Positions 1 to 64,000 of a stretch of 64,000 nt of DNA are shown here, piece by piece. This DNA is from Micromonospora echinofusca. GTDB lineage: Bacteria; Actinomycetota; Actinomycetes; Mycobacteriales; Micromonosporaceae. The notes beneath the pieces were generated by a model. It was not told where the DNA came from, did not search any database, and was given only the letters and a program-made list of their open reading frames with translations. Position numbers and translations under genes: made by a program. The number at the start of each line of letters is the position of its first letter. Positions within the stretch are counted from its first letter, which is position 1. The stretch is from NCBI RefSeq assembly GCF_900091445.1, contig NZ_LT607733.1:1195501-1259500 (forward strand), given 5' to 3'.

Positions 1-13
1 CCGGCAGTGGCCC

Positions 14-295
14 ATGATCCGTTTCGAGGTCACCGAGGAACCCAGCCCCGGCGCCGACGGCGAGCGCTTCATGTACGTGCCCGGACGGGGCCTGTTCCGG
101 GCGGCCGTCGGGGCGGCCGGCGACATCCAGCTCGGCGAGGACCGGCTGCGCAGCATCATGGCGGGCGCGCGGGCGCCGGAGGCCCTCGCGCACGCCCTCG
201 ACAAGGCGCTCGGCACGGCGTGGGACGCTGAACTGGAGCCCTACCGGTACGCCGGCGACGGCGCGCCGGTGACCCTGCTCACCCGCGTCGGCTGA
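14..295 (+). CDS. Small hypothetical protein, possibly 5'-truncated
   Basis: A 93-residue reading frame starts at the window edge. The frame is open upstream to base 2, so the true start may lie outside the window. Codon third positions are mostly G/C, as in its neighbours. The product is acidic and soluble-looking, with no signal peptide or membrane segment. I do not recognise a family. It ends 77 bases before the GH3 lipoprotein gene on the same strand, so the two could be co-transcribed, but nothing links their functions. Confidence 0.5.
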   Translation: MIRFEVTEEPSPGADGERFMYVPGRGLFRAAVGAAGDIQLGEDRLRSIMAGARAPEALAHALDKALGTAWDAELEPYRYAGDGAPVTLLTRVG

Positions 296-372
296 CGCCA
301 CGGTCCGGACCGGGGCCGACTCATCCGATGGGGTGAAGGTCAAGTTGCCCCGATAACGGGCGAACTGGTGGG

Positions 373-2112
373 ATGGGCCGCGTGTCGACTACCCCGCGAC
401 GTGCCGGCGTCGCGCTCGCCGTCCTGACCGCGCTGCTCGTCTCCGGATGCTCCCGGCCGGCGGAGCGCCGCCCCGACCCGACGCCCACGAGCGCCGCCGC
501 CCCGACGGCCACCCCGGCACCCACCGCGAGCGTCCCCGGCGCCGACCCCGACGCCCGCGCCGCCGCCCTGGTGGCCTCACTGGCCGACGAGGACCTCGTG
601 GGGCAGGTGCTGATGCCGTACGCCTACGGCGACGCGGCCACCCGGGTCTCGCCCGGCTCGGCGGCCGGCAACCAGGCGCTGGCCGGCGTGGACACCCCCG
701 CCCAGATGGTCGAGAAGTACCGGCTCGGCGGGCTGATCCTGGTCGGCTTCAGCGCCGACGACCCCACCAAGGGCAACCAGGAGACGACCAACGTCGACAA
801 CCCGAAGCAGGTCCGTGCGCTGACCGACGGCCTGCGCGCGGCCGCCGGCCGGCTGCCCGCCGGGCCGGCGCCCTTCCTGGTCGGTACCGACCAGGAGCAC
901 GGCGTGGTCACCCGGATCACCGACGGCGTGACCCTGCTGCCCAGCGCCCTCGCCGCCGGTGCCGCCGGACGACCGGAGCTGACCGAGGCCGCCTGGCGGG
1001 CGGCCGGCGCCGAACTCGCCGCGATGGGCATCAACCTCGACTTCGCCCCCGTCGCCGACGTGCTCGTCACCCGCAGCACGGTGATCGGCTCCCGGTCGTA
1101 CGGGGCGAACCCGAAGGTGGCGGCGGGGCAGGTCGCCGGCGCGGTACGGGGCCTGCAGGCCGCCGGCGTCGCGGCCACCGTCAAGCACTTCCCCGGGCAC
1201 GGGCACAGCGCCGCCGACTCGCACGAGGGCCTGCCGGTGCTCGACCAGCCCAGGAAGACGCTGGAGACCGGGGCGTGGCCGCCCTTCTCCGCCGCCATCG
1301 ACGCGGGCACGATGGCCGTGATGTCCGCCCACCTCGACGCGCGGTCGGTGGACCCGGGCACCGCGGCGACCTTCTCGCACAAGCTGCTCACCGACGTGCT
1401 CCGCGGCCAGCTCGGCTTCCAGGGCGTGGTGATCACCGACGGGATGAACATGCCGCCGGCCAAGCGCTGGTCGCCGGGCGAGGCCGCCGTGCGGGCGCTG
1501 AAGGCGGGCAACGACCTGATCCTGATGCCGCCGAACGTCCGTCAGGCGTACGACGGGCTGCTCGCCGCGCTCCGCGACGGCTCGCTGCCCCGGGCCCGCC
1601 TCGTCGAGGCCGCGACCCGGGTGCTGACGATGAAGTTCAAGCTGGCCGACCGGCCCACGCCCGAGCTGTCCACGCTGGCCGGCCCGGCGCACCGCAAGGC
1701 GGCGGAGGACCTGGCCGCGGCGGCGGTGACGGTGCTGCGCGGCGCCTGCGGCGGCGGCGTACGGGGCCCGGTGACCGTGACCGCCTCCGGCGGGCGCGAG
1801 CACACCCGGGCGGCGCTGACCGAGGCGCTCAAGGCGGCCGGGGTCGAGGTGGCGGCCCGTGGCGGCACGGTGGTGCACCTCGTCGGGTACGGCGACGGCG
1901 CCGGCGACCTGCGCGCCGACGCCGCCGTCACGGTCGCCATGGACACCCCGTACGTGCTGGCGAAGGCCAAGTCGCCGACCCTGCTGGCGACCTACTCGTC
2001 CAGCCGGGCGTCGATGACCGCCCTCGCCGGGGTGCTGGCCGGCAAGACCCGGCCCGAAGGCCGCTCCCCGGTGCCGGTGACCGGCCTGCCCGCCACGACC
2101 TGCGGCACCTGA
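373..2112 (+). CDS. Glycoside hydrolase family 3 lipoprotein (beta-N-acetylhexosaminidase-like)
   Basis: This is a 579-residue exported enzyme. The N-terminus has basic residues, a hydrophobic stretch and a lipobox LVSGC (Cys26), so it is predicted to be a lipoprotein on the outer face of the membrane. A low-complexity Pro/Thr/Ala linker follows. The GH3 domain shows KHFPGHG (about residue 270) and ITDGMNM (about 353-359), whose Asp is the expected nucleophile. These motifs match the NagZ-like branch, which removes beta-linked N-acetylhexosamine, for example from peptidoglycan fragments. The last ~140 residues after the barrel form a second domain of unclear role. A GTG at 382 is an alternative start with better spacing from a G-rich ribosome site. 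The gene stops 6 bases from the convergent lipoprotein gene. Confidence 0.9.
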   Translation: MGRVSTTPRRAGVALAVLTALLVSGCSRPAERRPDPTPTSAAAPTATPAPTASVPGADPDARAAALVASLADEDLVGQVLMPYAYGDAATRVSPGSAAGNQALAGVDTPAQMVEKYRLGGLILVGFSADDPTKGNQETTNVDNPKQVRALTDGLRAAAGRLPAGPAPFLVGTDQEHGVVTRITDGVTLLPSALAAGAAGRPELTEAAWRAAGAELAAMGINLDFAPVADVLVTRSTVIGSRSYGANPKVAAGQVAGAVRGLQAAGVAATVKHFPGHGHSAADSHEGLPVLDQPRKTLETGAWPPFSAAIDAGTMAVMSAHLDARSVDPGTAATFSHKLLTDVLRGQLGFQGVVITDGMNMPPAKRWSPGEAAVRALKAGNDLILMPPNVRQAYDGLLAALRDGSLPRARLVEAATRVLTMKFKLADRPTPELSTLAGPAHRKAAEDLAAAAVTVLRGACGGGVRGPVTVTASGGREHTRAALTEALKAAGVEVAARGGTVVHLVGYGDGAGDLRADAAVTVAMDTPYVLAKAKSPTLLATYSSSRASMTALAGVLAGKTRPEGRSPVPVTGLPATTCGT

Positions 2113-2118
2113 GCGGCG

Positions 2119-2772
2119 TCAGTCGCGGTTGATCCGGGCCGACTGCTTCACCAACTGGTACGCGGGCAGCAGCTCCGTGGGTTCCGGAGTGTCCAGGCTC
2201 AGCACGATCGGCCCGTAGAGGGAGGAGACCGCGACGGCCCGGTCGTTCACCGCGCCGCCGTCCTTCCCGGGGTAGCTCGCCTCGACGGCGTCGAGGGTGC
2301 CGGCCTTGAGCCGCCGGTACTCCGCGTCTGCCGCCTTGGGCGAGTACGCGTCGAGGAAGTGCTTCAGATGCTCCTCGGCGCCGCCGGCGACCCCGTCGAC
2401 CCGCCACACGCGGAGGAACCCGATCGAGCCGGCCGGCCGGGCGTCGATCTCGCACAGCATGAGGGCCTTGCCGAGGCGGGCCTCGCCGAACTCCGCCGAG
2501 CCCTTCACCGCCTCGACCTTCCACCGCGCCGGCACGGAGAAGGTGACCGGCAGCTCGCAGGGCGTGCCCTTGCCGCCGACCGTGGTGCCCGCGGCGGCAG
2601 CCGCCACCTCGTCGTGCCAGGGCGGTCCGGGCGTCACCGGCGAGGCGGTGGCGCTCGGTGAGGCCGACGGGGAGGTGCCGGCCGAGGGCGGCTCCTCCTT
2701 GCCGTCGGTGCAGCCGCCGGTCAGTCCGATGGTGAGCGCCGCGAGCACGGCGACACAGGTACGACGTTCCAT
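2119..2772 (-). CDS. Hypothetical lipoprotein
   Basis: The predicted product is about 217 residues with signal MERRTCVAVL, a hydrophobic run and lipobox LTGGC, followed by a Ser/Thr/Pro-rich linker and a globular domain of ~150 residues. I chose the ATG at 2772 because a GGGGA ribosome site lies nine bases upstream; an in-frame ATG at 2781 has that site touching it. The globular part contains scattered motifs such as ARWKVEAVKG and LSLDTPEPTELLPAYQ, resembling uncharacterised actinobacterial lipoproteins of the lipoprotein LpqN/LppX-like size class. I cannot assign a function. It converges with the GH3 gene across 6 bases. Confidence 0.75.
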   Translation of the reverse strand: MERRTCVAVLAALTIGLTGGCTDGKEEPPSAGTSPSASPSATASPVTPGPPWHDEVAAAAAGTTVGGKGTPCELPVTFSVPARWKVEAVKGSAEFGEARLGKALMLCEIDARPAGSIGFLRVWRVDGVAGGAEEHLKHFLDAYSPKAADAEYRRLKAGTLDAVEASYPGKDGGAVNDRAVAVSSLYGPIVLSLDTPEPTELLPAYQLVKQSARINRD

Positions 2773-2933
2773 GGTGTCCATTCCCCGTTGACGATGAGCC
2801 GGCTCAGCAAAGCGACGCGGAACGGCGCCGTCAACCCGGAATGTCACCGTCCGCGCGCATCAGCGCCGGGCACCGCCCGCGCCGCGGGAAAACCGGGTCG
2901 CGTCCGGTCGCCCCGCCTGGCACCCTCGCGCAC

Positions 2934-3152
2934 ATGGCAACGGCTGAGGGTTTCGCGTACGTCGAGCGGTCGGACGGCACAGTGGTGATCACCCACCACG
3001 GCCGGGCGGCGGGCACCTTGCGGGGCGGCCGGGCGGCGGAGTTCCTCGCCGAGGTCGACGGCGATCCGCAACTCGTCATGGCCCGGTGGACCGGCAACTA
3101 CCGCCGGGGCAACGAGCGGACCGCCCGCCGACACCCCCGCAACCAGGGCTGA
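2934..3152 (+). CDS. Small conserved actinobacterial protein, unknown function
   Basis: The 72-residue product starts MATAEGFAYVERSDG and has a compact pattern: VVITHHGRAAGTLRG, then a helix AAEFLAEVD, then VMARWTGNYRRGNERTA. I recall this as a widespread small protein in Streptomyces and Micromonospora with no known function. The longer frame starting at 2841 adds an Arg/Pro-rich segment that does not look like protein-coding sequence, so I chose ATG 2934. A strong hairpin follows directly after the stop codon. Confidence 0.65.
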   Translation: MATAEGFAYVERSDGTVVITHHGRAAGTLRGGRAAEFLAEVDGDPQLVMARWTGNYRRGNERTARRHPRNQG

Positions 3153-3158
3153 GCGAGG

Positions 3159-3194
3159 CGGGAGGACCGCGCTCACCGAGCGCGGGCCCTCCCG
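3159..3194. terminator. Intrinsic terminator-like hairpin
   Basis: A two-part stem (CGGGAGG with CCTCCCG, and CCGCGCTC with GAGCGCGG) closes on a 3-base loop with a small bulge. It begins 7 bases after the stop of the small gene ending at 3152. No T tract follows, which is normal for high-GC actinobacteria. Confidence 0.65.
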
Positions 3195-3298
3195 GCGTAC
3201 GTCGTGATGCGGGCTGGGCCTTGAACCGTGCCCGGCTGCGTGGCCGGTCGAGCCGGTGACCAGAGCCTGGACGACCGGCGCTGTCGTCGCCGTGTTGC

Positions 3299-3334
3299 GA
3301 TACCACAGCGGCATCTTCATGCCTCGCAGGTATC
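3299..3334. repeat. 36-bp four-part dyad element, copy 1
   Basis: The element reads GATACC, 5 bases, GGCAT, 4 bases, ATGCC, 5 bases, GGTATC. Both nested pairs of arms are perfect inverted repeats around one centre. A second copy with the same spacing lies at 12531-12566, and similarity continues for about 30 bases to the right (CGGCG..CA.TGGTTC.TC.GC). Here that flank also holds a perfect CACTGC/GCAGTG hairpin. The element sits between convergent genes (3152 and 3435), so it is not an obvious promoter element for either. It could be a protein-binding site or a structured RNA. Confidence 0.6.
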
Positions 3335-3434
3335 AGCACTGCGGCGCAGTGGTTCGTCGGCGCCGCGCGCCTGCCACGTCCTCCGAGCCTCGCACTTCGG
3401 AAATCGCCGGCCGCCCGCAGCCTCCGGGCCGGCC

Positions 3435-4874
3435 CTACAGGGGGATGTTGCCGTGCGCGCCCCGGGCCGCCGGAGCGGCGGCGAGGGCCTCGGCGATGCG
3501 GCGGCGCGTCTCGGCGGGGGTGATGACGTCGTCCACCACGCCGATCTCCAGGGCCCGGTTGACGCCGCCCGCGATGCGGGTCTGCTCCTCGACGAGCTGC
3601 GCGCGCAGCGCCTCGCGCTCCTCGGCGGGGACGGCGGCGAGCCTCTTGCGGTGCAGGATGTTGACGGCGGCGCCGGCGCCCATGACGGCGACCTCGGCGT
3701 TGGGCCAGGCGAACACGGCGGTGGCCCCCAGGGAGCGGGAGTTCATCGCGATGTACGCCCCGCCGTACGCCTTGCGGGTGACCAGGGTGACCCGGGGCAC
3801 GACGGCCTCGGCGAACGCGTGCAGGAGCTTCGCGCCGCGGCGGACGACGCCGTCCCACTCCTGACCCAGGCCGGGCAGGTAGCCGGGGACGTCGACCAGG
3901 ACGATCAGCGGTACGCCGAGGGAGTCGCACATGCGTACGAACCGGGCGGCCTTCTCGGCGCTGGACGCGTCCAGGCAGCCGCCCAGGCGCAACGGGTTGT
4001 TCGCGACGACGCCGACGGTGCGCCCGGCGAAGCGACCCAGGGTGGTCACGACGTTGGGGGCCCACTTGGCGTGCAGCTCCACGCCGGGGGCGTCCAGCAG
4101 CGCCTTGACCACCGGCTTGACGTCGTAGGCCCGGTTCGGCTCCGCCGGCATCCTCGCCGCCAGGTCGTGTCCCCCCTCGTCCCGGGCGGACACGTCGTCG
4201 GGCGACAGGCGCCCCTGCCGGCCCAGCAACGCGGCGAGCCGGCGCGACTCGATGATCGCCGACTCGTCGTCGGCGCAGGTCACGTGGACCACCCCGGAGC
4301 GGCGGCCGTGCGGCTCGGGCCCACCGAGGCGCGCCATGTCGACCTGCTCGCCGGTGACGCTGCGGACCACTTCCGGGCCGGTCACGAAGATCCGGCCCGC
4401 GCCGCTCATCACCACGATGTCGGTCAGCGCCGGCCCGTACGCGGCGCCACCGGCCGCCGGACCGAGCACCGTGGAGATCTGCGGCACCCGCCCCGAGGCA
4501 CGCACCATCGCCGCGAAGACCTGGCCCACGGCGTCCAGAGCGACCACGCCCTCGGCCAACCGTGCCCCGCCCGAGTGCCACAGCCCCACCACCGGCACCC
4601 GTTCGCGTACGGCGGTGTCGATGGCGTCCACGACGTGCCGGCACCCCTCGGTGCCCATCGCCCCGCCCATCCGCGTCGCGTCCGTGGCGTACGCGACGAC
4701 CGGCGATCCCTCGATCTCGCCGCGCGCCCACAGCACGCCCGAGGTGTCGCGGGGCACCGACAGCCGCAACGATCCCGCGTCGAACAGCGCCCGGAGCCGA
4801 ACCTCCGGATCCCGGTGGTCGACGACGGAAGATGCGTCCACGCCGACGGCGGTGGTGCTCACGTGTGCCTCCAT
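3435..4874 (-). CDS. accD: Acyl-CoA carboxylase carboxyltransferase (beta) subunit
   Basis: The 479-residue protein has the two crotonase-like halves of biotin-dependent carboxyltransferases. The N-half contains GGAMGTEGC, WHSGGARLAEG and GPAAGGAAYGPALTDI. The C-half contains NNPLRLGGCLD, DVPGYLPGLGQEWDG and KAYGGAYIAMNSRSLGA. It transfers CO2 from carboxybiotin on an alpha subunit encoded elsewhere to acetyl- or propionyl-CoA, supplying malonyl-CoA to fatty-acid synthesis. It is the last gene of the fas operon, 10 bases after fabF, the position of accD6 in Mycobacterium. It is somewhat shorter than the ~520-530 residues usual for this family, mainly at the N-terminus. Substrate preference cannot be read from sequence. 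Confidence 0.92.
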   Translation of the reverse strand: MEAHVSTTAVGVDASSVVDHRDPEVRLRALFDAGSLRLSVPRDTSGVLWARGEIEGSPVVAYATDATRMGGAMGTEGCRHVVDAIDTAVRERVPVVGLWHSGGARLAEGVVALDAVGQVFAAMVRASGRVPQISTVLGPAAGGAAYGPALTDIVVMSGAGRIFVTGPEVVRSVTGEQVDMARLGGPEPHGRRSGVVHVTCADDESAIIESRRLAALLGRQGRLSPDDVSARDEGGHDLAARMPAEPNRAYDVKPVVKALLDAPGVELHAKWAPNVVTTLGRFAGRTVGVVANNPLRLGGCLDASSAEKAARFVRMCDSLGVPLIVLVDVPGYLPGLGQEWDGVVRRGAKLLHAFAEAVVPRVTLVTRKAYGGAYIAMNSRSLGATAVFAWPNAEVAVMGAGAAVNILHRKRLAAVPAEEREALRAQLVEEQTRIAGGVNRALEIGVVDDVITPAETRRRIAEALAAAPAARGAHGNIPL

Positions 4875-4884
4875 GGCAGTGGTC

Positions 4885-6111
4885 TCAGGCCCGCGTGAAG
4901 ACGAGAGCCACGTTGTGGCCGCCGAAGCCGAACGAGTTGTTCAGGGCGGCGGGGATGTCCATGTGGCGCGCCTCGTTGGCGGCCACGTCCAGGCTGAGCC
5001 CGTCGTCGGGGTCGTCCAGGTTGATCGTCGGCGGTACGACACCGTCGCGGATCGCCAGGATGGTGGCGATCGACTCCAGCGCGCCCGCCGCGCCCAGCAG
5101 GTGGCCGGACATCGACTTGGTCGAGGTCAGCACCGGGTGGTCGCCCAGCGCCGCCCGCAGCGCGGTGATCTCCGCGACGTCGCCGACCGGGGTCGACGTG
5201 GCGTGCGCGTTGACGTGCACGATGTCCGCCCTGGCGACGTCCGCGTCCGCGATCGCCTTCGCGATCGCCCGGATGGCGCCCTCGCCCTCCGGGTGTGGCT
5301 GGACGATGTCGTAGCCGTCGGAGGTGAGCCCGGCGCCGGCCAGCCGCGCGTAGACCCGGGCGCCCCGGGCGGCGGCGTGCTCCGCCCGCTCCAGCACCAG
5401 GATGCCCGCGCCCTCGCCGAGCACGAAGCCGTCGCGGGCCTTGTCCCACGGGCGGGAGGCCCGCTCCGGCTCGTCGTTGCGGGTCGACATCGCCCGCATC
5501 GAGCTGAAGCCGGCGATCGGCAACTGGTGGATGACCGCCTCGGTGCCGCCGGCCACCACCACGTCGGCCCGGCCGGCGCGGATCATGTCCATGCCGAGGG
5601 CGATCGCCTCCGCGCCGGTCGCGCAGGCGCTGGCCACGGAGTGCACCCCGGCCTTCGCGCCCAGCTCCAGACCCACCCAGGCGGCGGGGCCGTTGGGCAT
5701 CAGCATCGGGATGGTGTGCGGGGAGACCCGCCGGGGGCCGGAGGCCTCCAGGATGTCGTCCTGGGCGAGCAGCGTCAGCGCGCCGCCGATGCCGGAGCCG
5801 ACGCTGACGCCCAGCCGCTCCGGGTCCAGCCCGGAGTCGGCCAGGCCGGCGTCCGCCCACGCCTGCTGCGCCGCGATGATCGCGATCGCCTCGGAACGGT
5901 CGAGCCGGCGGAGCTTGACCCGGTCGATCAGGCCGGTCGGCTCGACCGCGAGCTGGGCGGCGATCCGGACCGGCAGCTGCTCGGCCCACTCCTGGGTGAG
6001 CGGACCCACCCCGGAGCGGCCGGCGAGCATGGCGTCCCAGGTCGACGCGACGTCCCCGCCCAGCGGGGTGGTCGCGCCGAGCCCGGTGACGACGACGTCG
6101 GTGTGAGCCAT
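4885..6111 (-). CDS. fabF: 3-oxoacyl-ACP synthase II (KAS II)
   Basis: This 408-residue condensing enzyme of type II fatty-acid synthesis elongates acyl-ACP with malonyl-ACP. The catalytic triad is visible: Cys163 in SACATGAEA, His303 in NAHATSTP and His337 in KSMSGHLLGAAG, with the conserved Lys332. Length and motif order are standard. The start ATG lies 2 bases after acpP, implying tight translational linkage, and accD follows 10 bases downstream. Chain-length factors of polyketide clusters lack the active Cys, so this is a true KAS. Confidence 0.95.
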   Translation of the reverse strand: MAHTDVVVTGLGATTPLGGDVASTWDAMLAGRSGVGPLTQEWAEQLPVRIAAQLAVEPTGLIDRVKLRRLDRSEAIAIIAAQQAWADAGLADSGLDPERLGVSVGSGIGGALTLLAQDDILEASGPRRVSPHTIPMLMPNGPAAWVGLELGAKAGVHSVASACATGAEAIALGMDMIRAGRADVVVAGGTEAVIHQLPIAGFSSMRAMSTRNDEPERASRPWDKARDGFVLGEGAGILVLERAEHAAARGARVYARLAGAGLTSDGYDIVQPHPEGEGAIRAIAKAIADADVARADIVHVNAHATSTPVGDVAEITALRAALGDHPVLTSTKSMSGHLLGAAGALESIATILAIRDGVVPPTINLDDPDDGLSLDVAANEARHMDIPAALNNSFGFGGHNVALVFTRA

Positions 6112-6113
6112 GA

Positions 6114-6353
6114 TCAGGACTGCGCCTCGATGTAGCTGACGGCGTCCCCGACGGTCTTCAGGTTCTGCACCTCGTTGTCCGGGATCTTGACGCCGAACTT
6201 CTCCTCGGCCGCCACCACGACCTCCACCATGGAGAGCGAGTCGACGTCCAGGTCGTCGGTGAAGGACTTCCCCTCGGCCACGTCGTCCGGGTTCACCCCG
6301 GCAACCTCTTCGAGGATCTCGGCGAGGCCGGCGGTGATCTCGTCACGGGTCAT
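6114..6353 (-). CDS. acpP: Acyl carrier protein
   Basis: This is a 79-residue acidic helical protein with the phosphopantetheine attachment motif DVDSLSMVEVV (Ser39). It carries the growing acyl chain between FabD, FabH and FabF. Size and motif are typical of fatty-acid ACPs. The gene sits between fabH (82-base gap holding a hairpin) and fabF (2-base gap). The ribosome site AGAGGAACC precedes the ATG. Confidence 0.95.
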   Translation of the reverse strand: MTRDEITAGLAEILEEVAGVNPDDVAEGKSFTDDLDVDSLSMVEVVVAAEEKFGVKIPDNEVQNLKTVGDAVSYIEAQS

Positions 6354-6384
6354 TGCGGTTGGTTCCTCTCATCGCGGTTCATTC

Positions 6385-6407
6385 GACGGCCGACGACGCC
6401 GGCCGTC
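6385..6407. promoter_or_regulatory. Hairpin between fabH and acpP
   Basis: An 8-bp perfect stem GACGGCCG / CGGCCGTC with a 7-base loop lies in the 82-base gap between the fabH stop and the acpP start. It could act as a weak terminator or an mRNA-processing/stability element that lets acpP be expressed at a different level from fabH. Function is inferred from position only. Confidence 0.4.
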
Positions 6408-6435
6408 ACTCCCCGGCACGCGGCCGGAGGGGCTT

Positions 6436-7380
6436 TCAGGGGCAGCGGACGACCTGACCTGCGTAGGTCAGCCCGCCGCCGAAGCCGAAGAGCAGCACCG
6501 GGGCGCCGGACGGCACCTCCCGCCGCTCCACCAGCTTGGACAGGGCCAGCGGCACGCTCGCCGCCGACGTGTTGCCGGACTCGACGATGTCCTTGGCGAC
6601 GATCGCGTTCGGGATGCCGAGCCGCTTGACGATGCCGTCGATGATCCGGGCGTTGGCCTGGTGCGGTACGAAGGCGGCCAGCTCCGACGGGTCCACCCCG
6701 GCGCGCTCGCACGCCTGCCGGGCCAGCGGCGCCAGCTCCGTGGTGGCCCAGCGGAAGACCGACTGGCCCTCCTGCTGGATGTACGGGCGCCAGCCCTCGA
6801 TGCGTACCGCGTCGCCCCTCTCCGGCACCGAGCCCCAGACCACCGGGCCGATGCCGGCGGGCTCGCCGTCGGCGACCGCCGACACGACAGCCGCGCCGGC
6901 GCCGTCGGCGAAGATGATGCAGGTGGAGCGGTCGGTCCAGTCGACCATGTCGGACAGCTTCTCCGCGCCGATGACCAGGGCGTTGCGCGAGGCGCCGGCC
7001 CGGATGGCGTGGTCGACGGTGCCCAGCGCGTACGCGAAGCCGGAGCAGGCCGTGTTGAGGTCGAACGCACCGGGCGCGGTGATGCCGAGCTTGGCGGCGA
7101 CCCGGCAGGCCACGTTGGGGCTGCGGTCGGCGGAGCTGCACGTCGCCACCACGACCAGGTCGATGTCGGCGGCGGTGAGCCCGGAGTTGGCGAGCGCCTT
7201 GCCGGCGGCGGCGCTGGCCATGTCGGCGACCGTCTCGCCGTCGGCGATCCGCCGGGTGGCGATGCCGACCCGGTCGCGGATCCACTCGTCGTTGGTCTCG
7301 ACGAGTTGGGCGATGTCGTCGTTGGTGACCACCCGGGAGGGCTGGTAGTGCCCGAGCGCGACGATCCGGCTGCCGGTCAT
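6436..7380 (-). CDS. fabH: 3-oxoacyl-ACP synthase III
   Basis: This 314-residue enzyme starts fatty-acid synthesis by condensing an acyl-CoA primer with malonyl-ACP. The triad is intact: Cys112 in NTACSGFAYAL, His240 in FVPHQANARI and Asn270 in ESGNTSAAS. The start ATG overlaps the fabD stop by 4 bases (ATGA), so the two are probably translationally coupled. Actinobacterial FabH often uses branched primers; whether this one does cannot be decided from sequence. Much longer in-frame extensions run upstream antisense-like through fabD, but they have no coding character. Confidence 0.95.
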   Translation of the reverse strand: MTGSRIVALGHYQPSRVVTNDDIAQLVETNDEWIRDRVGIATRRIADGETVADMASAAAGKALANSGLTAADIDLVVVATCSSADRSPNVACRVAAKLGITAPGAFDLNTACSGFAYALGTVDHAIRAGASRNALVIGAEKLSDMVDWTDRSTCIIFADGAGAAVVSAVADGEPAGIGPVVWGSVPERGDAVRIEGWRPYIQQEGQSVFRWATTELAPLARQACERAGVDPSELAAFVPHQANARIIDGIVKRLGIPNAIVAKDIVESGNTSAASVPLALSKLVERREVPSGAPVLLFGFGGGLTYAGQVVRCP

Positions 7381-8546
7381 GCGTGTCCTCCGATGCGGAC
7401 GAGCGGTTGGCCCGGGGCGACCGGGTCGTCGTGGTGGGTGAGCCACTCGGTGAGCACACCGTCGTCGTGCGCGGTCACCTCGACCGGGCCCTGGCGGGTG
7501 GCCACGTGGCCGACGACCTGGCCGGCGCGCAGCGTGTCGCCCTCGGCCAGGTCCCGGGCCGGCTCGAAGGTGCCGGCCGCCGGTGCCACCACCACACGGA
7601 AGTGCATGGTCGGCTCGTGGCTGGGTGCCATTCCGTGCCGGGCGATCAGGTCCCGGGCGGCGGGCAGGTCGTCCGGGGTGTTGAGGGTGACCACCTCGGG
7701 GGCGCCGGCCCCCTTCAGCTCCCGTTTGACCAGGCCCGCGAGGGTGCCGGCCGGGGGCAGCTCGATCACGCCGGTCACCCCGAGGTCGGCCAGGGTGCGC
7801 ATGCAGAGGTCCCAGCGCACCGGCGCGGTGACCTGGCGGACCAGGCGCTGCACCATGTCGCGCCCGTGGTTGACCGCGGCGCCGTCGAGGTTCGACAGCA
7901 GGATCCGGGCCGGGTCGGTCGGGGTGATCCCGGCCGCCACGGCGGCCAGCGCCGTCTCGGCGGGGGCCATGTACGGGGTGTGGAAGGCGCCGGCCACCTT
8001 CAGGCGGATGACCCGGGCCTTCGTCGGCGGCTCGGCGGCGAGCTTGTCCAGCCCCTCGACGGCGCCGGCGGCGACGAACTGGCCGGCGCCGTTGCGGTTG
8101 GCCGGGTGCAGCCCGTGCGCGGCGATCGAGGCGAGCACCTCGTCCGGGTCTCCGCCCAGCACGGCGGCCATCCCGGTGGGCTCCAGCGCGCAGGCGGCGG
8201 CCATCTCCCGGCCGCGTACGCCAGCCAGGGTGATCGCCGCCTCCGCCGGGAGCACCCCGGCGAGCGCCGCCGCGCCCAGCTCGCCGACGCTGTGGCCGAC
8301 GGTGAGCGTGACGTCGTACATCGGTAGGTGCTCGGCGGCCAGCAGCGCGGCGGCGACCAGCAGTGGCTGGGTCCGCGCGGTGTCCCTGATCTCGTCCGCG
8401 TCGGCCGTGGTGCCGAGGTGCAGCAGGTCGACCCCGGCCAGCGCGGACCACCAGCGCAGGCGCGCCTCGGCGCCGGTGAGGTCCAGCCAGGGGGTCAGGA
8501 AGCCGGGTTTCTGGGAACCCTGGCCGGGCGAGAGTACGGCGAGCAC
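7377..8546 (-). CDS. fabD: Malonyl-CoA:ACP transacylase with C-terminal biotinyl-like domain
   Basis: This 389-residue protein starts with GTG. Residues 1-~310 are a standard malonyl transferase: SPGQGSQ at the N-terminus, nucleophile Ser86 in VGHSVGELG and catalytic His189 in VAGAFHTPYM. It loads malonate on AcpP. Residues ~314-389 form an extra domain resembling the biotinyl/lipoyl fold (GDTLRAGQVV, then VTAHDDGVLTEWL, then GQPLVRIG). The lysine-bearing tip (EAMKM in true biotinyl domains) is replaced by ATRQG, so it should not be modified. FabD proteins usually end near 310 residues. The gene lies between fasR and fabH and overlaps fabH by 4 bases. Confidence 0.93.
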   Translation of the reverse strand: MLAVLSPGQGSQKPGFLTPWLDLTGAEARLRWWSALAGVDLLHLGTTADADEIRDTARTQPLLVAAALLAAEHLPMYDVTLTVGHSVGELGAAALAGVLPAEAAITLAGVRGREMAAACALEPTGMAAVLGGDPDEVLASIAAHGLHPANRNGAGQFVAAGAVEGLDKLAAEPPTKARVIRLKVAGAFHTPYMAPAETALAAVAAGITPTDPARILLSNLDGAAVNHGRDMVQRLVRQVTAPVRWDLCMRTLADLGVTGVIELPPAGTLAGLVKRELKGAGAPEVVTLNTPDDLPAARDLIARHGMAPSHEPTMHFRVVVAPAAGTFEPARDLAEGDTLRAGQVVGHVATRQGPVEVTAHDDGVLTEWLTHHDDPVAPGQPLVRIGGHA

Positions 8547-8611
8547 GTCTATGACTCTCCCGGATACGGGCGGGTAGCGCTGTGCCGCCCCCGACCAAAC
8601 CGCACTAGGAC

Positions 8612-8632
8612 CTTTGGAGGAATCCTACAAAG
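8612..8632. promoter_or_regulatory. Palindromic operator candidate upstream of fabD
   Basis: A 21-bp dyad reads CTTTG-n-AGGA-n-TCCT-n-CAAAG; 9 of 10 base pairs are complementary. It lies between fasR and fabD and overlaps the fasR stop codon. On the minus strand it contains TAGGAT, a plausible -10 box, so a bound protein would control fabD and the genes behind it. FasR is the natural candidate ligand, since PucR-type FasR regulates this operon in Streptomyces. That assignment is inference. Confidence 0.55.
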
Positions 8633-9881
8633 ATCGGCGGCGATCATCACCTGTGTGTGGTGTTTTGCTGGCACTCGGGGTCATTGTCTGGGTTGGTACC
8701 ACCGGGACCACCGGGTCGAGCCGGCCGACGGTGAGGGCGACCTGGAGCGCGAACGCGTCGCGCGCCGCGAGCGGCGAGAAGCCGGTGACGTCGGAGATCC
8801 GCCGCAGCCGGTAGCGCACCGTGTTCGGATGCACGAAGAGGGACCGCGCGGCGCTCTCCAGCGTGCCGCCGGCCGCGAAGAAGGCGTCGAGGGTCTCCAG
8901 CAGCTCCCCGCCGGCGCGGACCAGGGCCGAGTAGACGTCGTGACGCAGCCGGCGGCGCGCCTCCGCGTCCCCGGCCAGCGCCCGCTCCGGCAACAGGTCG
9001 TCCGCCGGCACCGGTCGGGGCGCGGTCGGCCAGGCCGGGGCGGCCCGGAAGCCGGCCAGCGCGGCGCGCGCCGACTCGGTCGCCTCGTCCAGGCTCGGCA
9101 CGGCCGGACCGACCACCACCGGCCCGTCCCCGAACGTGCCGAGCAGCTTGCCGGTGGCCGCCACCGGGTCGGCGACACCGCCGAGCACGATGACCAGCCG
9201 GTCGCCGTGCACCCCGCCGATCACCTCCGTGCCGATGCGCCGGGCCAGCCGGTGGACGGTGTGCAGCACGGCGGAGACCTCCCCGCCGGGGGAGCGGCCG
9301 ACCGCCACCGCCACGGGCGGGGCGTCCGCCCAGCCGAGTGCCGCCGCGCGGCTCGCCAGCACGTCCGGCGAGTCGCCGCGCAGCAGGGCGTCCACCAGCA
9401 ACGCCTGCAACCGTGCGTCCCACGATCCGCGCGACTCGGCGGCGCGGGCGTACACGCGGGCGGCGGCGAACGCGATCTCCCGGGAGAACCGCAGCACCGC
9501 CTCGCGCAGCTGCTGCTCCTCGCCCTTCGCCGCCAGGTGCGAGACCTGCTCCTCGACCACGTCGATCATCACCTTCACCAGCGCGACGGTCTGCTGGAGG
9601 CTGATCGAGCGGGCCAGCGCCTGCGGCGCGGTGGCGAAGACCTCGTCCGAGACCTCCTGGGTGCTGTCCGCCGTGCCGCCGCCGTCGCGCAGCCACTGCA
9701 CCAGCGACCGGGCGCCGGCCTGGGCCACCAGCATCACCCAGGAGCGGTGGTCGGGCGGCAGGTCACGGAACCAGGGCAGCGTCTCGTCCATCCGGGCCAC
9801 GCTGGCGCTGGCCAGCGCCCCCGCCGCCCGTTCGATCCGGCGCAGCGTGGCCGACAGTTCCGTCCCGCCCGGCTCGCTCAC
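8625..9881 (-). CDS. fasR: PucR-family transcriptional regulator of fatty-acid synthesis
   Basis: A protein of about 418 residues starts at GTG 9881 (VSEPGGTELSATLRRI). An N-terminal helical region is followed by a middle domain of CdaR/GGDEF-like type, with the PucR C-terminal helix-turn-helix near the end (SLFVHPNTVRYRLRRISD, then LAARDAFALQVAL). A regulator of this type sits directly upstream of fabD in Streptomyces (FasR) and Mycobacterium (Rv2242), which supports the name. The gene lies 78 bases upstream of fabD in the same direction, separated by the palindrome at 8612-8632. Start choice is moderately certain; a longer frame upstream is not coding-like. Confidence 0.88.
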   Translation of the reverse strand: MSEPGGTELSATLRRIERAAGALASASVARMDETLPWFRDLPPDHRSWVMLVAQAGARSLVQWLRDGGGTADSTQEVSDEVFATAPQALARSISLQQTVALVKVMIDVVEEQVSHLAAKGEEQQLREAVLRFSREIAFAAARVYARAAESRGSWDARLQALLVDALLRGDSPDVLASRAAALGWADAPPVAVAVGRSPGGEVSAVLHTVHRLARRIGTEVIGGVHGDRLVIVLGGVADPVAATGKLLGTFGDGPVVVGPAVPSLDEATESARAALAGFRAAPAWPTAPRPVPADDLLPERALAGDAEARRRLRHDVYSALVRAGGELLETLDAFFAAGGTLESAARSLFVHPNTVRYRLRRISDVTGFSPLAARDAFALQVALTVGRLDPVVPVVPTQTMTPSASKTPHTGDDRRRSL

Positions 9882-10000
9882 CGCCCCAGCGTGACACGCC
9901 CCGACCTGCACCTGGGCGCCGGGCGGCCCGCCCGCTGCGGGTGGCCGGCCCGCCGTGGCCCCGGGCGGCCCGGCCGCCGTGACGACGGGCGGCGGTGAGG

Positions 10001-10669
10001 TCAGGCCGGGGGCGGGGCGGGCAGCCCCAGTTCCTGGGCCAGGATGGCGGCCTGCACCCGACTGCGCAGGTCCAGCTTGGCGAGGATCCGGCTGACGTGG
10101 GTCTTGGTGGTGCTCTCGGCCAGCGCCAACCGGTCGGCGACCTGCTGGTTGGACAACCCGAGCCCCAGGCAGGCCAGCACGTCGCGCTCCCGGGGGGTCA
10201 GCGCGTCCACGGCCCCGCGCGTCGCGGCGGAGCTGGTCGGGGCGGTCGCCGCGAACGCGGTGATCAGACGGCGGGTGACCGCCGGGGCGATGAACCCCTC
10301 GCCCCGCGCGACCGTCCGTACCGCCGCCACCAGCCCCTCGGCGTCGGTGTCCTTGAGCACGAAACCCGCCGCCCCGGCCCGCAGCGCACCGAAGACGTAC
10401 TCGTCGACGTCGAAGGTGGTGAGCACGAGCACGTCGGCGAGCCGGTCGGCCGCGATCTCCCGGGTGGCGGAGATGCCGTCCAGCCGGGGCATCCGCACGT
10501 CCAGCACGGCGACGTCCGGGCGCAGCTCGCGGCACAGCCGGACCGCCTCGGCGCCGTCCTCGGCCTCGCCCACCACCTCGACGCCGGCCGCCCCCGCCAG
10601 GATCAGCGCCAACCCGGCCCGTACCGCCGCCTGGTCGTCGGCCAGCAGCACCCGGATCACCTCGGCCAC
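10001..10669 (-). CDS. NarL/LuxR-family response regulator
   Basis: This 222-residue two-domain regulator has a receiver with acidic pair DD (11-12), phospho-acceptor Asp57 in VLDVRMP and conserved Lys in VLKDTD. A LuxR-type helix-turn-helix follows (LTPRERDVLACLGLGLSNQQ, then ESTTKTHVSRILAKL, residues ~155-212). It is encoded 16 bases after the histidine kinase gene and is its evident partner. The input signal and target genes are unknown. It lies between fasR and the kinase, all read leftward. Confidence 0.93.
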   Translation of the reverse strand: MAEVIRVLLADDQAAVRAGLALILAGAAGVEVVGEAEDGAEAVRLCRELRPDVAVLDVRMPRLDGISATREIAADRLADVLVLTTFDVDEYVFGALRAGAAGFVLKDTDAEGLVAAVRTVARGEGFIAPAVTRRLITAFAATAPTSSAATRGAVDALTPRERDVLACLGLGLSNQQVADRLALAESTTKTHVSRILAKLDLRSRVQAAILAQELGLPAPPPA

Positions 10670-10685
10670 GTCACGTCCCGCCCCC

Positions 10686-11882
10686 TCACGGCACCACCTC
10701 CGTCGGCAGCTCCACCCGTACCCGCCAGCGGCCGTCCGCCGGGCCGGCGGCGAACCGCCCGTTCAGCAGCACGGCCCGCTCCCGCATCCCGATCAGGCCG
10801 GCGCCCGCGCCGGTCAGCGTGCCACGGCCGGCGCCGACCGGGTTGCCCACGTCCACCACCAGACCCGCCGGCTCGTACGCGACGAGCAGGTCGGCCTCGC
10901 CGGCGCCGTGCTTGAGCGCGTTGGTCAGCGACTCCTGCACGATCCGGTACGCGGCGAGGTCCACCCCGACCGGCAGCGCGCGCGGCTCGCCGCGCCGGGT
11001 CGCGCGTACGGCCAGCCCGGCCGCGCGGACCCGCTCGACCAGCACGTCCAGCTCGCTGAGTCGCGCCCGGGTCGCCTCCTCCGTGGCGTCGACAGCCGTG
11101 CCGCCCTCCGCCGGTTCCCGCAGCAGGCCGATCATCTGCCGCATCTCGCCCAGCCCCTGCACGCTGCTCTCCCGGATCACCCGCAGCGCCGACTCGACCT
11201 GCGATCGGTCGAGCCCGGGCGCGGAGAGCACGGCCGTGGCGTGGATGGCCACCGCGCTCAGGTGGTTGGCGATCACGTCGTGCAGCTCCCGGGCCATCCG
11301 GGCCCGCTCCGCGCCGACCGCCTGGCGGCGGTCCAGCTCGACCAGGCGGGCCGTCTGCTCCGCCCGCGCCCGCTCGGCGGCCGCCTGGTCCCGGTACTGC
11401 CGCACGCTGATCCCGGTGAGCACCGGCAGCACCCCGGCCAGGACCACGGGCGCCCCGAAGCCCACGCCCCGCCAGTCGCCCTTCAGCAGCACCCCCACCG
11501 CCGTGCCGAGGACGCTCAGCCCGACCGTCACCTGGAGCAGGCGACGCCACGTGCGGGCCGAGCCGAACACGCACGCGTCGTAGAGCACCTGGGTGTAGAC
11601 CAGGACGGTCGCCAGCGATCCGCCCAGCGCGAGGTCGGCCAGCACCGCCACCGTGCCGAGCGCCAGGCTGGCCCGGCTGGCGACCCGGCGCAGGCCCACC
11701 GCCACGCAGACCACGGCCAGCGGCAGCAGGAACAGCGTCTCCGGCACGTCGGGGCGCCAGGACAGCTGCGGCTGCGTGCCCAGGCCGTACATGACCAACC
11801 CACCCGCCAGACCCGCACAGGCGAGCAGAACGTCCCGTCCCCGCCTCCCGCCCCATACCCCCACCCCCAGATCCCACCACAC
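10686..11882 (-). CDS. Sensor histidine kinase (HisKA_3 type)
   Basis: The ~398-residue kinase has four to five hydrophobic segments in residues ~15-160 and a short coiled linker rich in Ala/Arg. The dimerisation/phosphoacceptor motif ARELHDVIANHLSAVAIHA follows (His201), then an ATPase domain with IVQESLTNALKHG and GAGLIGMRERA. It should phosphorylate the regulator encoded just downstream. The GTG start at 11882 is uncertain because the upstream DNA is G-rich and offers several GTG codons. No ligand-binding extracellular domain is visible, so it probably senses a membrane or intracellular cue. Confidence 0.88.
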   Translation of the reverse strand: MWWDLGVGVWGGRRGRDVLLACAGLAGGLVMYGLGTQPQLSWRPDVPETLFLLPLAVVCVAVGLRRVASRASLALGTVAVLADLALGGSLATVLVYTQVLYDACVFGSARTWRRLLQVTVGLSVLGTAVGVLLKGDWRGVGFGAPVVLAGVLPVLTGISVRQYRDQAAAERARAEQTARLVELDRRQAVGAERARMARELHDVIANHLSAVAIHATAVLSAPGLDRSQVESALRVIRESSVQGLGEMRQMIGLLREPAEGGTAVDATEEATRARLSELDVLVERVRAAGLAVRATRRGEPRALPVGVDLAAYRIVQESLTNALKHGAGEADLLVAYEPAGLVVDVGNPVGAGRGTLTGAGAGLIGMRERAVLLNGRFAAGPADGRWRVRVELPTEVVP

Positions 11883-12100
11883 CCCTACACCCCGGGTTTC
11901 CGCCGATCATGCAGGTGTGGTGGGGGGACGAAGGCTGCACAGGTGTACGAAATTCCCATCACAACTCCGTGATCGCGAGGGGAGGGGGGTGGGTGGGGTG
12001 GGGGAGTCGGGTGGCTGATGGGAGGGTCGGTGGCGGCCAGTACGGTGGCAGGGCCCGTCGGAGCTACCCCGGCGGGTGGGGCGAACGTGAGGAGACCGGG

Positions 12101-12436
12101 ATGGCGCACGGGGAGGCCGAGCACGGCTGCGCCCAGGGCGAGCCCTGCCGGCCGGGCCACCACGAGCAGCCGGCGGCGGCCAAGCACCGCCGGCCGCCCA
12201 CCGGGTTCCCGGCGCACGCGCCGGAGCACCCGGCCCGCGCCCCGGAGCGCCCCGAGGACGAGGTCACCGTGCCCCGCCAGCGCGTCGCGGAGCCGGCTCC
12301 CGGTGAGGTCGAGTCGGCGGTGACGCGGGGCTGCCGCAGCGATCTGCCCGGCTGGGCGGGCGCGCACCGGCACGGCCCGGTCCGCCCCCAGCAGCGCGCG
12401 ACCCGCCGCGAGCGCCCGCCGCGCCGCTGGTGCTGA
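12101..12436 (+). CDS. Hypothetical His/Pro/Arg-rich protein
   Basis: A 111-residue frame begins with ATG 12101, preceded by a good ribosome site (GAGGAGA) nine bases upstream. The sequence starts MAHGEAEHGCAQGEPCRPG and is rich in His, Pro, Arg and Ala, with four Cys, no hydrophobic segment and little secondary-structure pattern. It could be a disordered or metal-binding small protein, or a chance frame. I do not recognise it. The ribosome site and start are the main support. Confidence 0.42.
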   Translation: MAHGEAEHGCAQGEPCRPGHHEQPAAAKHRRPPTGFPAHAPEHPARAPERPEDEVTVPRQRVAEPAPGEVESAVTRGCRSDLPGWAGAHRHGPVRPQQRATRRERPPRRWC

Positions 12437-12530
12437 CCACGGCGACGTCCTCCGGGCGTACGGTCTGTTTCATAGACCGTGGCTGACCGCGCCCGACGTC
12501 GCCGGCCGGCGGTGTGGTGCCCTCGCCCTC

Positions 12531-12566
12531 GATACCACACAGGTATTTATATGCCGCTCAGGTATC
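12531..12566. repeat. 36-bp four-part dyad element, copy 2
   Basis: The element reads GATACC, 5 bases, GGTAT, 4 bases, ATGCC, 5 bases, GGTATC. It has the same architecture and spacing as 3299-3334. The inner arm carries one change (C to T), which still pairs as G-U if the element acts as RNA. The downstream flank (CGGCGGCAATGGTTCATCAG) is also conserved. It again lies in an intergenic region, between the gene ending at 12436 and a decayed gene. Confidence 0.6.
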
Positions 12567-12619
12567 AGTGTTCCGGCGGCAATGGTTCATCAGCTTGACG
12601 CGCCTTCCGCGTCTTATGT

Positions 12620-12847
12620 CAGCCAGACACGGTCGACTGGAAGGTGCGCGAGGGGCGCCTGTCCGGCGCGATCCCCGGGCACTTCGTCAAGCCGTCGACC
12701 GTGGATCTGGGCGTGCTCGCCGGGCTGGTCGACGTCGGCCGGCTGACGGTCCACGTGCAACGGACGTTCCCGCTGGCGCAGGCGGCGGACGCGCAGCGCA
12801 CGGTGGAGGCGGGGCACGTCCGCGGCAAGGTGGTCCTGGAGCTCTGA
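12620..12847 (+). pseudogene. Remnant of an MDR-family (quinone oxidoreductase-like) gene
   Basis: Two pieces of a zinc-type alcohol dehydrogenase/quinone oxidoreductase are joined. VDWKVREGRLSGAIPGHF matches the N-terminal 'VNPVDWKVREG' region. It is followed directly by LAGLVDVGRLTVHVQRTFPL and GHVRGKVVLEL, the C-terminal end of the family. The whole nucleotide-binding middle (roughly 220 residues) is missing. No start codon with a ribosome site is present. It is best read as an internal-deletion pseudogene next to the dyad element. Confidence 0.6.
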
Positions 12848-12895
12848 CCCGGCCCTGTGCCTCCGGTCGTCCGTTCGGACGCGGGCCGGGGCGGG

Positions 12896-13546
12896 TCAGC
12901 GGGTGCGGCGGCGGACCAGCAGCGCGATGCCGGCGAGACCCGAGGTGATGACCAGCACCACCGCGACGTTGAGCAGCAGCAGTCGCTGCAACTCGCCGAG
13001 CGCCTCGTCGATGTCCTTCGCCGGGTTGAGGGCGTCCTCCGGGATGACCCGTTCGCCGCCGCCGACGCCGCCACTGACGGTGTCGAACTGCCGCTCCAGC
13101 GGGACCCCGGCCGTGCGGAGCGTCTCCGACATGCTGAGCCGGCCGAGGAACCAGCCCGCGGCGGTCTTGCGGGCGTCCGGCTGCTTGGCCGGGCGGAAGA
13201 CGCGCGGCCCGCCGACCGCCTTCGGGTAGAGGTCGTACGTCTGCTTCGGGACGTCACCGGCGTAGACCACGACGGTGTACTTCGGACCGAGGTCGGCGGC
13301 CTTCGGGCCCTTGGCCTGGCCCGTACGGCCGAGGAAGTTGACCTGGTCGATGATCGCCACCACGTGCGCGGGCTGGGCCTCGGCGCGCAGCCGCAGCGGC
13401 TCCGCCAGCCCCTCCCCGGTGATCTGCACCCCGGCCGGCGGGGTCTTCGGTGCCGCCGTCGCCGTCTCGGCCGGGCCGAGCGACAGGACCGCCGCCGCGA
13501 GCCCGCCCGTCAACACCGCGACCAGCCGCCGCATCGTTCGGACCAT
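12896..13546 (-). CDS. Secreted protein with C-terminal membrane anchor, unknown function
   Basis: The 216-residue product has a signal peptide (MVRTMRRLVAVLTGGLAAAV, cleavage near ATA-AP) and one C-terminal hydrophobic helix followed by VRRRTR. It is therefore anchored with the body outside the cell. The extracellular part contains VVAIIDQVNFLGRTGQAKGP, VVVYAGDVPKQTYDLYPKAV and GWFLGRLSMSETLRTAGVPL, resembling a structured domain of unknown role. A GAGGAGG ribosome site before 13546 decides the start. It is divergent from the CopC-like gene, which has the same exported, tail-anchored layout. Confidence 0.75.
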   Translation of the reverse strand: MVRTMRRLVAVLTGGLAAAVLSLGPAETATAAPKTPPAGVQITGEGLAEPLRLRAEAQPAHVVAIIDQVNFLGRTGQAKGPKAADLGPKYTVVVYAGDVPKQTYDLYPKAVGGPRVFRPAKQPDARKTAAGWFLGRLSMSETLRTAGVPLERQFDTVSGGVGGGERVIPEDALNPAKDIDEALGELQRLLLLNVAVVLVITSGLAGIALLVRRRTR

Positions 13547-13768
13547 CGCCGCCTCCTCGCCCCGTTCGATGGGTGGCTTGCTGCAGGTCACGCGTTGGTT
13601 GGCTGACGGGGGTGACCGGACCCGTGCAGGGCGCCACCCTCAAGACTGCGCAGAACGTCGATCGGTTGCAGCTCGTGGAACAGTAATTGGAACTATCTGT
13701 GATCCCGGCCCGACCAATGAACGGCGGCCGTGGATCAGCGGGCGGATCGTACCTTTACGGAGGGGTTC

Positions 13769-14392
13769 ATGGGGGGCAGGTTCCCACGAGTGGCGCTCAC
13801 CTGGCCAGTGGTGGTCGGCGTGGCGCTCGGTGTGTCGTTGTTGCTTCCGGCCGCGCCGGCGGCCGCCCACAACTCGCTGACCGGCAGCGATCCGCGCAAC
13901 GGCGCCCGGGTGGCCGAGGCGCCGGCCCGCATCGAGTTGCGGTTCCTGGCCAAGGTGGACCCGAATACGACGAAGATCACAGTCACCGGTCCGGACAACG
14001 TGGCCGCGCTGGGCGGCGCCCCGACCTTCTCCGGGTCCCGGGTGAGCATGCCGTTCAAGCCGGGCCGGGCGGGGCTCTACGTCGTCGACTACCGGGTGGC
14101 GTCCAGCGACGGGCACCCGATCACCGGCGAGGTGCGGTTCACCCTGACCACGGGCACCCCCGCCGAGTCGCCGACGGCTTCGGCGCCGGCCGTACCGCCG
14201 TCGCCCGGGACCGGGCCGACCTCGGCCGCGCCCGAGCCGGCGGGCACGGGCTCGCCGACGGCGGCGGTGCCGGCGGCGAAGGAGAGCGACGACGCGGGCG
14301 GGCGCGGCTGGCTGTGGGCGCTCGGCGGCGTGCTCCTGCTCGCCGCCCTCGCCGCCGGCCTGCTGCTGCGCCGCCGCTCGGCCGGCCGCTGA
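13769..14392 (+). CDS. CopC-domain copper-resistance-type exported protein
   Basis: A 207-residue protein starts at ATG 13769 behind CGGAGGGG. The signal peptide ends at AAA|HNSL, placing a His at the mature N-terminus as in CopC copper sites. The CopC domain follows (TGSDPRNGARVAEAPARIEL, then GLYVVDYRVASSDGHPITGE), then a Pro/Thr/Ser linker and a C-terminal membrane helix ending in RRRSAGR. It likely binds copper outside the membrane. No CopD partner is adjacent. It is separated from convergent gltX by a strong terminator. Confidence 0.88.
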   Translation: MGGRFPRVALTWPVVVGVALGVSLLLPAAPAAAHNSLTGSDPRNGARVAEAPARIELRFLAKVDPNTTKITVTGPDNVAALGGAPTFSGSRVSMPFKPGRAGLYVVDYRVASSDGHPITGEVRFTLTTGTPAESPTASAPAVPPSPGTGPTSAAPEPAGTGSPTAAVPAAKESDDAGGRGWLWALGGVLLLAALAAGLLLRRRSAGR

Positions 14393-14411
14393 GCGGCACG
14401 AGCCCTCGACG

Positions 14412-14447
14412 CCTCAGCGCCCGGACCGACCGGTCCGGGCGCTGAGG
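14412..14447. terminator. Bidirectional terminator between copC-like gene and gltX
   Basis: A perfect 16-bp stem (CCTCAGCGCCCGGACC with its complement) closes on loop GACC, centred between convergent genes ending at 14392 and 14543. Confidence 0.85.
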
Positions 14448-14542
14448 GAGGTACGCCGTACGCGGCGCCGGCGTGCGGGCCACCTGCCGGCGCGGACGCC
14501 CTCCCGACGGAGCGCTCGTGGCGGTCGGGCAGGCGACCGGGC

Positions 14543-15952
14543 TCAGACCAGGCGGACCCGGGCGGCGCGCAGCCGGCTCAGGGTGCGCTCGCGGCCGAGC
14601 ACCTCCAGCGACTCGAACAGCGGCAGCCCGACGGTGCGGCCGGTGACCGCGACGCGCACCGGGGCCTGGGCCTTGCCGAGCTTGAGCCCGCGCTCGGCGC
14701 CGACGGCCTCCAGCGTCGACTTGAGCGTCTCCGCGTCCCACGACTCCAGCGCCTCGAACGCCGCCGTGGCGGCGTCCAGCAGCTCCGCCGCGCCCTCCTT
14801 CATCGCCTTGGCCCAGGCGGCCTCGTCGATCAGCGGCGCGGCGAGGAAGAGGAAGTCGACGTTTGGCACGATCTCGCTGAGCAGCGCGATCCGGGTCTGC
14901 GCCAGCGGGGCCACGGCCGCGAAGGCGTCCGCGTCGAACTCCTCCGGCTGCCACGGCGGCGGGGCGATGGTGCCGGTGCCCGTCAGCCACGGCCGGCAGG
15001 CCTCGACGAACTCCTCGACTTCGAGCGCCCGGATGTACTCGCCGTTGAACGCCCGGAGCTTCTTCTCGTCGAAGAACGCCGGCGAGGGGTTGACCTCTGC
15101 CAGCCGGTACTCCTGCTCGATCACCGACCACTCGACGATCTCCCGGTTGCCCGACGGCGCCCAGCCGAGCAGCATCAGGTAGTTGCGCATGGCCGAGGCG
15201 AGGTAGCCCTCGTCCCGGAACGCCTCCAGGGCCACCTTGTCGCGGCGCTTGGAGAGCTTCTGCCGCTTCTCGTTGACCACCACCGGCACGTGCGCCCAGA
15301 TCGGCGGCTTGACCCCGAGGGCGTCCCACAGCAGCTGCTGCTTCGGGGTGTTGGGCAGGTGCTCCTCGGCCCGGATCACGTGGGTGATCCCCATGGTCAT
15401 GTCGTCGACCACGTTGGCGAGCAGGAAGACCGGCGAGCCGTCGCCCCGGGCGATGACGAAGTCCTCGATCAGCTTGTTCTCGAAGGTCGGCTCGCCGCGG
15501 ATCAGGTCGACCACCACGGTCTCGCCCTCGTCGGGCGTACGGAAGCGCAGGGCGCGCCCCTCGCCGGCCGGCAGGCCCCGGTCCCGGCAGAAGCCGTCGT
15601 AGCCCTGGTACTGCGAGCCGGTGCGGGCCTGCACGGCCTCGCGGGTGCAGTCGCAGTAGTAGGCGCGGCCGGACGCGTGCAGCCGCGCGGCGGCGGCCCG
15701 GTGCTCGCCGGCGTACTCGGACTGGAAGTACGGGCCCTCGTAGCTGCCGCGCTCGATGCCGATCCAGTCCAGCGCGGAGAGGATGCCCTCGGTCCACTCC
15801 GGCTTGTTGCGGGCCGCGTCGGTGTCCTCGATGCGGAGCACGAACACCCCGCCCTGCTGCTTGGCGTAGATCCAGTTCTGCAGCGCCGAGCGGGCACCGC
15901 CGACGTGGAACATCCCGGTCGGGGAGGGGGCGAAGCGCACACGTACCGTCAC
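14543..15952 (-). CDS. gltX: Glutamyl-tRNA synthetase
   Basis: A 469-residue class I aminoacyl-tRNA synthetase starts at GTG 15952 ([13 protein letters not shown]). The HIGH-type motif is at residues 9-19 ([11 protein letters not shown]), and the KMSKS-type motif appears as KLSKR. Length and C-terminal anticodon-binding region are normal. It charges tRNA-Glu, and possibly tRNA-Gln for the transamidation route used in most actinobacteria. No other synthetase gene is close by. Confidence 0.95.
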
Positions 15953-16002
15953 GTCCCCCAGCCTACGGCGGCGCGCGACCCGATTAGGCCAAGGGGTACG
16001 CC

Positions 16003-17280
16003 TCAGGGCACCGAGCGGATCTTCAGCACCAGCACGCTGCCCAGCACGGTGACCGCCGCGGTGGCCGCGTAGAGCGCGGGATAGCCGCCGAGGTGCACCA
16101 CGAGCGGGGCGGAGATCGCGGGGCCGAGCACCTGTGGGGCCGAGTTGGCGATGTTGATCACGCCGAGGTCCTTGGCCCGGTCGGCGGCGGCGGGCAGGAC
16201 CTGGGTGATGAGCGCGGCGTCCACCGACAGGTAGACGCCGTAGCCGGCGCCGAGCAGCAGCGCGGCGACCACCGCCACCGGCCAGACCGGCGCGACGGCC
16301 AGCAGCAGCGCGGCGACCGCCATGATCCCGCCGGCGGTGATGACGAAGACCTTGCGCCGGCCGGAGCGGTCCGACAGCCGGCCGGCCACCACGGCCGTGG
16401 CCGCGAGGCCGGCCGTGTAGAGCAGGATCAGCACCAGCAGGCCGCTCTCGGGGTCGGGGTGGCGCACCTCGTCGGTGAGGAAGTAGAGCAGGTAGAGGGT
16501 GCCGAGGGCGTTGCCGAGCTGCACCAGGAAGCGGGTGATCCAGGCCCAGCCGAAGTCGGGGTGCCGGCGCGGCGAGACCCACATCGAGGCGAGCAGGGCG
16601 CGCCAGCGCAGCGCCGGGCGGTGCGCCCGGGGCAGCGGGTCGTCGGCGGTGAGCAGCGCGAACGGCAGCGCCAGCAGCAGCACGGCGACCGCCATCGTGG
16701 CGTAGCCGGCGGCGGTGCCGCTCACCACGGCGGTCACCAGCACCACGCCGAGCACCAGTCCCAGCGCCTGGGGGATGCCGACCCAGCCGGAGACGCCGCC
16801 GCGCTGGGCGACCGGCACCCGGTCCGGCACGGCGGCGGTCAGGCTGGCCAGCATCGCGTTGAAGCAGACCTGCGCGGCCACCCAGCCGAGGGCGACCCCG
16901 GCGACGGTGCGCTGCTGCGCGAGCAGCACCAGGGCCGCCGCGCCGAGCAGCGCCCCGCCGGCGGTCCACACGTGCCGGCGGCCGAACTCCCGCCCGGCCA
17001 GCCGCAGGCAGGTGCGGTCCGACAGCGCCCCGGCGAGGGGGTTGGCGAGCACCGCGGCGAGCGCGCCGAGGCCGGTGACCACGGCGAGCGCGGTCTCCTT
17101 GTCGGCCGGCGCGATCCGCTCCAACTGCTGCGGCAGCAGCACCTGGATGGGCGTGAAGAACGCCATCCAGACCCCGAGGTTCGCGGCGAAGATCAGCGCG
17201 ATCCAGCCCCGCCGGACCGGCACGGTCGGCTCGGCGAGCGCCGCCGGCAGCGACGCCGGCGTCGGGTCGACGGTGGTCAC
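16003..17280 (-). CDS. MFS transporter, probable sugar permease
   Basis: The 425-residue protein has about twelve hydrophobic segments, with MFS loop motifs ([19 protein letters not shown] between TM2 and TM3, and [14 protein letters not shown] in the second half). The GTG start overlaps the stop of the beta-glucosidase gene by 4 bases, so the two form one operon. The layout fits an oligosaccharide transporter of the GPH/MFS type that imports the glucosidase's substrate, or an exporter of its product. Substrate is inferred only from context. Confidence 0.85.
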
Positions 17281-18608
17281 GGCCGGGCGATCAGGTCGCG
17301 CAGCCAGGCGTACGAGGACTTGGGCGTACGGAGCTGGGTGTCGAAGTCGACGTGCACCAGGCCGAAGCGCTTGGTGAAGCCCTCCGCCCACTCCCAGTTG
17401 TCCAGCAGCGACCAGACGAAGTAGCCGGTGACGTCCACGCCCTCGGCCATCGCCGCCCGTACCGCGCGCAGGTGCCCGTCGAGATAGGCGATGCGCTGCG
17501 GGTCGTGCACCCGGCCGTCGGCGTCGGGCGCGTCGTCGTACGCGCAGCCGCTCTCGGTGATCTGGATCGGCGGCAGGTCGTCGGCGTACGTGCGGTGCAG
17601 CCAGCCGAGCAGCTCGTGCAGCCCGTCGGGGGCGACCGGCCAGTCGAAGGCGGTGCGCGGGTATCCGTCGAGCGGCACGAACTCGAACGGCAGGGGCGAG
17701 CCCTCCCGCGGGGCGCGTACGCCGGTGGGGTTGTAGTAGTTGACGCCCAGCACGTCGATCGGCGCGGCGATCACGTCGAGGTCGCCGGCGTGCACCGCGC
17801 TCGTGTCGAAGCCCAGCCGGGCGGGGTAGCCCCGGCCGAACAGCGGGTCGGTGAAGAGGCGGTTGTGCAGCGCCTCGTACGCCGCGGCGGCCGCCCGGTC
17901 GGCGGCGCCGTCGCCGGCCGCCCGCACGGGCGAGTAGTTGTTGGCGATGGCCACCGGGCTCGTGGTGCGCGCCCGCAGCGCGGCGACGGCGAGACCGTGG
18001 CCGAGGAGTTGGTGGTGGGCCACCGGGAAGGCGTCGAAGAGCAGCGTCCGGCCGGGGGCGTGCTCGCCCGTGCCATGGCCGAGGCTCATGTGGATGAACG
18101 GCTCGTTCAGGGTGATCCAGAGCTTCACCCGGTCGCCGAGCCGGGCGGCGGTCGCGTCGGCGTACTCGGCGAAGCGGTGGGCGGTGTCGCGGTTCAGCCA
18201 GCCGCCCGCGTCCTCGAGGGCCTGGGGCAGGTCCCAATGGAAGAGCGTGGCGACGGGATCGACGCCGTGGGCGAGCAGGTCGTCGACGAGCCGGTCGTAG
18301 AAGTCCAGGCCGCGCGGGTCGACCGGGCCGTCGCCGGTGGGCCGCACCCGGGGCCAGGCGATCGAGAAGCGGTACGCCGAGACGCCCAGCCCGGCCAGCA
18401 GCGCGACGTCCTCGGCGTGCCGGTGGTAGTGGTCGCAGGCCACGTCGCCGGTGCTGCCGTCGGCGATCCGGCCGGGGGAGTGGGCGAAGGTGTCCCAGAT
18501 GGACGCCCCCCGGCCGTTCTCGTCGACGCCGCCCTCGATCTGGTAGGCGGAGGTGGACACTCCCCAGCGGAATCCGGCGGGGAACTCGGGCATCGCTGCG
18601 GTCGACAT
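17277..18608 (-). CDS. Glycoside hydrolase family 1 beta-glucosidase
   Basis: This 443-residue cytoplasmic enzyme has all GH1 landmarks: [15 protein letters not shown] at the N-terminus, acid/base Glu169 in TLNEP, nucleophile Glu352 in ITESG (usually ITENG) and the aglycone-site [12 protein letters not shown]. It hydrolyses beta-glucosides such as cellobiose. No signal peptide is present, so the substrate must be imported, probably by the coupled MFS transporter. A GGGAGGGC ribosome site precedes ATG 18608. No LacI-type regulator is adjacent. Confidence 0.94.
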
Positions 18609-18793
18609 GCGCCCTCCCGGCGTACGTGAATCGTGTTCGCGACTCTAGAGCGCCGTCGATCGATGCGCCATAGGCCTTCCCGCGCCGCAGCGCAATGGAT
18701 TTCGGCGTGTCTTTTCCGAACCCGTCCAGGTACGTCCGAATTTGCGCATAGAGTGCCGATATCGTGGGATGTCCTCACTGGAGGAAGACGGAA

Positions 18794-19240
18794 ATGATCC
18801 TCGTGGAACGCAGTGCGCACGTGATGGCGCCGATGGAAGCGGTCTGGGACGTCGTGCAGCGGGCCGAGCAGTTGCCGGCCTGGCTGGCGGGGGTCCGCGC
18901 GGCCGAGGTGCTCTCGGGAGAGGGCTTCGGGCGCCGACAACTCGTCCAGGCCGGACGTGGCGCGGCGCATGAGGCCGAGGTGATCGCCTACCAGGAGCCG
19001 ACCCTGATCGGCTGGCGTGAACGCGCCAAGGGCGCCGGTGCCCGGGCGGAGGCGCGCACCGAGATCTACGTCCAGCTCACCGCGGACGAGGAGGAGGGCG
19101 GGACGATCGTGCGACTCATCGTCGTACGCTGGCCGGCCGGTCCGGTCAAGGCCGCCCTGCTCCGCCTCGGCCTGCGCAGGGTCGGCGCCGACCTGGAGGA
19201 CTCGCTCGCCCGGCTGACCGATCTGGCCGCCGTCGGCTGA
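18794..19240 (+). CDS. SRPBCC (START-like) family protein
   Basis: This 148-residue protein follows the polyketide cyclase/START-like pattern: N-terminal VERSAHVMAPMEAVWDVVQ, then RAEQLPAWLAGV, a central beta sheet and a long C-terminal helix VGADLEDSLARLTDL. The start ATG 18794 is preceded by GGAGGAAG. Such proteins bind hydrophobic ligands, but no specific role can be given. A strong bidirectional terminator separates it from convergent aceE. Confidence 0.8.
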   Translation: MILVERSAHVMAPMEAVWDVVQRAEQLPAWLAGVRAAEVLSGEGFGRRQLVQAGRGAAHEAEVIAYQEPTLIGWRERAKGAGARAEARTEIYVQLTADEEEGGTIVRLIVVRWPAGPVKAALLRLGLRRVGADLEDSLARLTDLAAVG

Positions 19241-19368
19241 GCCGGGCACGTCCTGGCGTCACCCGCGACGGCGGTGGCCCGGTGTCCCCGCCAGGGACCC
19301 CCGGGACCACCGCCGTTCCGCTTCATGCGCCGCCACGGCCCGGGGTGCCCCACGGGCCCGACCGGCGA

Positions 19369-19406
19369 CGACGAAGGGCCCGGCACCCGCGCCGGGCCCT
19401 TCGTCG
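19369..19406. terminator. Bidirectional terminator between SRPBCC gene and aceE
   Basis: A perfect 16-bp stem (CGACGAAGGGCCCGGC with its complement) with loop ACCCGC lies 8 bases beyond the aceE stop and serves both converging genes. Confidence 0.88.
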
Positions 19407-19414
19407 CGTACGTC

Positions 19415-22159
19415 CTAGCTGTCGCCGCCGGTCTCGCCGACCGGGGCCGCGTTCACGTCCTCGATGGCGTACTTCTTGGCCGCCTCGGCCGGCACGTTCG
19501 CCGGCACCGTGCCGCGCAGGGCCAACTGCCGCAGCGTCGCGACCACCACCGACTCGGCGTCGACGTGGAAGTGCCGGCGCAGGGCGTGCCGGGTGTCCGA
19601 CATGCCGAAGCCGTCCGTGCCGAGCGAGGTGTAGTCGCCGGGCACCCAGCGGGCGATCAGGTCCGGCACCGCGCGCATCCAGTCGCTGACCGCGACCTTC
19701 GGGCCCTCGGCGTCGGCCAGCTTCTGCTGGATGTACGGCACCCGCTGGTCACCGCCCGGGTTGAGCAGGTTGTGCTCCTCGCACTGCACCGCGTCGCGGC
19801 GCAGCTCCGTCCAGGAGGTCACCGACCAGACGTCGGCGGCCACGCCCCAGTCCTGGGCCAGCAGCTGCTGCGCCTTCAGCGCCCACTGCATGCCGGTGCC
19901 CGAGGCGAGCACGTTGGCCTTCGGCGCGTCGTCGCCCACCGAGGGGGCGGGGGAGTAGCGGTAGATGCCCTTGAGCACACCCTCGACGTCCACCCCCTCC
20001 GGCTCCGCCGGCTGGAGGATCGGCTCGTTGTAGATCGTCAGGTAGTAGAAGACGTTCTCCTGCGCCTCGCCGTACATGCGGTGCAGGCCGTTCTCCACGA
20101 TGTGCGCGATCTCGAACGCGAACGCCGGGTCGTAAGCGACCACCGCCGGGTTGGTGGCGGCGATCAGCAGCGAGTGGCCGTCCTCGTGCTGGAGCCCCTC
20201 GCCGTTGAGCGTGGTCCGGCCGGCGGTGGCGCCGAGCAGGAAGCCCCGCGCCATCTGGTCGGCGGCGGCCCACAGCCCGTCGGCGGTGCGCTGGAACCCG
20301 AACATCGAGTAGAAGATGTACATCGGGATCATCGGCTCGTCGTGGGTGGCGTACGCCGAGCCCGCCGCCGTGAACGAGGCGACCGAGCCGGCCTCGTTGA
20401 TCCCCTCGTGCAGGATCTGCCCGGTGGTGGACTCCTTGTACGACAGGAACAGCTCCCGGTCGACCGAGGTGTAGCGCTGGCCGTGCGGCGAGTAGATCTT
20501 CTGCGTGGGGAAGAGCGAGTCCATGCCGAAGGTGCGGGCCTCGTCCGGGATGATCGGCACCCAGCGCTTGCCGAACTCCTTGTCCTTCATCACGTCCTTG
20601 AGCAGGCGGACGAAGGCCATCGTGGTGGCCACCTTCTGCTTGCCGGAGCCGCGCTTGACGTCGGCGAAGCGCTCCGGGCCGGGGATGGCCAGCCGCTTCT
20701 GCCCCCGCCGCCGCGACGGCAGGTAGCCGCCGAGCTGCTGGCGCCGCTCCTTGAGGTAGGCGATCTCGTCGGACTTCTCGCCCGGCGTGTAGTACGGCGG
20801 CAGGTAGGGGTTGTCCTCCAGCGCCTTGTCCGGGATGTCCAGGTAGAGGCGGTCGCGGAAGGTCTTCAGGTCCTCCAGCGTCAGCTTCTTCATCTGGTGC
20901 GTGGCGTTGCGGCCCTCGAAGTGCGAGCCCAGCGTCCAGCCCTTGATCGTCTTGGCCAGGATGACGGTCGGCTGACCGGTGTGCTCCATCGCCGCCTTGT
21001 AGGCCGCGTAGAGCTTTCGGTAGTCGTGCCCGCCCCGCTTGAGGTTCCAGATCTCGTCGTCGCTGAGGTCCTCGACCATCTTGCGGGTCCGCTGGTCGCG
21101 GCCGAAGAAGTGCTCCCGGACGTACGCCCCGGACTCCGCCTTGTAGGTCTGGTAGTCACCGTCGGGCGTGGTGTTCATCAGGTTGACCAGCGCGCCGTCG
21201 GTGTCCGCGGCGAGCAGCGGGTCCCACTCGCGGCCCCAGACCACCTTGATGACGTTCCAGCCGGCGCCCCGGAAGAACGCCTCCAGCTCCTGCATGACCT
21301 TGCCGTTGCCGCGCACCGGCCCGTCGAGCCGCTGGAGGTTGCAGTTGATCACGAAGGTGAGGTTGTCCAGCTCCTCGCGGGCCGCCACGCCGATCGCGCC
21401 GAGCGTCTCGGGCTCGTCCATCTCGCCGTCGCCCAGGTACGCCCACACGTGCTGGTCCGAGGTGTCCTTGATGCCCCGGTGGTGCAGGTAGCGGTTGAAC
21501 CGCGCCTGGTAGATCGCGTTCAGCCCGCCCAGGCCCATCGAGACCGTGGGGAACTCCCAGAAGTCCGGCATGAGCCGCGGGTGCGGGTACGACGGCAGGC
21601 CGCCGCCCGGGTGTGACAGCTCCTGGCGGAACCCGTCGAGCTGGTGCTCGGTCAGCCGCCCCTCCAGGAACGCCCTGGCGTACATGCCGGGGGAGGCGTG
21701 GCCCTGGTAGAAGATGTGGTCGCCGCCGCCCGGGTGGTCCTTGCCGCGGAAGAAGTGGTTGAAGCCCACCTCGTAGAGCGAGGCCGAGCTGGCGAAGGTG
21801 GAGATGTGCCCGCCGACGCCGATCTCGGGGCGCTGCGCCCGGTGCACCAGCATGGCCGCGTTCCACCGCACGTACGCCCGGATCCGCCGTTCCACGTGCT
21901 CGTCACCCGGGAACCACGGTTCGCGCTCCGGCGGGATGGTGTTGATGTAGTCGGTGGTGGTCAGCGACGGCACCCCGACCTGGCGCTCGCGGGCCCGCTC
22001 CAGCAGGCGCAGCATGACGTAGCGGGCGCGTTTGGTCCCGCGCTCGTCGATGACACCGTCGAGCGACTCGACCCATTCGCTGGTCTCTTCAGGGTCGATG
22101 TCCGGAAGCTGGCTCGGCAGACCAGCGGTGATCACCGGGCGCTTGCGTTCCGTAGCCAC
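19415..22159 (-). CDS. aceE: Pyruvate dehydrogenase E1 component, homodimeric
   Basis: The 914-residue E1 enzyme decarboxylates pyruvate with thiamine pyrophosphate and passes acetyl to lipoyl E2. The ThDP motif is clear ([20 protein letters not shown], ending at NCN). [20 protein letters not shown] and [19 protein letters not shown] are typical of AceE. Length matches the family (~890-920). The GTG start at 22159 follows GAGGGAACGCC. AceE neighbours the fas genes in Mycobacterium too, linking acetyl-CoA supply to fatty-acid synthesis. The E2/E3 partners are not in the window. Confidence 0.96.
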
Positions 22160-22344
22160 AGGCGTTCCCTCGGTTCTGTGTGGGATAGGTCTCTAGCGCC
22201 ATCCTGCCCCCTGGTGGCACCCGCCGTCACGCCCACCGCCCGGAGACGCGACGCGCGACACAGGTACCCGTCGGTAACTTTGCGCAACCGGCCAGGCCGG
22301 TGGGAGCTGGGCGGCCGGCTACCGCCTCGGGCAGAATGCGTCGT

Positions 22345-22749
22345 ATGCGCAGTGAGGTGATCACCGTCCAGACCGGGGCCCGGCCCACCGTCCGGGACAT
22401 CACGGCGGAGGCCGAGCGGTTCGTCTCCGGGCAGGGCGACGGCCTGCTGCACGTCTTCGTGCCGCACGCCACCGCCGGACTGGCGATCATCGAGACCGGC
22501 TCGGGCTCCGACGACGACCTGCTCGCCGCGCTCGACGACCTGCTGCCCACCGACGACCGCTGGCGGCACCGGCACGGCTCGCCCGGGCACGGGCGCGACC
22601 ACGTGCTGCCGGCCTTCGTCCCCCCGTACGCGACGCTGCCGGTGGTCGACGGCCGGCTGGCGCTGGGCACCTGGCAGTCGGTCTGCCTGGTCGACCCCAA
22701 CGGTGACAACCCCACCCGCAGCGTCCGCTTCTCGTTCCTGCCCGGCTGA
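22345..22749 (+). CDS. YjbQ/UPF0047 family protein
   Basis: The ~134-residue protein has the family core GLLHVFVPHATAGLAIIETG, DDLLPTDDRWRHRHGSPGHG and ALGTWQSVCLVDPNG; the conserved His residues are metal or ligand positions. Some members show weak thiamine-phosphate synthase activity, but the physiological role is unsettled. In-frame ATG codons at 22336 and 22345 are both possible; I chose 22345 because MRSEVITVQTG aligns with the usual family start. It diverges from aceE. Confidence 0.87.
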   Translation: MRSEVITVQTGARPTVRDITAEAERFVSGQGDGLLHVFVPHATAGLAIIETGSGSDDDLLAALDDLLPTDDRWRHRHGSPGHGRDHVLPAFVPPYATLPVVDGRLALGTWQSVCLVDPNGDNPTRSVRFSFLPG

Positions 22750-22808
22750 CGGCGCGTCCCGAGCCGCCCGGTCGGACCGCGACGGCGCCGCCCGTTCCGC
22801 GCTTCGGG

Positions 22809-23606
22809 TCAGACCGCCACGTCGCGCCGGGCGAAGGTGACCGCGCCGACGGCGGCCAGCGCCACGGTGGCGCCGGCGAGCAGCAGCGCCCCGACCGGCT
22901 GCACGCCGTCGAGCAGCGGCGAGCCGCCCAGGTACCAGTGGAACGGGGACAGCTCCCGCGCCCAGGCCAGCCCCTGCACCTGGGGCAGGACCGAGTTCGC
23001 CAGGTAGCCGAGCACGGCCACCGCGGCGCTGACGCCGAGCGCCACGGCCCGCCGCCCGGTGGCCGCGCCGACGGCGAAGGCGAGCGCGGCGAAGGCCAGC
23101 CCGAACAGGGCCAGGTGCAGGGTCATCGCCGCGAAGCCGCCGACGCCGATGCCGTCGAACTGCGACGGCCCGCTCAGCGCGACCATCGCCAGGCCGAGCA
23201 GCACGGCCACCGCCACGATGCCGACCGCGACCGCGGCGAGGCGGAGCAGGACCAGCCGGGTCCGGCCGACCGGGTGGGCGAGCACCAGGTCGAGCGTGCC
23301 GGCCTCCTCGTCGCCGGCCACCGCGCGGGCCCCGGCGGCGATGGCGAACACGGCGACCAGCAGCGGCACCAGCAGGCCGTACACGGCGCTGCCGAGGTAG
23401 CCGGCGGCGCTGGTGAGGTCGCTGTAGTTGAACGCCTCCAGCAGCCCCTCCGGGTAAGCCTCCAACGCCTTCGTCATCTCCGGCGTCTGCATCGTCGGCC
23501 AGAAAGAGGCGTACATCGCCCCGACCGCGACGATCGACACGGTCCAGCCGAACAGCGACCGGCGCGCGTCGTAGAGGGCCTTGGTGAACGGGTCACGCAG
23601 CAGCAC
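22809..23606 (-). CDS. ABC-2 type transporter permease
   Basis: The 265-residue membrane protein has six hydrophobic segments, beginning LLRDPFTKALYDARRSLFGW and including a cytosolic loop with GARAVAGDEEAGTLDLVLAH, a motif shared by ABC-2 permeases. It overlaps the ATPase gene by 14 bases and is the third gene of a regulator-ATPase-permease unit. The complex probably exports a hydrophobic compound or peptide; substrate unknown. Confidence 0.88.
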   Translation of the reverse strand: MLLRDPFTKALYDARRSLFGWTVSIVAVGAMYASFWPTMQTPEMTKALEAYPEGLLEAFNYSDLTSAAGYLGSAVYGLLVPLLVAVFAIAAGARAVAGDEEAGTLDLVLAHPVGRTRLVLLRLAAVAVGIVAVAVLLGLAMVALSGPSQFDGIGVGGFAAMTLHLALFGLAFAALAFAVGAATGRRAVALGVSAAVAVLGYLANSVLPQVQGLAWARELSPFHWYLGGSPLLDGVQPVGALLLAGATVALAAVGAVTFARRDVAV

Positions 23607-24504
23607 GGACGGACTCCTCGCGCGAGTAGTAGCCGAAGAACAACTCCTCGAGATCGGGCTCCTCGGAGAGCAGCCCGATCACGGTGTGCCCGGCGGCCGC
23701 CTTGACCAGCGCGTCGGCCCGCCCGTCGAGGCGGCAGCGCAGGGTCGTTCCCGCGACCGTCACCTCGCTCACGCCCGGCAGGGCGGCGAACTCCGCCTCG
23801 GCGACCGGCTCTGCGAAGGTGACCTCCACCCGGCGTACGGCACGCTCGCGCAGCTCCTCGACCCGCGCCACGGTGACCAGCCGGCCCTCGCGGATGATGC
23901 CCACCCGGTCGGCGGCCTGCTGCACCTCGCTCATGACGTGCGAGGACATGAACACCGTCCGGCCGTCGGCGCGCGCCTCCCGCACCAACGACAGGAACTC
24001 CTGCTGGAGGAACGGGTCGAGCCCGCTGGTCGGCTCGTCGAGGATCAGCAGCTCCGGGTCGTGCATGAACGCCTGCACCACGCCGACCTTCTGCCGGTTG
24101 CCCTTGCTGAGCCCTCTGATCCGCCGGCCAAGGTCCAGGTCGAGCCGGGCGGCCAACTCGTCGATCCGGGCCCGGGGCACCCCGCCGCGCAGATTGCCCA
24201 GGTAGGTGAGCAGCTCCCGGGCGCTCTGCCGGCCGTCCACGACGAAGTCGCCGGCCAGGTAGCCGATCCGGCGGCGCAGGGCGACCCCGTCGCGGCGGGG
24301 ATCCGCGCCGAGGACGCTGATCCGGCCGCTGGTCGGGCGGATCAGGTCGAGCAGCAGCCGGATCGTGGTGGACTTGCCGGCTCCGTTGGGACCGAGGAAC
24401 CCGTACACCTCACCGCGCTCGACCCGCAGGTCCAGCCCGGTCAGGCCCCGGTTACGCCCGTAGGTCTTGACCAGGTCGCCGGTCTCGATGGCGGGGTCAG
24501 CCAT
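23593..24504 (-). CDS. ABC transporter ATP-binding protein
   Basis: The 303-residue ATPase has Walker A GPNGAGKST, signature LSKGNRQK (in place of LSGGQ), Walker B LLILDEPTSGLDP and H-loop MSSHVMSEV. A C-terminal extension of ~90 residues is typical of drug/antibiotic exporters (DrrA-like). It overlaps the regulator gene by 8 bases upstream and the permease by 14 bases downstream, so all three should be made together. It is likely repressed by the GbsR/MarR-type regulator encoded first. Confidence 0.93.
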   Translation of the reverse strand: MADPAIETGDLVKTYGRNRGLTGLDLRVERGEVYGFLGPNGAGKSTTIRLLLDLIRPTSGRISVLGADPRRDGVALRRRIGYLAGDFVVDGRQSARELLTYLGNLRGGVPRARIDELAARLDLDLGRRIRGLSKGNRQKVGVVQAFMHDPELLILDEPTSGLDPFLQQEFLSLVREARADGRTVFMSSHVMSEVQQAADRVGIIREGRLVTVARVEELRERAVRRVEVTFAEPVAEAEFAALPGVSEVTVAGTTLRCRLDGRADALVKAAAGHTVIGLLSEEPDLEELFFGYYSREESVRAAA

Positions 24505-24976
24505 CGTTGCCTCCCCTCTTGTCGTATTCGGCCTCGAAGCGTTCGACGAGCTTCGGCACCTCGCGCTCGACGAACGCGTAGAAGTCGCGCATCACCCGCA
24601 GCCGTTCGCTGCCGGGCGCGTCCTCGCCGCCGACGACGGTCAGCCCCTGCTCCATCAGCTGGCGGAACACCCGGAACTTTGCGGCATCGGCGGCGATGCG
24701 GATGATCGCGTCCGGCCTGACCTCGTAGGCGTGCCCCCGGTGGCCCGGCACCGGCACCCGCCGGGCCAGCCCGCTGGTCTCCAACATCCGCATGCCGGTG
24801 CTGACCGAGCCCTTGGAGAGCCCGAGCCCCTCGGCGAGCTGGGCGCTGGTCTGTCCCGGCGGGTCGCAGACGAGCAGCCAGCCGAGCAGCTTGCCGTACG
24901 CCGGTGGTAGGCCGAGCCCGCTCAGCACGACGGCGGCCTCCTCGGCGTAGTGGCGCTGGGCGGACACTTTCGTCAT
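24497..24976 (-). CDS. GbsR/MarR-type transcriptional regulator of the ABC operon
   Basis: This ~159-residue winged helix protein has GLPPAYGKLLGWLLVCDPPG, a recognition region LAEGLGLSKGSVSTGMRMLE and the wing RRVPVPGHRGHAYEV, followed by helices for dimerisation. ATG 24976 is chosen because GAGGA lies just upstream; an in-frame ATG at 25000 lies inside the repeat-rich operator. It is the first gene of the regulator-ATPase-permease operon and probably represses it until a ligand binds. Confidence 0.87.
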   Translation of the reverse strand: MTKVSAQRHYAEEAAVVLSGLGLPPAYGKLLGWLLVCDPPGQTSAQLAEGLGLSKGSVSTGMRMLETSGLARRVPVPGHRGHAYEVRPDAIIRIAADAAKFRVFRQLMEQGLTVVGGEDAPGSERLRVMRDFYAFVEREVPKLVERFEAEYDKRGGNDG

Positions 24977-24990
24977 GGAATCCTCGTTTC

Positions 24991-25017
24991 GAACGTTCAA
25001 TAGGTTCTGAACAGAAC
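24991..25017. promoter_or_regulatory. Operator candidate for the GbsR/MarR regulator
   Basis: The 40 bases upstream of the regulator hold stacked inverted repeats: GAACGTTC (24991-24998), GTTC-T-GAAC (25004-25012) and TTCTG-AA-CAGAA (25005-25016). GAAC/GTTC half-sites recur four times. The position just upstream of the ribosome site fits autoregulation. Binding is inferred. Confidence 0.55.
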
Positions 25018-25114
25018 ATACGCGCGGGTCGCATTCCCGGCAAGGGGTGTCGTGCCGCCGGCAGACCCGTACGGTCCGGGTGCCGAACTATGGGCCGAAA
25101 GTAGGATGTGCGGC

Positions 25115-25594
25115 ATGGCGCAGCACACGGTCCCCGCCACCCCGGCGGATCCCGCCCGCGCGGCGCTGGCGGGCGACGTGGTGCGCCGTATCACGCACAT
25201 CGCCGCCGCGCTGCGCCACCAGCAGGACATGGAGATCGCCGAGCTGGGGCTGACCCCCGCGACCGCACGGGCGCTCCACGAGCTGGACCCCGACCGGCCG
25301 CTGCCGGCCCGCGACCTCGCCGCCGGGCTGGGCTGCGACCGCTCCAACGTGACCGCCCTGGTCGACAAGCTGGAGCGGGCCGGGCTGGTCGAGCGGCACG
25401 CCGACCCCGCCGACCGACGGCAGAAGACGCTGGTGGTGACCGGGCCGGGACGGCAGGTGCGGGCCCGGGTGCAGCAGGTCATGTCGGATTCCCGGCTGCT
25501 CGCCGGGCTCAGCGGGCGGGAGCTGGCGACCCTGCGTGAGCTGGTCTGGAAGGTCTCCGACGGGGGCTGTCCCGAGCGGTGCGACGAGGACTGA
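25115..25594 (+). CDS. MarR-family transcriptional regulator
   Basis: The 159-residue protein has a classic MarR winged helix: [20 protein letters not shown] as recognition region and [20 protein letters not shown] as wing. ATG 25115 lies 8 bases after TAGGA; ATG 25106 is an alternative. The C-terminus is Cys-containing ([10 protein letters not shown]), which could be redox- or metal-sensitive, but that is a guess. It diverges from the ABC operon regulator and stands 51 bases before the 2-oxoacid dehydrogenase gene, which it may control. Confidence 0.85.
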
Positions 25595-25645
25595 CCGACA
25601 CCGCGTCGTTCGTGTCCGAGTGGGCGCGCGGGCCGCTCGTCGGTA

Positions 25646-28192
25646 ATGCTGTCCGACGTGACCACCCCGCAAGATCTCGACGACCGGTTCCGGGAGACGC
25701 TGGCCGCGCTGGCCGCCCCGGCGCAGCGGCGTGACCCGGCACGGCCGGTCACCGACGACACGACCCTGACCGGCGCGCGGGCGCTGGAGCTCTTCGACGC
25801 GCAGGCCACCAGCCGCCAGCTCGACCTCGCCGGCCGGTGGCTGCGCAGCTTCGGCGAGGGCTTCTACACGATCGGTTCCGCGGGCCACGAGGGCAACGCC
25901 GCGGTGGCCGCCGCGCTGCGCGCCACCGATCCGGCGTTGCTGCACTACCGCTCGGGTGCCTTCTACTGCGTCCGCGCGGCCCAGGCCGGCGGGTCGGCGC
26001 CGGCCGAGCATCCCGGCACCGAGCATTCCGACGCCGAGCAGCCCGAGGCCGAGCAGCCAGAGGCCCCGCGGCCCGAGGCTGAGCGGGCCGGGGCCGGGCA
26101 CGGTGGTTCCGACCGGCCCGCCGAGGCCCCGCCGGGCGACGCGGTCGGCTCCGGCGAAGCCCCTGCCCCCGACGCCCCCGCCCCGGACGAGCCGGCCGGC
26201 GGCGCCGGGTCCGCCGTGGACCAGCCGCTGTCCCCGGCGTACGCCGAAGCGGCCCGCGACGTCCTGCGCGGCATGGTCGCCTCCAGCCGGGAGCCGATCG
26301 CTGGCGGGCGCCACAAGGTCTTCGGCCGGGCAGACCTGGCCGTCGTCCCGACCACCTCCACCATCGCGTCCCACCTGCCCCGCGCCGTCGGGATGGGGCT
26401 GGCGGTGGAACGGCTCCGCCGGCTGGACACCTCCGGCCGGCGCGACGGGGCACGGGCCGGCGCCAAGCAGGCGCCCTGGCCGCCGGACGCCATCGTGGTC
26501 TGCTCGTTCGGCGACGCCTCGGTCAACCACGCGAGCGCCACCGCCGCGTTCAACACCGCCGGCTGGTACGACCACACCGGCCTGCGCATCCCGGTGCTCT
26601 TCGTCTGCGAGGACAACGGCCTCGGCATCAGCGTCCGCTCCCCGAAGGGGTGGGTGGAGACCACGCTGCGGTCCAAGCCGGGGATCCGCTACTTCGCCGC
26701 CGAGGGCGACGACCTGGTGCGGGCGTACGAGGCCGCAGCCGAGGCGGCGGCCTGGGTGCGGCGGCACCGGCGTCCCGCCGTGCTGCACCTGTCGACGGTG
26801 CGGCTGATGGGGCACGCCGGGGCGGACGCCGAGGCCGCGTACCGCAGCGCCGGTGAGATCGCCGCGGACTTCGACCGCGACCCGCTGGCCGGCACGGCAC
26901 GGCTGCTGGTCGACGCCGGGGTGGCCACAGGCGAGGAGCTACTGGCCCGCTACGACGAGATCGGCTGGCAGGTGCGCCGGATCGCCGAGGAGGTGCTGGA
27001 CGAGCCGAAGCTCACCGCGCCGGCGGACGTGGTGGCCCCGCTGGCACCCCGCCGGCCGGCGCGCCTCGCCCGGGCGGTGGCCGACGCGGCTGCCCGCGCC
27101 GCGGGCCCCGGTGCCGGCGCCCGGGCGGAGGCGTTCGGTGGCAAGCCGCCCGAGCTGACCGGCCCGCTGACGCTGGCGCAGAGCATCAACGCCGCGCTCG
27201 CCGACGGGATGCTCGACCACCCGCAGATGGCGGTGTTCGGCGAGGACGTCGGCGCCAAGGGCGGCGTCTACGGGGTGACGAAGGGGCTGCGGGACCGCTT
27301 CGGCGCGGCCCGGGTCTTCGACACGCTGCTCGACGAGACCTCGATCCTCGGGCTGGGGCTCGGCGCCGGGCTGGCCGGGATGCTGCCCGTGCCCGAGATC
27401 CAGTACCTGGCGTACCTGCACAACGCCGAGGACCAGCTGCGCGGCGAGGCCGCCACGATGCAGTTCTTCTCGCAGGGCGCCTTCCGTAATCCGATGGTGG
27501 TGCGGGTGGCCGGCCTGGCGTACCAGGAGGGCTTCGGTGGGCACTTCCACAACGACAACTCGGTGGCCGTACTCCGGGACGTGCCAGGTCTGGTGATCGC
27601 GGTGCCGGCGCGGCCCGACGACGCCGCGCCCATGCTGCGCACCTGCCTGGCCAGCGCCGCGGTGGACGGCAGCGTCTGCGTCTTCCTGGAGCCGATCGCG
27701 CTCTACCACACCCGCGACCTGTACGCCGACGGTGACGGTGAGTGGTTGTCCCGCTACGCCGAGCCCGGCGCGTGGACCGGTGGTCACGTGCCCATAGGGC
27801 GGGCCCGCGTCTACGGCGTCGGCTCCGCCGAGGACGTCACGATCATCACGTTCGGTAACGGAGTGTCGATGTCGCTGCGCGCGGCGGCCACCCTCGCCGA
27901 CGAGGGCGTCGGCACCCGGGTGGTGGACCTGCGCTGGCTGTCCCCGCTGCCGGTGGCCGACATCATCCGCGAGGCCGCAGCGACGGGCCGGGTGCTGGTC
28001 GTGGACGAAACCCGCCGCTCCGGCGGGGTGGGCGAGGGGGTCATCGCGGCCCTGGTGGATGCCGGATATGTCGGAGCGGCGCGGCGAGTGGCCGGAGTTG
28101 ACTCTTTTGTACCATTAGGCCCGGCGGCGCGTCAGGTTCTGGTCTCCGAGGAAGCAATTACCCAGGGTGCCCGCACGCTCCTGGCACGGTAA
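25646..28192 (+). CDS. Fused alpha/beta thiamine-dependent 2-oxoacid dehydrogenase E1
   Basis: This 848-residue protein joins the E1-alpha and E1-beta subunits of branched-chain-type 2-oxoacid dehydrogenases. The alpha half has [28 protein letters not shown] and a ThDP motif [15 protein letters not shown] ending at CEDN. The beta half starts near residue 500 ([20 protein letters not shown]) with [19 protein letters not shown]. Residues ~113-195, inside the alpha half, are an acidic Pro/Ala/Glu low-complexity insert at a point where relatives continue directly to RDVLRGM. The substrate may be a branched-chain 2-oxoacid, giving primers for FabH, but this is inference. No E2/E3 genes are adjacent. 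A GTG at 25661 is an alternative start. Confidence 0.88.
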
Positions 28193-28304
28193 ATTCCGTT
28201 GCACCCGGTGCGCCACTTGCGCGGGGAGCCACAACTGTGTGGACTTTGCCTGACGGCGTCGACGTGACGCCGCGGGCAGGGATGAGATGAGGAGGCACGC
28301 GACA

Positions 28305-28742
28305 GTGAGCGCGACCGCTGGTCAGGCCGCCGACGGGGTACGCAGCCTGGCGGACCGGTTCGGGATCGAACCGGGGATGGTCGTCATGGAGATGGGGTAC
28401 GACGAAGACGTCGACCAGGATCTCCGGGACGCCCTGACCGACCGCTGTGGAGAGCTGGTCGACGAGGACACCGACGAGGTGGTCGACGCGGTGCTGGTCT
28501 GGTACCGCGACGGCGACGGTGATCTCTTCGAGCTCCTCGTCGACGCCCTCGGCCCGCTGGCCGACAACGGCGTCGTGTGGTTGCTCACGCCCAAGGCGGG
28601 GCGTGAGGGGCACGTGGAGCCGAGCGAGGTCGCCGAGTCCGCGCCCACCGCCGGTCTCCAGCAGACCTCCACCGTCAACGCCGGCCGGGACTGGAGCGGC
28701 GCCCGCCTCGTCCTGCGCCGTGGGGCCAAGGGCAAGAAGTAG
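28305..28742 (+). CDS. DUF3052 family protein
   Basis: A 145-residue protein starts at GTG 28305. The apparent upstream ATG at 28287 sits on the ribosome site (GAGGAGG) itself, so it is rejected. Motifs ADGVRSLADRFGIEPGMVVM, DDAVDAVLVWYRDGDGDLFE-like acidic stretches and VVWLLTPKAGREGHVEP identify DUF3052, an actinobacterial family of unknown function. It sits next to ahpE, as Rv2239c does beside Rv2238c in Mycobacterium. The C-terminus is basic (RRGAKGKK). Confidence 0.9.
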   Translation: MSATAGQAADGVRSLADRFGIEPGMVVMEMGYDEDVDQDLRDALTDRCGELVDEDTDEVVDAVLVWYRDGDGDLFELLVDALGPLADNGVVWLLTPKAGREGHVEPSEVAESAPTAGLQQTSTVNAGRDWSGARLVLRRGAKGKK

Positions 28743-28825
28743 GCCGACGTCGGCGATCACCCGGCGGCGCCCGCTGCCGGGTGTGGCAGGCTGTTGCCCA
28801 TCCGACCCGATCCTGAGGAGCTCGC

Positions 28826-29293
28826 ATGCCGATCGAGGTTGGCGCCGAGGCGCCGGACTTCGTGCTCAAGGACCAGAACAACCAGGAGGTCCGGCTCTCG
28901 GACTTCCGTGGCAAGCGCACCGTGCTGCTGGTCTTCTACCCGCTCGCCTTCACCGGGATCTGCCAGGGTGAGCTGTGCGAGGTGCGGGACAACCTCAACG
29001 ACTACGTCAACGACGACGTCCAGGTGCTGACGGTCAGTGTCGACTCCGTCTACGCCCACAAGATCTGGGCCGACAAGGAGGGCTACCAGTTCCCGCTGCT
29101 GGCCGACTTCTGGCCGCACGGCGCGGTGGCCCAGTCCTACGGCGTCTTCAACGACGTCGCCGGCATCGCCAACCGGGGCACCTTCGTGATCGACAAGGCC
29201 GGCGTGGTCCGCTTCGCCGAGATGAACATGCCGGGCGAGGCCCGCGACCAGCAGGGTTGGCGCAAGGCCCTCGCTGACGCCGTCGCGGCCTGA
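28826..29293 (+). CDS. ahpE: Peroxiredoxin AhpE
   Basis: The 155-residue thiol peroxidase has peroxidatic Cys46 in PLAFTGICQGEL, with the conserved Pro and Thr of the active site. It reduces peroxides and peroxynitrite. The Mycobacterium AhpE is a one-cysteine enzyme reduced by mycoredoxin or mycothiol. This protein has an additional Cys51, five residues later. Order DUF3052-ahpE is conserved in Mycobacterium. A GAGGAGCTCGC ribosome region precedes the ATG. The tRNA-Val gene follows. Confidence 0.93.
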   Translation: MPIEVGAEAPDFVLKDQNNQEVRLSDFRGKRTVLLVFYPLAFTGICQGELCEVRDNLNDYVNDDVQVLTVSVDSVYAHKIWADKEGYQFPLLADFWPHGAVAQSYGVFNDVAGIANRGTFVIDKAGVVRFAEMNMPGEARDQQGWRKALADAVAA

Positions 29294-29372
29294 CCAACCG
29301 GGCACGCCGTACGACCGGGCCGGTGGAGGGCAGGGTAAGCTAGCCAACCTCCGGCCCGCTCGTACGGGTTCC

Positions 29373-29444
29373 GGGCGCGTAGCTCAGTGGGAGAGCACTC
29401 GCCTTACAAGCGAGGGGTCGCAGGTTCGAAACCTGCCGCGCCCA
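29373..29444 (+). tRNA. tRNA-Val (anticodon UAC)
   Basis: A full cloverleaf can be drawn: acceptor GGGCGCG/CGCGCCC, D arm with AGCTCAGTGGGAGAGC, anticodon stem CTCGC/GCGAG with loop containing TAC, and T arm CAGGTTCGAAACCTG. The discriminator base is A; no encoded CCA. The 3' half is duplicated at 30726-30768, marking it as an integration target. Confidence 0.95.
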
Positions 29445-29445
29445 C
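29403..29445 (+). repeat. Attachment site, tRNA-proximal copy
   Basis: 43 bp from the anticodon loop to just past the tRNA 3' end are repeated exactly at 30726-30768. An intact tRNA on one side and a bare 3' half on the other is the signature left by a tyrosine-recombinase element. Confidence 0.85.
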
Positions 29446-29498
29446 ACTCTGACCAGCACGTGAAGCGGGCTGCCGGTTGATCGGCGGCCCGCTTCGTC

Positions 29499-29782
29499 TC
29501 AGTTCGTCGCGTTCCAGAGCAGCCCGGCGACCTGTTCGGCGATGCCAGCGGTGATCTCCGGGGCTAGGTGCTGGTACCGGGTCGTCATGGCCATCTGCGA
29601 CCAGCCCATGACCTCCATGACGGCACGGGTCGGCACGCCGAGGACCAGGAGCATGGTCGCGGCGGTTTGTCGGGCGTCGTGCAACCGGGCGTCCCGCACG
29701 CGCGCTTCCTTCAGCAGCGCATCCATGCGTCGTGATCGGCCCGCGGATCGATCGGCCTGCCGTTGGGCTGCGTGAAGACCCA
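29499..29782 (-). pseudogene. Truncated tyrosine recombinase (integrase), frameshifted
   Basis: Only the C-terminal ~95 residues remain. WVFTQPNGRPIDPRADHDAW is in one frame and DALLKEARVRDARLHDARQT onward is in another, so a frameshift lies near 29722. The HxxR box reads HDARQT, GWSQMAMTTRYQH carries the catalytic Tyr, and the protein ends normally in LLWNATN. The catalytic core upstream is absent; the sequence starts exactly where the neighbouring lipoprotein gene stops. It cannot be active. It lies next to the tRNA-Val attachment site, as expected for an integrase. Confidence 0.85.
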
Positions 29783-29783
29783 C

Positions 29784-30479
29784 TCAAAGCATCGCCACTG
29801 GCACCAGGCGCACCGCCTCGACGCCATCAAGGCGTTCAATCTCGGGCAGCCCGGTCCCACCCTTTCCGTTCAGGGGAAGCTGGAGCCGCAGCGAAGCGCG
29901 CGTCACCTGCGAGTCGAGTTGCGTGGCAAGGTCGCCCTTGCCTTGGCACTGCTTACGCAGACGCTCAAAGGCGGCGTCGCGGTCCTCGAATTCGACCGAC
30001 TCCGCGTGGGGTAGCGCCCGGACGGCCTCCTCTACAGTGGCTCGCTGCTCTGCCGTAGCCGGTTCTAGCCGGACGATCGCCCCGATCCGCGACGGGAGGG
30101 GATCAACATCGGCGATCTTGAGCACAGCCCACTCGACGCCGTCGACCGTACCCATCACCAGTTCGGCTGCCTCGGCGACCGACACGTCCGTGACAGTCGC
30201 GCGAAAGGACTCCGGTATGTGCTCCGGATCCAGATCCGCCAGCAGGTCCGGCGAGTCTTTCCGCAATTTCTCGTATGCCTGATCGCGGGTCTCGAAGACG
30301 ACGCCCTCTACGCTCGGTATCGCGCGTAGCCGCTGCTCCACCACACTTTTTTGCGCTGCCGTCACATCATGGTCCAGCAGGACGGTCAATGTTGTGTGCC
30401 CGGCATCCTTCGGCTCGGAGGTGCAAGCGGACAAAGCGGAAAGGAGCAAGAAGGCCAATACCGGCGCGATGCGACGCAT
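29784..30479 (-). CDS. Lipoprotein with two FtsX-ectodomain-like modules
   Basis: The 231-residue product has signal peptide MRRIAPVLAFLLLSAL and lipobox LSAC (Cys19), so it is probably anchored outside the membrane. Residues ~30-120 (TLTVLLDHDVTAAQKSVVEQ, then AIPSVEGVVFETRDQAYEKL, PESFRATVTD) match the extracellular domain of the cell-division protein FtsX. A second, more divergent copy follows (VRLEPATAEQRATVEEAVRA, then SVEFEDRDAAFERLRKQ). In FtsX this domain binds peptidoglycan-hydrolase activators. Here it occurs without the permease, twice, inside the att-flanked segment. The role is unknown. Confidence 0.8.
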   Translation of the reverse strand: MRRIAPVLAFLLLSALSACTSEPKDAGHTTLTVLLDHDVTAAQKSVVEQRLRAIPSVEGVVFETRDQAYEKLRKDSPDLLADLDPEHIPESFRATVTDVSVAEAAELVMGTVDGVEWAVLKIADVDPLPSRIGAIVRLEPATAEQRATVEEAVRALPHAESVEFEDRDAAFERLRKQCQGKGDLATQLDSQVTRASLRLQLPLNGKGGTGLPEIERLDGVEAVRLVPVAML

Positions 30480-30725
30480 GAGTCAGATCGTAGGTGGGCG
30501 CGAGGCATCGAGTGATCCCAGGGCCTTGGCCGGCGTGCCCGATGCAGCGGTTAAACATGGAGGCTAGGGACACAACGTGGCTGACAATCAACGGTCGCTG
30601 GCGGCCGTCTCGTCTCGGTTCTCGTCTCGTTCACTGACGTTCAGGGCGGGTCGGAGGCGGTGGTAGGTGTCGATCTTTCCTGGTGATGGATGCCGGCGGA
30701 CCTCTCTGGACAGAGCGTCATGGAA

Positions 30726-30768
30726 CTTACAAGCGAGGGGTCGCAGGTTCGAAACCTGCCGCGCCCAC
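30726..30768 (+). repeat. Attachment site, distal copy (tRNA-Val 3' half)
   Basis: An exact 43-bp copy of 29403-29445. The 5' half of the tRNA is absent, so this is not a tRNA gene. With the proximal copy it delimits a 1.28-kb segment. Confidence 0.85.
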
Positions 30769-30917
30769 CATCACCATCAGCACCAACACCGGCCCGAAGA
30801 TCAGAAACCAGGCCGATGGCAGCAGCGGTGACAAGCGATGTCCCGATGGGCGAACCGCGACGACTGGGCGCGCTCGACATCCACCCGTCGGCCCTGTTCC
30901 GTAGGCGATCCGCCGCC

Positions 30918-31206
30918 GGACTGCCCTGCAGGACAGATACGCCCTGCTGACGGCCGACCCGGCGGTCGACGAAGAAGTCGACCCCGACAAGATCGACGAC
31001 GACGTCCTGGCGCTCGTCCCGGTACCGATGGAGGAGTTCGACTCCGGCAGCGCTCGTACGGGCCACCTCCGCGCTGCGGCCATCGACGAACGAACGAAGG
31101 TCATCGACCAGAACGATCGTCCGGCGGGCATCCACGCGATGATGATGCCCGGCGCCGTCACGATCTGCCATCCGGATCTGCCGCCGCCCGAGAGTCACGA
31201 GGCGTG
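30918..31206 (+). pseudogene. Coding-like fragment, C-terminal end of an unknown protein
   Basis: The frame ending TGA at 31206 has strongly G/C-biased third positions and a protein-like sequence (RYALLTADPAVDEEVDPDKI, then LVPVPMEEFDSGSARTG, ending PDLPPPESHEA). No start codon or ribosome site lies upstream, and an in-frame stop occurs near 30910. It is probably the tail of a gene broken by island rearrangement. I do not recognise the family. Confidence 0.4.
31168..31184 (+). repeat. Intergenic motif copy (CATCCGGATCTGCCGCC)
   Basis: One of several similar short sequences in the accessory region, all in the same orientation. Together with the copy at 39746 it extends to about 30 bases with 3 mismatches, continuing to CCGAG.GTCAC. 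Confidence 0.35.
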
Positions 31207-31297
31207 ACGAGATGTCGTAGGGTCCGTCGCGCTGAGACAGGGGACCCCCTGTGTTACCGAATCAGCTGAGCGCCGCTGCTGCGGCACCGGCGTCTCG

Positions 31298-32017
31298 TCA
31301 GCGGGCCGTTTGCTTGCCAACTGTGTCGGCTCGGATCGCGATGGTGACCTGGTTCCCCGCGGCGGGGTCGATGACGCAGTGCAGTCCGAGGTCTGTGATG
31401 CGGCCGTCGCGTGGGTCCCACTCGCGGGCACCGGCGTCACTTCCCAAGATTGAGCCGAGCGAGTCGATCGTGGGCTTCCACAGGTTCGGCCAGGCGCGGC
31501 GGGGCCCGACCACGAACGCGAGCTGGAGGGCGATACCGCCATCGAGAAGTGGTTGAGCGGCGATGATCTGGTCGCGGATCTGCCGCTTGTACGCGGTGGT
31601 ACTGGCTGACGCAGTCGTGCGCACCTGCAGCGAGCACACCCCGCCGGGATCCTGGACAGCGTGCGTCTGGCACACCGCGACCGAGGACCACGTTGCATGC
31701 CGCTTGGTCGCCCACACCGAGGCGAACTGCCGCCCGATGTCCTTGGTCAACTTCGGGACGAGCGGAAACAGGTAGTTGTCGAGGTCGTTGAGCGCGAGCA
31801 GGGGCACCTTGTCCGGCAGCCCGATGTCCACGCGCAGCGCGAGCGGATCCGGTGTGACGCGCAACTGCATGGCGACGGCCGACTGGACGTCGGCGGCAAA
31901 CGCGACGAAGCGGACCTGGCCAGATGACCCAGCCGTGTCCCAGCTGGCCAGGGCAGGCGGAACGCTCAGTGCGCTTCCCATGGAATCCGGGCGCGCATAG
32001 AAGACAGGCAAGGCCAC
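31298..32017 (-). CDS. Hypothetical protein
   Basis: The product of up to 239 residues starts at GTG 32017; ATG 31981 is an alternative, and neither has a clear ribosome site. Two segments look related to each other: LLALNDLDNYLFPLVPKLTK and AWPNLWKPTIDSLGSILG. The Asp-rich 'D-LDN' pattern is faintly like RusA-type Holliday-junction nucleases, but not enough to assign. It lies 143 bases beyond the stop of a PD-(D/E)XK nuclease gene on the same strand, so a shared DNA-processing or defence role is possible. Confidence 0.6.
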   Translation of the reverse strand: MALPVFYARPDSMGSALSVPPALASWDTAGSSGQVRFVAFAADVQSAVAMQLRVTPDPLALRVDIGLPDKVPLLALNDLDNYLFPLVPKLTKDIGRQFASVWATKRHATWSSVAVCQTHAVQDPGGVCSLQVRTTASASTTAYKRQIRDQIIAAQPLLDGGIALQLAFVVGPRRAWPNLWKPTIDSLGSILGSDAGAREWDPRDGRITDLGLHCVIDPAAGNQVTIAIRADTVGKQTAR

Positions 32018-32160
32018 AGGCGGAATCTATCGCCAGACCAGAGCTCGACCACCCGTTGTGCCTGCGGGTTGCTCGGACCAGCGTTCCTCGTTTGCCTTCT
32101 TGCTTGTGCCGCGATCCGCGCCGAGTGCGGAGACTTCCAGGTGCGGTGGTGGCGGACCGC

Positions 32161-33219
32161 TCAAGCCGCACCGGGCTCCAGCGGCTCATAGCTGAATTCG
32201 GGGCTTGGCGCCAAGGCGATGAGTCGGTCGAGGACGGGCTCGGTATTGGTGCCCCACATCTTGGAGACGACCCAGGTGCGTCCTTGATCGTGCAGGGGTG
32301 CGTCGAGGAACCAACGGCCGAGGCGTTTGGTGGATCCCGGGTAGGTCGCTAGGAACGCCTTGGCGAGTTCTTCACCGCTCAGCAGGCCTTCGACTGGCAG
32401 GAATCTCGAGCGTGGGATGGCGGTGCTGAGCTGTTGGGCGGTAATTCCTGCCTTGTGTAGGGCTGTCGCCATGGTGAGCACGGCCCAGCGCTTACGCAGA
32501 GGACGACTGCGGCCTTCGGGAGTGACGATCTCGTACTGGGTCCAGTCGCGGCCATCGGCACTGACCGCCCGGGCCTGGCTCTGCTTACGACGGATCTGGA
32601 CGGTCAGTTCGCCGGCCTCGGGCAGCGGGATGATCTGCTGCACGTCCAGTAGCAGCCTTTCGGCGACCTTGTACGGCGTGAGCTTCACGCAACGGATGTC
32701 AAGTCCGTACACGTCGGTCAGCCAGAGCACAGTCGTGGTGATCTCACGGTCAAACCCGGCAGCCACGAGTACCAGGCGTACTTCGCGGCTGAGCACCGTC
32801 TCCTCCCCGCCGGCGTCCTCGAGAAATTCCGCCAGTCTGGACCGGGCTTCGTCGACCGCTTCGGGTTCGACCTGGGCCAGATAGTGCTCGTGATGTTCGA
32901 CGAGGTCGTCAAAGGTCATGACGGACACCATCGCGGCATACCGCAGCGCCTGAAGTTCCACGTGACCGCCGTCGTTGGTGCGCTTGAGCTCGATGACGAC
33001 CAGTCGGCCACTACGGTCGACTCCCAGCAGGTCGACACGGCGTCGAGCATCGGTGAAGGCTCCGAACTCCTCAGCCACGACCATCACGCCGTCGACGATC
33101 ATGTCGATTCGCGCGCGAAGCAGCCGCTGCAGGTCAGCCCGCTCCAGCACTTGCTCCGCCGTGAAGGTGGTGGACGGCACCGGCTCCAACACGTTGGACG
33201 TCATCTCGTACAGCGGCAT
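32161..33219 (-). CDS. PD-(D/E)XK nuclease-like protein (NucS/DUF91-like)
   Basis: The 352-residue protein starts at ATG 33219 (MPLYEMTSNVLEPV). The nuclease core is seen as VDLLGVDRSGRLVVIELKRT, giving D...ExK, preceded by the helix LQRLLRARIDMIVDGVMVVA. This resembles the DUF91/NucS-like endonuclease domain fused to a ~200-residue C-terminal region of unknown fold (YEIVTPEGRSRPLRKRWAVL). Such stand-alone proteins are common in mobile regions. I cannot say whether it acts in repair or defence. The uncharacterised gene at 31298 follows on the same strand. Confidence 0.7.
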   Translation of the reverse strand: MPLYEMTSNVLEPVPSTTFTAEQVLERADLQRLLRARIDMIVDGVMVVAEEFGAFTDARRRVDLLGVDRSGRLVVIELKRTNDGGHVELQALRYAAMVSVMTFDDLVEHHEHYLAQVEPEAVDEARSRLAEFLEDAGGEETVLSREVRLVLVAAGFDREITTTVLWLTDVYGLDIRCVKLTPYKVAERLLLDVQQIIPLPEAGELTVQIRRKQSQARAVSADGRDWTQYEIVTPEGRSRPLRKRWAVLTMATALHKAGITAQQLSTAIPRSRFLPVEGLLSGEELAKAFLATYPGSTKRLGRWFLDAPLHDQGRTWVVSKMWGTNTEPVLDRLIALAPSPEFSYEPLEPGAA

Positions 33220-33703
33220 CCGGTCATCATTGCAGTGACGGCGGCGCTGCTGGGGAGGCCGCGCGTGAGCACGCACGGCCCGGTGCTGCCGATCTGGAGC
33301 CGATCTCCGTGGCCTTCTGCCTGGGTGCCCAACTGGTGGGCGCCTCCGAGGATCTGACCTCGGTGCCGGCGGGGCGCTGCATCAACGCTTCCTCGGCTGG
33401 AGGCGGGGGAGAGGCCACCTGAGGAACGAGCGTCCCAGGGTGCGCATCCAGCGCCTCGTACGGCGCCAGCAGTACGGCAGGAGGCTCGCTCCGAACGATT
33501 TCAATCCACTGTGGACATGAGCTACGCTCTCCGCCGGGCCTGCCGACTCGATCGGTACGTGCGGCAGAGGCAGCCACCGGCAACGGTGGCCGACGCCGCA
33601 CGCAACCCGGGTGACCTGCGCGATCCGCGGACCCCGAGCCGCTCTTGGGTGGGTTTTCCGCCGCCGCTACCTGCGCCGCCACATCAACGAAGGACCGATT
33701 CAG
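33220..33703 (+). other. 484-bp region before the biosynthetic pair, with a coding-like fragment
   Basis: One plus-strand frame ending TGA at 33422 has coding-like base use and reads LEPISVAFCLGAQLVGASED, then LTSVPAGRCINASSAGGGG, then EAT. It lacks an ATG and a ribosome site; a GTG sits inside it. It may be a broken gene tail or an unusual small peptide. The remaining ~280 bases show no supported gene. The ribosome site AAGGA near 33690 belongs to the downstream reductase. Confidence 0.35.
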
Positions 33704-35026
33704 TTGTACGACGTGATCGTCATCGGCGCCCGCTGTTCGGGTGCGTCCACCGCCCTGTTGCTCGCCCGGCGTGGACACCGGGTGCTCGTGGTGGACCGCT
33801 CGTCGTTTCCCAGCGACGTCATCTCGACGCACTTCCTCTGGCCGCACGGGATGTCCTATCTGAACCGGTGGGGACTGCTGGACGAGGTCCTGGCGGTCAC
33901 TCCGGCGCACACCACGGTCGAGGTGGTCAACGACGGCATCTCGCTGACCGGCTCGGTGCCGACCGACCTGCTGCGTGAGTACTTCCGGGACCTGCACGGC
34001 GACGACTCGGGCGTGGTGCAGAGCTATGCGTCCGTGCGGCGGCGGGTGCTCGACGAGATCCTGGTCGGCGCGGCCGCCAAGGCCGGTGCCGAGGTGCGAA
34101 CCAACTTCACCGTTCGTGAGCTGATCGTCGAGAACGGGCAGGTCGTCGGTATCCGGGGGCGTGCGGTCGACGGAGGGCTGGTCGAAGAGCGGGCCCGGAT
34201 CGTGGTCGGTGCCGACGGCCGGAACTCGTTCGTCGCCCGCACCCTCGCGTTGCCGAAGTACGACGAGCGGCCCCGCTGCACGTTCGCCTACTGGAGCTAC
34301 TGGTCCGGCTTCGACCTCGGCCCGGCACAACTGCACCGGCGCGGCCGGTTGGCCTGCGCGGTGGCGCCGACCAACTTCAACCAGAACATGGTCCTGGTCT
34401 GGGGGCCGAGTGAGTGGTCGCGGGAGTTTCGCGGTGACGTGCCGGGCAACTACCAGAAGGCGTTGGACTTCGTCAGTCCGGAGCTGGGCGACGTGGTGCG
34501 CACCAAGGGGACCAGGGAGGAACGCATCTACGGCACCCTGGACCAGTCGGCCTTCCTCCGGCCACTGCACGGGCCCGGGTGGGTGCTCGTCGGTGACGCC
34601 GAGTCGGCCAAGGACCAGTGCACCGCGATCGGCATCACCCACGCCTTCCGCGACGCCGAGCTGGTCAGCGCCGCACTCGACCGGTGGCTCCGCGGTGACG
34701 CGTCGATCGACGAGGCGATGACCGCCTACGGGGACCGCCGCCGGAGCCAGAACGCTGCCGCCTACCACGACTACGTCTGCACCCTTGCCGAGATGCGTCC
34801 GTACCGGCACGACGAGTTGCAACTGTTCGTCGCGTTGCGGGGCAACCAGCAGGAGACCGACCGGTTCATCGCCACACACGCCGACATCGCGCCGGTGTCG
34901 GAGTTCTTCCAGGCCTCCAACCTCTTCCTGCTCAACGACGCCGCGAAGGAGTCCTCCGCAGACCACGCGGTCTTTGAGGACTTCGCGGAGACCACCCGCA
35001 GCTACCAGCAGAACCTCTTCGCCTGA
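33704..35026 (+). CDS. FAD-dependent oxidoreductase (geranylgeranyl reductase/halogenase-like family)
   Basis: The ~440-residue flavoprotein starts at TTG 33704, eight bases after AAGGA. The N-terminus DVIVIGARCSGASTALLLAR is a Rossmann GxGxxG variant, followed by HRVLVVDRSSFPSDVISTHF, VVGADGRNSFVARTL and the late FAD motif GWVLVGDAESAKDQCTAIGI. This is the GGR/flavin monooxygenase superfamily. No tryptophan-halogenase WxWxIP motif is seen, so a reductase or hydroxylase is more likely. It ends where the oxoamine synthase begins, forming a two-gene unit closed by a terminator at 36744. Confidence 0.85.
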   Translation: MYDVIVIGARCSGASTALLLARRGHRVLVVDRSSFPSDVISTHFLWPHGMSYLNRWGLLDEVLAVTPAHTTVEVVNDGISLTGSVPTDLLREYFRDLHGDDSGVVQSYASVRRRVLDEILVGAAAKAGAEVRTNFTVRELIVENGQVVGIRGRAVDGGLVEERARIVVGADGRNSFVARTLALPKYDERPRCTFAYWSYWSGFDLGPAQLHRRGRLACAVAPTNFNQNMVLVWGPSEWSREFRGDVPGNYQKALDFVSPELGDVVRTKGTREERIYGTLDQSAFLRPLHGPGWVLVGDAESAKDQCTAIGITHAFRDAELVSAALDRWLRGDASIDEAMTAYGDRRRSQNAAAYHDYVCTLAEMRPYRHDELQLFVALRGNQQETDRFIATHADIAPVSEFFQASNLFLLNDAAKESSADHAVFEDFAETTRSYQQNLFA

Positions 35027-35049
35027 TGATCCACCAGGGAGACGAAACC

Positions 35050-36603
35050 GTGACCATCGAGCTGGACCAGCGTGAAGACGGCGAACTGATCGGGATCATC
35101 CTCAAGGCGGCACACTGCCGGGACTTCGAGACCATGACGCGTACCGCGACCGAGGTCTCCGAGATGACCCGCAACTGGGCCACCCACATCCCGTGGGACG
35201 ACCTCGCGTCGCTCGAAGGCGCCGACGACGAGCTGGCCCAGGTGGTCGCCGACCTCACCGAGATGTGGGAGCCGGCCCACCTGCGCAACCCCGTCGACCC
35301 CGACGAGGAGTACGCCCTGGACAAGAACGCGTACGACTTCTACCGGCCCGCCGGCCGCAACCTGCTGACCCGCACCGAGGACTTCTACGGCTGGGTGCAG
35401 GCCCGTCGCCGCACGGAGACGTGGCAGTACTCCCGGGTGCTGGAGGCGGCACCGGACAGCGTTGCCCAGATCACCAACGACCTGGGCCGGCGGGCCCGCG
35501 GCATCAACTTCAACTCGCAGGACTACCTGTCGTTCAACACCCACCCGGCGATCCGGGAGGCGGCGGCCAGGGCGATGCACGACTACGGGCCGCACAGCGC
35601 CGGCTCGCCGATGGTGCTTGGCAACACCCGCATCTCCGACGATCTGGAGGCTGCCCTCGGTGACCTGGTCGGACTCGACCACGTGACGCTCTTTCCGACC
35701 GGCTGGGCGGCCGGCTTCGGCGCGGTCGTCGGTCTGGTCCGGCAGTCCGACCACATCCTGATCGACCGGCTGGCCCACTCCTGCCTCCAACAGGGGGCAC
35801 GGGCGGCCACCCGGAACGTGGTCCGCTACGAGCACCTCAACGTCGAGGCGGTACGCCGGCACCTGACCGAGATTCGGGCCACGGACACCCGCAACGGCAT
35901 CCTGGTGGTCACCGATGGGCTCTTCTCGGTGGACGCGGACTGGCCGGACCTCGTCACCCTGCAACGCATCTGCCGGGAACACGATGCCACGCTGCTGGTC
36001 GACGTGGCGCACGACCTCGGCTCGATGGGGCCCGGCGGCACGGGCGTGCTGGGGATGCAGGACCTGCTCGGCAGCGTCGACATCGTGATGGGCGCCTTTT
36101 CCAAGACGTTCTGCTCCAACGGTGGCTTCGTGGCTTCCAACTCGCCGGCGTTGAAGCAGTACATCAAGATGTTCGGCGGCTCGCACTTCTTCTCCAACGC
36201 GCTGTCGCCGGTGCAGACCGCGGTGGTGCGGGAGGCCACCAGGATCATCCGGTCGGCCGAGGGGGACGTGCTGCGGTCCCGGCTCTTCACCGCGATCCAC
36301 GCCCTGCGCGACGAGCTGACCGGCCGGGGTCTGACCTGCATGGGTGAGCCGTCACCGATCGTGCCGCTACTGATCGGCAACGAGAAGCTGGCGCGGACGG
36401 CGAACCGCCTGCTCTTCGACCGAGGGGTGCTGGCATTCATGGTCGAGTTCCCGGTGACCCCGACCGGCTCGTCCCGGTTCCGGCTTCAGGTGCAGGCCGG
36501 GCACCGGCCCGAGGAGGCCCGCGAGGCGGCTCGGATCATCGAGGGCGCCATCGCCGACTCCCGGGCGTACCTCTCCAGCGCCTTCGGCAGCGCTCCCCGC
36601 TGA
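35050..36603 (+). CDS. Alpha-oxoamine synthase (PLP-dependent acyltransferase) with N-terminal extension
   Basis: A ~517-residue protein starts at GTG 35050 behind AGGGAGA; ATG 35026, overlapping the upstream stop, has no ribosome site. Residues ~110 onward match the family that condenses an amino acid with an acyl thioester (5-aminolevulinate and 8-amino-7-oxononanoate synthases): INFNSQDYLSF, DVAHDLGSMGPGGTGVLG and PLP Lys in GAFSKTFCSNGGF. The first ~100 residues are an acidic helical extension not found in housekeeping members. With the adjacent FAD enzyme it probably makes or modifies an acyl-aminoketone. Neither heme nor biotin genes are near. Confidence 0.87.
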   Translation: MTIELDQREDGELIGIILKAAHCRDFETMTRTATEVSEMTRNWATHIPWDDLASLEGADDELAQVVADLTEMWEPAHLRNPVDPDEEYALDKNAYDFYRPAGRNLLTRTEDFYGWVQARRRTETWQYSRVLEAAPDSVAQITNDLGRRARGINFNSQDYLSFNTHPAIREAAARAMHDYGPHSAGSPMVLGNTRISDDLEAALGDLVGLDHVTLFPTGWAAGFGAVVGLVRQSDHILIDRLAHSCLQQGARAATRNVVRYEHLNVEAVRRHLTEIRATDTRNGILVVTDGLFSVDADWPDLVTLQRICREHDATLLVDVAHDLGSMGPGGTGVLGMQDLLGSVDIVMGAFSKTFCSNGGFVASNSPALKQYIKMFGGSHFFSNALSPVQTAVVREATRIIRSAEGDVLRSRLFTAIHALRDELTGRGLTCMGEPSPIVPLLIGNEKLARTANRLLFDRGVLAFMVEFPVTPTGSSRFRLQVQAGHRPEEAREAARIIEGAIADSRAYLSSAFGSAPR

Positions 36604-36953
36604 GGACGTCTCGTAACTCGATGAAGGCGAGATGCCGGGCGCCCGGACCGGACCGGCAGCCGGCAGATGCCCGTTCCGGTCTGTGAGCCGTACGATGCGG
36701 GCGATGGGATCCCGGTACTGCCCACCATCGGAGTAACGCAGTCGAGGCACCCTCGGATGAGGGTGCCTCCTGCTGATCGCTTCGCTTCTCGCGAAAGACG
36801 GCATTCGCGAGATCCGGTTCGAAGCGGCCCAGGTGGATCAGCTCATGCGTCGTCGAGTACGAACGCTCGCATCAGCTCTGGGCACTCTGCTGCGGAGGGT
36901 GGAGGCGTGCGGAAGATCGCATGCAAGCGCCGGCGCTCGGACAGGGCTGTCGT
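36604..36953. other. 350-bp intergenic region with terminator and a coding-like remnant
   Basis: Apart from the terminator at 36744-36769, bases 36772-36880 contain a coding-like stretch (LIASLLAKDGIREIRFEAAQ) without start or family. The rest shows nothing I can support. Confidence 0.4.
36744..36769. terminator. Terminator after the oxoamine synthase gene
   Basis: A perfect 11-bp stem GAGGCACCCTC / GAGGGTGCCTC with loop GGAT lies 140 bases after the stop, ending the two-gene biosynthetic unit. Confidence 0.8.
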
Positions 36954-37517
36954 TCACTGTCCGAGAAGGCGGTAGCGGAGGTGTACGACGCCGTTTCGGA
37001 ATCGGCGCTCGTCGAGGAGCTCAAGGTCGGTGCGCATGCCTGTCGGCAGCCCTGGCTTGCCCCCTCCGACGACGATGGGCAGGACGACCAGCCGGCACTC
37101 GTCGACCAGCCCGGCCCTGAAAGCCTGCGTCGCGAGGTTCGCGCCTCCTACGGTGAGATCACTGCTGGCCGTGGCCTTCAATTCGCGTGCTGCGGCGGGG
37201 TCGAAACGGCGTTCGAGTCGGGTGTCGGCAGTTGACACCGCGGCGAGGGTCGTGGAGTACACGACTTTGCTCGCCGCCTGCCAGGCGCTCGCGAAGTCGG
37301 CCATGAGGTCGGACTGCGCGGCCAGAGCGGCGTCGGTCTCCCAGACGGCCATCGCCTCGTACAGGCGTCGCCCGTAGAGACACGTGCCCACAGACCGCAG
37401 GAGGTCGGTGTGGAACGCGAACACCTCGTCGCCGATCGGGAACCAGTCGAACGCGCCGCGCTCGTCCTCGATGTAGCCGTCAAGCGATACGTTCGTCACG
37501 TAGATGAGCTTGCCCAT
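36954..37517 (-). CDS. RibD C-terminal/dihydrofolate reductase-like protein
   Basis: The 187-residue protein has the family start KLIYVTNVSLDGYIEDERGA, then GRRLYEAM, DLTVGGANLATQAFRAGLVD and VVLPIVVGGGKPG. This fold binds NADPH, but most stand-alone members have no proven substrate and are not true folate reductases. ATG 37517 follows GAGAGGTG. It heads the run of small single genes. A second family member lies at 54215. Confidence 0.88.
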   Translation of the reverse strand: MGKLIYVTNVSLDGYIEDERGAFDWFPIGDEVFAFHTDLLRSVGTCLYGRRLYEAMAVWETDAALAAQSDLMADFASAWQAASKVVYSTTLAAVSTADTRLERRFDPAAARELKATASSDLTVGGANLATQAFRAGLVDECRLVVLPIVVGGGKPGLPTGMRTDLELLDERRFRNGVVHLRYRLLGQ

Positions 37518-37935
37518 GCCGTCACCTCTCGATGGTCGATCGAACTAGATCCAGTCTCGGGCCGTCTCATGACTCCCTTGTCCCGGGAGGCCAGACCGAC
37601 TGCCTTCACCTGTTCCACGAACGACCCGCGGCGGATCCGACACCGTGCCGGAAACGTCCTCAGACTCGCGCCGCTCGGCGCTCGTGATCGTGAAGCGCCC
37701 GTGCTCGTCGGGATCATGGTCTCCGTACCGGCGGGTCGTCATCTGCCGTGATCAGCGCGCCGAGGTGTCGCAGATCAGTCGACGGAGGACACGTGTGGTC
37801 CGACAGTTGATCTGCCATGCAGCTCTGCCACCGAGGTGCGACAGGGCCGGCGGTCGAGGGATGGCAGGTCAGCCGCCGACGAGACGTCCTGTCATGCCGA
37901 GAACGGTGATGTCCAGAACCCGTAGGATGTGGCCG
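37518..37935. other. 418-bp intergenic region
   Basis: It holds one copy of the short recurring motif (CATCTGCCGTGATCAG, 37740-37755) and a minus-strand frame ending near 37545 without ribosome site or family. No gene is supported. Confidence 0.4.
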
Positions 37936-38670
37936 GTGGGGTGGGAGGCACTCGGGCGGTGGGGCGAAGATGCCGTTCGCATCGAACCGCTCGCCGGCGG
38001 AGTCGCCAACGACGTGTGGAGTGTGCGCGTCGACGGGCGCCTCGCGGTCGGTCGTCTCGGCACCAGGAGCGACGCTGATCTTGCGTGGGAGACAGCGCTC
38101 CTCCAGCACCTCGACCGTGAAGGTCTGACGGTCCCGGTCCCTATCCCGACCACGGACGGCCGGCTGTTCGCCGACGGTCTGGCGGTGATGACCTATCTGG
38201 ATGGCGGACCGCCCGAGACGCAGGCCGACTGGCGTCGCGTGGCCGGCACGCTCCGCGAGTTGCACCGGCTGACGCGGGGCTGGCCGCAGCGCCCAGGCTG
38301 GCGATCGTCGACCGACCTCCTGCACGCCCAGACCGGGACCAAGATCGACCTCGGCGCGATGCCCCCTGAGAGCGTTGCTCGATGCAGAGTGGCGTGGGCG
38401 CGGCTCACCGGGCGCCAGACATGCGTCGTCCACGGCAACCCCGCCAACCCTGGCAACGTCCGCATGACCGCGAGTCAGGTCGCGCTGATCGACTGGGACG
38501 AATCGCACGTCGACGTCCCCGACCTCGACCTCGTGCTGCCCGGCAACGCCGCCGGCCTCGACGACGGTGCGCTCGACATCGCCGGGCAGGCGTCGGCCGC
38601 GTGGGAAGCCGCCGTCTGCTGGGACGACGAGTACGCAGCCAGACGGCTCGCCGAGGTCCGAGCGGTCTGA
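37936..38670 (+). CDS. Aminoglycoside phosphotransferase-like protein with altered catalytic loop
   Basis: The product of ~244 residues starts at GTG 37936 after GTAGGA; ATG 37927 is an alternative. The kinase-like fold is seen in EPLAGGVANDVWSVRVDGR, VMTYLDGG and LRELHRL. The catalytic loop reads CVVHGNPANPGNVRM, where HGD is normal, so Asn replaces the catalytic Asp. The metal motif is ALIDWDE (D-W-D). Phosphotransfer may therefore be lost or weakened. It lies between two copies of the recurring short motif. The likely ancestral role is phosphorylation of a small molecule. Confidence 0.75.
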   Translation: MGWEALGRWGEDAVRIEPLAGGVANDVWSVRVDGRLAVGRLGTRSDADLAWETALLQHLDREGLTVPVPIPTTDGRLFADGLAVMTYLDGGPPETQADWRRVAGTLRELHRLTRGWPQRPGWRSSTDLLHAQTGTKIDLGAMPPESVARCRVAWARLTGRQTCVVHGNPANPGNVRMTASQVALIDWDESHVDVPDLDLVLPGNAAGLDDGALDIAGQASAAWEAAVCWDDEYAARRLAEVRAV

Positions 38671-38783
38671 GAACGCGTTCGAGGAATGGGGTTGTTGGCG
38701 GCCGAGTGCGTACATCTGCCGCGATCAGGGCAACCCGCGAGCGGCTGCGATGCTGACTGCTGCGGCTCGTGCCGCTGCAGCGG

Positions 38784-39155
38784 TTACACGCCTGTGGGGT
38801 AGAGCCTCAGTTGTTCGACCACCACAACAACGGTCGTTCCAGGCGGGACGTCGCGGGAGCCATCGTCGACTTGGACCTGCACAAGTCCCTCGGCTACGCG
38901 CACTGTCAGGAGTTCCTGATCCTGCAGCTCTACTGATCCACGTAACCGGGGGCCATCCCGCAGGATCGCCTCAGCGCCGTCCACCGCGATCGCGTCGGCC
39001 CATCCGAGTATGGCGTCGACGTCGAGTTCAACGTCGACGAGCTCGCCGGCACTGGGCGGCACACCAACCCACTCTGCCCGCACCGGCACGCCCGCTACCA
39101 CGACGTCGACCATTATCGGTGTGCCTGGATGCACCACGAGGACATTCGCTCGCAT
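38784..39155 (-). CDS. Hypothetical protein
   Basis: The 123-residue protein starts MRANVLVVHPGTPIMVDVVV. It is mostly beta-strand forming, acidic, with no hydrophobic segment (ELVDVELDVDAILGWADAIA, VPPGTTVVVVVEQLRLYPTG). It resembles small single-domain proteins found among immunity and accessory genes, but I do not recognise a family. No clear ribosome site precedes ATG 39155. Motif copies flank it at 38713 and 39177. Confidence 0.55.
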   Translation of the reverse strand: MRANVLVVHPGTPIMVDVVVAGVPVRAEWVGVPPSAGELVDVELDVDAILGWADAIAVDGAEAILRDGPRLRGSVELQDQELLTVRVAEGLVQVQVDDGSRDVPPGTTVVVVVEQLRLYPTGV

Positions 39156-39295
39156 GCGCCAGATGATCGCAGCCGACATCCGCTTCTGCCGCTTCCAAGG
39201 CGCTCGTTGACCGGCGGAGATGTCACGCTCCGCACAACTCACCAGCCAGACCCGAGGGGCTTGTCGGGACGGTAGGCCGTTGGCCCTTCTGCCAG

Positions 39296-39643
39296 TCAGC
39301 GGTGGCTGACGACGTTGACCACATTGCCGTCCGGGTCGCGGACGAAGAAGCGCCGGACACCCCACTGCTCGTCGGTGATCGGGTGCACAATCTCTGCGCC
39401 CGTCGCGCGTACCGCCTCGTAGACGGCGTCTACGTCAGCGACCTCCACGCTGAGGTCCGGGTTCACGGAGGCTGCTGCATCTTTGGTGATGAGGATGACC
39501 TGGGCGGTGGGGTCGAACGGTGAGACCAAGTTGACCACCCAGCCCAGGTTCATCTCCTCGCGGAAGCCCAGAAGTTGGTAGAAGCCGCTGCTCGCGACCG
39601 GATCGGCGGTTGTGATATCGGGTACGGCACGGCGAATCGTCAT
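39296..39643 (-). CDS. Glyoxalase/bleomycin-resistance-type (VOC) protein
   Basis: The 115-residue single VOC module has paired beta-alpha-beta units: TIRRAVPDITTADPVASSGF, YQLLGFREEMNLGW, VEVADVDAVYEAVRATGAE and VRRFFVRDPDGNVVNVVSH. It could bind metal or a small molecule; family members include glyoxalases and bleomycin-binding proteins, and the ligand cannot be predicted. It is a single gene between motif copies at 39177 and 39746. Confidence 0.85.
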   Translation of the reverse strand: MTIRRAVPDITTADPVASSGFYQLLGFREEMNLGWVVNLVSPFDPTAQVILITKDAAASVNPDLSVEVADVDAVYEAVRATGAEIVHPITDEQWGVRRFFVRDPDGNVVNVVSHR

Positions 39644-39745
39644 GCCGGATTCTGGCACGCGAGGTACTGGCTCGGGCGAGTGGTGGGCCCCGCTCACCAG
39701 GCGCCAGGGCGGGATGCGGCGCACTCGGACCGTGACATGCCGCGG

Positions 39746-39763
39746 CATCCTGATCTGCCGCCG
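39746..39763 (+). repeat. Intergenic motif copy (CATCCTGATCTGCCGCCG)
   Basis: It lies between the glyoxalase start and the nucleotidyltransferase stop. Similarity to 31168 continues to the right (ACCGAGCGTCAC versus CCCGAGAGTCAC). Confidence 0.35.
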
Positions 39764-39771
39764 ACCGAGCG

Positions 39772-40599
39772 TCACTGCCGAGAACAGCAAGCTCCTCGAC
39801 CGGCGGTCACCGGGGTGAGGCCGACGTGTGTGGCACGTTCCGAGGCCAGGATGGTGGCGCTGAGTTCGATCACGAATGCCCGGACGTCATCGGCGCTGCC
39901 GGGGTCGGTGTCCGGGCCGGAGTCGTACCACCAGTCGCATGCCCAGATGATCAGGTGCGCCCACCGGGGGTGGGTGGTGATGGTCTTGTCGGCGGCCTGC
40001 CGCTTGGACAGTTGCTGGCCGTTCTGGAGGCGTTGAAAGGCCCGGCAGAGGGTGAGCACCGCGTAGGACTGGGCCCCAGCGGTGTTCATCTGGGTCACCC
40101 AGGCCGGCCAGTCGCGGACGTGGTCCAGCAGAGCCGAGCGGACGCGGTTGGGGTCGACGGCGGGTAGCAGGATGTCGGCCGGGGGGCCCAGCAGGCTGCG
40201 GCCGTGATCGTGGACGGCGGACCAGGTCACGAGGCGGTGGGTAGTGGCAGGTAACAGATGCAGCACTTCGCCGGGGCTGACCCGGGCAATGACATGGTCC
40301 CGACCGGTGCCACCGTGCGCCGCGTCGCGCGCGGCAGCCAGTGACACGTATTCCACCTCGATCCTGCCGGCCCACTGTGGGTGTCGCCGGTCAAGGTCTG
40401 TGTGCAGTCCGGCGAGCACGGCGAGGAGGTTCTCGTCCGGGTCGCTGTCGAGTACCGCGAGCAAATCAAGATCACTGCGATCTTCGGCGAAGGCGCCCGC
40501 CACTAGCGAGCCGTGCACGTACAGGCCCAGAAGCCCGCCAGCCAGCGCGGGACTCCACGCGTCACGAAGATCGGATAGAACCATCTCGGGTGGTGCCAC
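39772..40599 (-). CDS. Aminoglycoside adenylyltransferase-like nucleotidyltransferase
   Basis: The 275-residue protein has nucleotidyltransferase motif GLYVHGSLVAGAFAEDRSDL followed by DLLAVL (GS...DxD), and a C-terminal helical domain (YAVLTLCRAFQRLQNGQQLS, KRQAADKTI) like the AadA/DUF4111 architecture. Such enzymes adenylylate antibiotics or other small molecules; whether this one does is unknown. It is divergent from the hydrolase at 40825. Confidence 0.82.
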   Translation of the reverse strand: MAPPEMVLSDLRDAWSPALAGGLLGLYVHGSLVAGAFAEDRSDLDLLAVLDSDPDENLLAVLAGLHTDLDRRHPQWAGRIEVEYVSLAAARDAAHGGTGRDHVIARVSPGEVLHLLPATTHRLVTWSAVHDHGRSLLGPPADILLPAVDPNRVRSALLDHVRDWPAWVTQMNTAGAQSYAVLTLCRAFQRLQNGQQLSKRQAADKTITTHPRWAHLIIWACDWWYDSGPDTDPGSADDVRAFVIELSATILASERATHVGLTPVTAGRGACCSRQ

Positions 40600-40729
40600 C
40601 AGGTCATCCTGCGCTGCGGCCCGTCAGCCCGCCACCGAGTTGAGCCGGCCACAGAAAACACGTTGGCGGATCACGGGCCCGCTGCTAGTTTTCCCGAAGG
40701 CCGTGCGAGAGACCGAGGAGGTGGTACCC

Positions 40730-40780
40730 GTGAACGTTTCGACATGGGTGCTCCCCTCTGGGGTCACGGTCGGGCGATAG
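40730..40780 (+). CDS. 16-codon ORF with consensus ribosome site (leader peptide or truncated gene start)
   Basis: AGGAGGT ends 7 bases before GTG 40730, the best ribosome site in the region. The frame encodes VNVSTWVLPSGVTVGR and stops at TAG 40778. It ends 44 bases before the hydrolase gene. It could be a regulatory leader, or the surviving N-terminus of a deleted gene; the 'LPSGVTVGR' pattern is faintly like an aldo-keto reductase start. Confidence 0.35.
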   Translation: MNVSTWVLPSGVTVGR

Positions 40781-40824
40781 GTCGTCCGGGAGCGCCGTTC
40801 ACGAGCACTCCGAAAGGCACGACC

Positions 40825-41559
40825 ATGCGATTCACTACTGAGCAGCGCCTCGATGACGGCGTCCTCGAACGCGAATTCACTCTCGGCGGGATCCCCGGCA
40901 TCCTGTGGACGCCCGAATCCGCATCGGCACCGGTCCCGCTGATCCTGCTCGGCCACCCCCCGCTCGGGCTGCACAAGATGTACCCCCGTCTGGTGGTGCG
41001 GGCCCGGCACGCTGCGGCGGATGGCTTCGCCGCAGCCACCATCGAGCTCCCCGGCAGCGGTGACCGGCCCCGTTGGGCCGCCGTCGAGCAGGCCCGCGCC
41101 GACCTGCGCCGGGCCATTGACGCCGGCGAGCGGGTCAGCGACGAGATCATCGACGCCCTCGTCCTTCCGCTCGTCGACAAGGCGGTCCCGGAATCGCAGG
41201 CCGCCCTGGATGCCCTCCTGTCGCTGCCCGAGATCAGTGGCCCGGTCGGGTACTCGGGGGGAGTGATCTCCATTGGCATCCGACTGGCGGTGGTCGAGCC
41301 GCGCATCGTGGCCGCCGGCTTCTTCGCAGGGAGCTTTGTGCCTCGCACCATGTTCGAGGAGGCCCGACAGGTCACCATTCCGCTGCATGTCCTGCTGCAG
41401 TGGGATGACGAAGGCAACGATCGGCAGGCGGCCCTGAACCTGTTCGACGCCTTCGGCTCCGTGGAGAAGACGCTGCACGCCAACATGGGCGGACACACTG
41501 GTGTCCCTCACTTCGCAGGGGAGGACGCGGCAAGGTTCTTCGCCCGGCATCTGCGCTAG
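40825..41559 (+). CDS. Alpha/beta hydrolase
   Basis: A 244-residue hydrolase starts at ATG 40825 after AAAGG. The core shows PLILLGHPPLGLHKM, a nucleophile elbow GYSGGVIS (Ser) and a late His in GGHTGVPHFAGEDAARFF. It looks like a dienelactone-hydrolase or acyl-peptidase-type member without a lid. No signal peptide is present. Substrate unknown. Confidence 0.83.
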   Translation: MRFTTEQRLDDGVLEREFTLGGIPGILWTPESASAPVPLILLGHPPLGLHKMYPRLVVRARHAAADGFAAATIELPGSGDRPRWAAVEQARADLRRAIDAGERVSDEIIDALVLPLVDKAVPESQAALDALLSLPEISGPVGYSGGVISIGIRLAVVEPRIVAAGFFAGSFVPRTMFEEARQVTIPLHVLLQWDDEGNDRQAALNLFDAFGSVEKTLHANMGGHTGVPHFAGEDAARFFARHLR

Positions 41560-41945
41560 CCGCAGACCCGGGGGCCCGCCGCCAGGCCAGCAGCAGGCGG
41601 TAGGCGGCGCCGGCCGGCACGCCGCTCATCGAGGACAGGCTCCGGCTCTCCTCGATGGCGGTGGCCAGCAAGTGCACGACCGCCCCGATCGCGGCGGTAC
41701 CGGGCCATCGGCGGTACCGGCCGGTCGGGGCGGAGTTCTGCTCCTGGTGACCGGCTTGATCTCTGCAAGATCAGCTGAACCTACTTCTGTACTCCAAGGA
41801 GTACCCCGACGACAGGCCGTGCGTGCCCGGATCTGCCGCAGGACGTTCAACATGTCGCGTGCGCCGAGCGGTCAACGTACGAGGGCATGCCGTGAGCGGC
41901 GGGTTGCTCTGACCGGGCATCTTCACGGTCCCGGTCTCGCCAGCG
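41560..41945. other. 386-bp intergenic region with a gene-tail remnant
   Basis: On the minus strand, bases ~41562-41700 encode a protein-like stretch (AIGAVVHLLATAIEESRSLS, then VPAGAAYRLLLAWRRAPG) that runs without a stop into DNA antisense to the hydrolase gene. It is probably a truncated leftover. A motif copy (CCCGGATCTGCCGCA) lies at 41826-41840. No intact gene is supported. Confidence 0.4.
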
Positions 41946-42353
41946 TCACCCGTCGTGGAGAACTTGATCCCGGTACTTGCGGAAGCCATGCCAGCCGGTG
42001 CTCTCGGCCGGGTCGCCGCTGAGGAACTCGCCGCTGGAAGTGTCGAGCGCGCGACCACCAACACAGGCAGCGATCCGTGCGATGACCGTCAGGACGTCGA
42101 CGCTGCCTCCACGCACGTGCAACATGATGGAATCGACGGGGTCGTCTGACCCGATGTTGAGTCCGATGCTCCAGGTGGGCCCGGTCAAGTGGCCCCACGC
42201 CGGATTGGAGAGGTCGAGGTCCCGGAAGCTGTCGACTAGCCGCTGCCTGACGTCGCTCGCGGCAGCCAGGACGGGCGGTTCATGGTCCTTCGGCAACTCG
42301 TCGATCGAGTTGGCGTGCGGTGGCGCCTTGAAGATGAATACATCCCAGCTCAA
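41946..42353 (-). CDS. Small conserved protein, possible immunity type
   Basis: A 135-residue acidic protein starts at TTG 42353 behind GGAGA (MSWDVFIFKAPPHANSIDEL, then PTWSIGLNIGSDDPVDSIML, ending GWHGFRKYRDQVLHDG). The 'MSWDV' start and size recall small immunity-like proteins of actinomycetes, but the assignment is weak. It overlaps the gene before it by 4 bases, so the two are translationally coupled. Confidence 0.65.
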   Translation of the reverse strand: MSWDVFIFKAPPHANSIDELPKDHEPPVLAAASDVRQRLVDSFRDLDLSNPAWGHLTGPTWSIGLNIGSDDPVDSIMLHVRGGSVDVLTVIARIAACVGGRALDTSSGEFLSGDPAESTGWHGFRKYRDQVLHDG

Positions 42354-42610
42354 GGTGTCTCCGGCCCTCGTCGTGCTGCTGCGTCAGTGTAGTGGAAGCA
42401 GGCAGGTCGCCAGGGTGCGATGGTCGGGGAGGCAGCCGGGGCGGGTTGAGGTTCGTGCTGCTCGGACGTCCTCAACTGCCGCCGACCGCGCGGTCGCGCC
42501 GAGAAAGTGCGTGTGACCATGGCGAGGTCGAGGTTGGGCCCCGTGCGCCGACAAACGACCTCCGCCGCCGTCGGTTGCGGAAGCTGGACAGCGTTCTTCT
42601 TGTCTGCCAT
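42350..42610 (-). CDS. Small hypothetical protein, coupled to the downstream gene
   Basis: An 86-residue basic protein starts at ATG 42610, preceded by AGGAAGGA. It begins MADKKNAVQLPQPTAAEVVC and ends in a Pro/Ala/Arg-rich tail. The stop overlaps the start of the next gene by 4 bases. The ribosome site and coupling support expression; the tail looks disordered. No family recognised. Confidence 0.5.
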   Translation of the reverse strand: MADKKNAVQLPQPTAAEVVCRRTGPNLDLAMVTRTFSARPRGRRQLRTSEQHEPQPAPAASPTIAPWRPACFHYTDAAARRGPETP

Positions 42611-42842
42611 GACGTGGTCCTTCCTGGACAGGATCGACGTCCTGTCCAACGGACCACACCCAGGTCAAACACGGAAATCTACGCAGTCCCACGGTGACGG
42701 TGGCCCGCGCTCATCGGCACGTCCGGACCTCGGCGACCGGCGCCGACCTCGTGCCGATGTGTGGAATCATGCCGCCGTGCTGGATCAGTCGGTCAGCGTG
42801 TTGTAGTCGCGGCCTTTACATCTGAGTGTCGGCGCGCAGGCG

Positions 42843-43208
42843 ATGGCTGTGGCGTCCGGTTCCCTCGTCGTGGCGGAGCGGCACTCGCGTCTGGTCCGGC
42901 TGGACCCGCGCAGCGGGGAGCAGTTGTGGGAACAGCGTGTCGAGGATTGCTGGGGCACGGCCGTTATCGCGAGTGAGTGCTGCCTTTACCTGAGCCAGTC
43001 CGGAGTTCTGCACTGCTTCGATCTGGGCAACGGACTGCGGTTGTGGTCGACGCCCGGCATGAGCCTGCGGTATTACGTCAGCGTTTGCGGCTCCGTTGTT
43101 TGGCTGGGAGGGTGGCGCGGTTACCACTCGTTGATGCGGGTGGCCCTTACCGACGGCAGGTGCCTGCCATTCGACGGCGCTGCGGTTTGTCGGCGGCCAG
43201 TGAAAGAT
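42843..43208 (+). pseudogene. 5' part of a PQQ-like beta-propeller gene split by IS21
   Basis: About 120 residues with propeller blades: SGSLVVAERHSRLVRLDPRS, then GEQLWEQRVEDCWGTAVIAS, GVLHCFDLGNGLRLWSTPG. Each blade has the 'L-D..-G..-LW' pattern of PQQ repeats. The frame runs into the left end of the IS at 43209. No ribosome site precedes ATG 42843, and an in-frame stop lies at 42804, so the N-terminus may already be incomplete. The remainder continues at 45703. Confidence 0.75.
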
Positions 43209-43285
43209 CCCCATAGGCGGCCATTTACCGCCCCGCTGATGGCCAGGGTTCTCCCCGTGGACGGCCAGATACCTCCCCGCTGATC

Positions 43286-44821
43286 ATGACGAGACGCTGG
43301 TCGGCGAGGGTCGGCGGCGTGAAACGCGGCAGGGAGATCGTGGAAATTTTGGAGGCATACGACCTCACGGGTAGTTACCGTGCGGCGGCCGAGCTGGCCG
43401 GGTGTGATCACCACACCGTGGCCCGGTATGTGAAGTTGCGGGCCGAGGGACGCAGCCCCGAGGAGCGGACCCAGCGGGCTCGGCCGATCGACGATTTCAT
43501 GGACAAGATCGAGGAGTTGGTGGCCCGCTCGGGTGGCCGGGTCCGCGCCGATGTGGTGCACCGGCGGATCACCACGATGGGCTTCGCCGGCGGAGAGCGC
43601 ACCACCCGCCGGGCGGTCGCGGCGGTGAAGAAGTCCTGGCAGGCCGGGCAGCGACGGGTGTTCCGCCCGTGGATCCCCGAGCCCGGTTTGTGGCTTCAGT
43701 TCGACTGGGGCGAAGGCCCACGCATCGGCGGCCGGCGGACCACGTTGTGGTGCGCGTGGCTGCCCTGGTCCCGGTTCCGGGTCGTGATCCCGGTGCTGGA
43801 CAAGACCCTGCCGACGGTCGTGGCCTGCCTGGATGCCACCCTGCGGCGCCTGGGTGGGGTGCCGGCCTATGTGTTGACCGACAACGAGAAGACGATCACG
43901 GTGGAGCACGTCGCGGACATCGCCGTGCGTAATCCGGAGATCGTGCAGGTGGCCCGGCATTACGGGATGACGATCCGCACTTGCGTGCCGGCGGACCCGC
44001 AGTCCAAGGGCGGCGCCGAGAACACCGTGAAGATCGCCAAGGCGGACCTGGTCCCGACCAGCGCGAACCTGCTCGGCCAGTACCGCACGTTCGCGGAACT
44101 GGAGGCGGCCTGCCGCGACTTCACCGACGAGGTCAACGCCCGCATCCACCGCGACACCCGACGCCGCCCGGCCGAAGCCCTCCTGGACGAACGCGACCGG
44201 CTGCATCCGCTGCCGGCGCAGCCGTTCACCGTCGCGTTCGGCACCACCCGCCGAGTGAACTGGGACTGCACCATCTCCGTCGACGGAGTCCGCTACTCGG
44301 TCCCGCACCACCTGGTCGACACCCGGGTCTGGGCCCGGTTCCACGGCGACGAACTCATCGTCACCGCCGTCAGCGAGGACGGGCCGGCCGAGGTCGCCCG
44401 CCACCAGCGGGCCCAGCCGGGCCGCCCGTCGATCCTCGACGAGCACTACCCGCCCCGATCACGCCAGTCCGACACCGCCGATCGGGTGCCGCGGGCCCGC
44501 ACCGCCGACGAGGCCGCGTTCCTGGCTCTCGGCCCCGGCGCCGCCGCGTGGCTGGTCGAGGCCGCAGCCGCCGGGGTCCGCGGGGTGCGCCGCAAGATGG
44601 CCGAAGCCGTCGCTCTCGCGAAGCTGCACGGCGTCGACCACGTCGACCGGGCCCTCGGCACCGCCGCTTTGGCGGGCAGGTTCGCCGACAACGACCTGAT
44701 CCGCATCCTGGCCCACCAACGCGACGACGACACCCCACCCACTCGGGCCAGCGAAACCCACAGCCTGCAACCAGGCACCTCTGCCTGGTCAACCTTCGGC
44801 ACGACGACTGGAGAACAGTGA
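43286..44821 (+). CDS. istA: IS21-family transposase IstA
   Basis: The 511-residue DDE transposase has an N-terminal helix-turn-helix (EILEAYDLTGSYRAAAELAG, then DHHTVARYVKLR) and an integrase core with Asp in WLQFDWGEG, Asp in VLTDNEKT and Glu in SKGGAENTVKIAK. All catalytic residues are intact. It overlaps istB by 4 bases (GTGA), the standard IS21 arrangement. The element may still be active. Confidence 0.93.
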   Translation: MTRRWSARVGGVKRGREIVEILEAYDLTGSYRAAAELAGCDHHTVARYVKLRAEGRSPEERTQRARPIDDFMDKIEELVARSGGRVRADVVHRRITTMGFAGGERTTRRAVAAVKKSWQAGQRRVFRPWIPEPGLWLQFDWGEGPRIGGRRTTLWCAWLPWSRFRVVIPVLDKTLPTVVACLDATLRRLGGVPAYVLTDNEKTITVEHVADIAVRNPEIVQVARHYGMTIRTCVPADPQSKGGAENTVKIAKADLVPTSANLLGQYRTFAELEAACRDFTDEVNARIHRDTRRRPAEALLDERDRLHPLPAQPFTVAFGTTRRVNWDCTISVDGVRYSVPHHLVDTRVWARFHGDELIVTAVSEDGPAEVARHQRAQPGRPSILDEHYPPRSRQSDTADRVPRARTADEAAFLALGPGAAAWLVEAAAAGVRGVRRKMAEAVALAKLHGVDHVDRALGTAALAGRFADNDLIRILAHQRDDDTPPTRASETHSLQPGTSAWSTFGTTTGEQ

Positions 44822-45609
44822 CCATCACCCCGTTGCGGGTCACCGGCGCAGCCGGTGACCCGCTGACCGAAGCGATCGAGCTCACCCGCCGGCTGAAACT
44901 GCCGCACCTGCGCCGGGCCATGGCCGACCTCATCCCCACCGCGAAAGCGCAACGCTGGGACCCGGCCGAAGTCGTGCGGGTCCTCCTCGCGGAGGAGGCA
45001 GCCGGCCGGGACCAGGCCAACCTGCGCACCCGGCGCAAACGCGCCGCGTTCCCCGCCGGCAAAACCTTCGGCGACTGGGACGAGCAGGCCTCCTCGATCC
45101 CGCGGCCGACCCAGGACGCCCTGCGCAGCCTGGAATGGGTGCAGCGCAAGGAGAACCTGTCCATCTGCGGCCCGTCCGGCACCGGCAAGAGCCACTTCTG
45201 CGAAGCCCTCGGCCAAGCCGCCGTCGAGGCCGGCATGACCGTCGCCTGGTTCACCATCGAAGACCTCGGCGTCATGGTCCGCCGCCACCGCCCCGACGAC
45301 TCCGTCGCCCGAGCCATGGCCAGACTGATCCGCACCGACCTGATCATCATCGACGACATCGGCCTGCTACCGGTCTCCCCGGACGCCGCCGAAGGGTTCT
45401 ACCGCCTCGTCGACGCCGCCTACGAACGCCGCAGCCTCGCGGTCAGCTCGAACCTGCACCCGTCCGGTTTCGACGAGATCATGCCCAAGACCCTGGCCAC
45501 CGCCACCGTCGACCGACTCCTGCACCACGCCCACGTCGTCGTGACCCAGGGTGACAGCTACCGGTTCAACCAAGCCACCGCCGGACAGGGCGTCAAAGCC
45601 TTGCACTGA
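44818..45609 (+). CDS. istB: IS21-family ATPase IstB
   Basis: A 263-residue AAA+ helper protein of IS21 transposition. Walker A is CGPSGTGKSH, Walker B LIIIDDIGLLP, and the C-terminal part SSNLHPSGFDEIMPKTLATA is typical. The start is GTG 44818, overlapping the istA stop. It selects target DNA and stimulates IstA. Confidence 0.93.
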   Translation: MTITPLRVTGAAGDPLTEAIELTRRLKLPHLRRAMADLIPTAKAQRWDPAEVVRVLLAEEAAGRDQANLRTRRKRAAFPAGKTFGDWDEQASSIPRPTQDALRSLEWVQRKENLSICGPSGTGKSHFCEALGQAAVEAGMTVAWFTIEDLGVMVRRHRPDDSVARAMARLIRTDLIIIDDIGLLPVSPDAAEGFYRLVDAAYERRSLAVSSNLHPSGFDEIMPKTLATATVDRLLHHAHVVVTQGDSYRFNQATAGQGVKALH

Positions 45610-45702
45610 CCCCAGCACCACCCCACAGGCGGGGAACTATCTGGCCGCCACTGGGGAGAAACCATGGCCGCCAGCGGGGAAAACTACTGGCCGCCTACGG
45701 GG

Positions 45703-46344
45703 AGATCTGATTGGCCGTTGACAGCGGTTGCCGGAGCCGGTCCACTTGCCCGGCCGCAGCCGGTTCGTTGGAGGCCCGAAGGTGGCTCCGCCGCCGATGC
45801 GGTGCTCATTGCGGGCACCGGTCGGCCGAAACTAGTGGTGATGGCCGCCTCCGGGGCCGTTCTAAGGGAGTGGTCGTTGCCGGATCCGGTGGTCTTCCCC
45901 GATGGCGCCGGCAGCTACGGAGTCAGCAACGATGGCCGTGTCACGTTCCTCAGCGGTCGACGCACGGTCATGACTTTTCACCCGGTGAGCGGTGTGCAGG
46001 TGCTGTGGCACCACGAGCGTGATCTCCGCCCACAATCGCCGATCCTCCACGGCGACACGCTGTGGCTCGTTGAGGACGACGGCATCTCGGTCGTCGACCT
46101 GAATCATGGTGCCGTCACCGACGTCCGGCACCTACCGCACGGCGCTGTCTGCGCTGCGGCCCTGGTGTCCGGCGGTGTGCTGTTCGCCTTTGCGGACGGT
46201 TCGCTGGTCACCATCGACCGCGCCGGCAACGTCGCCGCCCGCTTACGGCTATCGACACGGATTGGCCGGCTGGTCCCCGGAGACAGCGGTCTGACGCACG
46301 CAATCGGCAAAGGCCACATCATCACGCTACGGCCGCGCCCGTAG
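45703..46344 (+). pseudogene. 3' part of the split beta-propeller gene
   Basis: About 210 residues continue the propeller: SGAVLREWSLPDPVVFPDGA, then SYGVSNDGRVTFLSGRRTVM, DGISVVDLNHGAVTDVRHLP and GSLVTIDRAGNVAARLRLST. Joining the two chromosomal parts across one AGAT copy leaves a one-base frame difference. So either the gene carried a frameshift before the IS arrived, or the insertion was not clean. The ATG at 45664 lies inside the IS end and is not the native start. Confidence 0.75.
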
Positions 46345-46575
46345 GAACCTCGACCGGCACCCAACCACATCCTCGCTGCCTACATGGCTTCTGGAACTCG
46401 AGCAGCCGCTCACGGCTCTGCCGAGATGAGTGCGTAGAGGACTCGCGTCGCTGGACGCATCGGGGGTAGTCCGGATCCATGCGCAACGCAGAACCGCGGA
46501 TACTGCGACACGCACGGCGTTGCCAGAATCGGCGGTACGGGTTCACGGGCGCGATGGGCAGCCATCGTCGATCGC

Positions 46576-47298
46576 TTGTCGTCCTCCTACGCCGAAACGT
46601 TCGCCGCAGAGTTCGCGCGTGTGGCCTTCCGCAGAGCGAGGCGGCCACGGGCGATCGCTGCTCTGGTCCGGGCTGCGGAGGAGATGTCGGCCGAGGGCGA
46701 GCACACTATCGCAGAGGCCCTATACCGCAAGGCGGCAGAAGCCGGAGACGACCGGGCCGTCGTGAAGCTGGTCAACTGGCCCGGTATCCGGGAGGACCCC
46801 GCTGCGATGGAGGCCGTATATCGGGCGGCGATCACGGCCGGTGACGTTCAGTCGGTGGCGTCTCTGGCGGCGCTGCGCACCCGGCAGGGAGACACGGCCG
46901 AAGCTCGCGTGTTGTTCACGAAGGCCATCGAGTCCGGCGACGTCAACGCGTTGACGATGTATGCAGCCTTCCTGCGCAACCACGGCGAGCCCGGCGAGCT
47001 CAATGAGGCGATCGAGCATCGCCGTCGCCAGATGGCGGCCGGCGACACCGGTGCTCTGCCGATCCTCGGCGCGCTCTTGCTGACGGCGCCGCAGCGACAG
47101 GTCGAAGCGGAGGCCGTGCTACGTCGAGGTGCCGCGCTGCTGGAGAACCGTTGCCGATGCCTGCTCGCTGCGCTGCTGTCGGACCGGGGTGCGACCGCTG
47201 AAGCAGCTGAGTTGGTCCGGCGGGTACGCGCCACCGGTGACGACCTGGTACGTAGCTACGCCGAGCAGCTTGCGGAGGAGTACGAGTTGCCCTCCTGA
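46576..47298 (+). CDS. Sel1/TPR-like repeat protein
   Basis: The ~240-residue all-helical protein has repeats of ~36 residues: HTIAEALYRKAAEAGDDRAV, EAVYRAAITAGDVQSVASLA, ARVLFTKAIESGDVNALTMY, LNEAIEHRRRQMAAGDTGAL. This is a Sel1-like solenoid, a protein-interaction scaffold. The start is uncertain: TTG 46576 lacks a ribosome site. It is a single gene followed by a motif copy at 47346. Confidence 0.72.
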   Translation: MSSSYAETFAAEFARVAFRRARRPRAIAALVRAAEEMSAEGEHTIAEALYRKAAEAGDDRAVVKLVNWPGIREDPAAMEAVYRAAITAGDVQSVASLAALRTRQGDTAEARVLFTKAIESGDVNALTMYAAFLRNHGEPGELNEAIEHRRRQMAAGDTGALPILGALLLTAPQRQVEAEAVLRRGAALLENRCRCLLAALLSDRGATAEAAELVRRVRATGDDLVRSYAEQLAEEYELPS

Positions 47299-47345
47299 TC
47301 TCTCGGACCAACAGCAGTACGCGTCGGGCGGCCCTCGCGACTGAA

Positions 47346-47366
47346 CATCCGGATCTGCCGCGATCC
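47346..47366 (+). repeat. Intergenic motif copy (CATCCGGATCTGCCGCGATC)
   Basis: It lies after the Sel1-like gene. It shares 16 bases with the 31168 copy and the GCCGCGATC part with 38713. Confidence 0.35.
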
Positions 47367-47371
47367 GCTCG

Positions 47372-48043
47372 ATGTGTTCGCGGCGCCAGTCCGCTGAAGT
47401 GACCTCGGACGCTACGGGAGGTGGGGAGGAGGCCGCGCGCCCGTCGGGAGCGATCGACAATGGCCGCGTGCTTTCCGACGTTCTTGCCTACTACAAAGAC
47501 CTCGTGACCACTGGACTGCCGGTGGCGATGTGCTGGAAGGTGGCACAGCCGCTCGGCGCTGCCCTGACCCTCGAGGACGTCGCGTCCCGCCTTGGTGGCG
47601 ACCCCGACGATCTCGAAGTGCTCGACCTGTCCGAAGCCTACGAGGTCGGCCCGAACGACGGATGGGTCCTGCATCTCGATCAGGCAGGCCCTGCTGTCAC
47701 CATCTTCGAGAACAACGGCTTCCAGGGCACCCGCCCGGAGGTGCTGCGGGCGCTCAGCATCGACGCGAAGGTTCACAGTGCCTGGTGGGATGTCGACGCG
47801 ATGACACGGTTCAGCTTCGCCACACAGGGCGAGCTCATCACCGCGATGGAAGCTGGCTGGCCACGCGCAGGAGTCAGACCCGACGCGCTCGACGCCGAGC
47901 TTGCTGATCTCTACGACGCCATGCGGACTCCCGGTCTACGGGTGGCAGGAATGCTCGCTGCCATCGAGCTCCGTACCGGTATCCGTCTCGATCGCGACTG
48001 GTTCGACCGCCCACACGAAGCCATCGTGATTGCTCGCACGTGA
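47372..48043 (+). CDS. DUF6461 family protein
   Basis: The core, from about residue 33, reads VLSDVLAYYKDLVTTGLPVA, then GWVLHLDQAGPAVTIFENNG, FQGTRPEVLRALSIDAKVHS and WWDVDAMTRFSFATQGELIT, which I recognise as the DUF6461 pattern of actinomycetes. Function is unknown; members are common in polymorphic-toxin or immunity settings. The N-terminal start is unsettled: ATG 47372, GTG 47399 and GTG 47468 are possible, and a GGGAGG site lies between the last two. Confidence 0.75.
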   Translation: MCSRRQSAEVTSDATGGGEEAARPSGAIDNGRVLSDVLAYYKDLVTTGLPVAMCWKVAQPLGAALTLEDVASRLGGDPDDLEVLDLSEAYEVGPNDGWVLHLDQAGPAVTIFENNGFQGTRPEVLRALSIDAKVHSAWWDVDAMTRFSFATQGELITAMEAGWPRAGVRPDALDAELADLYDAMRTPGLRVAGMLAAIELRTGIRLDRDWFDRPHEAIVIART

Positions 48044-48167
48044 ACCAGAACGGCGCGGCAGTGCCGACGCCCTTCCGCTGATCAGAGGGCGTCCTGACAT
48101 GGACACCCGCCGGCTTGGCCTCGAAGATCACAGATGACACACGCACATCCGCTCCTTGGCGTGAGCG

Positions 48168-48722
48168 CTAGATCTCTAGCCGCAGTCCGGCCCATCGGTC
48201 GAGCCATCCCTTGGCCTCCACGCGGCGCTGTACCTTCGCGCGGCCCGCTGCGTTGTCGAAGGCTGGAGAGGGGCGGACGACCATTCCCACAAGGTCAGCC
48301 AGCCCGTGGCAGGACACCAGGCGAACGGAGTCACCCCGAAGAGTAACCGCGACGCACGTCGCCGTTTCGGGCCAGCGCGATATCGCGTCCAAGACGGACG
48401 TGTAGGGCTCATCGCCATTGCGCAGATGCATCCGTGCTTGATTACGAATCTCCCACGGCACCCCAGGCAGGGCCGCCATGGCTCGGGCTTCGGCGCGTGC
48501 GTCCTCGCGCGGGTCCAACTTCTCCGGGTCGAAGTAGGCGACATCCACGTCGCGCTCCGGCGAGGCCGGGAGGTTGCTGATCGCGTCCCAGACGCGATTG
48601 CGTACGAAGCCGGCACCGATCCACCAGTCCGGTATTCCGAGGCCGGCCGTAGCCCGAAGGACTCTCATCGCTCCCGGGTCCGACTCGATCACGCCCACGA
48701 CGTCTTGCGCGCTCATGACCAC
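48168..48722 (-). CDS. Nucleotidyltransferase family protein (DUF925/YitI-like)
   Basis: The 184-residue protein has WWIGAGFVRNRVWDAIS, then ERDVDVAYFDPEKLDPREDA and WEIRNQARMHLRNGDEPYTS, the signature of the NTP_transf_6 (DUF925) group. The role is unknown. Starts at 48722 or 48716 are both possible. It is the last gene of the accessory run. Confidence 0.8.
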   Translation of the reverse strand: MVMSAQDVVGVIESDPGAMRVLRATAGLGIPDWWIGAGFVRNRVWDAISNLPASPERDVDVAYFDPEKLDPREDARAEARAMAALPGVPWEIRNQARMHLRNGDEPYTSVLDAISRWPETATCVAVTLRGDSVRLVSCHGLADLVGMVVRPSPAFDNAAGRAKVQRRVEAKGWLDRWAGLRLEI

Positions 48723-48902
48723 CCCAGGGACCCTACGGCGTGTTTCAGAGGTCGTGGGGTCTGATCGCAGTCCTGGTGGCGTTCTGGCTGACGGAGACGT
48801 GGGAGCCGCGGCGGTCGAGGTCGCTCCGGCGTGGCGGATGCCGACGTGGACGCGTGGATCAGTTCGTCGCTGAGCGTGGAGCCACCCGGCTGGCGGTCGC
48901 GC

Positions 48903-49814
48903 TCATACCAGTTCGGCGATCACCGCGCGGACCATCCGGCGGCCGTGCTCGGCCATCCGGGGAAAACTGTGCCGGTAGTAGTCGACGCCGGTCAACGACG
49001 GTGCGAGGGCCCAGCCGCAGGCGCGGCGCCAGATGGCGTCGTCGTACCCGACTGCCTTCCGGTACGCGTCCCGGGCCGCGCCGGTGAAGGTCCAGAGGGC
49101 CGGCGCCACGTCCGGTGCCGGGTCGCCGACACCGAGTGCGCCAAAGTCGACGACCGCAACCAGCCGGCCGGCGTCGGTGATCAGGTTGCCCGGCTGGAGG
49201 TCGCCGTGGATCCACACGGGGTCCCGGTCCCAGTCGGGAGCGGCGAGGCAGGCGTCCCACGCGGCCTCGGCCTCGGCCACGTCGAAGCCGTCGTCATGCT
49301 CGGCGAGGCGGGGCAGCACCCGGCGGACGCCCGCGTCGACGTGACGCAGTGCGGATCCGCGGGAACCCGGTGGCTTGACCGGGCCCCCGGTGGTCTCCAC
49401 CCGGTGCAGGGCCCGGACGAAGCCCGCGACGTCGCGGGCCAGGGGTACGTCGTCGCAGCCGAGCCGGGGAGGCGTGTCTCCCGGGATCCACGGCACCACC
49501 GTCCACCGCCACGGATACTCCGCGCCCGGCTCACCGAGGTGCAGCGGAACGGGGATCCGTACGGGTAGGTGGGGCGCCAGCACGGGCAGCCATCGGGCGT
49601 CGCAATCGGCCTGGTCGACCGCCGTGGCAATCTTGGGCATCCGGGCGACGAGGTCGCCGCCGATCCGGAACAGGACGTGGTCGGTGCCCTCCAACTCCCC
49701 GGCCAGGGCCGTCACGGGAAGGTCGGCCCACTGCGGGCACTGGGCCGCCACCAGCCGGCGCACCTGACCGACGGTGGCGCGGACCTCGTCATCGTGGATG
49801 GGCACGAGCGGCAC
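48903..49814 (-). CDS. Aminoglycoside phosphotransferase-family kinase
   Basis: The 303-residue enzyme has an intact APH fold: VLFRIGGDLVARMPK, VVPWIPGDTP, catalytic loop WIHGDLQPGNLI and metal-binding VVDFGALGVGDPAPD. Unlike the protein at 37936, all catalytic residues are present. Such enzymes phosphorylate antibiotics or metabolites; substrate cannot be named. No clear operon partner. Confidence 0.88.
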   Translation of the reverse strand: MPLVPIHDDEVRATVGQVRRLVAAQCPQWADLPVTALAGELEGTDHVLFRIGGDLVARMPKIATAVDQADCDARWLPVLAPHLPVRIPVPLHLGEPGAEYPWRWTVVPWIPGDTPPRLGCDDVPLARDVAGFVRALHRVETTGGPVKPPGSRGSALRHVDAGVRRVLPRLAEHDDGFDVAEAEAAWDACLAAPDWDRDPVWIHGDLQPGNLITDAGRLVAVVDFGALGVGDPAPDVAPALWTFTGAARDAYRKAVGYDDAIWRRACGWALAPSLTGVDYYRHSFPRMAEHGRRMVRAVIAELV

Positions 49815-49996
49815 GGTAGTGCGGCGGGCCCGCGCGGTGCCAACCGATCAGCCCGGTCACGCACTCTGGCCGGGGCTCGTGCCTGGTGTAGCGAAGGGCC
49901 ACCACAGGAGCGAGCCCGACCAGCAGGCCGTCGCAGTGCGAGCAGGCGAGCGCGACAGGGGGGCCGCCGGAGTCATCGTCGGCCCCCCTGTCGGGG

Positions 49997-50869
49997 TCAG
50001 CTCGCGCAGACGGCGTACGCGCGCACCTTCCAGTTGCTGCTGAAGCCGTTCTCGTCCTCGGCGGCGGAGACGGTCACGGTGGTCGACGTGGTGGCCCGCA
50101 TCTGGGTCAGGCGCACCTGCCCGTCGCCGCCGAGGATCTCGCCGCCCACCCCGTGCACCCGCTTGCCGGCGGGGCAGGTGGCCGTGATCGACCGGGTGGC
50201 GGCGGAGCTGTAGACGCTGTCGTCGATCACGCGCTGCTCGCCGGGCAGCGGGTCGGCGCAGATCGCGGTGGCGTCCAGCCACCACGTGTCGGCGAAGCCC
50301 GTGCCGTCCTCGGCGCCCGCCACGACGACGCTGTTCTGGTGGATGCGCAGGTCCTCCAGGACGACCTCGCTGTTCGCCGCCCCGACGACGGCGCCACCGA
50401 CCCCGATGGCGTGCTTGCCGGCCGGGCAGGACTTCTCGAACCAGTTCGACGTGCCGAAGCTGGGCGCCGAACTGCCGGACACCATCACCAGACCGGCCGG
50501 CGGCGTGGCGCAGATCGCGTTCGCCGTGACCGCCCAGTTGCCGCCGACGCCGTTCTCGTCCTCCCGGCCGGTCACCGAGTACGCGTCCCCGCCGATCAGC
50601 GGCCGCATGATGTCCATGCCGACCTGCCCGAGGCCGGAACCGGTGATCGCGCCACCGCCACCGATGACCTTGGTGCCGGCCGGGCAGGTCGTGTTCTGCG
50701 TCTTCGCGCTGCTGTTGCTGGGGCCGGTCGTCGTCCTGATGCTCAGGCCGGGCACCGCCGCCACCGGCGCGGCGAGGGCAAGCTGGCCGAGTACGAGCGC
50801 GCTCAGCGCGGCCCCGCCCACGGTGGCCGTCCGACGCGCCCACCGGATGTGCTTCGATCCTTCTCGCAT
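49997..50869 (-). CDS. Secreted protein with three Cys-bounded repeats
   Basis: The 290-residue product has a signal peptide (RWARRTATVGGAALSALVLG, cleavage near PVA-AVP). Three ~70-residue repeats follow, each opening with CPAG-K-.GVGG (CPAGTKVIGGGG, CPAGKHAIGVGG, CPAGKRVHGVGG) and closing with W.V.A.A.CA after an acidic ED.NG. stretch, suggesting one disulfide per repeat. It is a mature extracellular protein of unknown function. ATG 50869 follows GGGAAG. It diverges from the sigma-factor fusion gene over 133 bases, so co-regulation is plausible. Confidence 0.82.
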   Translation of the reverse strand: MREGSKHIRWARRTATVGGAALSALVLGQLALAAPVAAVPGLSIRTTTGPSNSSAKTQNTTCPAGTKVIGGGGAITGSGLGQVGMDIMRPLIGGDAYSVTGREDENGVGGNWAVTANAICATPPAGLVMVSGSSAPSFGTSNWFEKSCPAGKHAIGVGGAVVGAANSEVVLEDLRIHQNSVVVAGAEDGTGFADTWWLDATAICADPLPGEQRVIDDSVYSSAATRSITATCPAGKRVHGVGGEILGGDGQVRLTQMRATTSTTVTVSAAEDENGFSSNWKVRAYAVCAS

Positions 50870-51002
50870 GGTGTCTTCCCTTCGGGTTGTTCGTCGCGAT
50901 GACACCGGTAGGAGTCGGGGCGGGTCGGGATGCCAACAGAAACTCCGAAGAAAAAAATTCCGCCGCTTTACTGGACCCGTCGACGAGCAGCGAGGGACAC
51001 GG

Positions 51003-52736
51003 ATGGACACGGCGGCACAGGACGACTCCACACTGGTCGAGGCGCTGCGGCGCGGCGAGCGGGCCGGGCTGGAGGGCATGTACCGGCGCTACGCCGACCG
51101 GCTGTACACGTACGCCCGCACCATGCTGCGCGAGCCGGAGGCCGCCGCGGACGCCGTCCACGACGCGTTCCTCGCGGCCAGCCAGCGCATCGGCCAGCTC
51201 CGGGAGCCCGACCGGTTGCGCTCCTGGCTGTACGCGATCGTGCGCAACGAGTGCCTCCGGCAGCTCCGGGACCGGTCCCGCTCCCTGCCGCTGGAGGAGG
51301 CCGACGAACCGGCGGCCGACATCGCCGACCCGGGCACGGGCGTCAACGCCGAGCAGGTACGCGACCTGGTGCACACGGCGGTCGCCGCGCTGAATCCGGG
51401 CGACCGTGAGGTGGTCCACCTGGCCATCCGCCACGACCTGTCGTCCGCCGACATCGGCACGGCCCTCGGGGTGCCCACGAACCACGCGCACGCCCGCCTG
51501 TCGCGCGCCCGCTCGCAGCTCGAACGGGCGCTGGGGGCGCTGCTGGTGGCCCGCACCGGGGCCCGGGACTGCCCGACCCTCGCCGGCCTGATCGACGGCT
51601 GGCAGGGCCGGCTCACGCCGACGCTGCGCAAGCGGGTCTCCCGGCACATCGAGAGCTGCGCGGCGTGCGGGCTGCTGCGGCGGGAACAGCTGAGCCCGGC
51701 CGTGCTGCTGTCGGCGTACACGGCACCGGCCTTCCTGGTCGCCGCCGACACGGTGTGGCCGCGACTGGCCGAGACCTGGACGACCGGCGTCGGGGCCGAT
51801 CCGGCGCCCGGCGCGGAGCCCGACCCGGCGGGCGCGGTCACGGCCGACCCCTCGCTGGCCGCCCCGGCGTCGTTGGCCGCCCCGGCGTCGTCGGCCGATC
51901 CGGCCGATCCGATGCCGTCCGCGGATCCGGCCGATCCAGCGTCGTCGGTCGATCCGGGGTCCTCGGGTGGTGTGGCGGCGGATCCGGACGGTGTGGTGGC
52001 GGTACGCGGTGCTGCGCATCCGGTGCGGACGACCTCGCCTGCGAACCGCAAGCGGCACCGCCGGCGGATGGCCGCGACCGTGGCTCTGCTGATCCTCCTC
52101 GCCGCGCTCGGGACCTGGGCGGTGGCACCCGGGCGCCCGACCGCCGCGCGGGACGCCTCCGACCAGCCGGTGTCGCAGACGCGCGGACCGGCGGCCGGCG
52201 ATCCGGCGACGCCCGCTTCCGCGCCGCCGTCGGCCACGAGCGCCGGCACGCGGGCCGCCGAACCGCCGCCGGCCGGCGCCGCCGGTTCGACGCCCGGGCC
52301 CGTGGTCGCGCCGGGGGACGGCGACGGGGCCGCAGGGGCCGACGCGCCCGACGCCGTGCCGGGCGGCCCCGCACCGTCGCCGACCGGGGCGCCGTCCAGG
52401 CCTCCGGCCGCGCCCCGGCCGACCGCCACACCGCAGGTCGCTGCGGCGTTCACGGTCTCCGCCACCGCCCACGTGCGGTGCGGCTCCGACACGTACGCCC
52501 TCGTCGTGCAGGCCACCGGCAGTGCCGCGCTCGGCGGCGCCGAGGTTCGCTGGACGCCCAACGGGGGCAGGACGTCGGTCCGGGCGATGACGGTGGACGG
52601 TTCGGCCGCGCGGGTGAGCGTCGGGCGGCTGCGCGCGCCGACGCTGACCTGGTCGGTACGGGCGACGGCCGCGGACGGTCGCACGGCACAGAGCCCGACC
52701 CGTACGGTCACCGACCCGTGCGTCCGGCCGGGCTGA
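51003..52736 (+). CDS. ECF sigma factor fused to zinc-finger, transmembrane and extracytoplasmic domains
   Basis: This 577-residue protein has in order: sigma region 2 (residues ~22-88, YRRYADRLYTYARTML); sigma region 4 (~122-178, LSSADIGTALGVPTNHAHAR); a zf-HC2-like motif His215-x3-Cys219-x2-Cys222; an Ala/Asp/Pro linker with repeated ADPADP units; one transmembrane helix (~356-376); a Pro/Thr-rich stalk; and a C-terminal beta domain (VSATAHVRCGSDTYALVVQA). The zinc finger and membrane helix normally belong to a separate anti-sigma factor. Here sensor and sigma are one chain, so release would need proteolysis or conformational change. ATG 51003 follows GAGGGA. Confidence 0.9.
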   Translation: MDTAAQDDSTLVEALRRGERAGLEGMYRRYADRLYTYARTMLREPEAAADAVHDAFLAASQRIGQLREPDRLRSWLYAIVRNECLRQLRDRSRSLPLEEADEPAADIADPGTGVNAEQVRDLVHTAVAALNPGDREVVHLAIRHDLSSADIGTALGVPTNHAHARLSRARSQLERALGALLVARTGARDCPTLAGLIDGWQGRLTPTLRKRVSRHIESCAACGLLRREQLSPAVLLSAYTAPAFLVAADTVWPRLAETWTTGVGADPAPGAEPDPAGAVTADPSLAAPASLAAPASSADPADPMPSADPADPASSVDPGSSGGVAADPDGVVAVRGAAHPVRTTSPANRKRHRRRMAATVALLILLAALGTWAVAPGRPTAARDASDQPVSQTRGPAAGDPATPASAPPSATSAGTRAAEPPPAGAAGSTPGPVVAPGDGDGAAGADAPDAVPGGPAPSPTGAPSRPPAAPRPTATPQVAAAFTVSATAHVRCGSDTYALVVQATGSAALGGAEVRWTPNGGRTSVRAMTVDGSAARVSVGRLRAPTLTWSVRATAADGRTAQSPTRTVTDPCVRPG

Positions 52737-52856
52737 CCCGGTGCCGGCATGGACGTCGGCGGCGGATGAGCGCCGGTCGGGACCGGCAAGCAGAACGTGA
52801 GTCCTGTTTGTCCTTGCCGGACGGTCCGGGCCGGACGGCTGAAATACGGCGTCGGG

Positions 52857-53324
52857 GTGACGCTGAGACTTGAGTCGATGACCGTCGAGCAGTACCTCCG
52901 GTACCGGCAGCAGGCGGAGGCGAGCTACGCGCGGAACATCGCCGACTCCGGCGCGATGCCGGCGCCGGAGGCCGAGGCGAAGGCGCAGGAGGACTACGCG
53001 AAGCTGCTGCCCGACGGTCTGGCGACGCCGGGGCACCACTTCTGGACGGCCTACGACGGCGACGACGAGGTCGGCATGCTGTGGCTGCACGTCGAACAGA
53101 AGTCGGACGGCCCACACGCCTTCGGCTACGACTTCGAGGTGCGGCCGGACCTGCGGCGCAGGGGTTACGGGCGGGCCATGCTCCAGGCCGTCGAACAGCG
53201 CTGCCGGGAGTGGGGGGTCCGCTCGATCGGCCTGAGCGTCTTCGGCTTCAATTTGCCGGCGCGCACGCTCTACGAGCAGATGGGCTTCGAGGCGACCGCC
53301 ATCCAGATGCGCAAGCGGCTGTAG
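52857..53324 (+). CDS. GNAT-family N-acetyltransferase
   Basis: The ~155-residue protein has an N-terminal helix (MTVEQYLRYRQQAEASYARN), acetyl-CoA motif VRPDLRRRGYGRAML and C-terminal YEQMGFEATAIQMRKRL. GTG 52857 (VTLRLESMT) is chosen; ATG 52878 is an alternative. The C-terminal 'QMRKRL' type also ends the GNAT at 55445, so the two may be related paralogues. Substrate unknown. Confidence 0.86.
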   Translation: MTLRLESMTVEQYLRYRQQAEASYARNIADSGAMPAPEAEAKAQEDYAKLLPDGLATPGHHFWTAYDGDDEVGMLWLHVEQKSDGPHAFGYDFEVRPDLRRRGYGRAMLQAVEQRCREWGVRSIGLSVFGFNLPARTLYEQMGFEATAIQMRKRL

Positions 53325-53400
53325 CCCGGCGGTGCCGTCACCACGGGCATAAGCGCCCGGACGGCCCGCGGACGTCGTACGCCCGGGGTTGGATGGGGCG

Positions 53401-54198
53401 GTGAGCTACGCGGAGGTCCACGGGCTGCGCCTGTGGCACGAGGAGCACGGCACCGGCCGTCCGTTGCTGTTGCTGCACGGCGGCTTCGGGTCGGTGGAGA
53501 TGTTCGCGGCGGTCCTGCCGGCGCTGGCCGCGCGCCGACGGGTGATCGCGGTCGACCTCCAGGGCCACGGGCGCACCGCCGACGTGGACCGCCCGCTGCG
53601 CTACGAGTCGATGGCCGACGACGTCGCCGCGTTGATCGACCAGCTCGGCCTGGCCGAGGCCGACGTGATGGGCTACTCGCTCGGCGGCGGGGTGGCGTTG
53701 CGTACGGCGATCCAGCACCCGGCGCTGGTCCGCCGGCTGGTCGTCGTCTCCGCGCCGTGCAGGCGGCAGGGCTGGTATCCGGAGGTGCTGGCGGGCATGC
53801 CCGAGCCCGACGAGGCGGCGGGCGAGCGGATGCGCGGCACCCCGCCGCACGAGCTCTACACCCGCATCGCACCCCGGCCGGGGGACTGGGCGCGGCTCTG
53901 GGCGAGGACCGGCGAGCTGCTGCGGCGCGACTACGACTGGTCGGCCGAGGTGGCCGCCCTCACCGTGCCCACCCTGCTCGTCTTCGCCGACGGCGACTCG
54001 GTCAGCTGCGCGCACATGGTGGAGTTCTTCGGGCTGCTCGGCGGCGGCCACCGGGACGCCGGCTGGGACGGCACCGACCGGCCGGCGTCGCGGCTCGCCG
54101 TGCTGCCGGGGCTCACCCACTACGACATCGTCGCCTCGCCGGCGCTGCCCGCCGCCGTCCTGCCGTTCCTCACCCACCCGGTGTCGCCGCCCGGCTGA
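53401..54198 (+). CDS. Alpha/beta hydrolase
   Basis: The ~265-residue hydrolase has LLLLHGGFGSVEMF (oxyanion HG), nucleophile Ser in VMGYSLGGGVALR, acid in VFADGDSV and His in PGLTHYDIVASP. Cap-domain length is typical of the epoxide hydrolase/esterase group. GTG 53401 or TTG 53389 may start it. It converges with the DHFR-like gene 16 bases away. Confidence 0.87.
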   Translation: MSYAEVHGLRLWHEEHGTGRPLLLLHGGFGSVEMFAAVLPALAARRRVIAVDLQGHGRTADVDRPLRYESMADDVAALIDQLGLAEADVMGYSLGGGVALRTAIQHPALVRRLVVVSAPCRRQGWYPEVLAGMPEPDEAAGERMRGTPPHELYTRIAPRPGDWARLWARTGELLRRDYDWSAEVAALTVPTLLVFADGDSVSCAHMVEFFGLLGGGHRDAGWDGTDRPASRLAVLPGLTHYDIVASPALPAAVLPFLTHPVSPPG

Positions 54199-54214
54199 GG
54201 CCGACGTCGAACGG

Positions 54215-54808
54215 CTAAGCGGCCTCGGCGGGGCGGGCGTAGTGGAGGATGACGACCCCGCTGTCGAACGGGCGGGTGTCGACCAGGTCGAACCGGCGCG
54301 GATCGAACCCCCGGGCGGTGAGCGGGATGCCGCTGCCGACCACGTACGGATTGAGCTTGATGATCAGCTCGTCGACCTCGGGCAGGAGTTGGCCGGCGAG
54401 CTGGGCGCCGCCGCAGAGCCAGATGTCGCGGCCGGGTCGGCTCTTCAGCTTCCGGACGAAGTCCACCGGGTCGGTGGAGACGATCTTCACCTCCGGCTCG
54501 GCGGCCGGCGGCAGGGTGCGGGAGAAGACGTACTGCTTCAGGTGCGCGTACGGGCTCGTGACGCCCATCTTCAGCGCCGGGTCGTAGGTGGCCCGGCCCA
54601 TCACCACCGCGTCGAAGCGGCCCGTCGGCTCGTCGATGCCGAACTGCGGGTGGGCGAACGTCGGGAGCGTCTGGGACCAGTTGGCCGCCAGGTGGGCGGC
54701 CAGGTCGGGGTCCAGCGGGAAGAAGTCGTACGACCCGTCGGGGGCGGCGATGAAGCCGTCGAGGGTGCTGGCGACGTAGTACACGAGCTTGCGCAAACCG
54801 TTCCCCAA
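54215..54808 (-). CDS. RibD C-terminal/dihydrofolate reductase-like protein
   Basis: The 197-residue protein starts at TTG 54808 (LRKLVYYVASTLDGFIAAPD). It contains VVMGRATYD, DIWLCGGAQLAGQLLPEVDE and LNPYVVGSGIPLTARGF, the RibD_C fold that binds NADPH. It is divergent from a TetR gene with a palindrome between them, which suggests regulation by that TetR. It is a paralogue of the gene at 36954. Confidence 0.88.
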   Translation of the reverse strand: MGNGLRKLVYYVASTLDGFIAAPDGSYDFFPLDPDLAAHLAANWSQTLPTFAHPQFGIDEPTGRFDAVVMGRATYDPALKMGVTSPYAHLKQYVFSRTLPPAAEPEVKIVSTDPVDFVRKLKSRPGRDIWLCGGAQLAGQLLPEVDELIIKLNPYVVGSGIPLTARGFDPRRFDLVDTRPFDSGVVILHYARPAEAA

Positions 54809-54834
54809 TCACTACTGATGTCGTGGATGAAGTT

Positions 54835-54848
54835 ACTACACGCGTAGT
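54835..54848. promoter_or_regulatory. TetR operator candidate
   Basis: ACTAC-ACGC-GTAGT lies 22 bases upstream of the TetR start and 27 bases from the divergent RibD-like start. Further GTAG/CTAC half-sites are nearby. The position suits repression of both genes. Confidence 0.5.
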
Positions 54849-54869
54849 GGTTGTTGCTACGGTGTTCTC

Positions 54870-55448
54870 ATGGCGAGGAACGTGGAACGACGGGCGGCGC
54901 TGGCCGACGCGGGGTTGCGGGTGCTGGCGGCCACCGGGGCGCGGGGGCTCACCCACCGGGCGGTCGACGCCGAGGCGGGGGTGCCGACCGGCACCGCCTC
55001 CAACTACTTCCGCTCCCGCGACGCGCTGCTCGGCGCCCTCGGCGAGCGGATCATGGAGCGGTTCGCCCCCGACGAGCAGGTCCTGGCCGAGCTGGGCGCC
55101 CGTGAGCCGTCGCTGGAGCTGTTCACCGACTACCTGCGCTACATCGTCGAGCGGACCACCCGGCAGCCCGACCTCACCCGGGCCCTGATCGAGCTGCGGC
55201 TGGAGGCGGCCCGCCGGCCCGACCTGGCCCGGATCCTCGGCGACACCCTGCGTCGGGGCTACCGCGACGACGTCGCGTTCCACCTCGCCTCCGGCTTACC
55301 GGGTGGCGCGTTCGAGGTCGCTCTGCTGCACTACGCCGTGGACGGGCTGCTGCTCGATCTGCTCGGCACGTCCATCGAGGCGGGATTCGACCCCGACGAC
55401 GTGGTCGTGGCGTTCGTGTCCCGGCTGGTCGGCGGTGTCGACCGGTGA
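54870..55448 (+). CDS. TetR-family transcriptional regulator
   Basis: The 192-residue regulator has an N-terminal helix-turn-helix (GARGLTHRAVDAEAGVPTGT, then ASNYFRSRDALL) and a C-terminal ligand/dimer domain. It overlaps the following GNAT gene by 4 bases and is divergent from the RibD-like reductase gene. It likely represses its own operon and that gene through the palindrome at 54835. Confidence 0.9.
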   Translation: MARNVERRAALADAGLRVLAATGARGLTHRAVDAEAGVPTGTASNYFRSRDALLGALGERIMERFAPDEQVLAELGAREPSLELFTDYLRYIVERTTRQPDLTRALIELRLEAARRPDLARILGDTLRRGYRDDVAFHLASGLPGGAFEVALLHYAVDGLLLDLLGTSIEAGFDPDDVVVAFVSRLVGGVDR

Positions 55449-55822
55449 TTCCGACACAGGGGAGCGCCACCACCCAGCTGCGCGAACAGCTCCCCGACGG
55501 GGTCGACAGCGCCGGCGCCCTGCTGCGCACCGCCCGGGTCGGCGACGTCGAGGTGGGGTGGATCTGGGTCGGGCTCCCCGGCGGCCCTGCCGGTCCCCAC
55601 ACCGCGTGGCTCAACAACATAGAGGTGCATCCCGGACACCGTAGACAGGGGCACGGGCGGCGGATGATCCAGCTCGTCGAGGCGGAACTCGGCACCCTCG
55701 GGGTGCCGGAGCTGGGCCTGAACGTCTTCGGGTCTAACACCGGGGCCATCCACCTCTACCACAGCCTCGGCTACCGGGTGGCTGCCCAGCAGATGACGAA
55801 GCGGCTGCCACCGGCCGGCTGA
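55445..55822 (+). CDS. GNAT-family N-acetyltransferase
   Basis: The 125-residue protein starts at GTG 55445, overlapping the TetR stop (GTGA). It has the acetyl-CoA site NIEVHPGHRRQGHGRRMIQ and a late YHSLGYRVAAQQMTKRL. The N-terminal strand region is short, so it may be a minimal or truncated GNAT. Coupling to TetR suggests they act on the same small-molecule signal or toxin. Confidence 0.83.
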   Translation: MIPTQGSATTQLREQLPDGVDSAGALLRTARVGDVEVGWIWVGLPGGPAGPHTAWLNNIEVHPGHRRQGHGRRMIQLVEAELGTLGVPELGLNVFGSNTGAIHLYHSLGYRVAAQQMTKRLPPAG

Positions 55823-55892
55823 GCCGCGTCAGGAGTGTTCCTCCGCCCAGCGGGAAACCCACCGCGTCACGCACCTGGGGAGGGAGCGACGG

Positions 55893-57038
55893 ATGACGCA
55901 TGGCGGCGGACTGACCATCGGTGTGCTCGGCTCGTACGGCGGTCGCAACCTCGGTGACGAGGCGATCCTGAGCGGCCTCCTGACCGACCTGCGCGAGCAG
56001 GAGCCGAACGGACGGATCATCGTCTTCTCCCGCAACCCCGAGCACACCCGCATCGCCCACCCCGACGTGGAGGCGGTGCCCTGGGAAGGGGTCAGCCGGA
56101 CCGACTCGGCACTCGTGCTGGCCCAGCTCGACCTGCTGATCCTCGGCGGTGGCGGCATCCTCTACGACCGGGAGGCCCGCCGCTACCTGCGGGTGGTCCG
56201 GGTCGCCCAGGAGCGGGGCCTGCCGCTGCTGACGTACGCGGTGGGGGTCGGGCCGCTCAGCGAGGGCGTGGACACCGGCATGGTGCGGGAGACCCTGGCC
56301 AGCGCCACCCAGGTGACCGTACGCGACCAGGAGTCCCGGATGATGCTGGAGGAGGCCGGGCTGCTCAACCCGATCACCGTGACCGCCGATCCGGCGTTCC
56401 TGATCGAGCCCGAGGACTTCCCGGCGGAGCTGCTGCGCGAGGAGGGCGTGCCGGCCGGCAAGCGGCTGGTCGGGATCAGCGTACGGGAGCCGGGCCGGGC
56501 CGCCGAGCGGCTCGACGTCGACGGCTACCACCGCCTGCTCGCCCAGATCGGCGACTTCCTGGTGCACCGGATCGACGCCTACGTGCTCTTCGTCCCGATG
56601 GAGCGCGACGACATCCGGCACTCGCACGGCGTCCTGTCGCACATGGTCGCCGCCGAGCGGGGCCGGATCCTGCACGGCACCTACTCGCCCCAGCAGGTGC
56701 TCGGGCTGATGCGCCACTTCGACCTGGCCGTGGGCATGCGGCTGCACTTCCTGATCTTCGCCGCGATGGCCGGCACGCCGTTTCTGCCCCTGCCGTACGC
56801 CGGCAAGGTCTTCGACCTGGCCCAGCGGCTCGGGGTGCCGGCGCTGCGCGGCGTGGAGCGGGAGGTCGAGGGGCCGCTCCTGGCCGAGGTCGACCGGCTC
56901 TGGGACGAGCGGGACAAGCGGGGTGAGGCCACCGCCCGGCGGGTGGCCGAGGTGTGCGACGAGGCCCGGGGGACCTCGCAGGTCACCCGCTCCGTGCTGG
57001 ACAGCCTGCGGGCGCGCAGACTGACCCCGGCGGCCTGA
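55893..57038 (+). CDS. Polysaccharide pyruvyl transferase family protein
   Basis: The 381-residue protein has the CsaB-like pattern: GVLGSYGGRNLGDEAILSGL, LLILGGGGILYDREARRYLR, VTVRDQESRMMLEEAG, and VGMRLHFLIFAAMAGTPFLP. Family members add pyruvate ketals to cell-wall glycans, giving acceptors for S-layer-type proteins. No glycosyltransferases are adjacent, so its acceptor is unknown. A GGAGGGAG ribosome region precedes ATG 55893. Confidence 0.86.
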   Translation: MTHGGGLTIGVLGSYGGRNLGDEAILSGLLTDLREQEPNGRIIVFSRNPEHTRIAHPDVEAVPWEGVSRTDSALVLAQLDLLILGGGGILYDREARRYLRVVRVAQERGLPLLTYAVGVGPLSEGVDTGMVRETLASATQVTVRDQESRMMLEEAGLLNPITVTADPAFLIEPEDFPAELLREEGVPAGKRLVGISVREPGRAAERLDVDGYHRLLAQIGDFLVHRIDAYVLFVPMERDDIRHSHGVLSHMVAAERGRILHGTYSPQQVLGLMRHFDLAVGMRLHFLIFAAMAGTPFLPLPYAGKVFDLAQRLGVPALRGVEREVEGPLLAEVDRLWDERDKRGEATARRVAEVCDEARGTSQVTRSVLDSLRARRLTPAA

Positions 57039-57047
57039 CCCGCCGGC

Positions 57048-57254
57048 TCAGACCGCCGGTCCGCGCCAGCGGTAGCACCACCGGTCGGCGTCGACGTCCA
57101 CGGACTCCAGCTCGTAGATCTCCGCTTCGGCCAGCCCCTTCGCACCGAGGTGGTGATGCGTCAGCGGCGGACGGCCGTTGGGGTCCAGTTCCACGGTGAC
57201 CGTCTCGCCGTCGGCCACGCCACCCACCAGGGGGATCTCTGCCGTTGATGCCAT
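57048..57254 (-). CDS. Small hypothetical protein
   Basis: A 68-residue acidic protein reads MASTAEIPLVGGVADGETVT, then LDPNGRPPLTHHHLGAKGLA, ending DRWCYRWRGPAV. AGGA precedes the ATG by eight bases. Beta-rich and soluble. It resembles small actinobacterial or phage-type proteins of unknown role. It converges with the pyruvyl transferase gene. Confidence 0.65.
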   Translation of the reverse strand: MASTAEIPLVGGVADGETVTVELDPNGRPPLTHHHLGAKGLAEAEIYELESVDVDADRWCYRWRGPAV

Positions 57255-57337
57255 GCGCCCATCCTGCCCCGCCCGGGGAGAGCCCGCAGCGGATAGCGGG
57301 GCAGCGGGCCGGGATGTCTCGGCACTAGGGTCTGTGG

Positions 57338-57859
57338 ATGGCGGAGATGGCGATCGATCCCACCCTCGGCCCCGTGCTGGCCCGCACCGGCGACGAGCGG
57401 GCCGTGCTCGAGTCGTTCCTCGACTTCCACCGGGGGGTGCTGCTGCGCAAGCTGCGCGGGCTCTCCGACGCCGACGCGGCCCGCCGGCTGGTGCCCTCGG
57501 CCACCACCGTCGCCGGCCTCGTCAGACACCTGACGCTGGTCGAACGGAACTGGTTTCCGTGCCTGCTGGCCCCCGGCCCGGGCGACGTCTACCTCACCTC
57601 CGAGGAGGACGCGCTGGCCAGCTTCACGCTCACCGACGACGACACCGTCGAGCGGCTCGCCGCCGCGTACGAGCAGGCCTGCGCCCGGTCCCGCGAGGTC
57701 GCCGGCCGGTTCGACCTCGACCACGTCGTGCCGCACCCGCAGCTCGGCGAGGTGTCGCTACGTTGGATCCTGGTGCACATGATCGAGGAGACCGCCCGGC
57801 ACACCGGGCACGCCGACATCCTCCGCGAGCTGACCGACGGCGCCACCGGCGCGGTCTGA
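57338..57859 (+). CDS. DinB/DUF664 family protein
   Basis: The 173-residue four-helix-bundle protein has FLDFHRGVLLRKLRGLSDAD, LVRHLTLVERNWF and WILVHMIEETARHTGHADIL. The His residues (HLTLVE, HMIEET, HTGH) are the metal ligands of the DinB fold. In mycothiol-producing actinobacteria some relatives are mycothiol-dependent S-transferases; this member's activity is unknown. Confidence 0.9.
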   Translation: MAEMAIDPTLGPVLARTGDERAVLESFLDFHRGVLLRKLRGLSDADAARRLVPSATTVAGLVRHLTLVERNWFPCLLAPGPGDVYLTSEEDALASFTLTDDDTVERLAAAYEQACARSREVAGRFDLDHVVPHPQLGEVSLRWILVHMIEETARHTGHADILRELTDGATGAV

Positions 57860-57889
57860 CCGCCGCACCGGTCCCGCCGGCCTGCGGCG

Positions 57890-58762
57890 TCAGCGACGCG
57901 GCAGCAGGCCGGGCGGATACTCCATGCCGTCGTGGGTGCAGGCCGCCGCGGCGACCCGGGCCGCGTACGCCGCCGCGTCCGTCAACGCCGCGCCGCGCAG
58001 CCGCCCGGCGATCACGCCCGCCGCGAAGGCGTCCCCCGCGCCGTTCGTGTCGAGGACCGGCGCGGGCGGCGCGGCGGCGGGCACCGGGGTCGGGTCGCCC
58101 GCGCCGTGGTGCACCTCGGCGCCGTCCGCGCCCCGGGTCACCAGCACCGTACGCGGCGCCAGGGCGGTGGCGAGCGTGCCGGCCCCCGCGCCCAGCCGGA
58201 CACCACTGACGAAGACGACGTCGGCCACCTCGGCGAAGGGCCGATGGTAGGCGTTCGCCCCGTCCCAGTCGTGCAGGTCGGTGGAGAGGGCGACCCCGTC
58301 AGGCAGCGCGGCGCGCAGGGCGGGCAGCAGGGGCAGCGTCCAATCCATGATCGACAGGTGGACGTGGGTCGCCCGCCTGGCCAGCGCGGTCACCTCGCCT
58401 GCCGGGAACGGGGGCGGCCCCTGCCAGGGGCGCGGATCGTAGAGCGACATGCGCCGTCCGGCCGGGTCGACCAGGTTCACCGACCGCCGGGTGCCGGCCG
58501 GGGCGTCGCCCAGCACTGCGTGCACGCCGGTGCGGGCCAGCGCGGCCCGGACCACGTCACCGGCCGGGTCGGCGCCGATGACGTCGACGACCGCCACCCG
58601 CAGCCCGAGCGCGTCCGCCGCGAGGGCCACCCCGGCGCCGGTGTTGCCGATCCGCAGGTCGATCGGGTCGACGGGGACGGAGTCGGCGGCCGGCAGCGGG
58701 ATCGCGGGCACCCGCACCCGCACGTCGACGCCGAGACCGCCGATCACGAGGAGGTCGTACAC
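57890..58762 (-). CDS. PfkB-family carbohydrate kinase
   Basis: The 290-residue kinase starts DLLVIGGLGVDVRVRVPAIP, with the sugar-site LRIGNTGAGVALAADALG and the ATP/catalytic motif VLDTNGAGDAFAAGVIAGRL (DTxGAGD, Asp base present). It phosphorylates a sugar or nucleoside; ribokinase-like enzymes of this size vary widely. No transporter or other sugar gene is adjacent. Confidence 0.9.
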   Translation of the reverse strand: MYDLLVIGGLGVDVRVRVPAIPLPAADSVPVDPIDLRIGNTGAGVALAADALGLRVAVVDVIGADPAGDVVRAALARTGVHAVLGDAPAGTRRSVNLVDPAGRRMSLYDPRPWQGPPPFPAGEVTALARRATHVHLSIMDWTLPLLPALRAALPDGVALSTDLHDWDGANAYHRPFAEVADVVFVSGVRLGAGAGTLATALAPRTVLVTRGADGAEVHHGAGDPTPVPAAAPPAPVLDTNGAGDAFAAGVIAGRLRGAALTDAAAYAARVAAAACTHDGMEYPPGLLPRR

Positions 58763-58901
58763 GCGCCGACCCTAGCCCGTCGGTGCACCACGGGCCCGCT
58801 CTGCCGGCCGCCGCCAATCGGGCGGCCCGTCGGTGCGCTGGTCGGGGCCGGCGGGGGCCGGACCGATATCCTCGCCGGGGTCGTCGCGAGGAGGGGAACG
58901 C

Positions 58902-61900
58902 GTGCTGGTCGTCCACGGGGTCTGGCGCTCCGGCGTCGGGCTCGTCGTCTGGGCCGAGGACAGCACGCTGCCGGTCCACGCGTCGCGCCGCCCGGGCCGG
59001 GCGCCCCGGGAACGGCCACACCCGTTCGCCGCCGACCACGCCGCGCTCGCCGCCGCGCTGGCCGCGACGGCCGAGCCGACCGACCTCGGCACGACCCTGC
59101 TCACCCTGCCCAGCCGGGCCGGCGCGCCCCTGGACTCGCCGGAACTCGTCCGTCCCGAGGTCGCCGGCGCGGCCCGCGGGGCGGTCACCCTCGCCGGGTG
59201 GCGGGTCCCCGTCCTCCGGTACGCCCCCGACGCCGCCCTGCCCCTGCTGCGCGGCCTGGACGCGCTGGCCGCCGTGCCGGGCGCGACCCTTCGTCACCTC
59301 GCCGAACTCGCCGACTTCGCGGTGGACCTGACGGCCCGGGGCCGGGTCCTGCCGGGCCTCACCGAACCGTCGCAGGGGCGCGGGGACCGTGGGGTCACCG
59401 CCCGGGCGGTGTGGCGACCGCTGCTGACCGGCACGGACGCCGCGTGGGCCCGGGCGCTGGCGCTGGCCCTGCCCCCGGCCGCCCGCGCCGCCACCGGCAC
59501 CGACGCGCCGGGCCGTCCCGGTGCCACCGCCGGCACGGGCACGCCGTCCGGGCCGGACACCGCGCCGGGCGCGCTGGTCGCCGACGCGCTCGACGCGCTC
59601 GCCGACGCCGCCGTCCGGGCCGCCCTGGCGGAGACCGCGCTGGCCCGGGGCGTACGCCCGAACGGCGCCGTGCCGGCCTGGCTGGCCGCGCTCACCGGGC
59701 CGGTGCGGGAGTTCGCCGCCGACCCGGCCGGGCTGGACACCCTCCGCGCGGAGCTGGACGCCTGGCAGCGCGACGCGGCCGGCGGCGCGGTGCGGGCGAG
59801 CTTCCGCCTGGTCGAGCCCCCGGCCGACGAGGTCACCGAGCCGGTCGTCGTGGTGCCCGCCGACCCGGCGGCGACGGTCGCGACGAGCGGCTCGTGGCGG
59901 GTCGAGTTCGGCCTCCAGGCCGCCGACGAGCCGAGCCTGCACGTGGACGCCGGGCAGGTCTGGCGGGCGCCGGGGACCGTCGCCGGACTGGCCGGTCGCG
60001 GCGACGACCCGCAGGAGACGCTGCTGGCCGAGCTGGGCCGCGCCAGCCGGCTCTGGCCGGAGCTGGACACCGCCCTGCGTACGGCCACCCCGGAGGCCCT
60101 GGAGCTGGACGTCGAGGGGGCGCACCGGTTCCTGCGCGAGGGCGCCCCGGTGCTGCACGCCGCCGGGTTCGCCGTGCTGCTGCCCTCCTGGTGGCGGCGC
60201 CCGTCGTCCCGGCTCGGCGCCCGGTTGCAGGCCCGCAGCCGGACCGCCCCGGGCACCGTCGCCACCACCTCCGGCGGCGTCGGGTTGGACGCCCTCGTCG
60301 ACTACCGCTGGGAGGTGTCCCTCGGCGACCAGCCGCTCACCGCCGAGGAGCTGGCGTCGCTGGCCGCGCTGAAGACGCCGCTGGTGCGGCTGCGCGGGCG
60401 GTGGGTGGAACTGGACCCGAAGCGGCTCGCCGCCGGTCTGCGGCTGCTCCGCTCCTCCGGCGAGCTGACCGTCGCCGACCTGCTGCGGCTCGGCCTGACC
60501 GACGCCGAGCAGCCGGACGCGCTGCCCGTGCTGGAGGTCAGCGCCGACGGCGCGCTGGGCGACCTGCTCGCCGGGGCGGTGGAGCGGCGGCTCGCCCCGC
60601 TGGACCCGCCGCCGGCGTTCCACGGCACGCTGCGGCCGTACCAGCGGCGGGGGTTGGCCTGGCTGGCGTTCCTCCAGTCCCTGGGGCTCGGCGGGGTGCT
60701 CGCCGACGACATGGGGCTGGGCAAGACGGTGCAACTGCTCGCCCTGCTCGCCGCAGACCCGCCGGACGCCGGCCCGACCCTGCTGGTCTGCCCGATGTCG
60801 CTGGTCGGCAACTGGCAGCGCGAGGCGGCGCGGTTCACGCCGGGGCTGCGCGTACACGTGCACCACGGCGCGGAACGGGCGCGGGGCGAGGCGTTCGGCG
60901 CGGCCGTGCACGGCGCGGACCTGGTCCTCACCACCTATTCCGTCGCGGCCCGCGACGCGGTCGACCTGGCCGGCATCGACTGGCGGCGGGTGGTCGTCGA
61001 CGAGGCCCAGGCCATCAAGAACGCCGCCACCCGGCAGGCCGAGGCGGTCCGCGCGCTGCCGGCCCGGCACCGGATCGCCGTGACGGGCACGCCCGTGGAG
61101 AACCGGCTGGCGGACCTCTGGTCGATCATGCAGTTCGCCAACCCGGGCCTGCTGGGACCGGCGGCCACCTTCCGCAAGAAGTACGCCGAGCCGATCGAGC
61201 GGCACGGCGACGCCGAGGCGGCCGAGCGGCTGCGCCGGATCACCGGCCCGTTCGTGCTGCGCCGCCTCAAGACCGACTCCTCGATCATCTCGGACCTGCC
61301 GGAGAAGCTGGAGATGGAGGTGCTCTGCAACCTCACCGCGGAGCAGGCCTCGCTCTACCGGGCGATCGTCGACGACATGCTTGCGCGCATCGAATCCAGC
61401 GACGGCATCGAGCGCAGGGGCCTCGTGCTCGCCGCCATGACCCGCCTCAAGCAGGTCTGCAACCATCCGGCGCAACTGCTGCGCGACGGCTCGGCCCTGC
61501 CCGGGCGCTCCGGCAAGCTGGCCCGCCTGGAGGAGATCCTGGACGAGATCCTCGCGGCGGGGGAGCGCGCCCTGCTCTTCACCCAGTACGCCGAGTTCGG
61601 CGGCATGCTGCGCGGGCACCTGTCGGCCCGCTTCGGCCGGGAGGTGCTCTTCCTGCACGGCGGCGTCGGCAAGGCCGACCGGGACGCCATGGTCACCCGG
61701 TTCCAGTCCCCGCGCGGGCCGGCGATCTTCGTCCTGTCCCTGAAGGCCGGCGGCACCGGGCTCACCCTCACCGAGGCCAACCACGTGGTGCACGTCGACC
61801 GGTGGTGGAACCCCGCCGTCGAGGACCAGGCCACCGACCGGGCCTTCCGCATCGGTCAGCGACGCCGGGTGCAGGTCCGCAAGTTCGTCTGCGCCGGCAC

Positions 61901-62048
61901 GGTCGAGGAGAAGGTCGCGGCGCTCATCGCCGACAAGCGCAGCCTCGCCGCCTCGGTCGTCGGCACCGGCGAACAGTGGGTCACCGAGCTGTCCACGACG
62001 CAGCTGCGCGAGCTGTTCACCCTGGAGGCCGGGGCGGTGGTGGAGTGA
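58902..62048 (+). CDS. SNF2/Rad54-family ATP-dependent helicase-like protein
   Basis: A 1048-residue protein starts at GTG 58902 behind GGAGGGG. The first ~570 residues are the SNF2-associated bacterial N-terminal region. The motor has motif I DDMGLGKTVQLLALLA (~residue 603), DEAQ box VVVDEAQAIKNAAT (~699), TGTPVENRLADLWSIMQF, and helicase-C motifs GGTGLTLTEANHVVHVDRWW and DQATDRAFRIGQRRRVQVRK. It is a DNA translocase, likely remodelling protein-DNA complexes. It overlaps the SWIM gene by 4 bases, its usual partner. Confidence 0.94.
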   Translation: MLVVHGVWRSGVGLVVWAEDSTLPVHASRRPGRAPRERPHPFAADHAALAAALAATAEPTDLGTTLLTLPSRAGAPLDSPELVRPEVAGAARGAVTLAGWRVPVLRYAPDAALPLLRGLDALAAVPGATLRHLAELADFAVDLTARGRVLPGLTEPSQGRGDRGVTARAVWRPLLTGTDAAWARALALALPPAARAATGTDAPGRPGATAGTGTPSGPDTAPGALVADALDALADAAVRAALAETALARGVRPNGAVPAWLAALTGPVREFAADPAGLDTLRAELDAWQRDAAGGAVRASFRLVEPPADEVTEPVVVVPADPAATVATSGSWRVEFGLQAADEPSLHVDAGQVWRAPGTVAGLAGRGDDPQETLLAELGRASRLWPELDTALRTATPEALELDVEGAHRFLREGAPVLHAAGFAVLLPSWWRRPSSRLGARLQARSRTAPGTVATTSGGVGLDALVDYRWEVSLGDQPLTAEELASLAALKTPLVRLRGRWVELDPKRLAAGLRLLRSSGELTVADLLRLGLTDAEQPDALPVLEVSADGALGDLLAGAVERRLAPLDPPPAFHGTLRPYQRRGLAWLAFLQSLGLGGVLADDMGLGKTVQLLALLAADPPDAGPTLLVCPMSLVGNWQREAARFTPGLRVHVHHGAERARGEAFGAAVHGADLVLTTYSVAARDAVDLAGIDWRRVVVDEAQAIKNAATRQAEAVRALPARHRIAVTGTPVENRLADLWSIMQFANPGLLGPAATFRKKYAEPIERHGDAEAAERLRRITGPFVLRRLKTDSSIISDLPEKLEMEVLCNLTAEQASLYRAIVDDMLARIESSDGIERRGLVLAAMTRLKQVCNHPAQLLRDGSALPGRSGKLARLEEILDEILAAGERALLFTQYAEFGGMLRGHLSARFGREVLFLHGGVGKADRDAMVTRFQSPRGPAIFVLSLKAGGTGLTLTEANHVVHVDRWWNPAVEDQATDRAFRIGQRRRVQVRKFVCAGTVEEKVAALIADKRSLAASVVGTGEQWVTELSTTQLRELFTLEAGAVVE

Positions 62049-63130
62049 GCGGGCCACCGGCGGAGGGCAGTGGGACGAGCGGCCGCTTCGCCGACTACGG
62101 CCCGCCGCGCCGGGTCGACGGCGGCCTGAGGGCACGCAGCACCCGGGGCGCCATCGGCCGGTCCTGGTGGTCGCGGCGCTTCCTGGAGGTGCTGGAGTCC
62201 TTCGCCCTGGGCACCCGGTTGACCCGCGGCCGGTCGTACGCGCGGGCCGGCCAGGTGATCCGCCTGGACGTCGCCCCCGGCACCGTCCACGCCGAGGTGC
62301 AGGGCTCGCGCGCGCAGCCGTACGAGGTGAGCATCGCCCTGTCGCCGTTCCCGGAGGCGCTCTGGGCCCGCGTCGAGGCGGAGCTGGCCGCCCAGGCGTT
62401 CTTCAGCGCCCGGCTGCTCGCCGGCGACCTGCCCCCGGAGCTGGAGGAGCTGTTCGCGGCGGCCGGCGCCCCACTCTTCCCCACCGGCGTGGCGGAGCTG
62501 CGTCAGCGGTGCAGCTGCCCCGACTTCGCCGTGCCCTGCAAGCATCTCGCGGCCACGTTCTACCTGCTCGCCGAGGCGTTCGACGCCGACCCGTTCCAGT
62601 TGCTGCACTGGCGGGGCCGCAGCCGGACGCAGATGCTCGACCGGCTGCGCGTCCTGCGCGCCGGCGCCGCAGTCGTCGACGACCGGCCGGAGGCGAACGG
62701 TGCCCGGCCCCAGGCCGTGCCGTCCGCGACGGACGGTGTCGTGCCGCCGACCCCACCGTCCATGGCGGACGGCGGCACACCGGTGGCCGCACCGTCCATG
62801 GCGGACGGTGTCGTGTCCCCGGCCGAGCCGGCCGCGACGGACGGTGCCGCATCCGCTGCCGGGCACGGCGGTGCGGACCGGACCGGACCGGACACCGTGG
62901 ACGTCCCGCCGGTCGGGGCGGCCCGGGCGCTCGCCGGCCTGCCGGCGGCACCGCTGGCCGAGGCGGTCGACCGGTTCTGGCTGCCGCCGGTCCCGCTACC
63001 CGACCGGCCACCCAGCCTGTCGACCGGGCCGGACCTGCTGCTGCGGCAGCTCGGCGCGCCGGCCCCCGCCATCGGCGGGCCCGGCCTGGTCGAGCGGCTG
63101 CGGCAGGCGTACCGGCTCCTCGCCCGGTGA
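62045..63130 (+). CDS. SWIM zinc-finger protein
   Basis: The 361-residue protein starts at GTG 62045, overlapping the SNF2 stop. The N-terminus DYGPPRRVDGGLRARSTRGA, then IGRSWWSRRFLEVLESF is typical. The SWIM motif CSCPDFAVPCKH (CxCx6CxH, residues ~156-167) binds zinc and probably DNA or the helicase. Residues ~225-275 are a linker with four 12-residue repeats. A C-terminal helical domain follows. Coupling with the SNF2 gene suggests a complex. Confidence 0.92.
   Translation: MSGPPAEGSGTSGRFADYGPPRRVDGGLRARSTRGAIGRSWWSRRFLEVLESFALGTRLTRGRSYARAGQVIRLDVAPGTVHAEVQGSRAQPYEVSIALSPFPEALWARVEAELAAQAFFSARLLAGDLPPELEELFAAAGAPLFPTGVAELRQRCSCPDFAVPCKHLAATFYLLAEAFDADPFQLLHWRGRSRTQMLDRLRVLRAGAAVVDDRPEANGARPQAVPSATDGVVPPTPPSMADGGTPVAAPSMADGVVSPAEPAATDGAASAAGHGGADRTGPDTVDVPPVGAARALAGLPAAPLAEAVDRFWLPPVPLPDRPPSLSTGPDLLLRQLGAPAPAIGGPGLVERLRQAYRLLAR
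62720..62863 (+). repeat. Four tandem 36-bp repeats inside the SWIM gene
   Basis: Units start at 62720, 62756, 62792 and 62828, exactly 36 bp (12 codons) apart. Each opens with a DNA palindrome CCGTCC-4/5 bases-GGACGG (the last has CCGGCC), encoding P-S-M/A-A/T-D-G followed by six variable residues. Units 2 and 3 are identical over the first 17 bases. Confidence 0.85.
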
Positions 63131-63149
63131 GGGCGTACGGGACCCCGGT

Positions 63150-63407
63150 TCACAGCCAGCGGCGGCGGAACCGCCACATCAGTGCCGCGTTGGCCACCAG
63201 GACCACCGCGCAGACGGCCCCGGCCAGCCGCCCGGCCAGCACGGTCGTCGCCGGCAGCGAGGCCCACAGCACGATCGTCAACAGCATCAGCCATCGGCCG
63301 CGACGGGCCCGCGCCCGGTTGTCGAGCCGGGCGAAGAACGCCGGATCACTCTCCCGGAGCTGACGGGTGATCTGCTCGAACCTGCGCTGATCCTCTTTGC
63401 TGAGCAT
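63150..63407 (-). CDS. DUF3040 family membrane protein
   Basis: An 85-residue protein starts at ATG 63407 after GGGGAAGG (MLSKEDQRRFEQITRQLRES). A cytosolic N-terminal helix is followed by two transmembrane helices (LMLLTIVLWASLPATTVLAG and AGAVCAVVLVANAALMW). This is the DUF3040 pattern of actinobacteria; the role is unknown. It converges with the SWIM gene 19 bases away. Confidence 0.87.
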   Translation of the reverse strand: MLSKEDQRRFEQITRQLRESDPAFFARLDNRARARRGRWLMLLTIVLWASLPATTVLAGRLAGAVCAVVLVANAALMWRFRRRWL

Positions 63408-63875
63408 GTGCCTTCCCCTCACGTGTTCAGCGGTTCGGCGGCATACCCGCTGCGGCGGCGGCTCACGCTCCCGTCCTGCTGCTACTTTGCGCGTCCGGCC
63501 GGTGCCCGCCCCGGCCACGCTCGGCGGTGCCTTCGGCGAGCGGGAGCGCCTCAGGGCAGGCTTAGCCGGACCTTAAATTTGCCTGTGCCGATACAGGTGC
63601 CGTCCCGTGCCGGTCCGGTCGGAATCGTCGCGTCCGGGCCGGACCGTGCCGCGTACGCCCTGCTCGCGAGGTCCGTGCCGGGCCGCGCGGAAATCCGGGG
63701 CCGCCGACCCGCGCTGAGCGGCGCCTTAAGTGCCCTCGCGGGGGCTTCCAGAGCTGCTTGAAGGCACCTGAACGCTTCATTACCTTCCGGTGACAACCCC
63801 CTCAGGCACCAGCCGCCGCACCTGCACCCCGTGCCCGGTGCCGGTCTTCGCGGCGCAGCAGAAACGGATTGGTAC
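63408..63875. other. 468-bp intergenic region
   Basis: It lies between divergent genes and should hold both promoters. It contains a small hairpin CCTGT/ACAGG (63584-63600), an AT-rich tract (CCTTAAATTTG near 63572) and a loose inverted pair AGTGCC/GGCACC around 63730-63770. No gene or recognisable riboswitch is supported. Confidence 0.4.
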
Positions 63876-64000
63876 ATGGCCGACCAGAATGTGCCACCAC
63901 GTCGACCGCGGGACGACCGCGGATGGGACGGGCGTCAGTACCCCGCCGCCGACGCCCACCCCTCCACCCCGTACGGCCACGAGGCCCGCAGCCCGCACCC
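63876..64000 (+). CDS. Start of a gene leaving the window, disordered N-terminus
   Basis: From ATG 63876 an open frame runs to the window end: MADQNVPPRRPRDDRGWDGR, then QYPAADAHPSTPYGHEARSP. It is charged and Pro-rich, like the disordered N-termini of actinobacterial membrane or cell-wall proteins. The ribosome site is weak. The family cannot be told from 41 codons. Confidence 0.4.
   Translation, partial: MADQNVPPRRPRDDRGWDGRQYPAADAHPSTPYGHEARSPH

Follow-up and report, generated by a model that had tools for sequence, protein, structure and literature searches.

A four-part candidate protein-binding site dispersed by mini-transposons in a Micromonospora chromosome

A 36-bp element of four half-sites, seen in a 64-kb window of the Micromonospora echinofusca chromosome (the window being the whole stretch of 64,000 nucleotides analysed), is a dispersed repeat: it occupies 43 places of the chromosome, recurs in relatives, and is missing, with its surrounding repeat, from the site in the nearest relative found that corresponds to the first of the two window copies. 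It forms the core of a longer repeat that has MITE-like ends and resembles clean-ended MITEs of other genomes; its four half-sites and the distances between them are strongly constrained, its spacer bases are not. Such unusually good preservation of a core within decayed mini-transposons points to continued use by the host, most probably for protein binding, and we give even chances to its being a four-part protein-binding site that was dispersed by MITEs and retained after the transposon died.

The element and its distribution

The two copies in the window lie on the plus strand at 3299..3334, reading GATACC-N5-GGCAT-N4-ATGCC-N5-GGTATC, and at 12531..12566, reading GATACC-N5-GGTAT-N4-ATGCC-N5-GGTATC; re-reading the sequence bore out both the coordinates and the layout given in the initial annotation. 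With three mismatches allowed, the core pattern was found in the window at these two copies only, and none of 100 shuffled versions of the window matched it. The half element ATRCC-N5-GGYAT occurred 4 times in 264,020 sampled bases, all within the two window copies, so half elements are not floating about on their own.

The description of the element as present twice holds for the window and fails for the chromosome (7,002,527 bp, one contig), where the Y-tolerant search proposed in the initial annotation located 43 places at three or fewer mismatches and a reversed control gave 0. These copies were located by the core pattern, with the best-scoring candidates per genome kept, and degraded copies may be missed. 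A strict R/Y pattern was found in 16 of 160 Micromonospora genomes, at 39 places here and at 1 to 16 in each of the others, and outside Micromonospora in one of 194 genomes of the family, at a single place; a stricter pattern that requires AG after the core matched 28 stretches of the genome collection, all from Micromonospora. The notion that just two copies might exist, with none in relatives, is thereby set aside.

Counted in quarters from the origin, the sites here number 15, 15, 9 and 4 (dnaA at 6.476 Mb; KS p = 0.008), but four other genomes, with 20 sites between them, showed no such bias (p = 0.37), and terminus exclusion of the SlmA/Noc kind was rejected because of this disagreement. 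Plasmids held no match to copy 2 or to one of the related MITEs described below (L118). A 30-bp match of copy 2 in four Gordonia phage records (E 3e-3) falls inside a tail gene and was taken as chance. The literature search, which covered non-subscription papers, returned no description of the element or of Micromonospora MITEs; among the matches listed for the four motif strings, one string alone appears, in unrelated animal studies.

The larger repeat and the constraint on its core

Aligned with their surroundings, the copies in this genome show that the core usually occupies the centre of an oriented repeat spanning up to about 220 bp, as it does in the nearest relative found; the 218-nt consensus of this repeat has at least 42 matches in the genome. 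At its ends the consensus carries an imperfect inverted repeat, CTACGG...CCGTAG, with TA near the termini; in individual copies the terminal repeats are imperfect and often lost. Copy 1 aligns over 3266..3385 (plus strand, 77% to consensus, query 40-160 of 218), with a fainter likeness to the repeat ends visible by eye on both sides beyond. Copy 2 aligns over 12459..12627 (plus strand, 89%, query 2-169 of 218) and has kept the left terminal repeat TACGGTCTGTTTCATAGACCG and lost the right end. A third member in the window, a right end without a core, lies on the minus strand at 48733..48810 (91%, query 141-218). The roughly 30 similar bases noted earlier to the right of the core are real and belong to this repeat, which reaches left as well. 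The second perfect hairpin noted there, CACTGC/GCAGTG, exists in copy 1 but not elsewhere: a perfect 6-bp hairpin within the first 24 bases right of the core is present in that one copy of the 43. At G000:C1:2778973-2779027 (L169) we observed a left repeat end without a core, which resembles a short deletion product retaining both ends.

The criteria applied for MITEs and REPs follow PMC2229807, PMC3733652 and PMC8266576. Like MITEs, which have about 200 bp or less, the repeat with its 218-nt consensus is non-coding and present in many copies, and carries terminal inverted repeats and terminal TA. Its first 88 consensus bases match loci in three other genomes (G111, G019 and M. musae, G062; best E 2.9e-10), and the three loci that were read (L117, L118 and L119) are elements of about 165 bp whose centre has a single GATAC-centred dyad resembling the core's left half. 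Two of them, L117 and L118, have perfect terminal repeats, TAGGG...CCCTA, with TA termini, and those of L119 are imperfect. M. musae holds at least four matches to this family. An autonomous IS as partner was sought in the M. echinofusca genome by the pattern of the terminal inverted repeats (one mismatch) and rejected, the pattern occurring at 3 places that are all known copies. No pair of copies exceeds 67% identity over the alignment window, which extends past the repeat, so no recent copying is seen. Target-site duplications were looked for at the copy-1 site and one other (L008), both too diverged from relatives for the junctions to be read.

The nearest relative found is Micromonospora sp. 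C31 (G120), 96% identical in the carboxyltransferase gene adjoining copy 1. The element is absent from its copy-1 site, where gain here and loss in strain C31 are indistinguishable. Strain C31 has at least 17 matches to the 218-nt consensus, of which 14 were read, leaving out the three weakest (L251-L253). Nine of the 14 share their position with a copy here, and the other five (L238, L239, L242, L245 and L246) have no partner among our loci. Of the 14 cores, seven have at most one mismatch, another differs by a longer loop, and six are damaged or gone, so the core constraint is not general. Copies that keep a core and copies with the core damaged or gone number 32 and 2 here, among the matches listed, versus 8 and 6 in strain C31 (p = 0.005), a contrast that is suggestive only since the queries differ and the comparison is one-sided, made from places kept here. 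Among the 28 loci of other species, a flank matches the repeat in four, all of them from strain C31, and neither flank matches in 24, so the MITE does not explain those 24 copies. In these the sequence around the core is different, and core and surroundings often make up a palindrome of about 48 bp, GAGCCT-core-AGGCTC, in which the AG after the core was imposed by the pattern. Dispersal by a MITE is thus well supported for this genome and strain C31, and less so elsewhere.

Divergence was measured in 39 copies, those whose flanks could be aligned over 30 bases or more; the four dropped from the 43 include one wrongly oriented copy (L069). Mismatches to consensus number 3 in 780 (0.4%) at the 20 fixed core positions, compared with 422 in 3620 in the flanks, 91 in 390 in the spacers, 21 in 156 in the loop, and 41 in 377 and 24 in 192 in the two terminal repeats; flanks and terminal repeats are about 12% off consensus. 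All 20 fixed positions are intact in 36 of the 39 copies, where 4.5 would be expected from the copies' own flank divergence. Queries made of each flank alone (E up to 1e-3) reached at least 32 core-bearing copies, 30 of them with 0 mismatches and two with 1, and two coreless ones among the matches listed (L169 and the window right end at 48733-48810); at a divergence of 11.7%, 30% of copies would be expected to have at most one mismatch in 20 positions. Two further left-flank matches, at 553921 and 1490150, were set aside by eye as chance matches in coding DNA. Half-sites and spacing are more constrained than their surroundings, as in an operator, one of the readings offered initially; this divergence supports an operator-like constraint on the four half-sites.

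Gene surroundings and pairing of the core

Gene calls came from a codon-usage predictor of our own, for which 15 ORFs served as training set. The gap that holds copy 1 is convergent, between genes at 2934-3152 (plus) and 3435-4874 (minus), as the initial annotation had it for both copies; for copy 2 this does not hold. The left neighbour of copy 2 is a histidine kinase on the minus strand with its 5' end towards the copy, and the right neighbour, at 12644-12847 on the plus strand, is a 67-aa zinc-binding dehydrogenase remnant, probably a pseudogene. The gene left of copy 1 has a GC-rich terminator-like hairpin without a T run (3157..3196, plus strand, -32 kcal/mol), and a similar hairpin stands at the equivalent site of strain C31, where the repeat is absent.

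Over the chromosome, the genes on either side of a copy are convergent in 20 cases, tandem in 12 and divergent in 8; two copies are at the edge of the gene calls, and one overlaps a predicted gene. The convergent share is 20 of 40 classified copies; among 99 gaps of at least 60 bp, sampled from 20 stretches of 10 kb, it is 19 (p = 0.0004). Where the flanking genes are tandem, ten of the 12 copies stand antisense to them (p = 0.04). The two edge copies (L007 and L069) follow 5S rRNA genes at distances of 262 and 73 bp, and an opposite-strand gene lies beyond. Copies of other species comprise 16 convergent, 13 tandem, 5 divergent and 5 at an edge.

Several observations on nearby genes stand apart from these counts. 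A gene for an XRE-type regulator, recognised by eye, has a core upstream at orthologous loci (L052 and L054), at 33 bp here and 234 bp in M. avicenniae (G010). A family of near-identical paralogues of about 190 aa with a signal-peptide-like start lies 0.56-0.89 kb from six cores (L031, L032, L033, L036, L049 and L085) in M. acroterricola (G001), strain RHAY321 (G124) and G141; it was rejected as a transposase and probably represents duplicated host genes. An IS21-type pair in the window (43319-45609) consists of a transposase (Mu-transpos_C_2, rve) and an IstB ATPase, and equal matches of the Bac_DnaA model at three places of the chromosome suggest three IS21-type copies. The stretch 29373-48722, which holds a tRNA gene followed by a long run of predicted genes with low coding scores, is perhaps a genomic island.

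The inner variable pair of the core, over the 43 oriented copies, is T/G in 30, C/G in 9, C/A in 3 and T/A in one (with the orientation of L069 corrected). The arm difference was initially said to keep G-U pairing; it does so on one strand of the oriented form, but the other strand has C-A. Copy 2 folds at -12.0 kcal/mol on the plus strand and -8.5 on the minus strand, and copy 1, with its C/G pair, folds on both (-13.7 and -15.7 kcal/mol); the plus strands of copies 1 and 2 fold better than shuffles (z -3.8 and -3.9). The spacers of 39 cores here are complementary at 38 of 195 positions (shuffled mean 35.5, p = 0.25), and those of 72 cores from 14 other genomes at 282 of 360 (shuffled 245, with 0 of 5000 shuffles as high), where one orthologous pair (L028 and L048) carries a compensated change, TCAGC/GCTGA versus TGAGA/TCTCA. 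Covariation is thus seen in other species but not in this genome. A long hairpin appears to be maintained there and not here, which would mean that what is held is the half-sites at their spacing, not one continuous hairpin. Palindrome correction during replication could produce spacer pairing of this kind in the other species. The search pattern fixed the half-sites in those species, and their constancy there is no evidence; we take ATRCC half-sites at fixed spacing to be what is recognised. The structured RNA also suggested at the outset is poorly supported here: the spacers are unpaired, the RNAalifold covariation term of the long repeat over 22 copies is -0.03, Rfam at the gathering cut-off finds one tRNA in the window and no family over either copy, and most copies between tandem genes are antisense.

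Interpretation and comparison with known systems

We propose an old Micromonospora family of MITEs, non-autonomous transposons bounded by terminal inverted repeats, with the 36-bp element at their centre; a transposase acting in trans presumably spread them. In this genome the family now looks immobile and its ends are eroded, and the centre may have been retained because a host protein binds double-stranded DNA there. Each half, ATRCC-N5-GGYAT, would be a 15-bp palindromic dimer site; with 19 bp between the centres of the two halves, the full element would accommodate two dimers or one tetramer. Spacer pairing in other species, which a plain double-strand operator does not need, counts against this proposal, as do the six of 14 strain C31 cores that are damaged or missing, the 24 loci of other species whose flanks do not match the MITE, and the failure to find an intact partner IS with these ends in this genome. 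A further step, which we hold to be distinctly improbable, is that the 43 sites serve together, as an array spanning the chromosome, an architectural or cell-cycle DNA-binding protein present in some Micromonospora, having been seeded by a transposon since dead and then kept by selection; their ongoing loss from strain C31 would mean that the protein has been lost there.

The core could instead be mobile in its own right, a REP- or attC-like hairpin serving as the single-stranded DNA substrate of an HUH enzyme or tyrosine recombinase, with the flanks hitch-hiking and the cores looking conserved since only intact ones are copied. The different flanks and covarying spacers of other species speak for this, as do the commoner Y1 transposase genes in core-bearing genomes (9 of 16 versus 36 of 144, p = 0.016) and the box-spacer-box-loop-box-spacer-box order, which resembles attC; yet most copies are in this genome, which has no Y1 transposase, and no core lies within about 1.5 kb in the 30 Y1 loci read, eight of them from core-bearing genomes. 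A RAYT/IS200 partner, sought with PF01797 in the 160 genomes, was rejected on those same two results. GTAG or CGTC occurs within 8 nt of a core end in just 10 of 43 copies here and one of 28 elsewhere (counts without a shuffled control), and the nine positions shared with strain C31 show that at least these copies are not recent. On balance we find a mobile core doubtful.

That the copies are inert MITE remains, their constraint an effect of how they were found, is unlikely in our judgement: the first set did come from the core pattern and from best-scoring candidates per genome, six of 14 cores are damaged or gone in strain C31, and a convergent gap is what harmless insertion would leave, but the core-blind flank queries recovered nearly perfect cores, and the terminal repeats, needed for transposition, are as diverged as the arms where aligned. 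We think it quite unlikely that the cores terminate transcription in both directions or act as RNA hairpins at 3' ends. The convergent excess, the two copies behind 5S rRNA genes and the folding of the plus strands would agree with termination, but no T run follows the core, after which the consensus continues AGCGTTCC; the spacers are unpaired in this genome, a stronger hairpin (-32 versus -13.7 kcal/mol) belongs to the gene left of copy 1 and is present in strain C31 too, the antisense copies between tandem genes present the strand on which T/G becomes C/A, and eight copies lie between divergent genes.

If retention of a binding site is the right reading, the element would illustrate clearly how a bacterial mini-transposon can scatter a protein-binding site across a chromosome and then be survived by it. 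The related strain pair, with preserved sites in one and decaying sites in the other, would offer a natural comparison for finding the protein, and ATRCC-N5-GGYAT-N4-ATRCC-N5-GGYAT could be used as bait.

Integron attC sites have two pairs of inverted boxes whose spacers need not pair, and the element shares the paired inverted boxes and the freedom of the spacers; its boxes are GATACC/GGTATC, not the attC core consensus, and its copies are dispersed, not arrayed. The nucleoid occlusion proteins SlmA and Noc have tens of palindromic sites over one chromosome. Here too there are tens of palindromic sites, biased to the origin half, but their sequence is different, and the other four genomes lack the bias. 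REPs with their RAYTs (PMC3733652, PMC8266576) are likewise small intergenic palindromes in tens of copies with a patchy occurrence between species; the element does not fit this class, having no GTAG/CGTC tag, no Y1 transposase in its genome, and a setting in a repeat of about 220 bp bounded by terminal inverted repeats. Close in kind are the Correia/NEMIS MITEs, which carry an IHF site, and the Caulobacter CIR, which carries a methyltransferase site (PMC2229807): both are short repeats without coding capacity, found mostly between genes, that end in terminal repeats or TA and contain a motif recognised by a DNA-binding protein. The element described here shares this plan and differs from them in its sequence, in being GC-rich, and in a four-part motif far better preserved than the ends.
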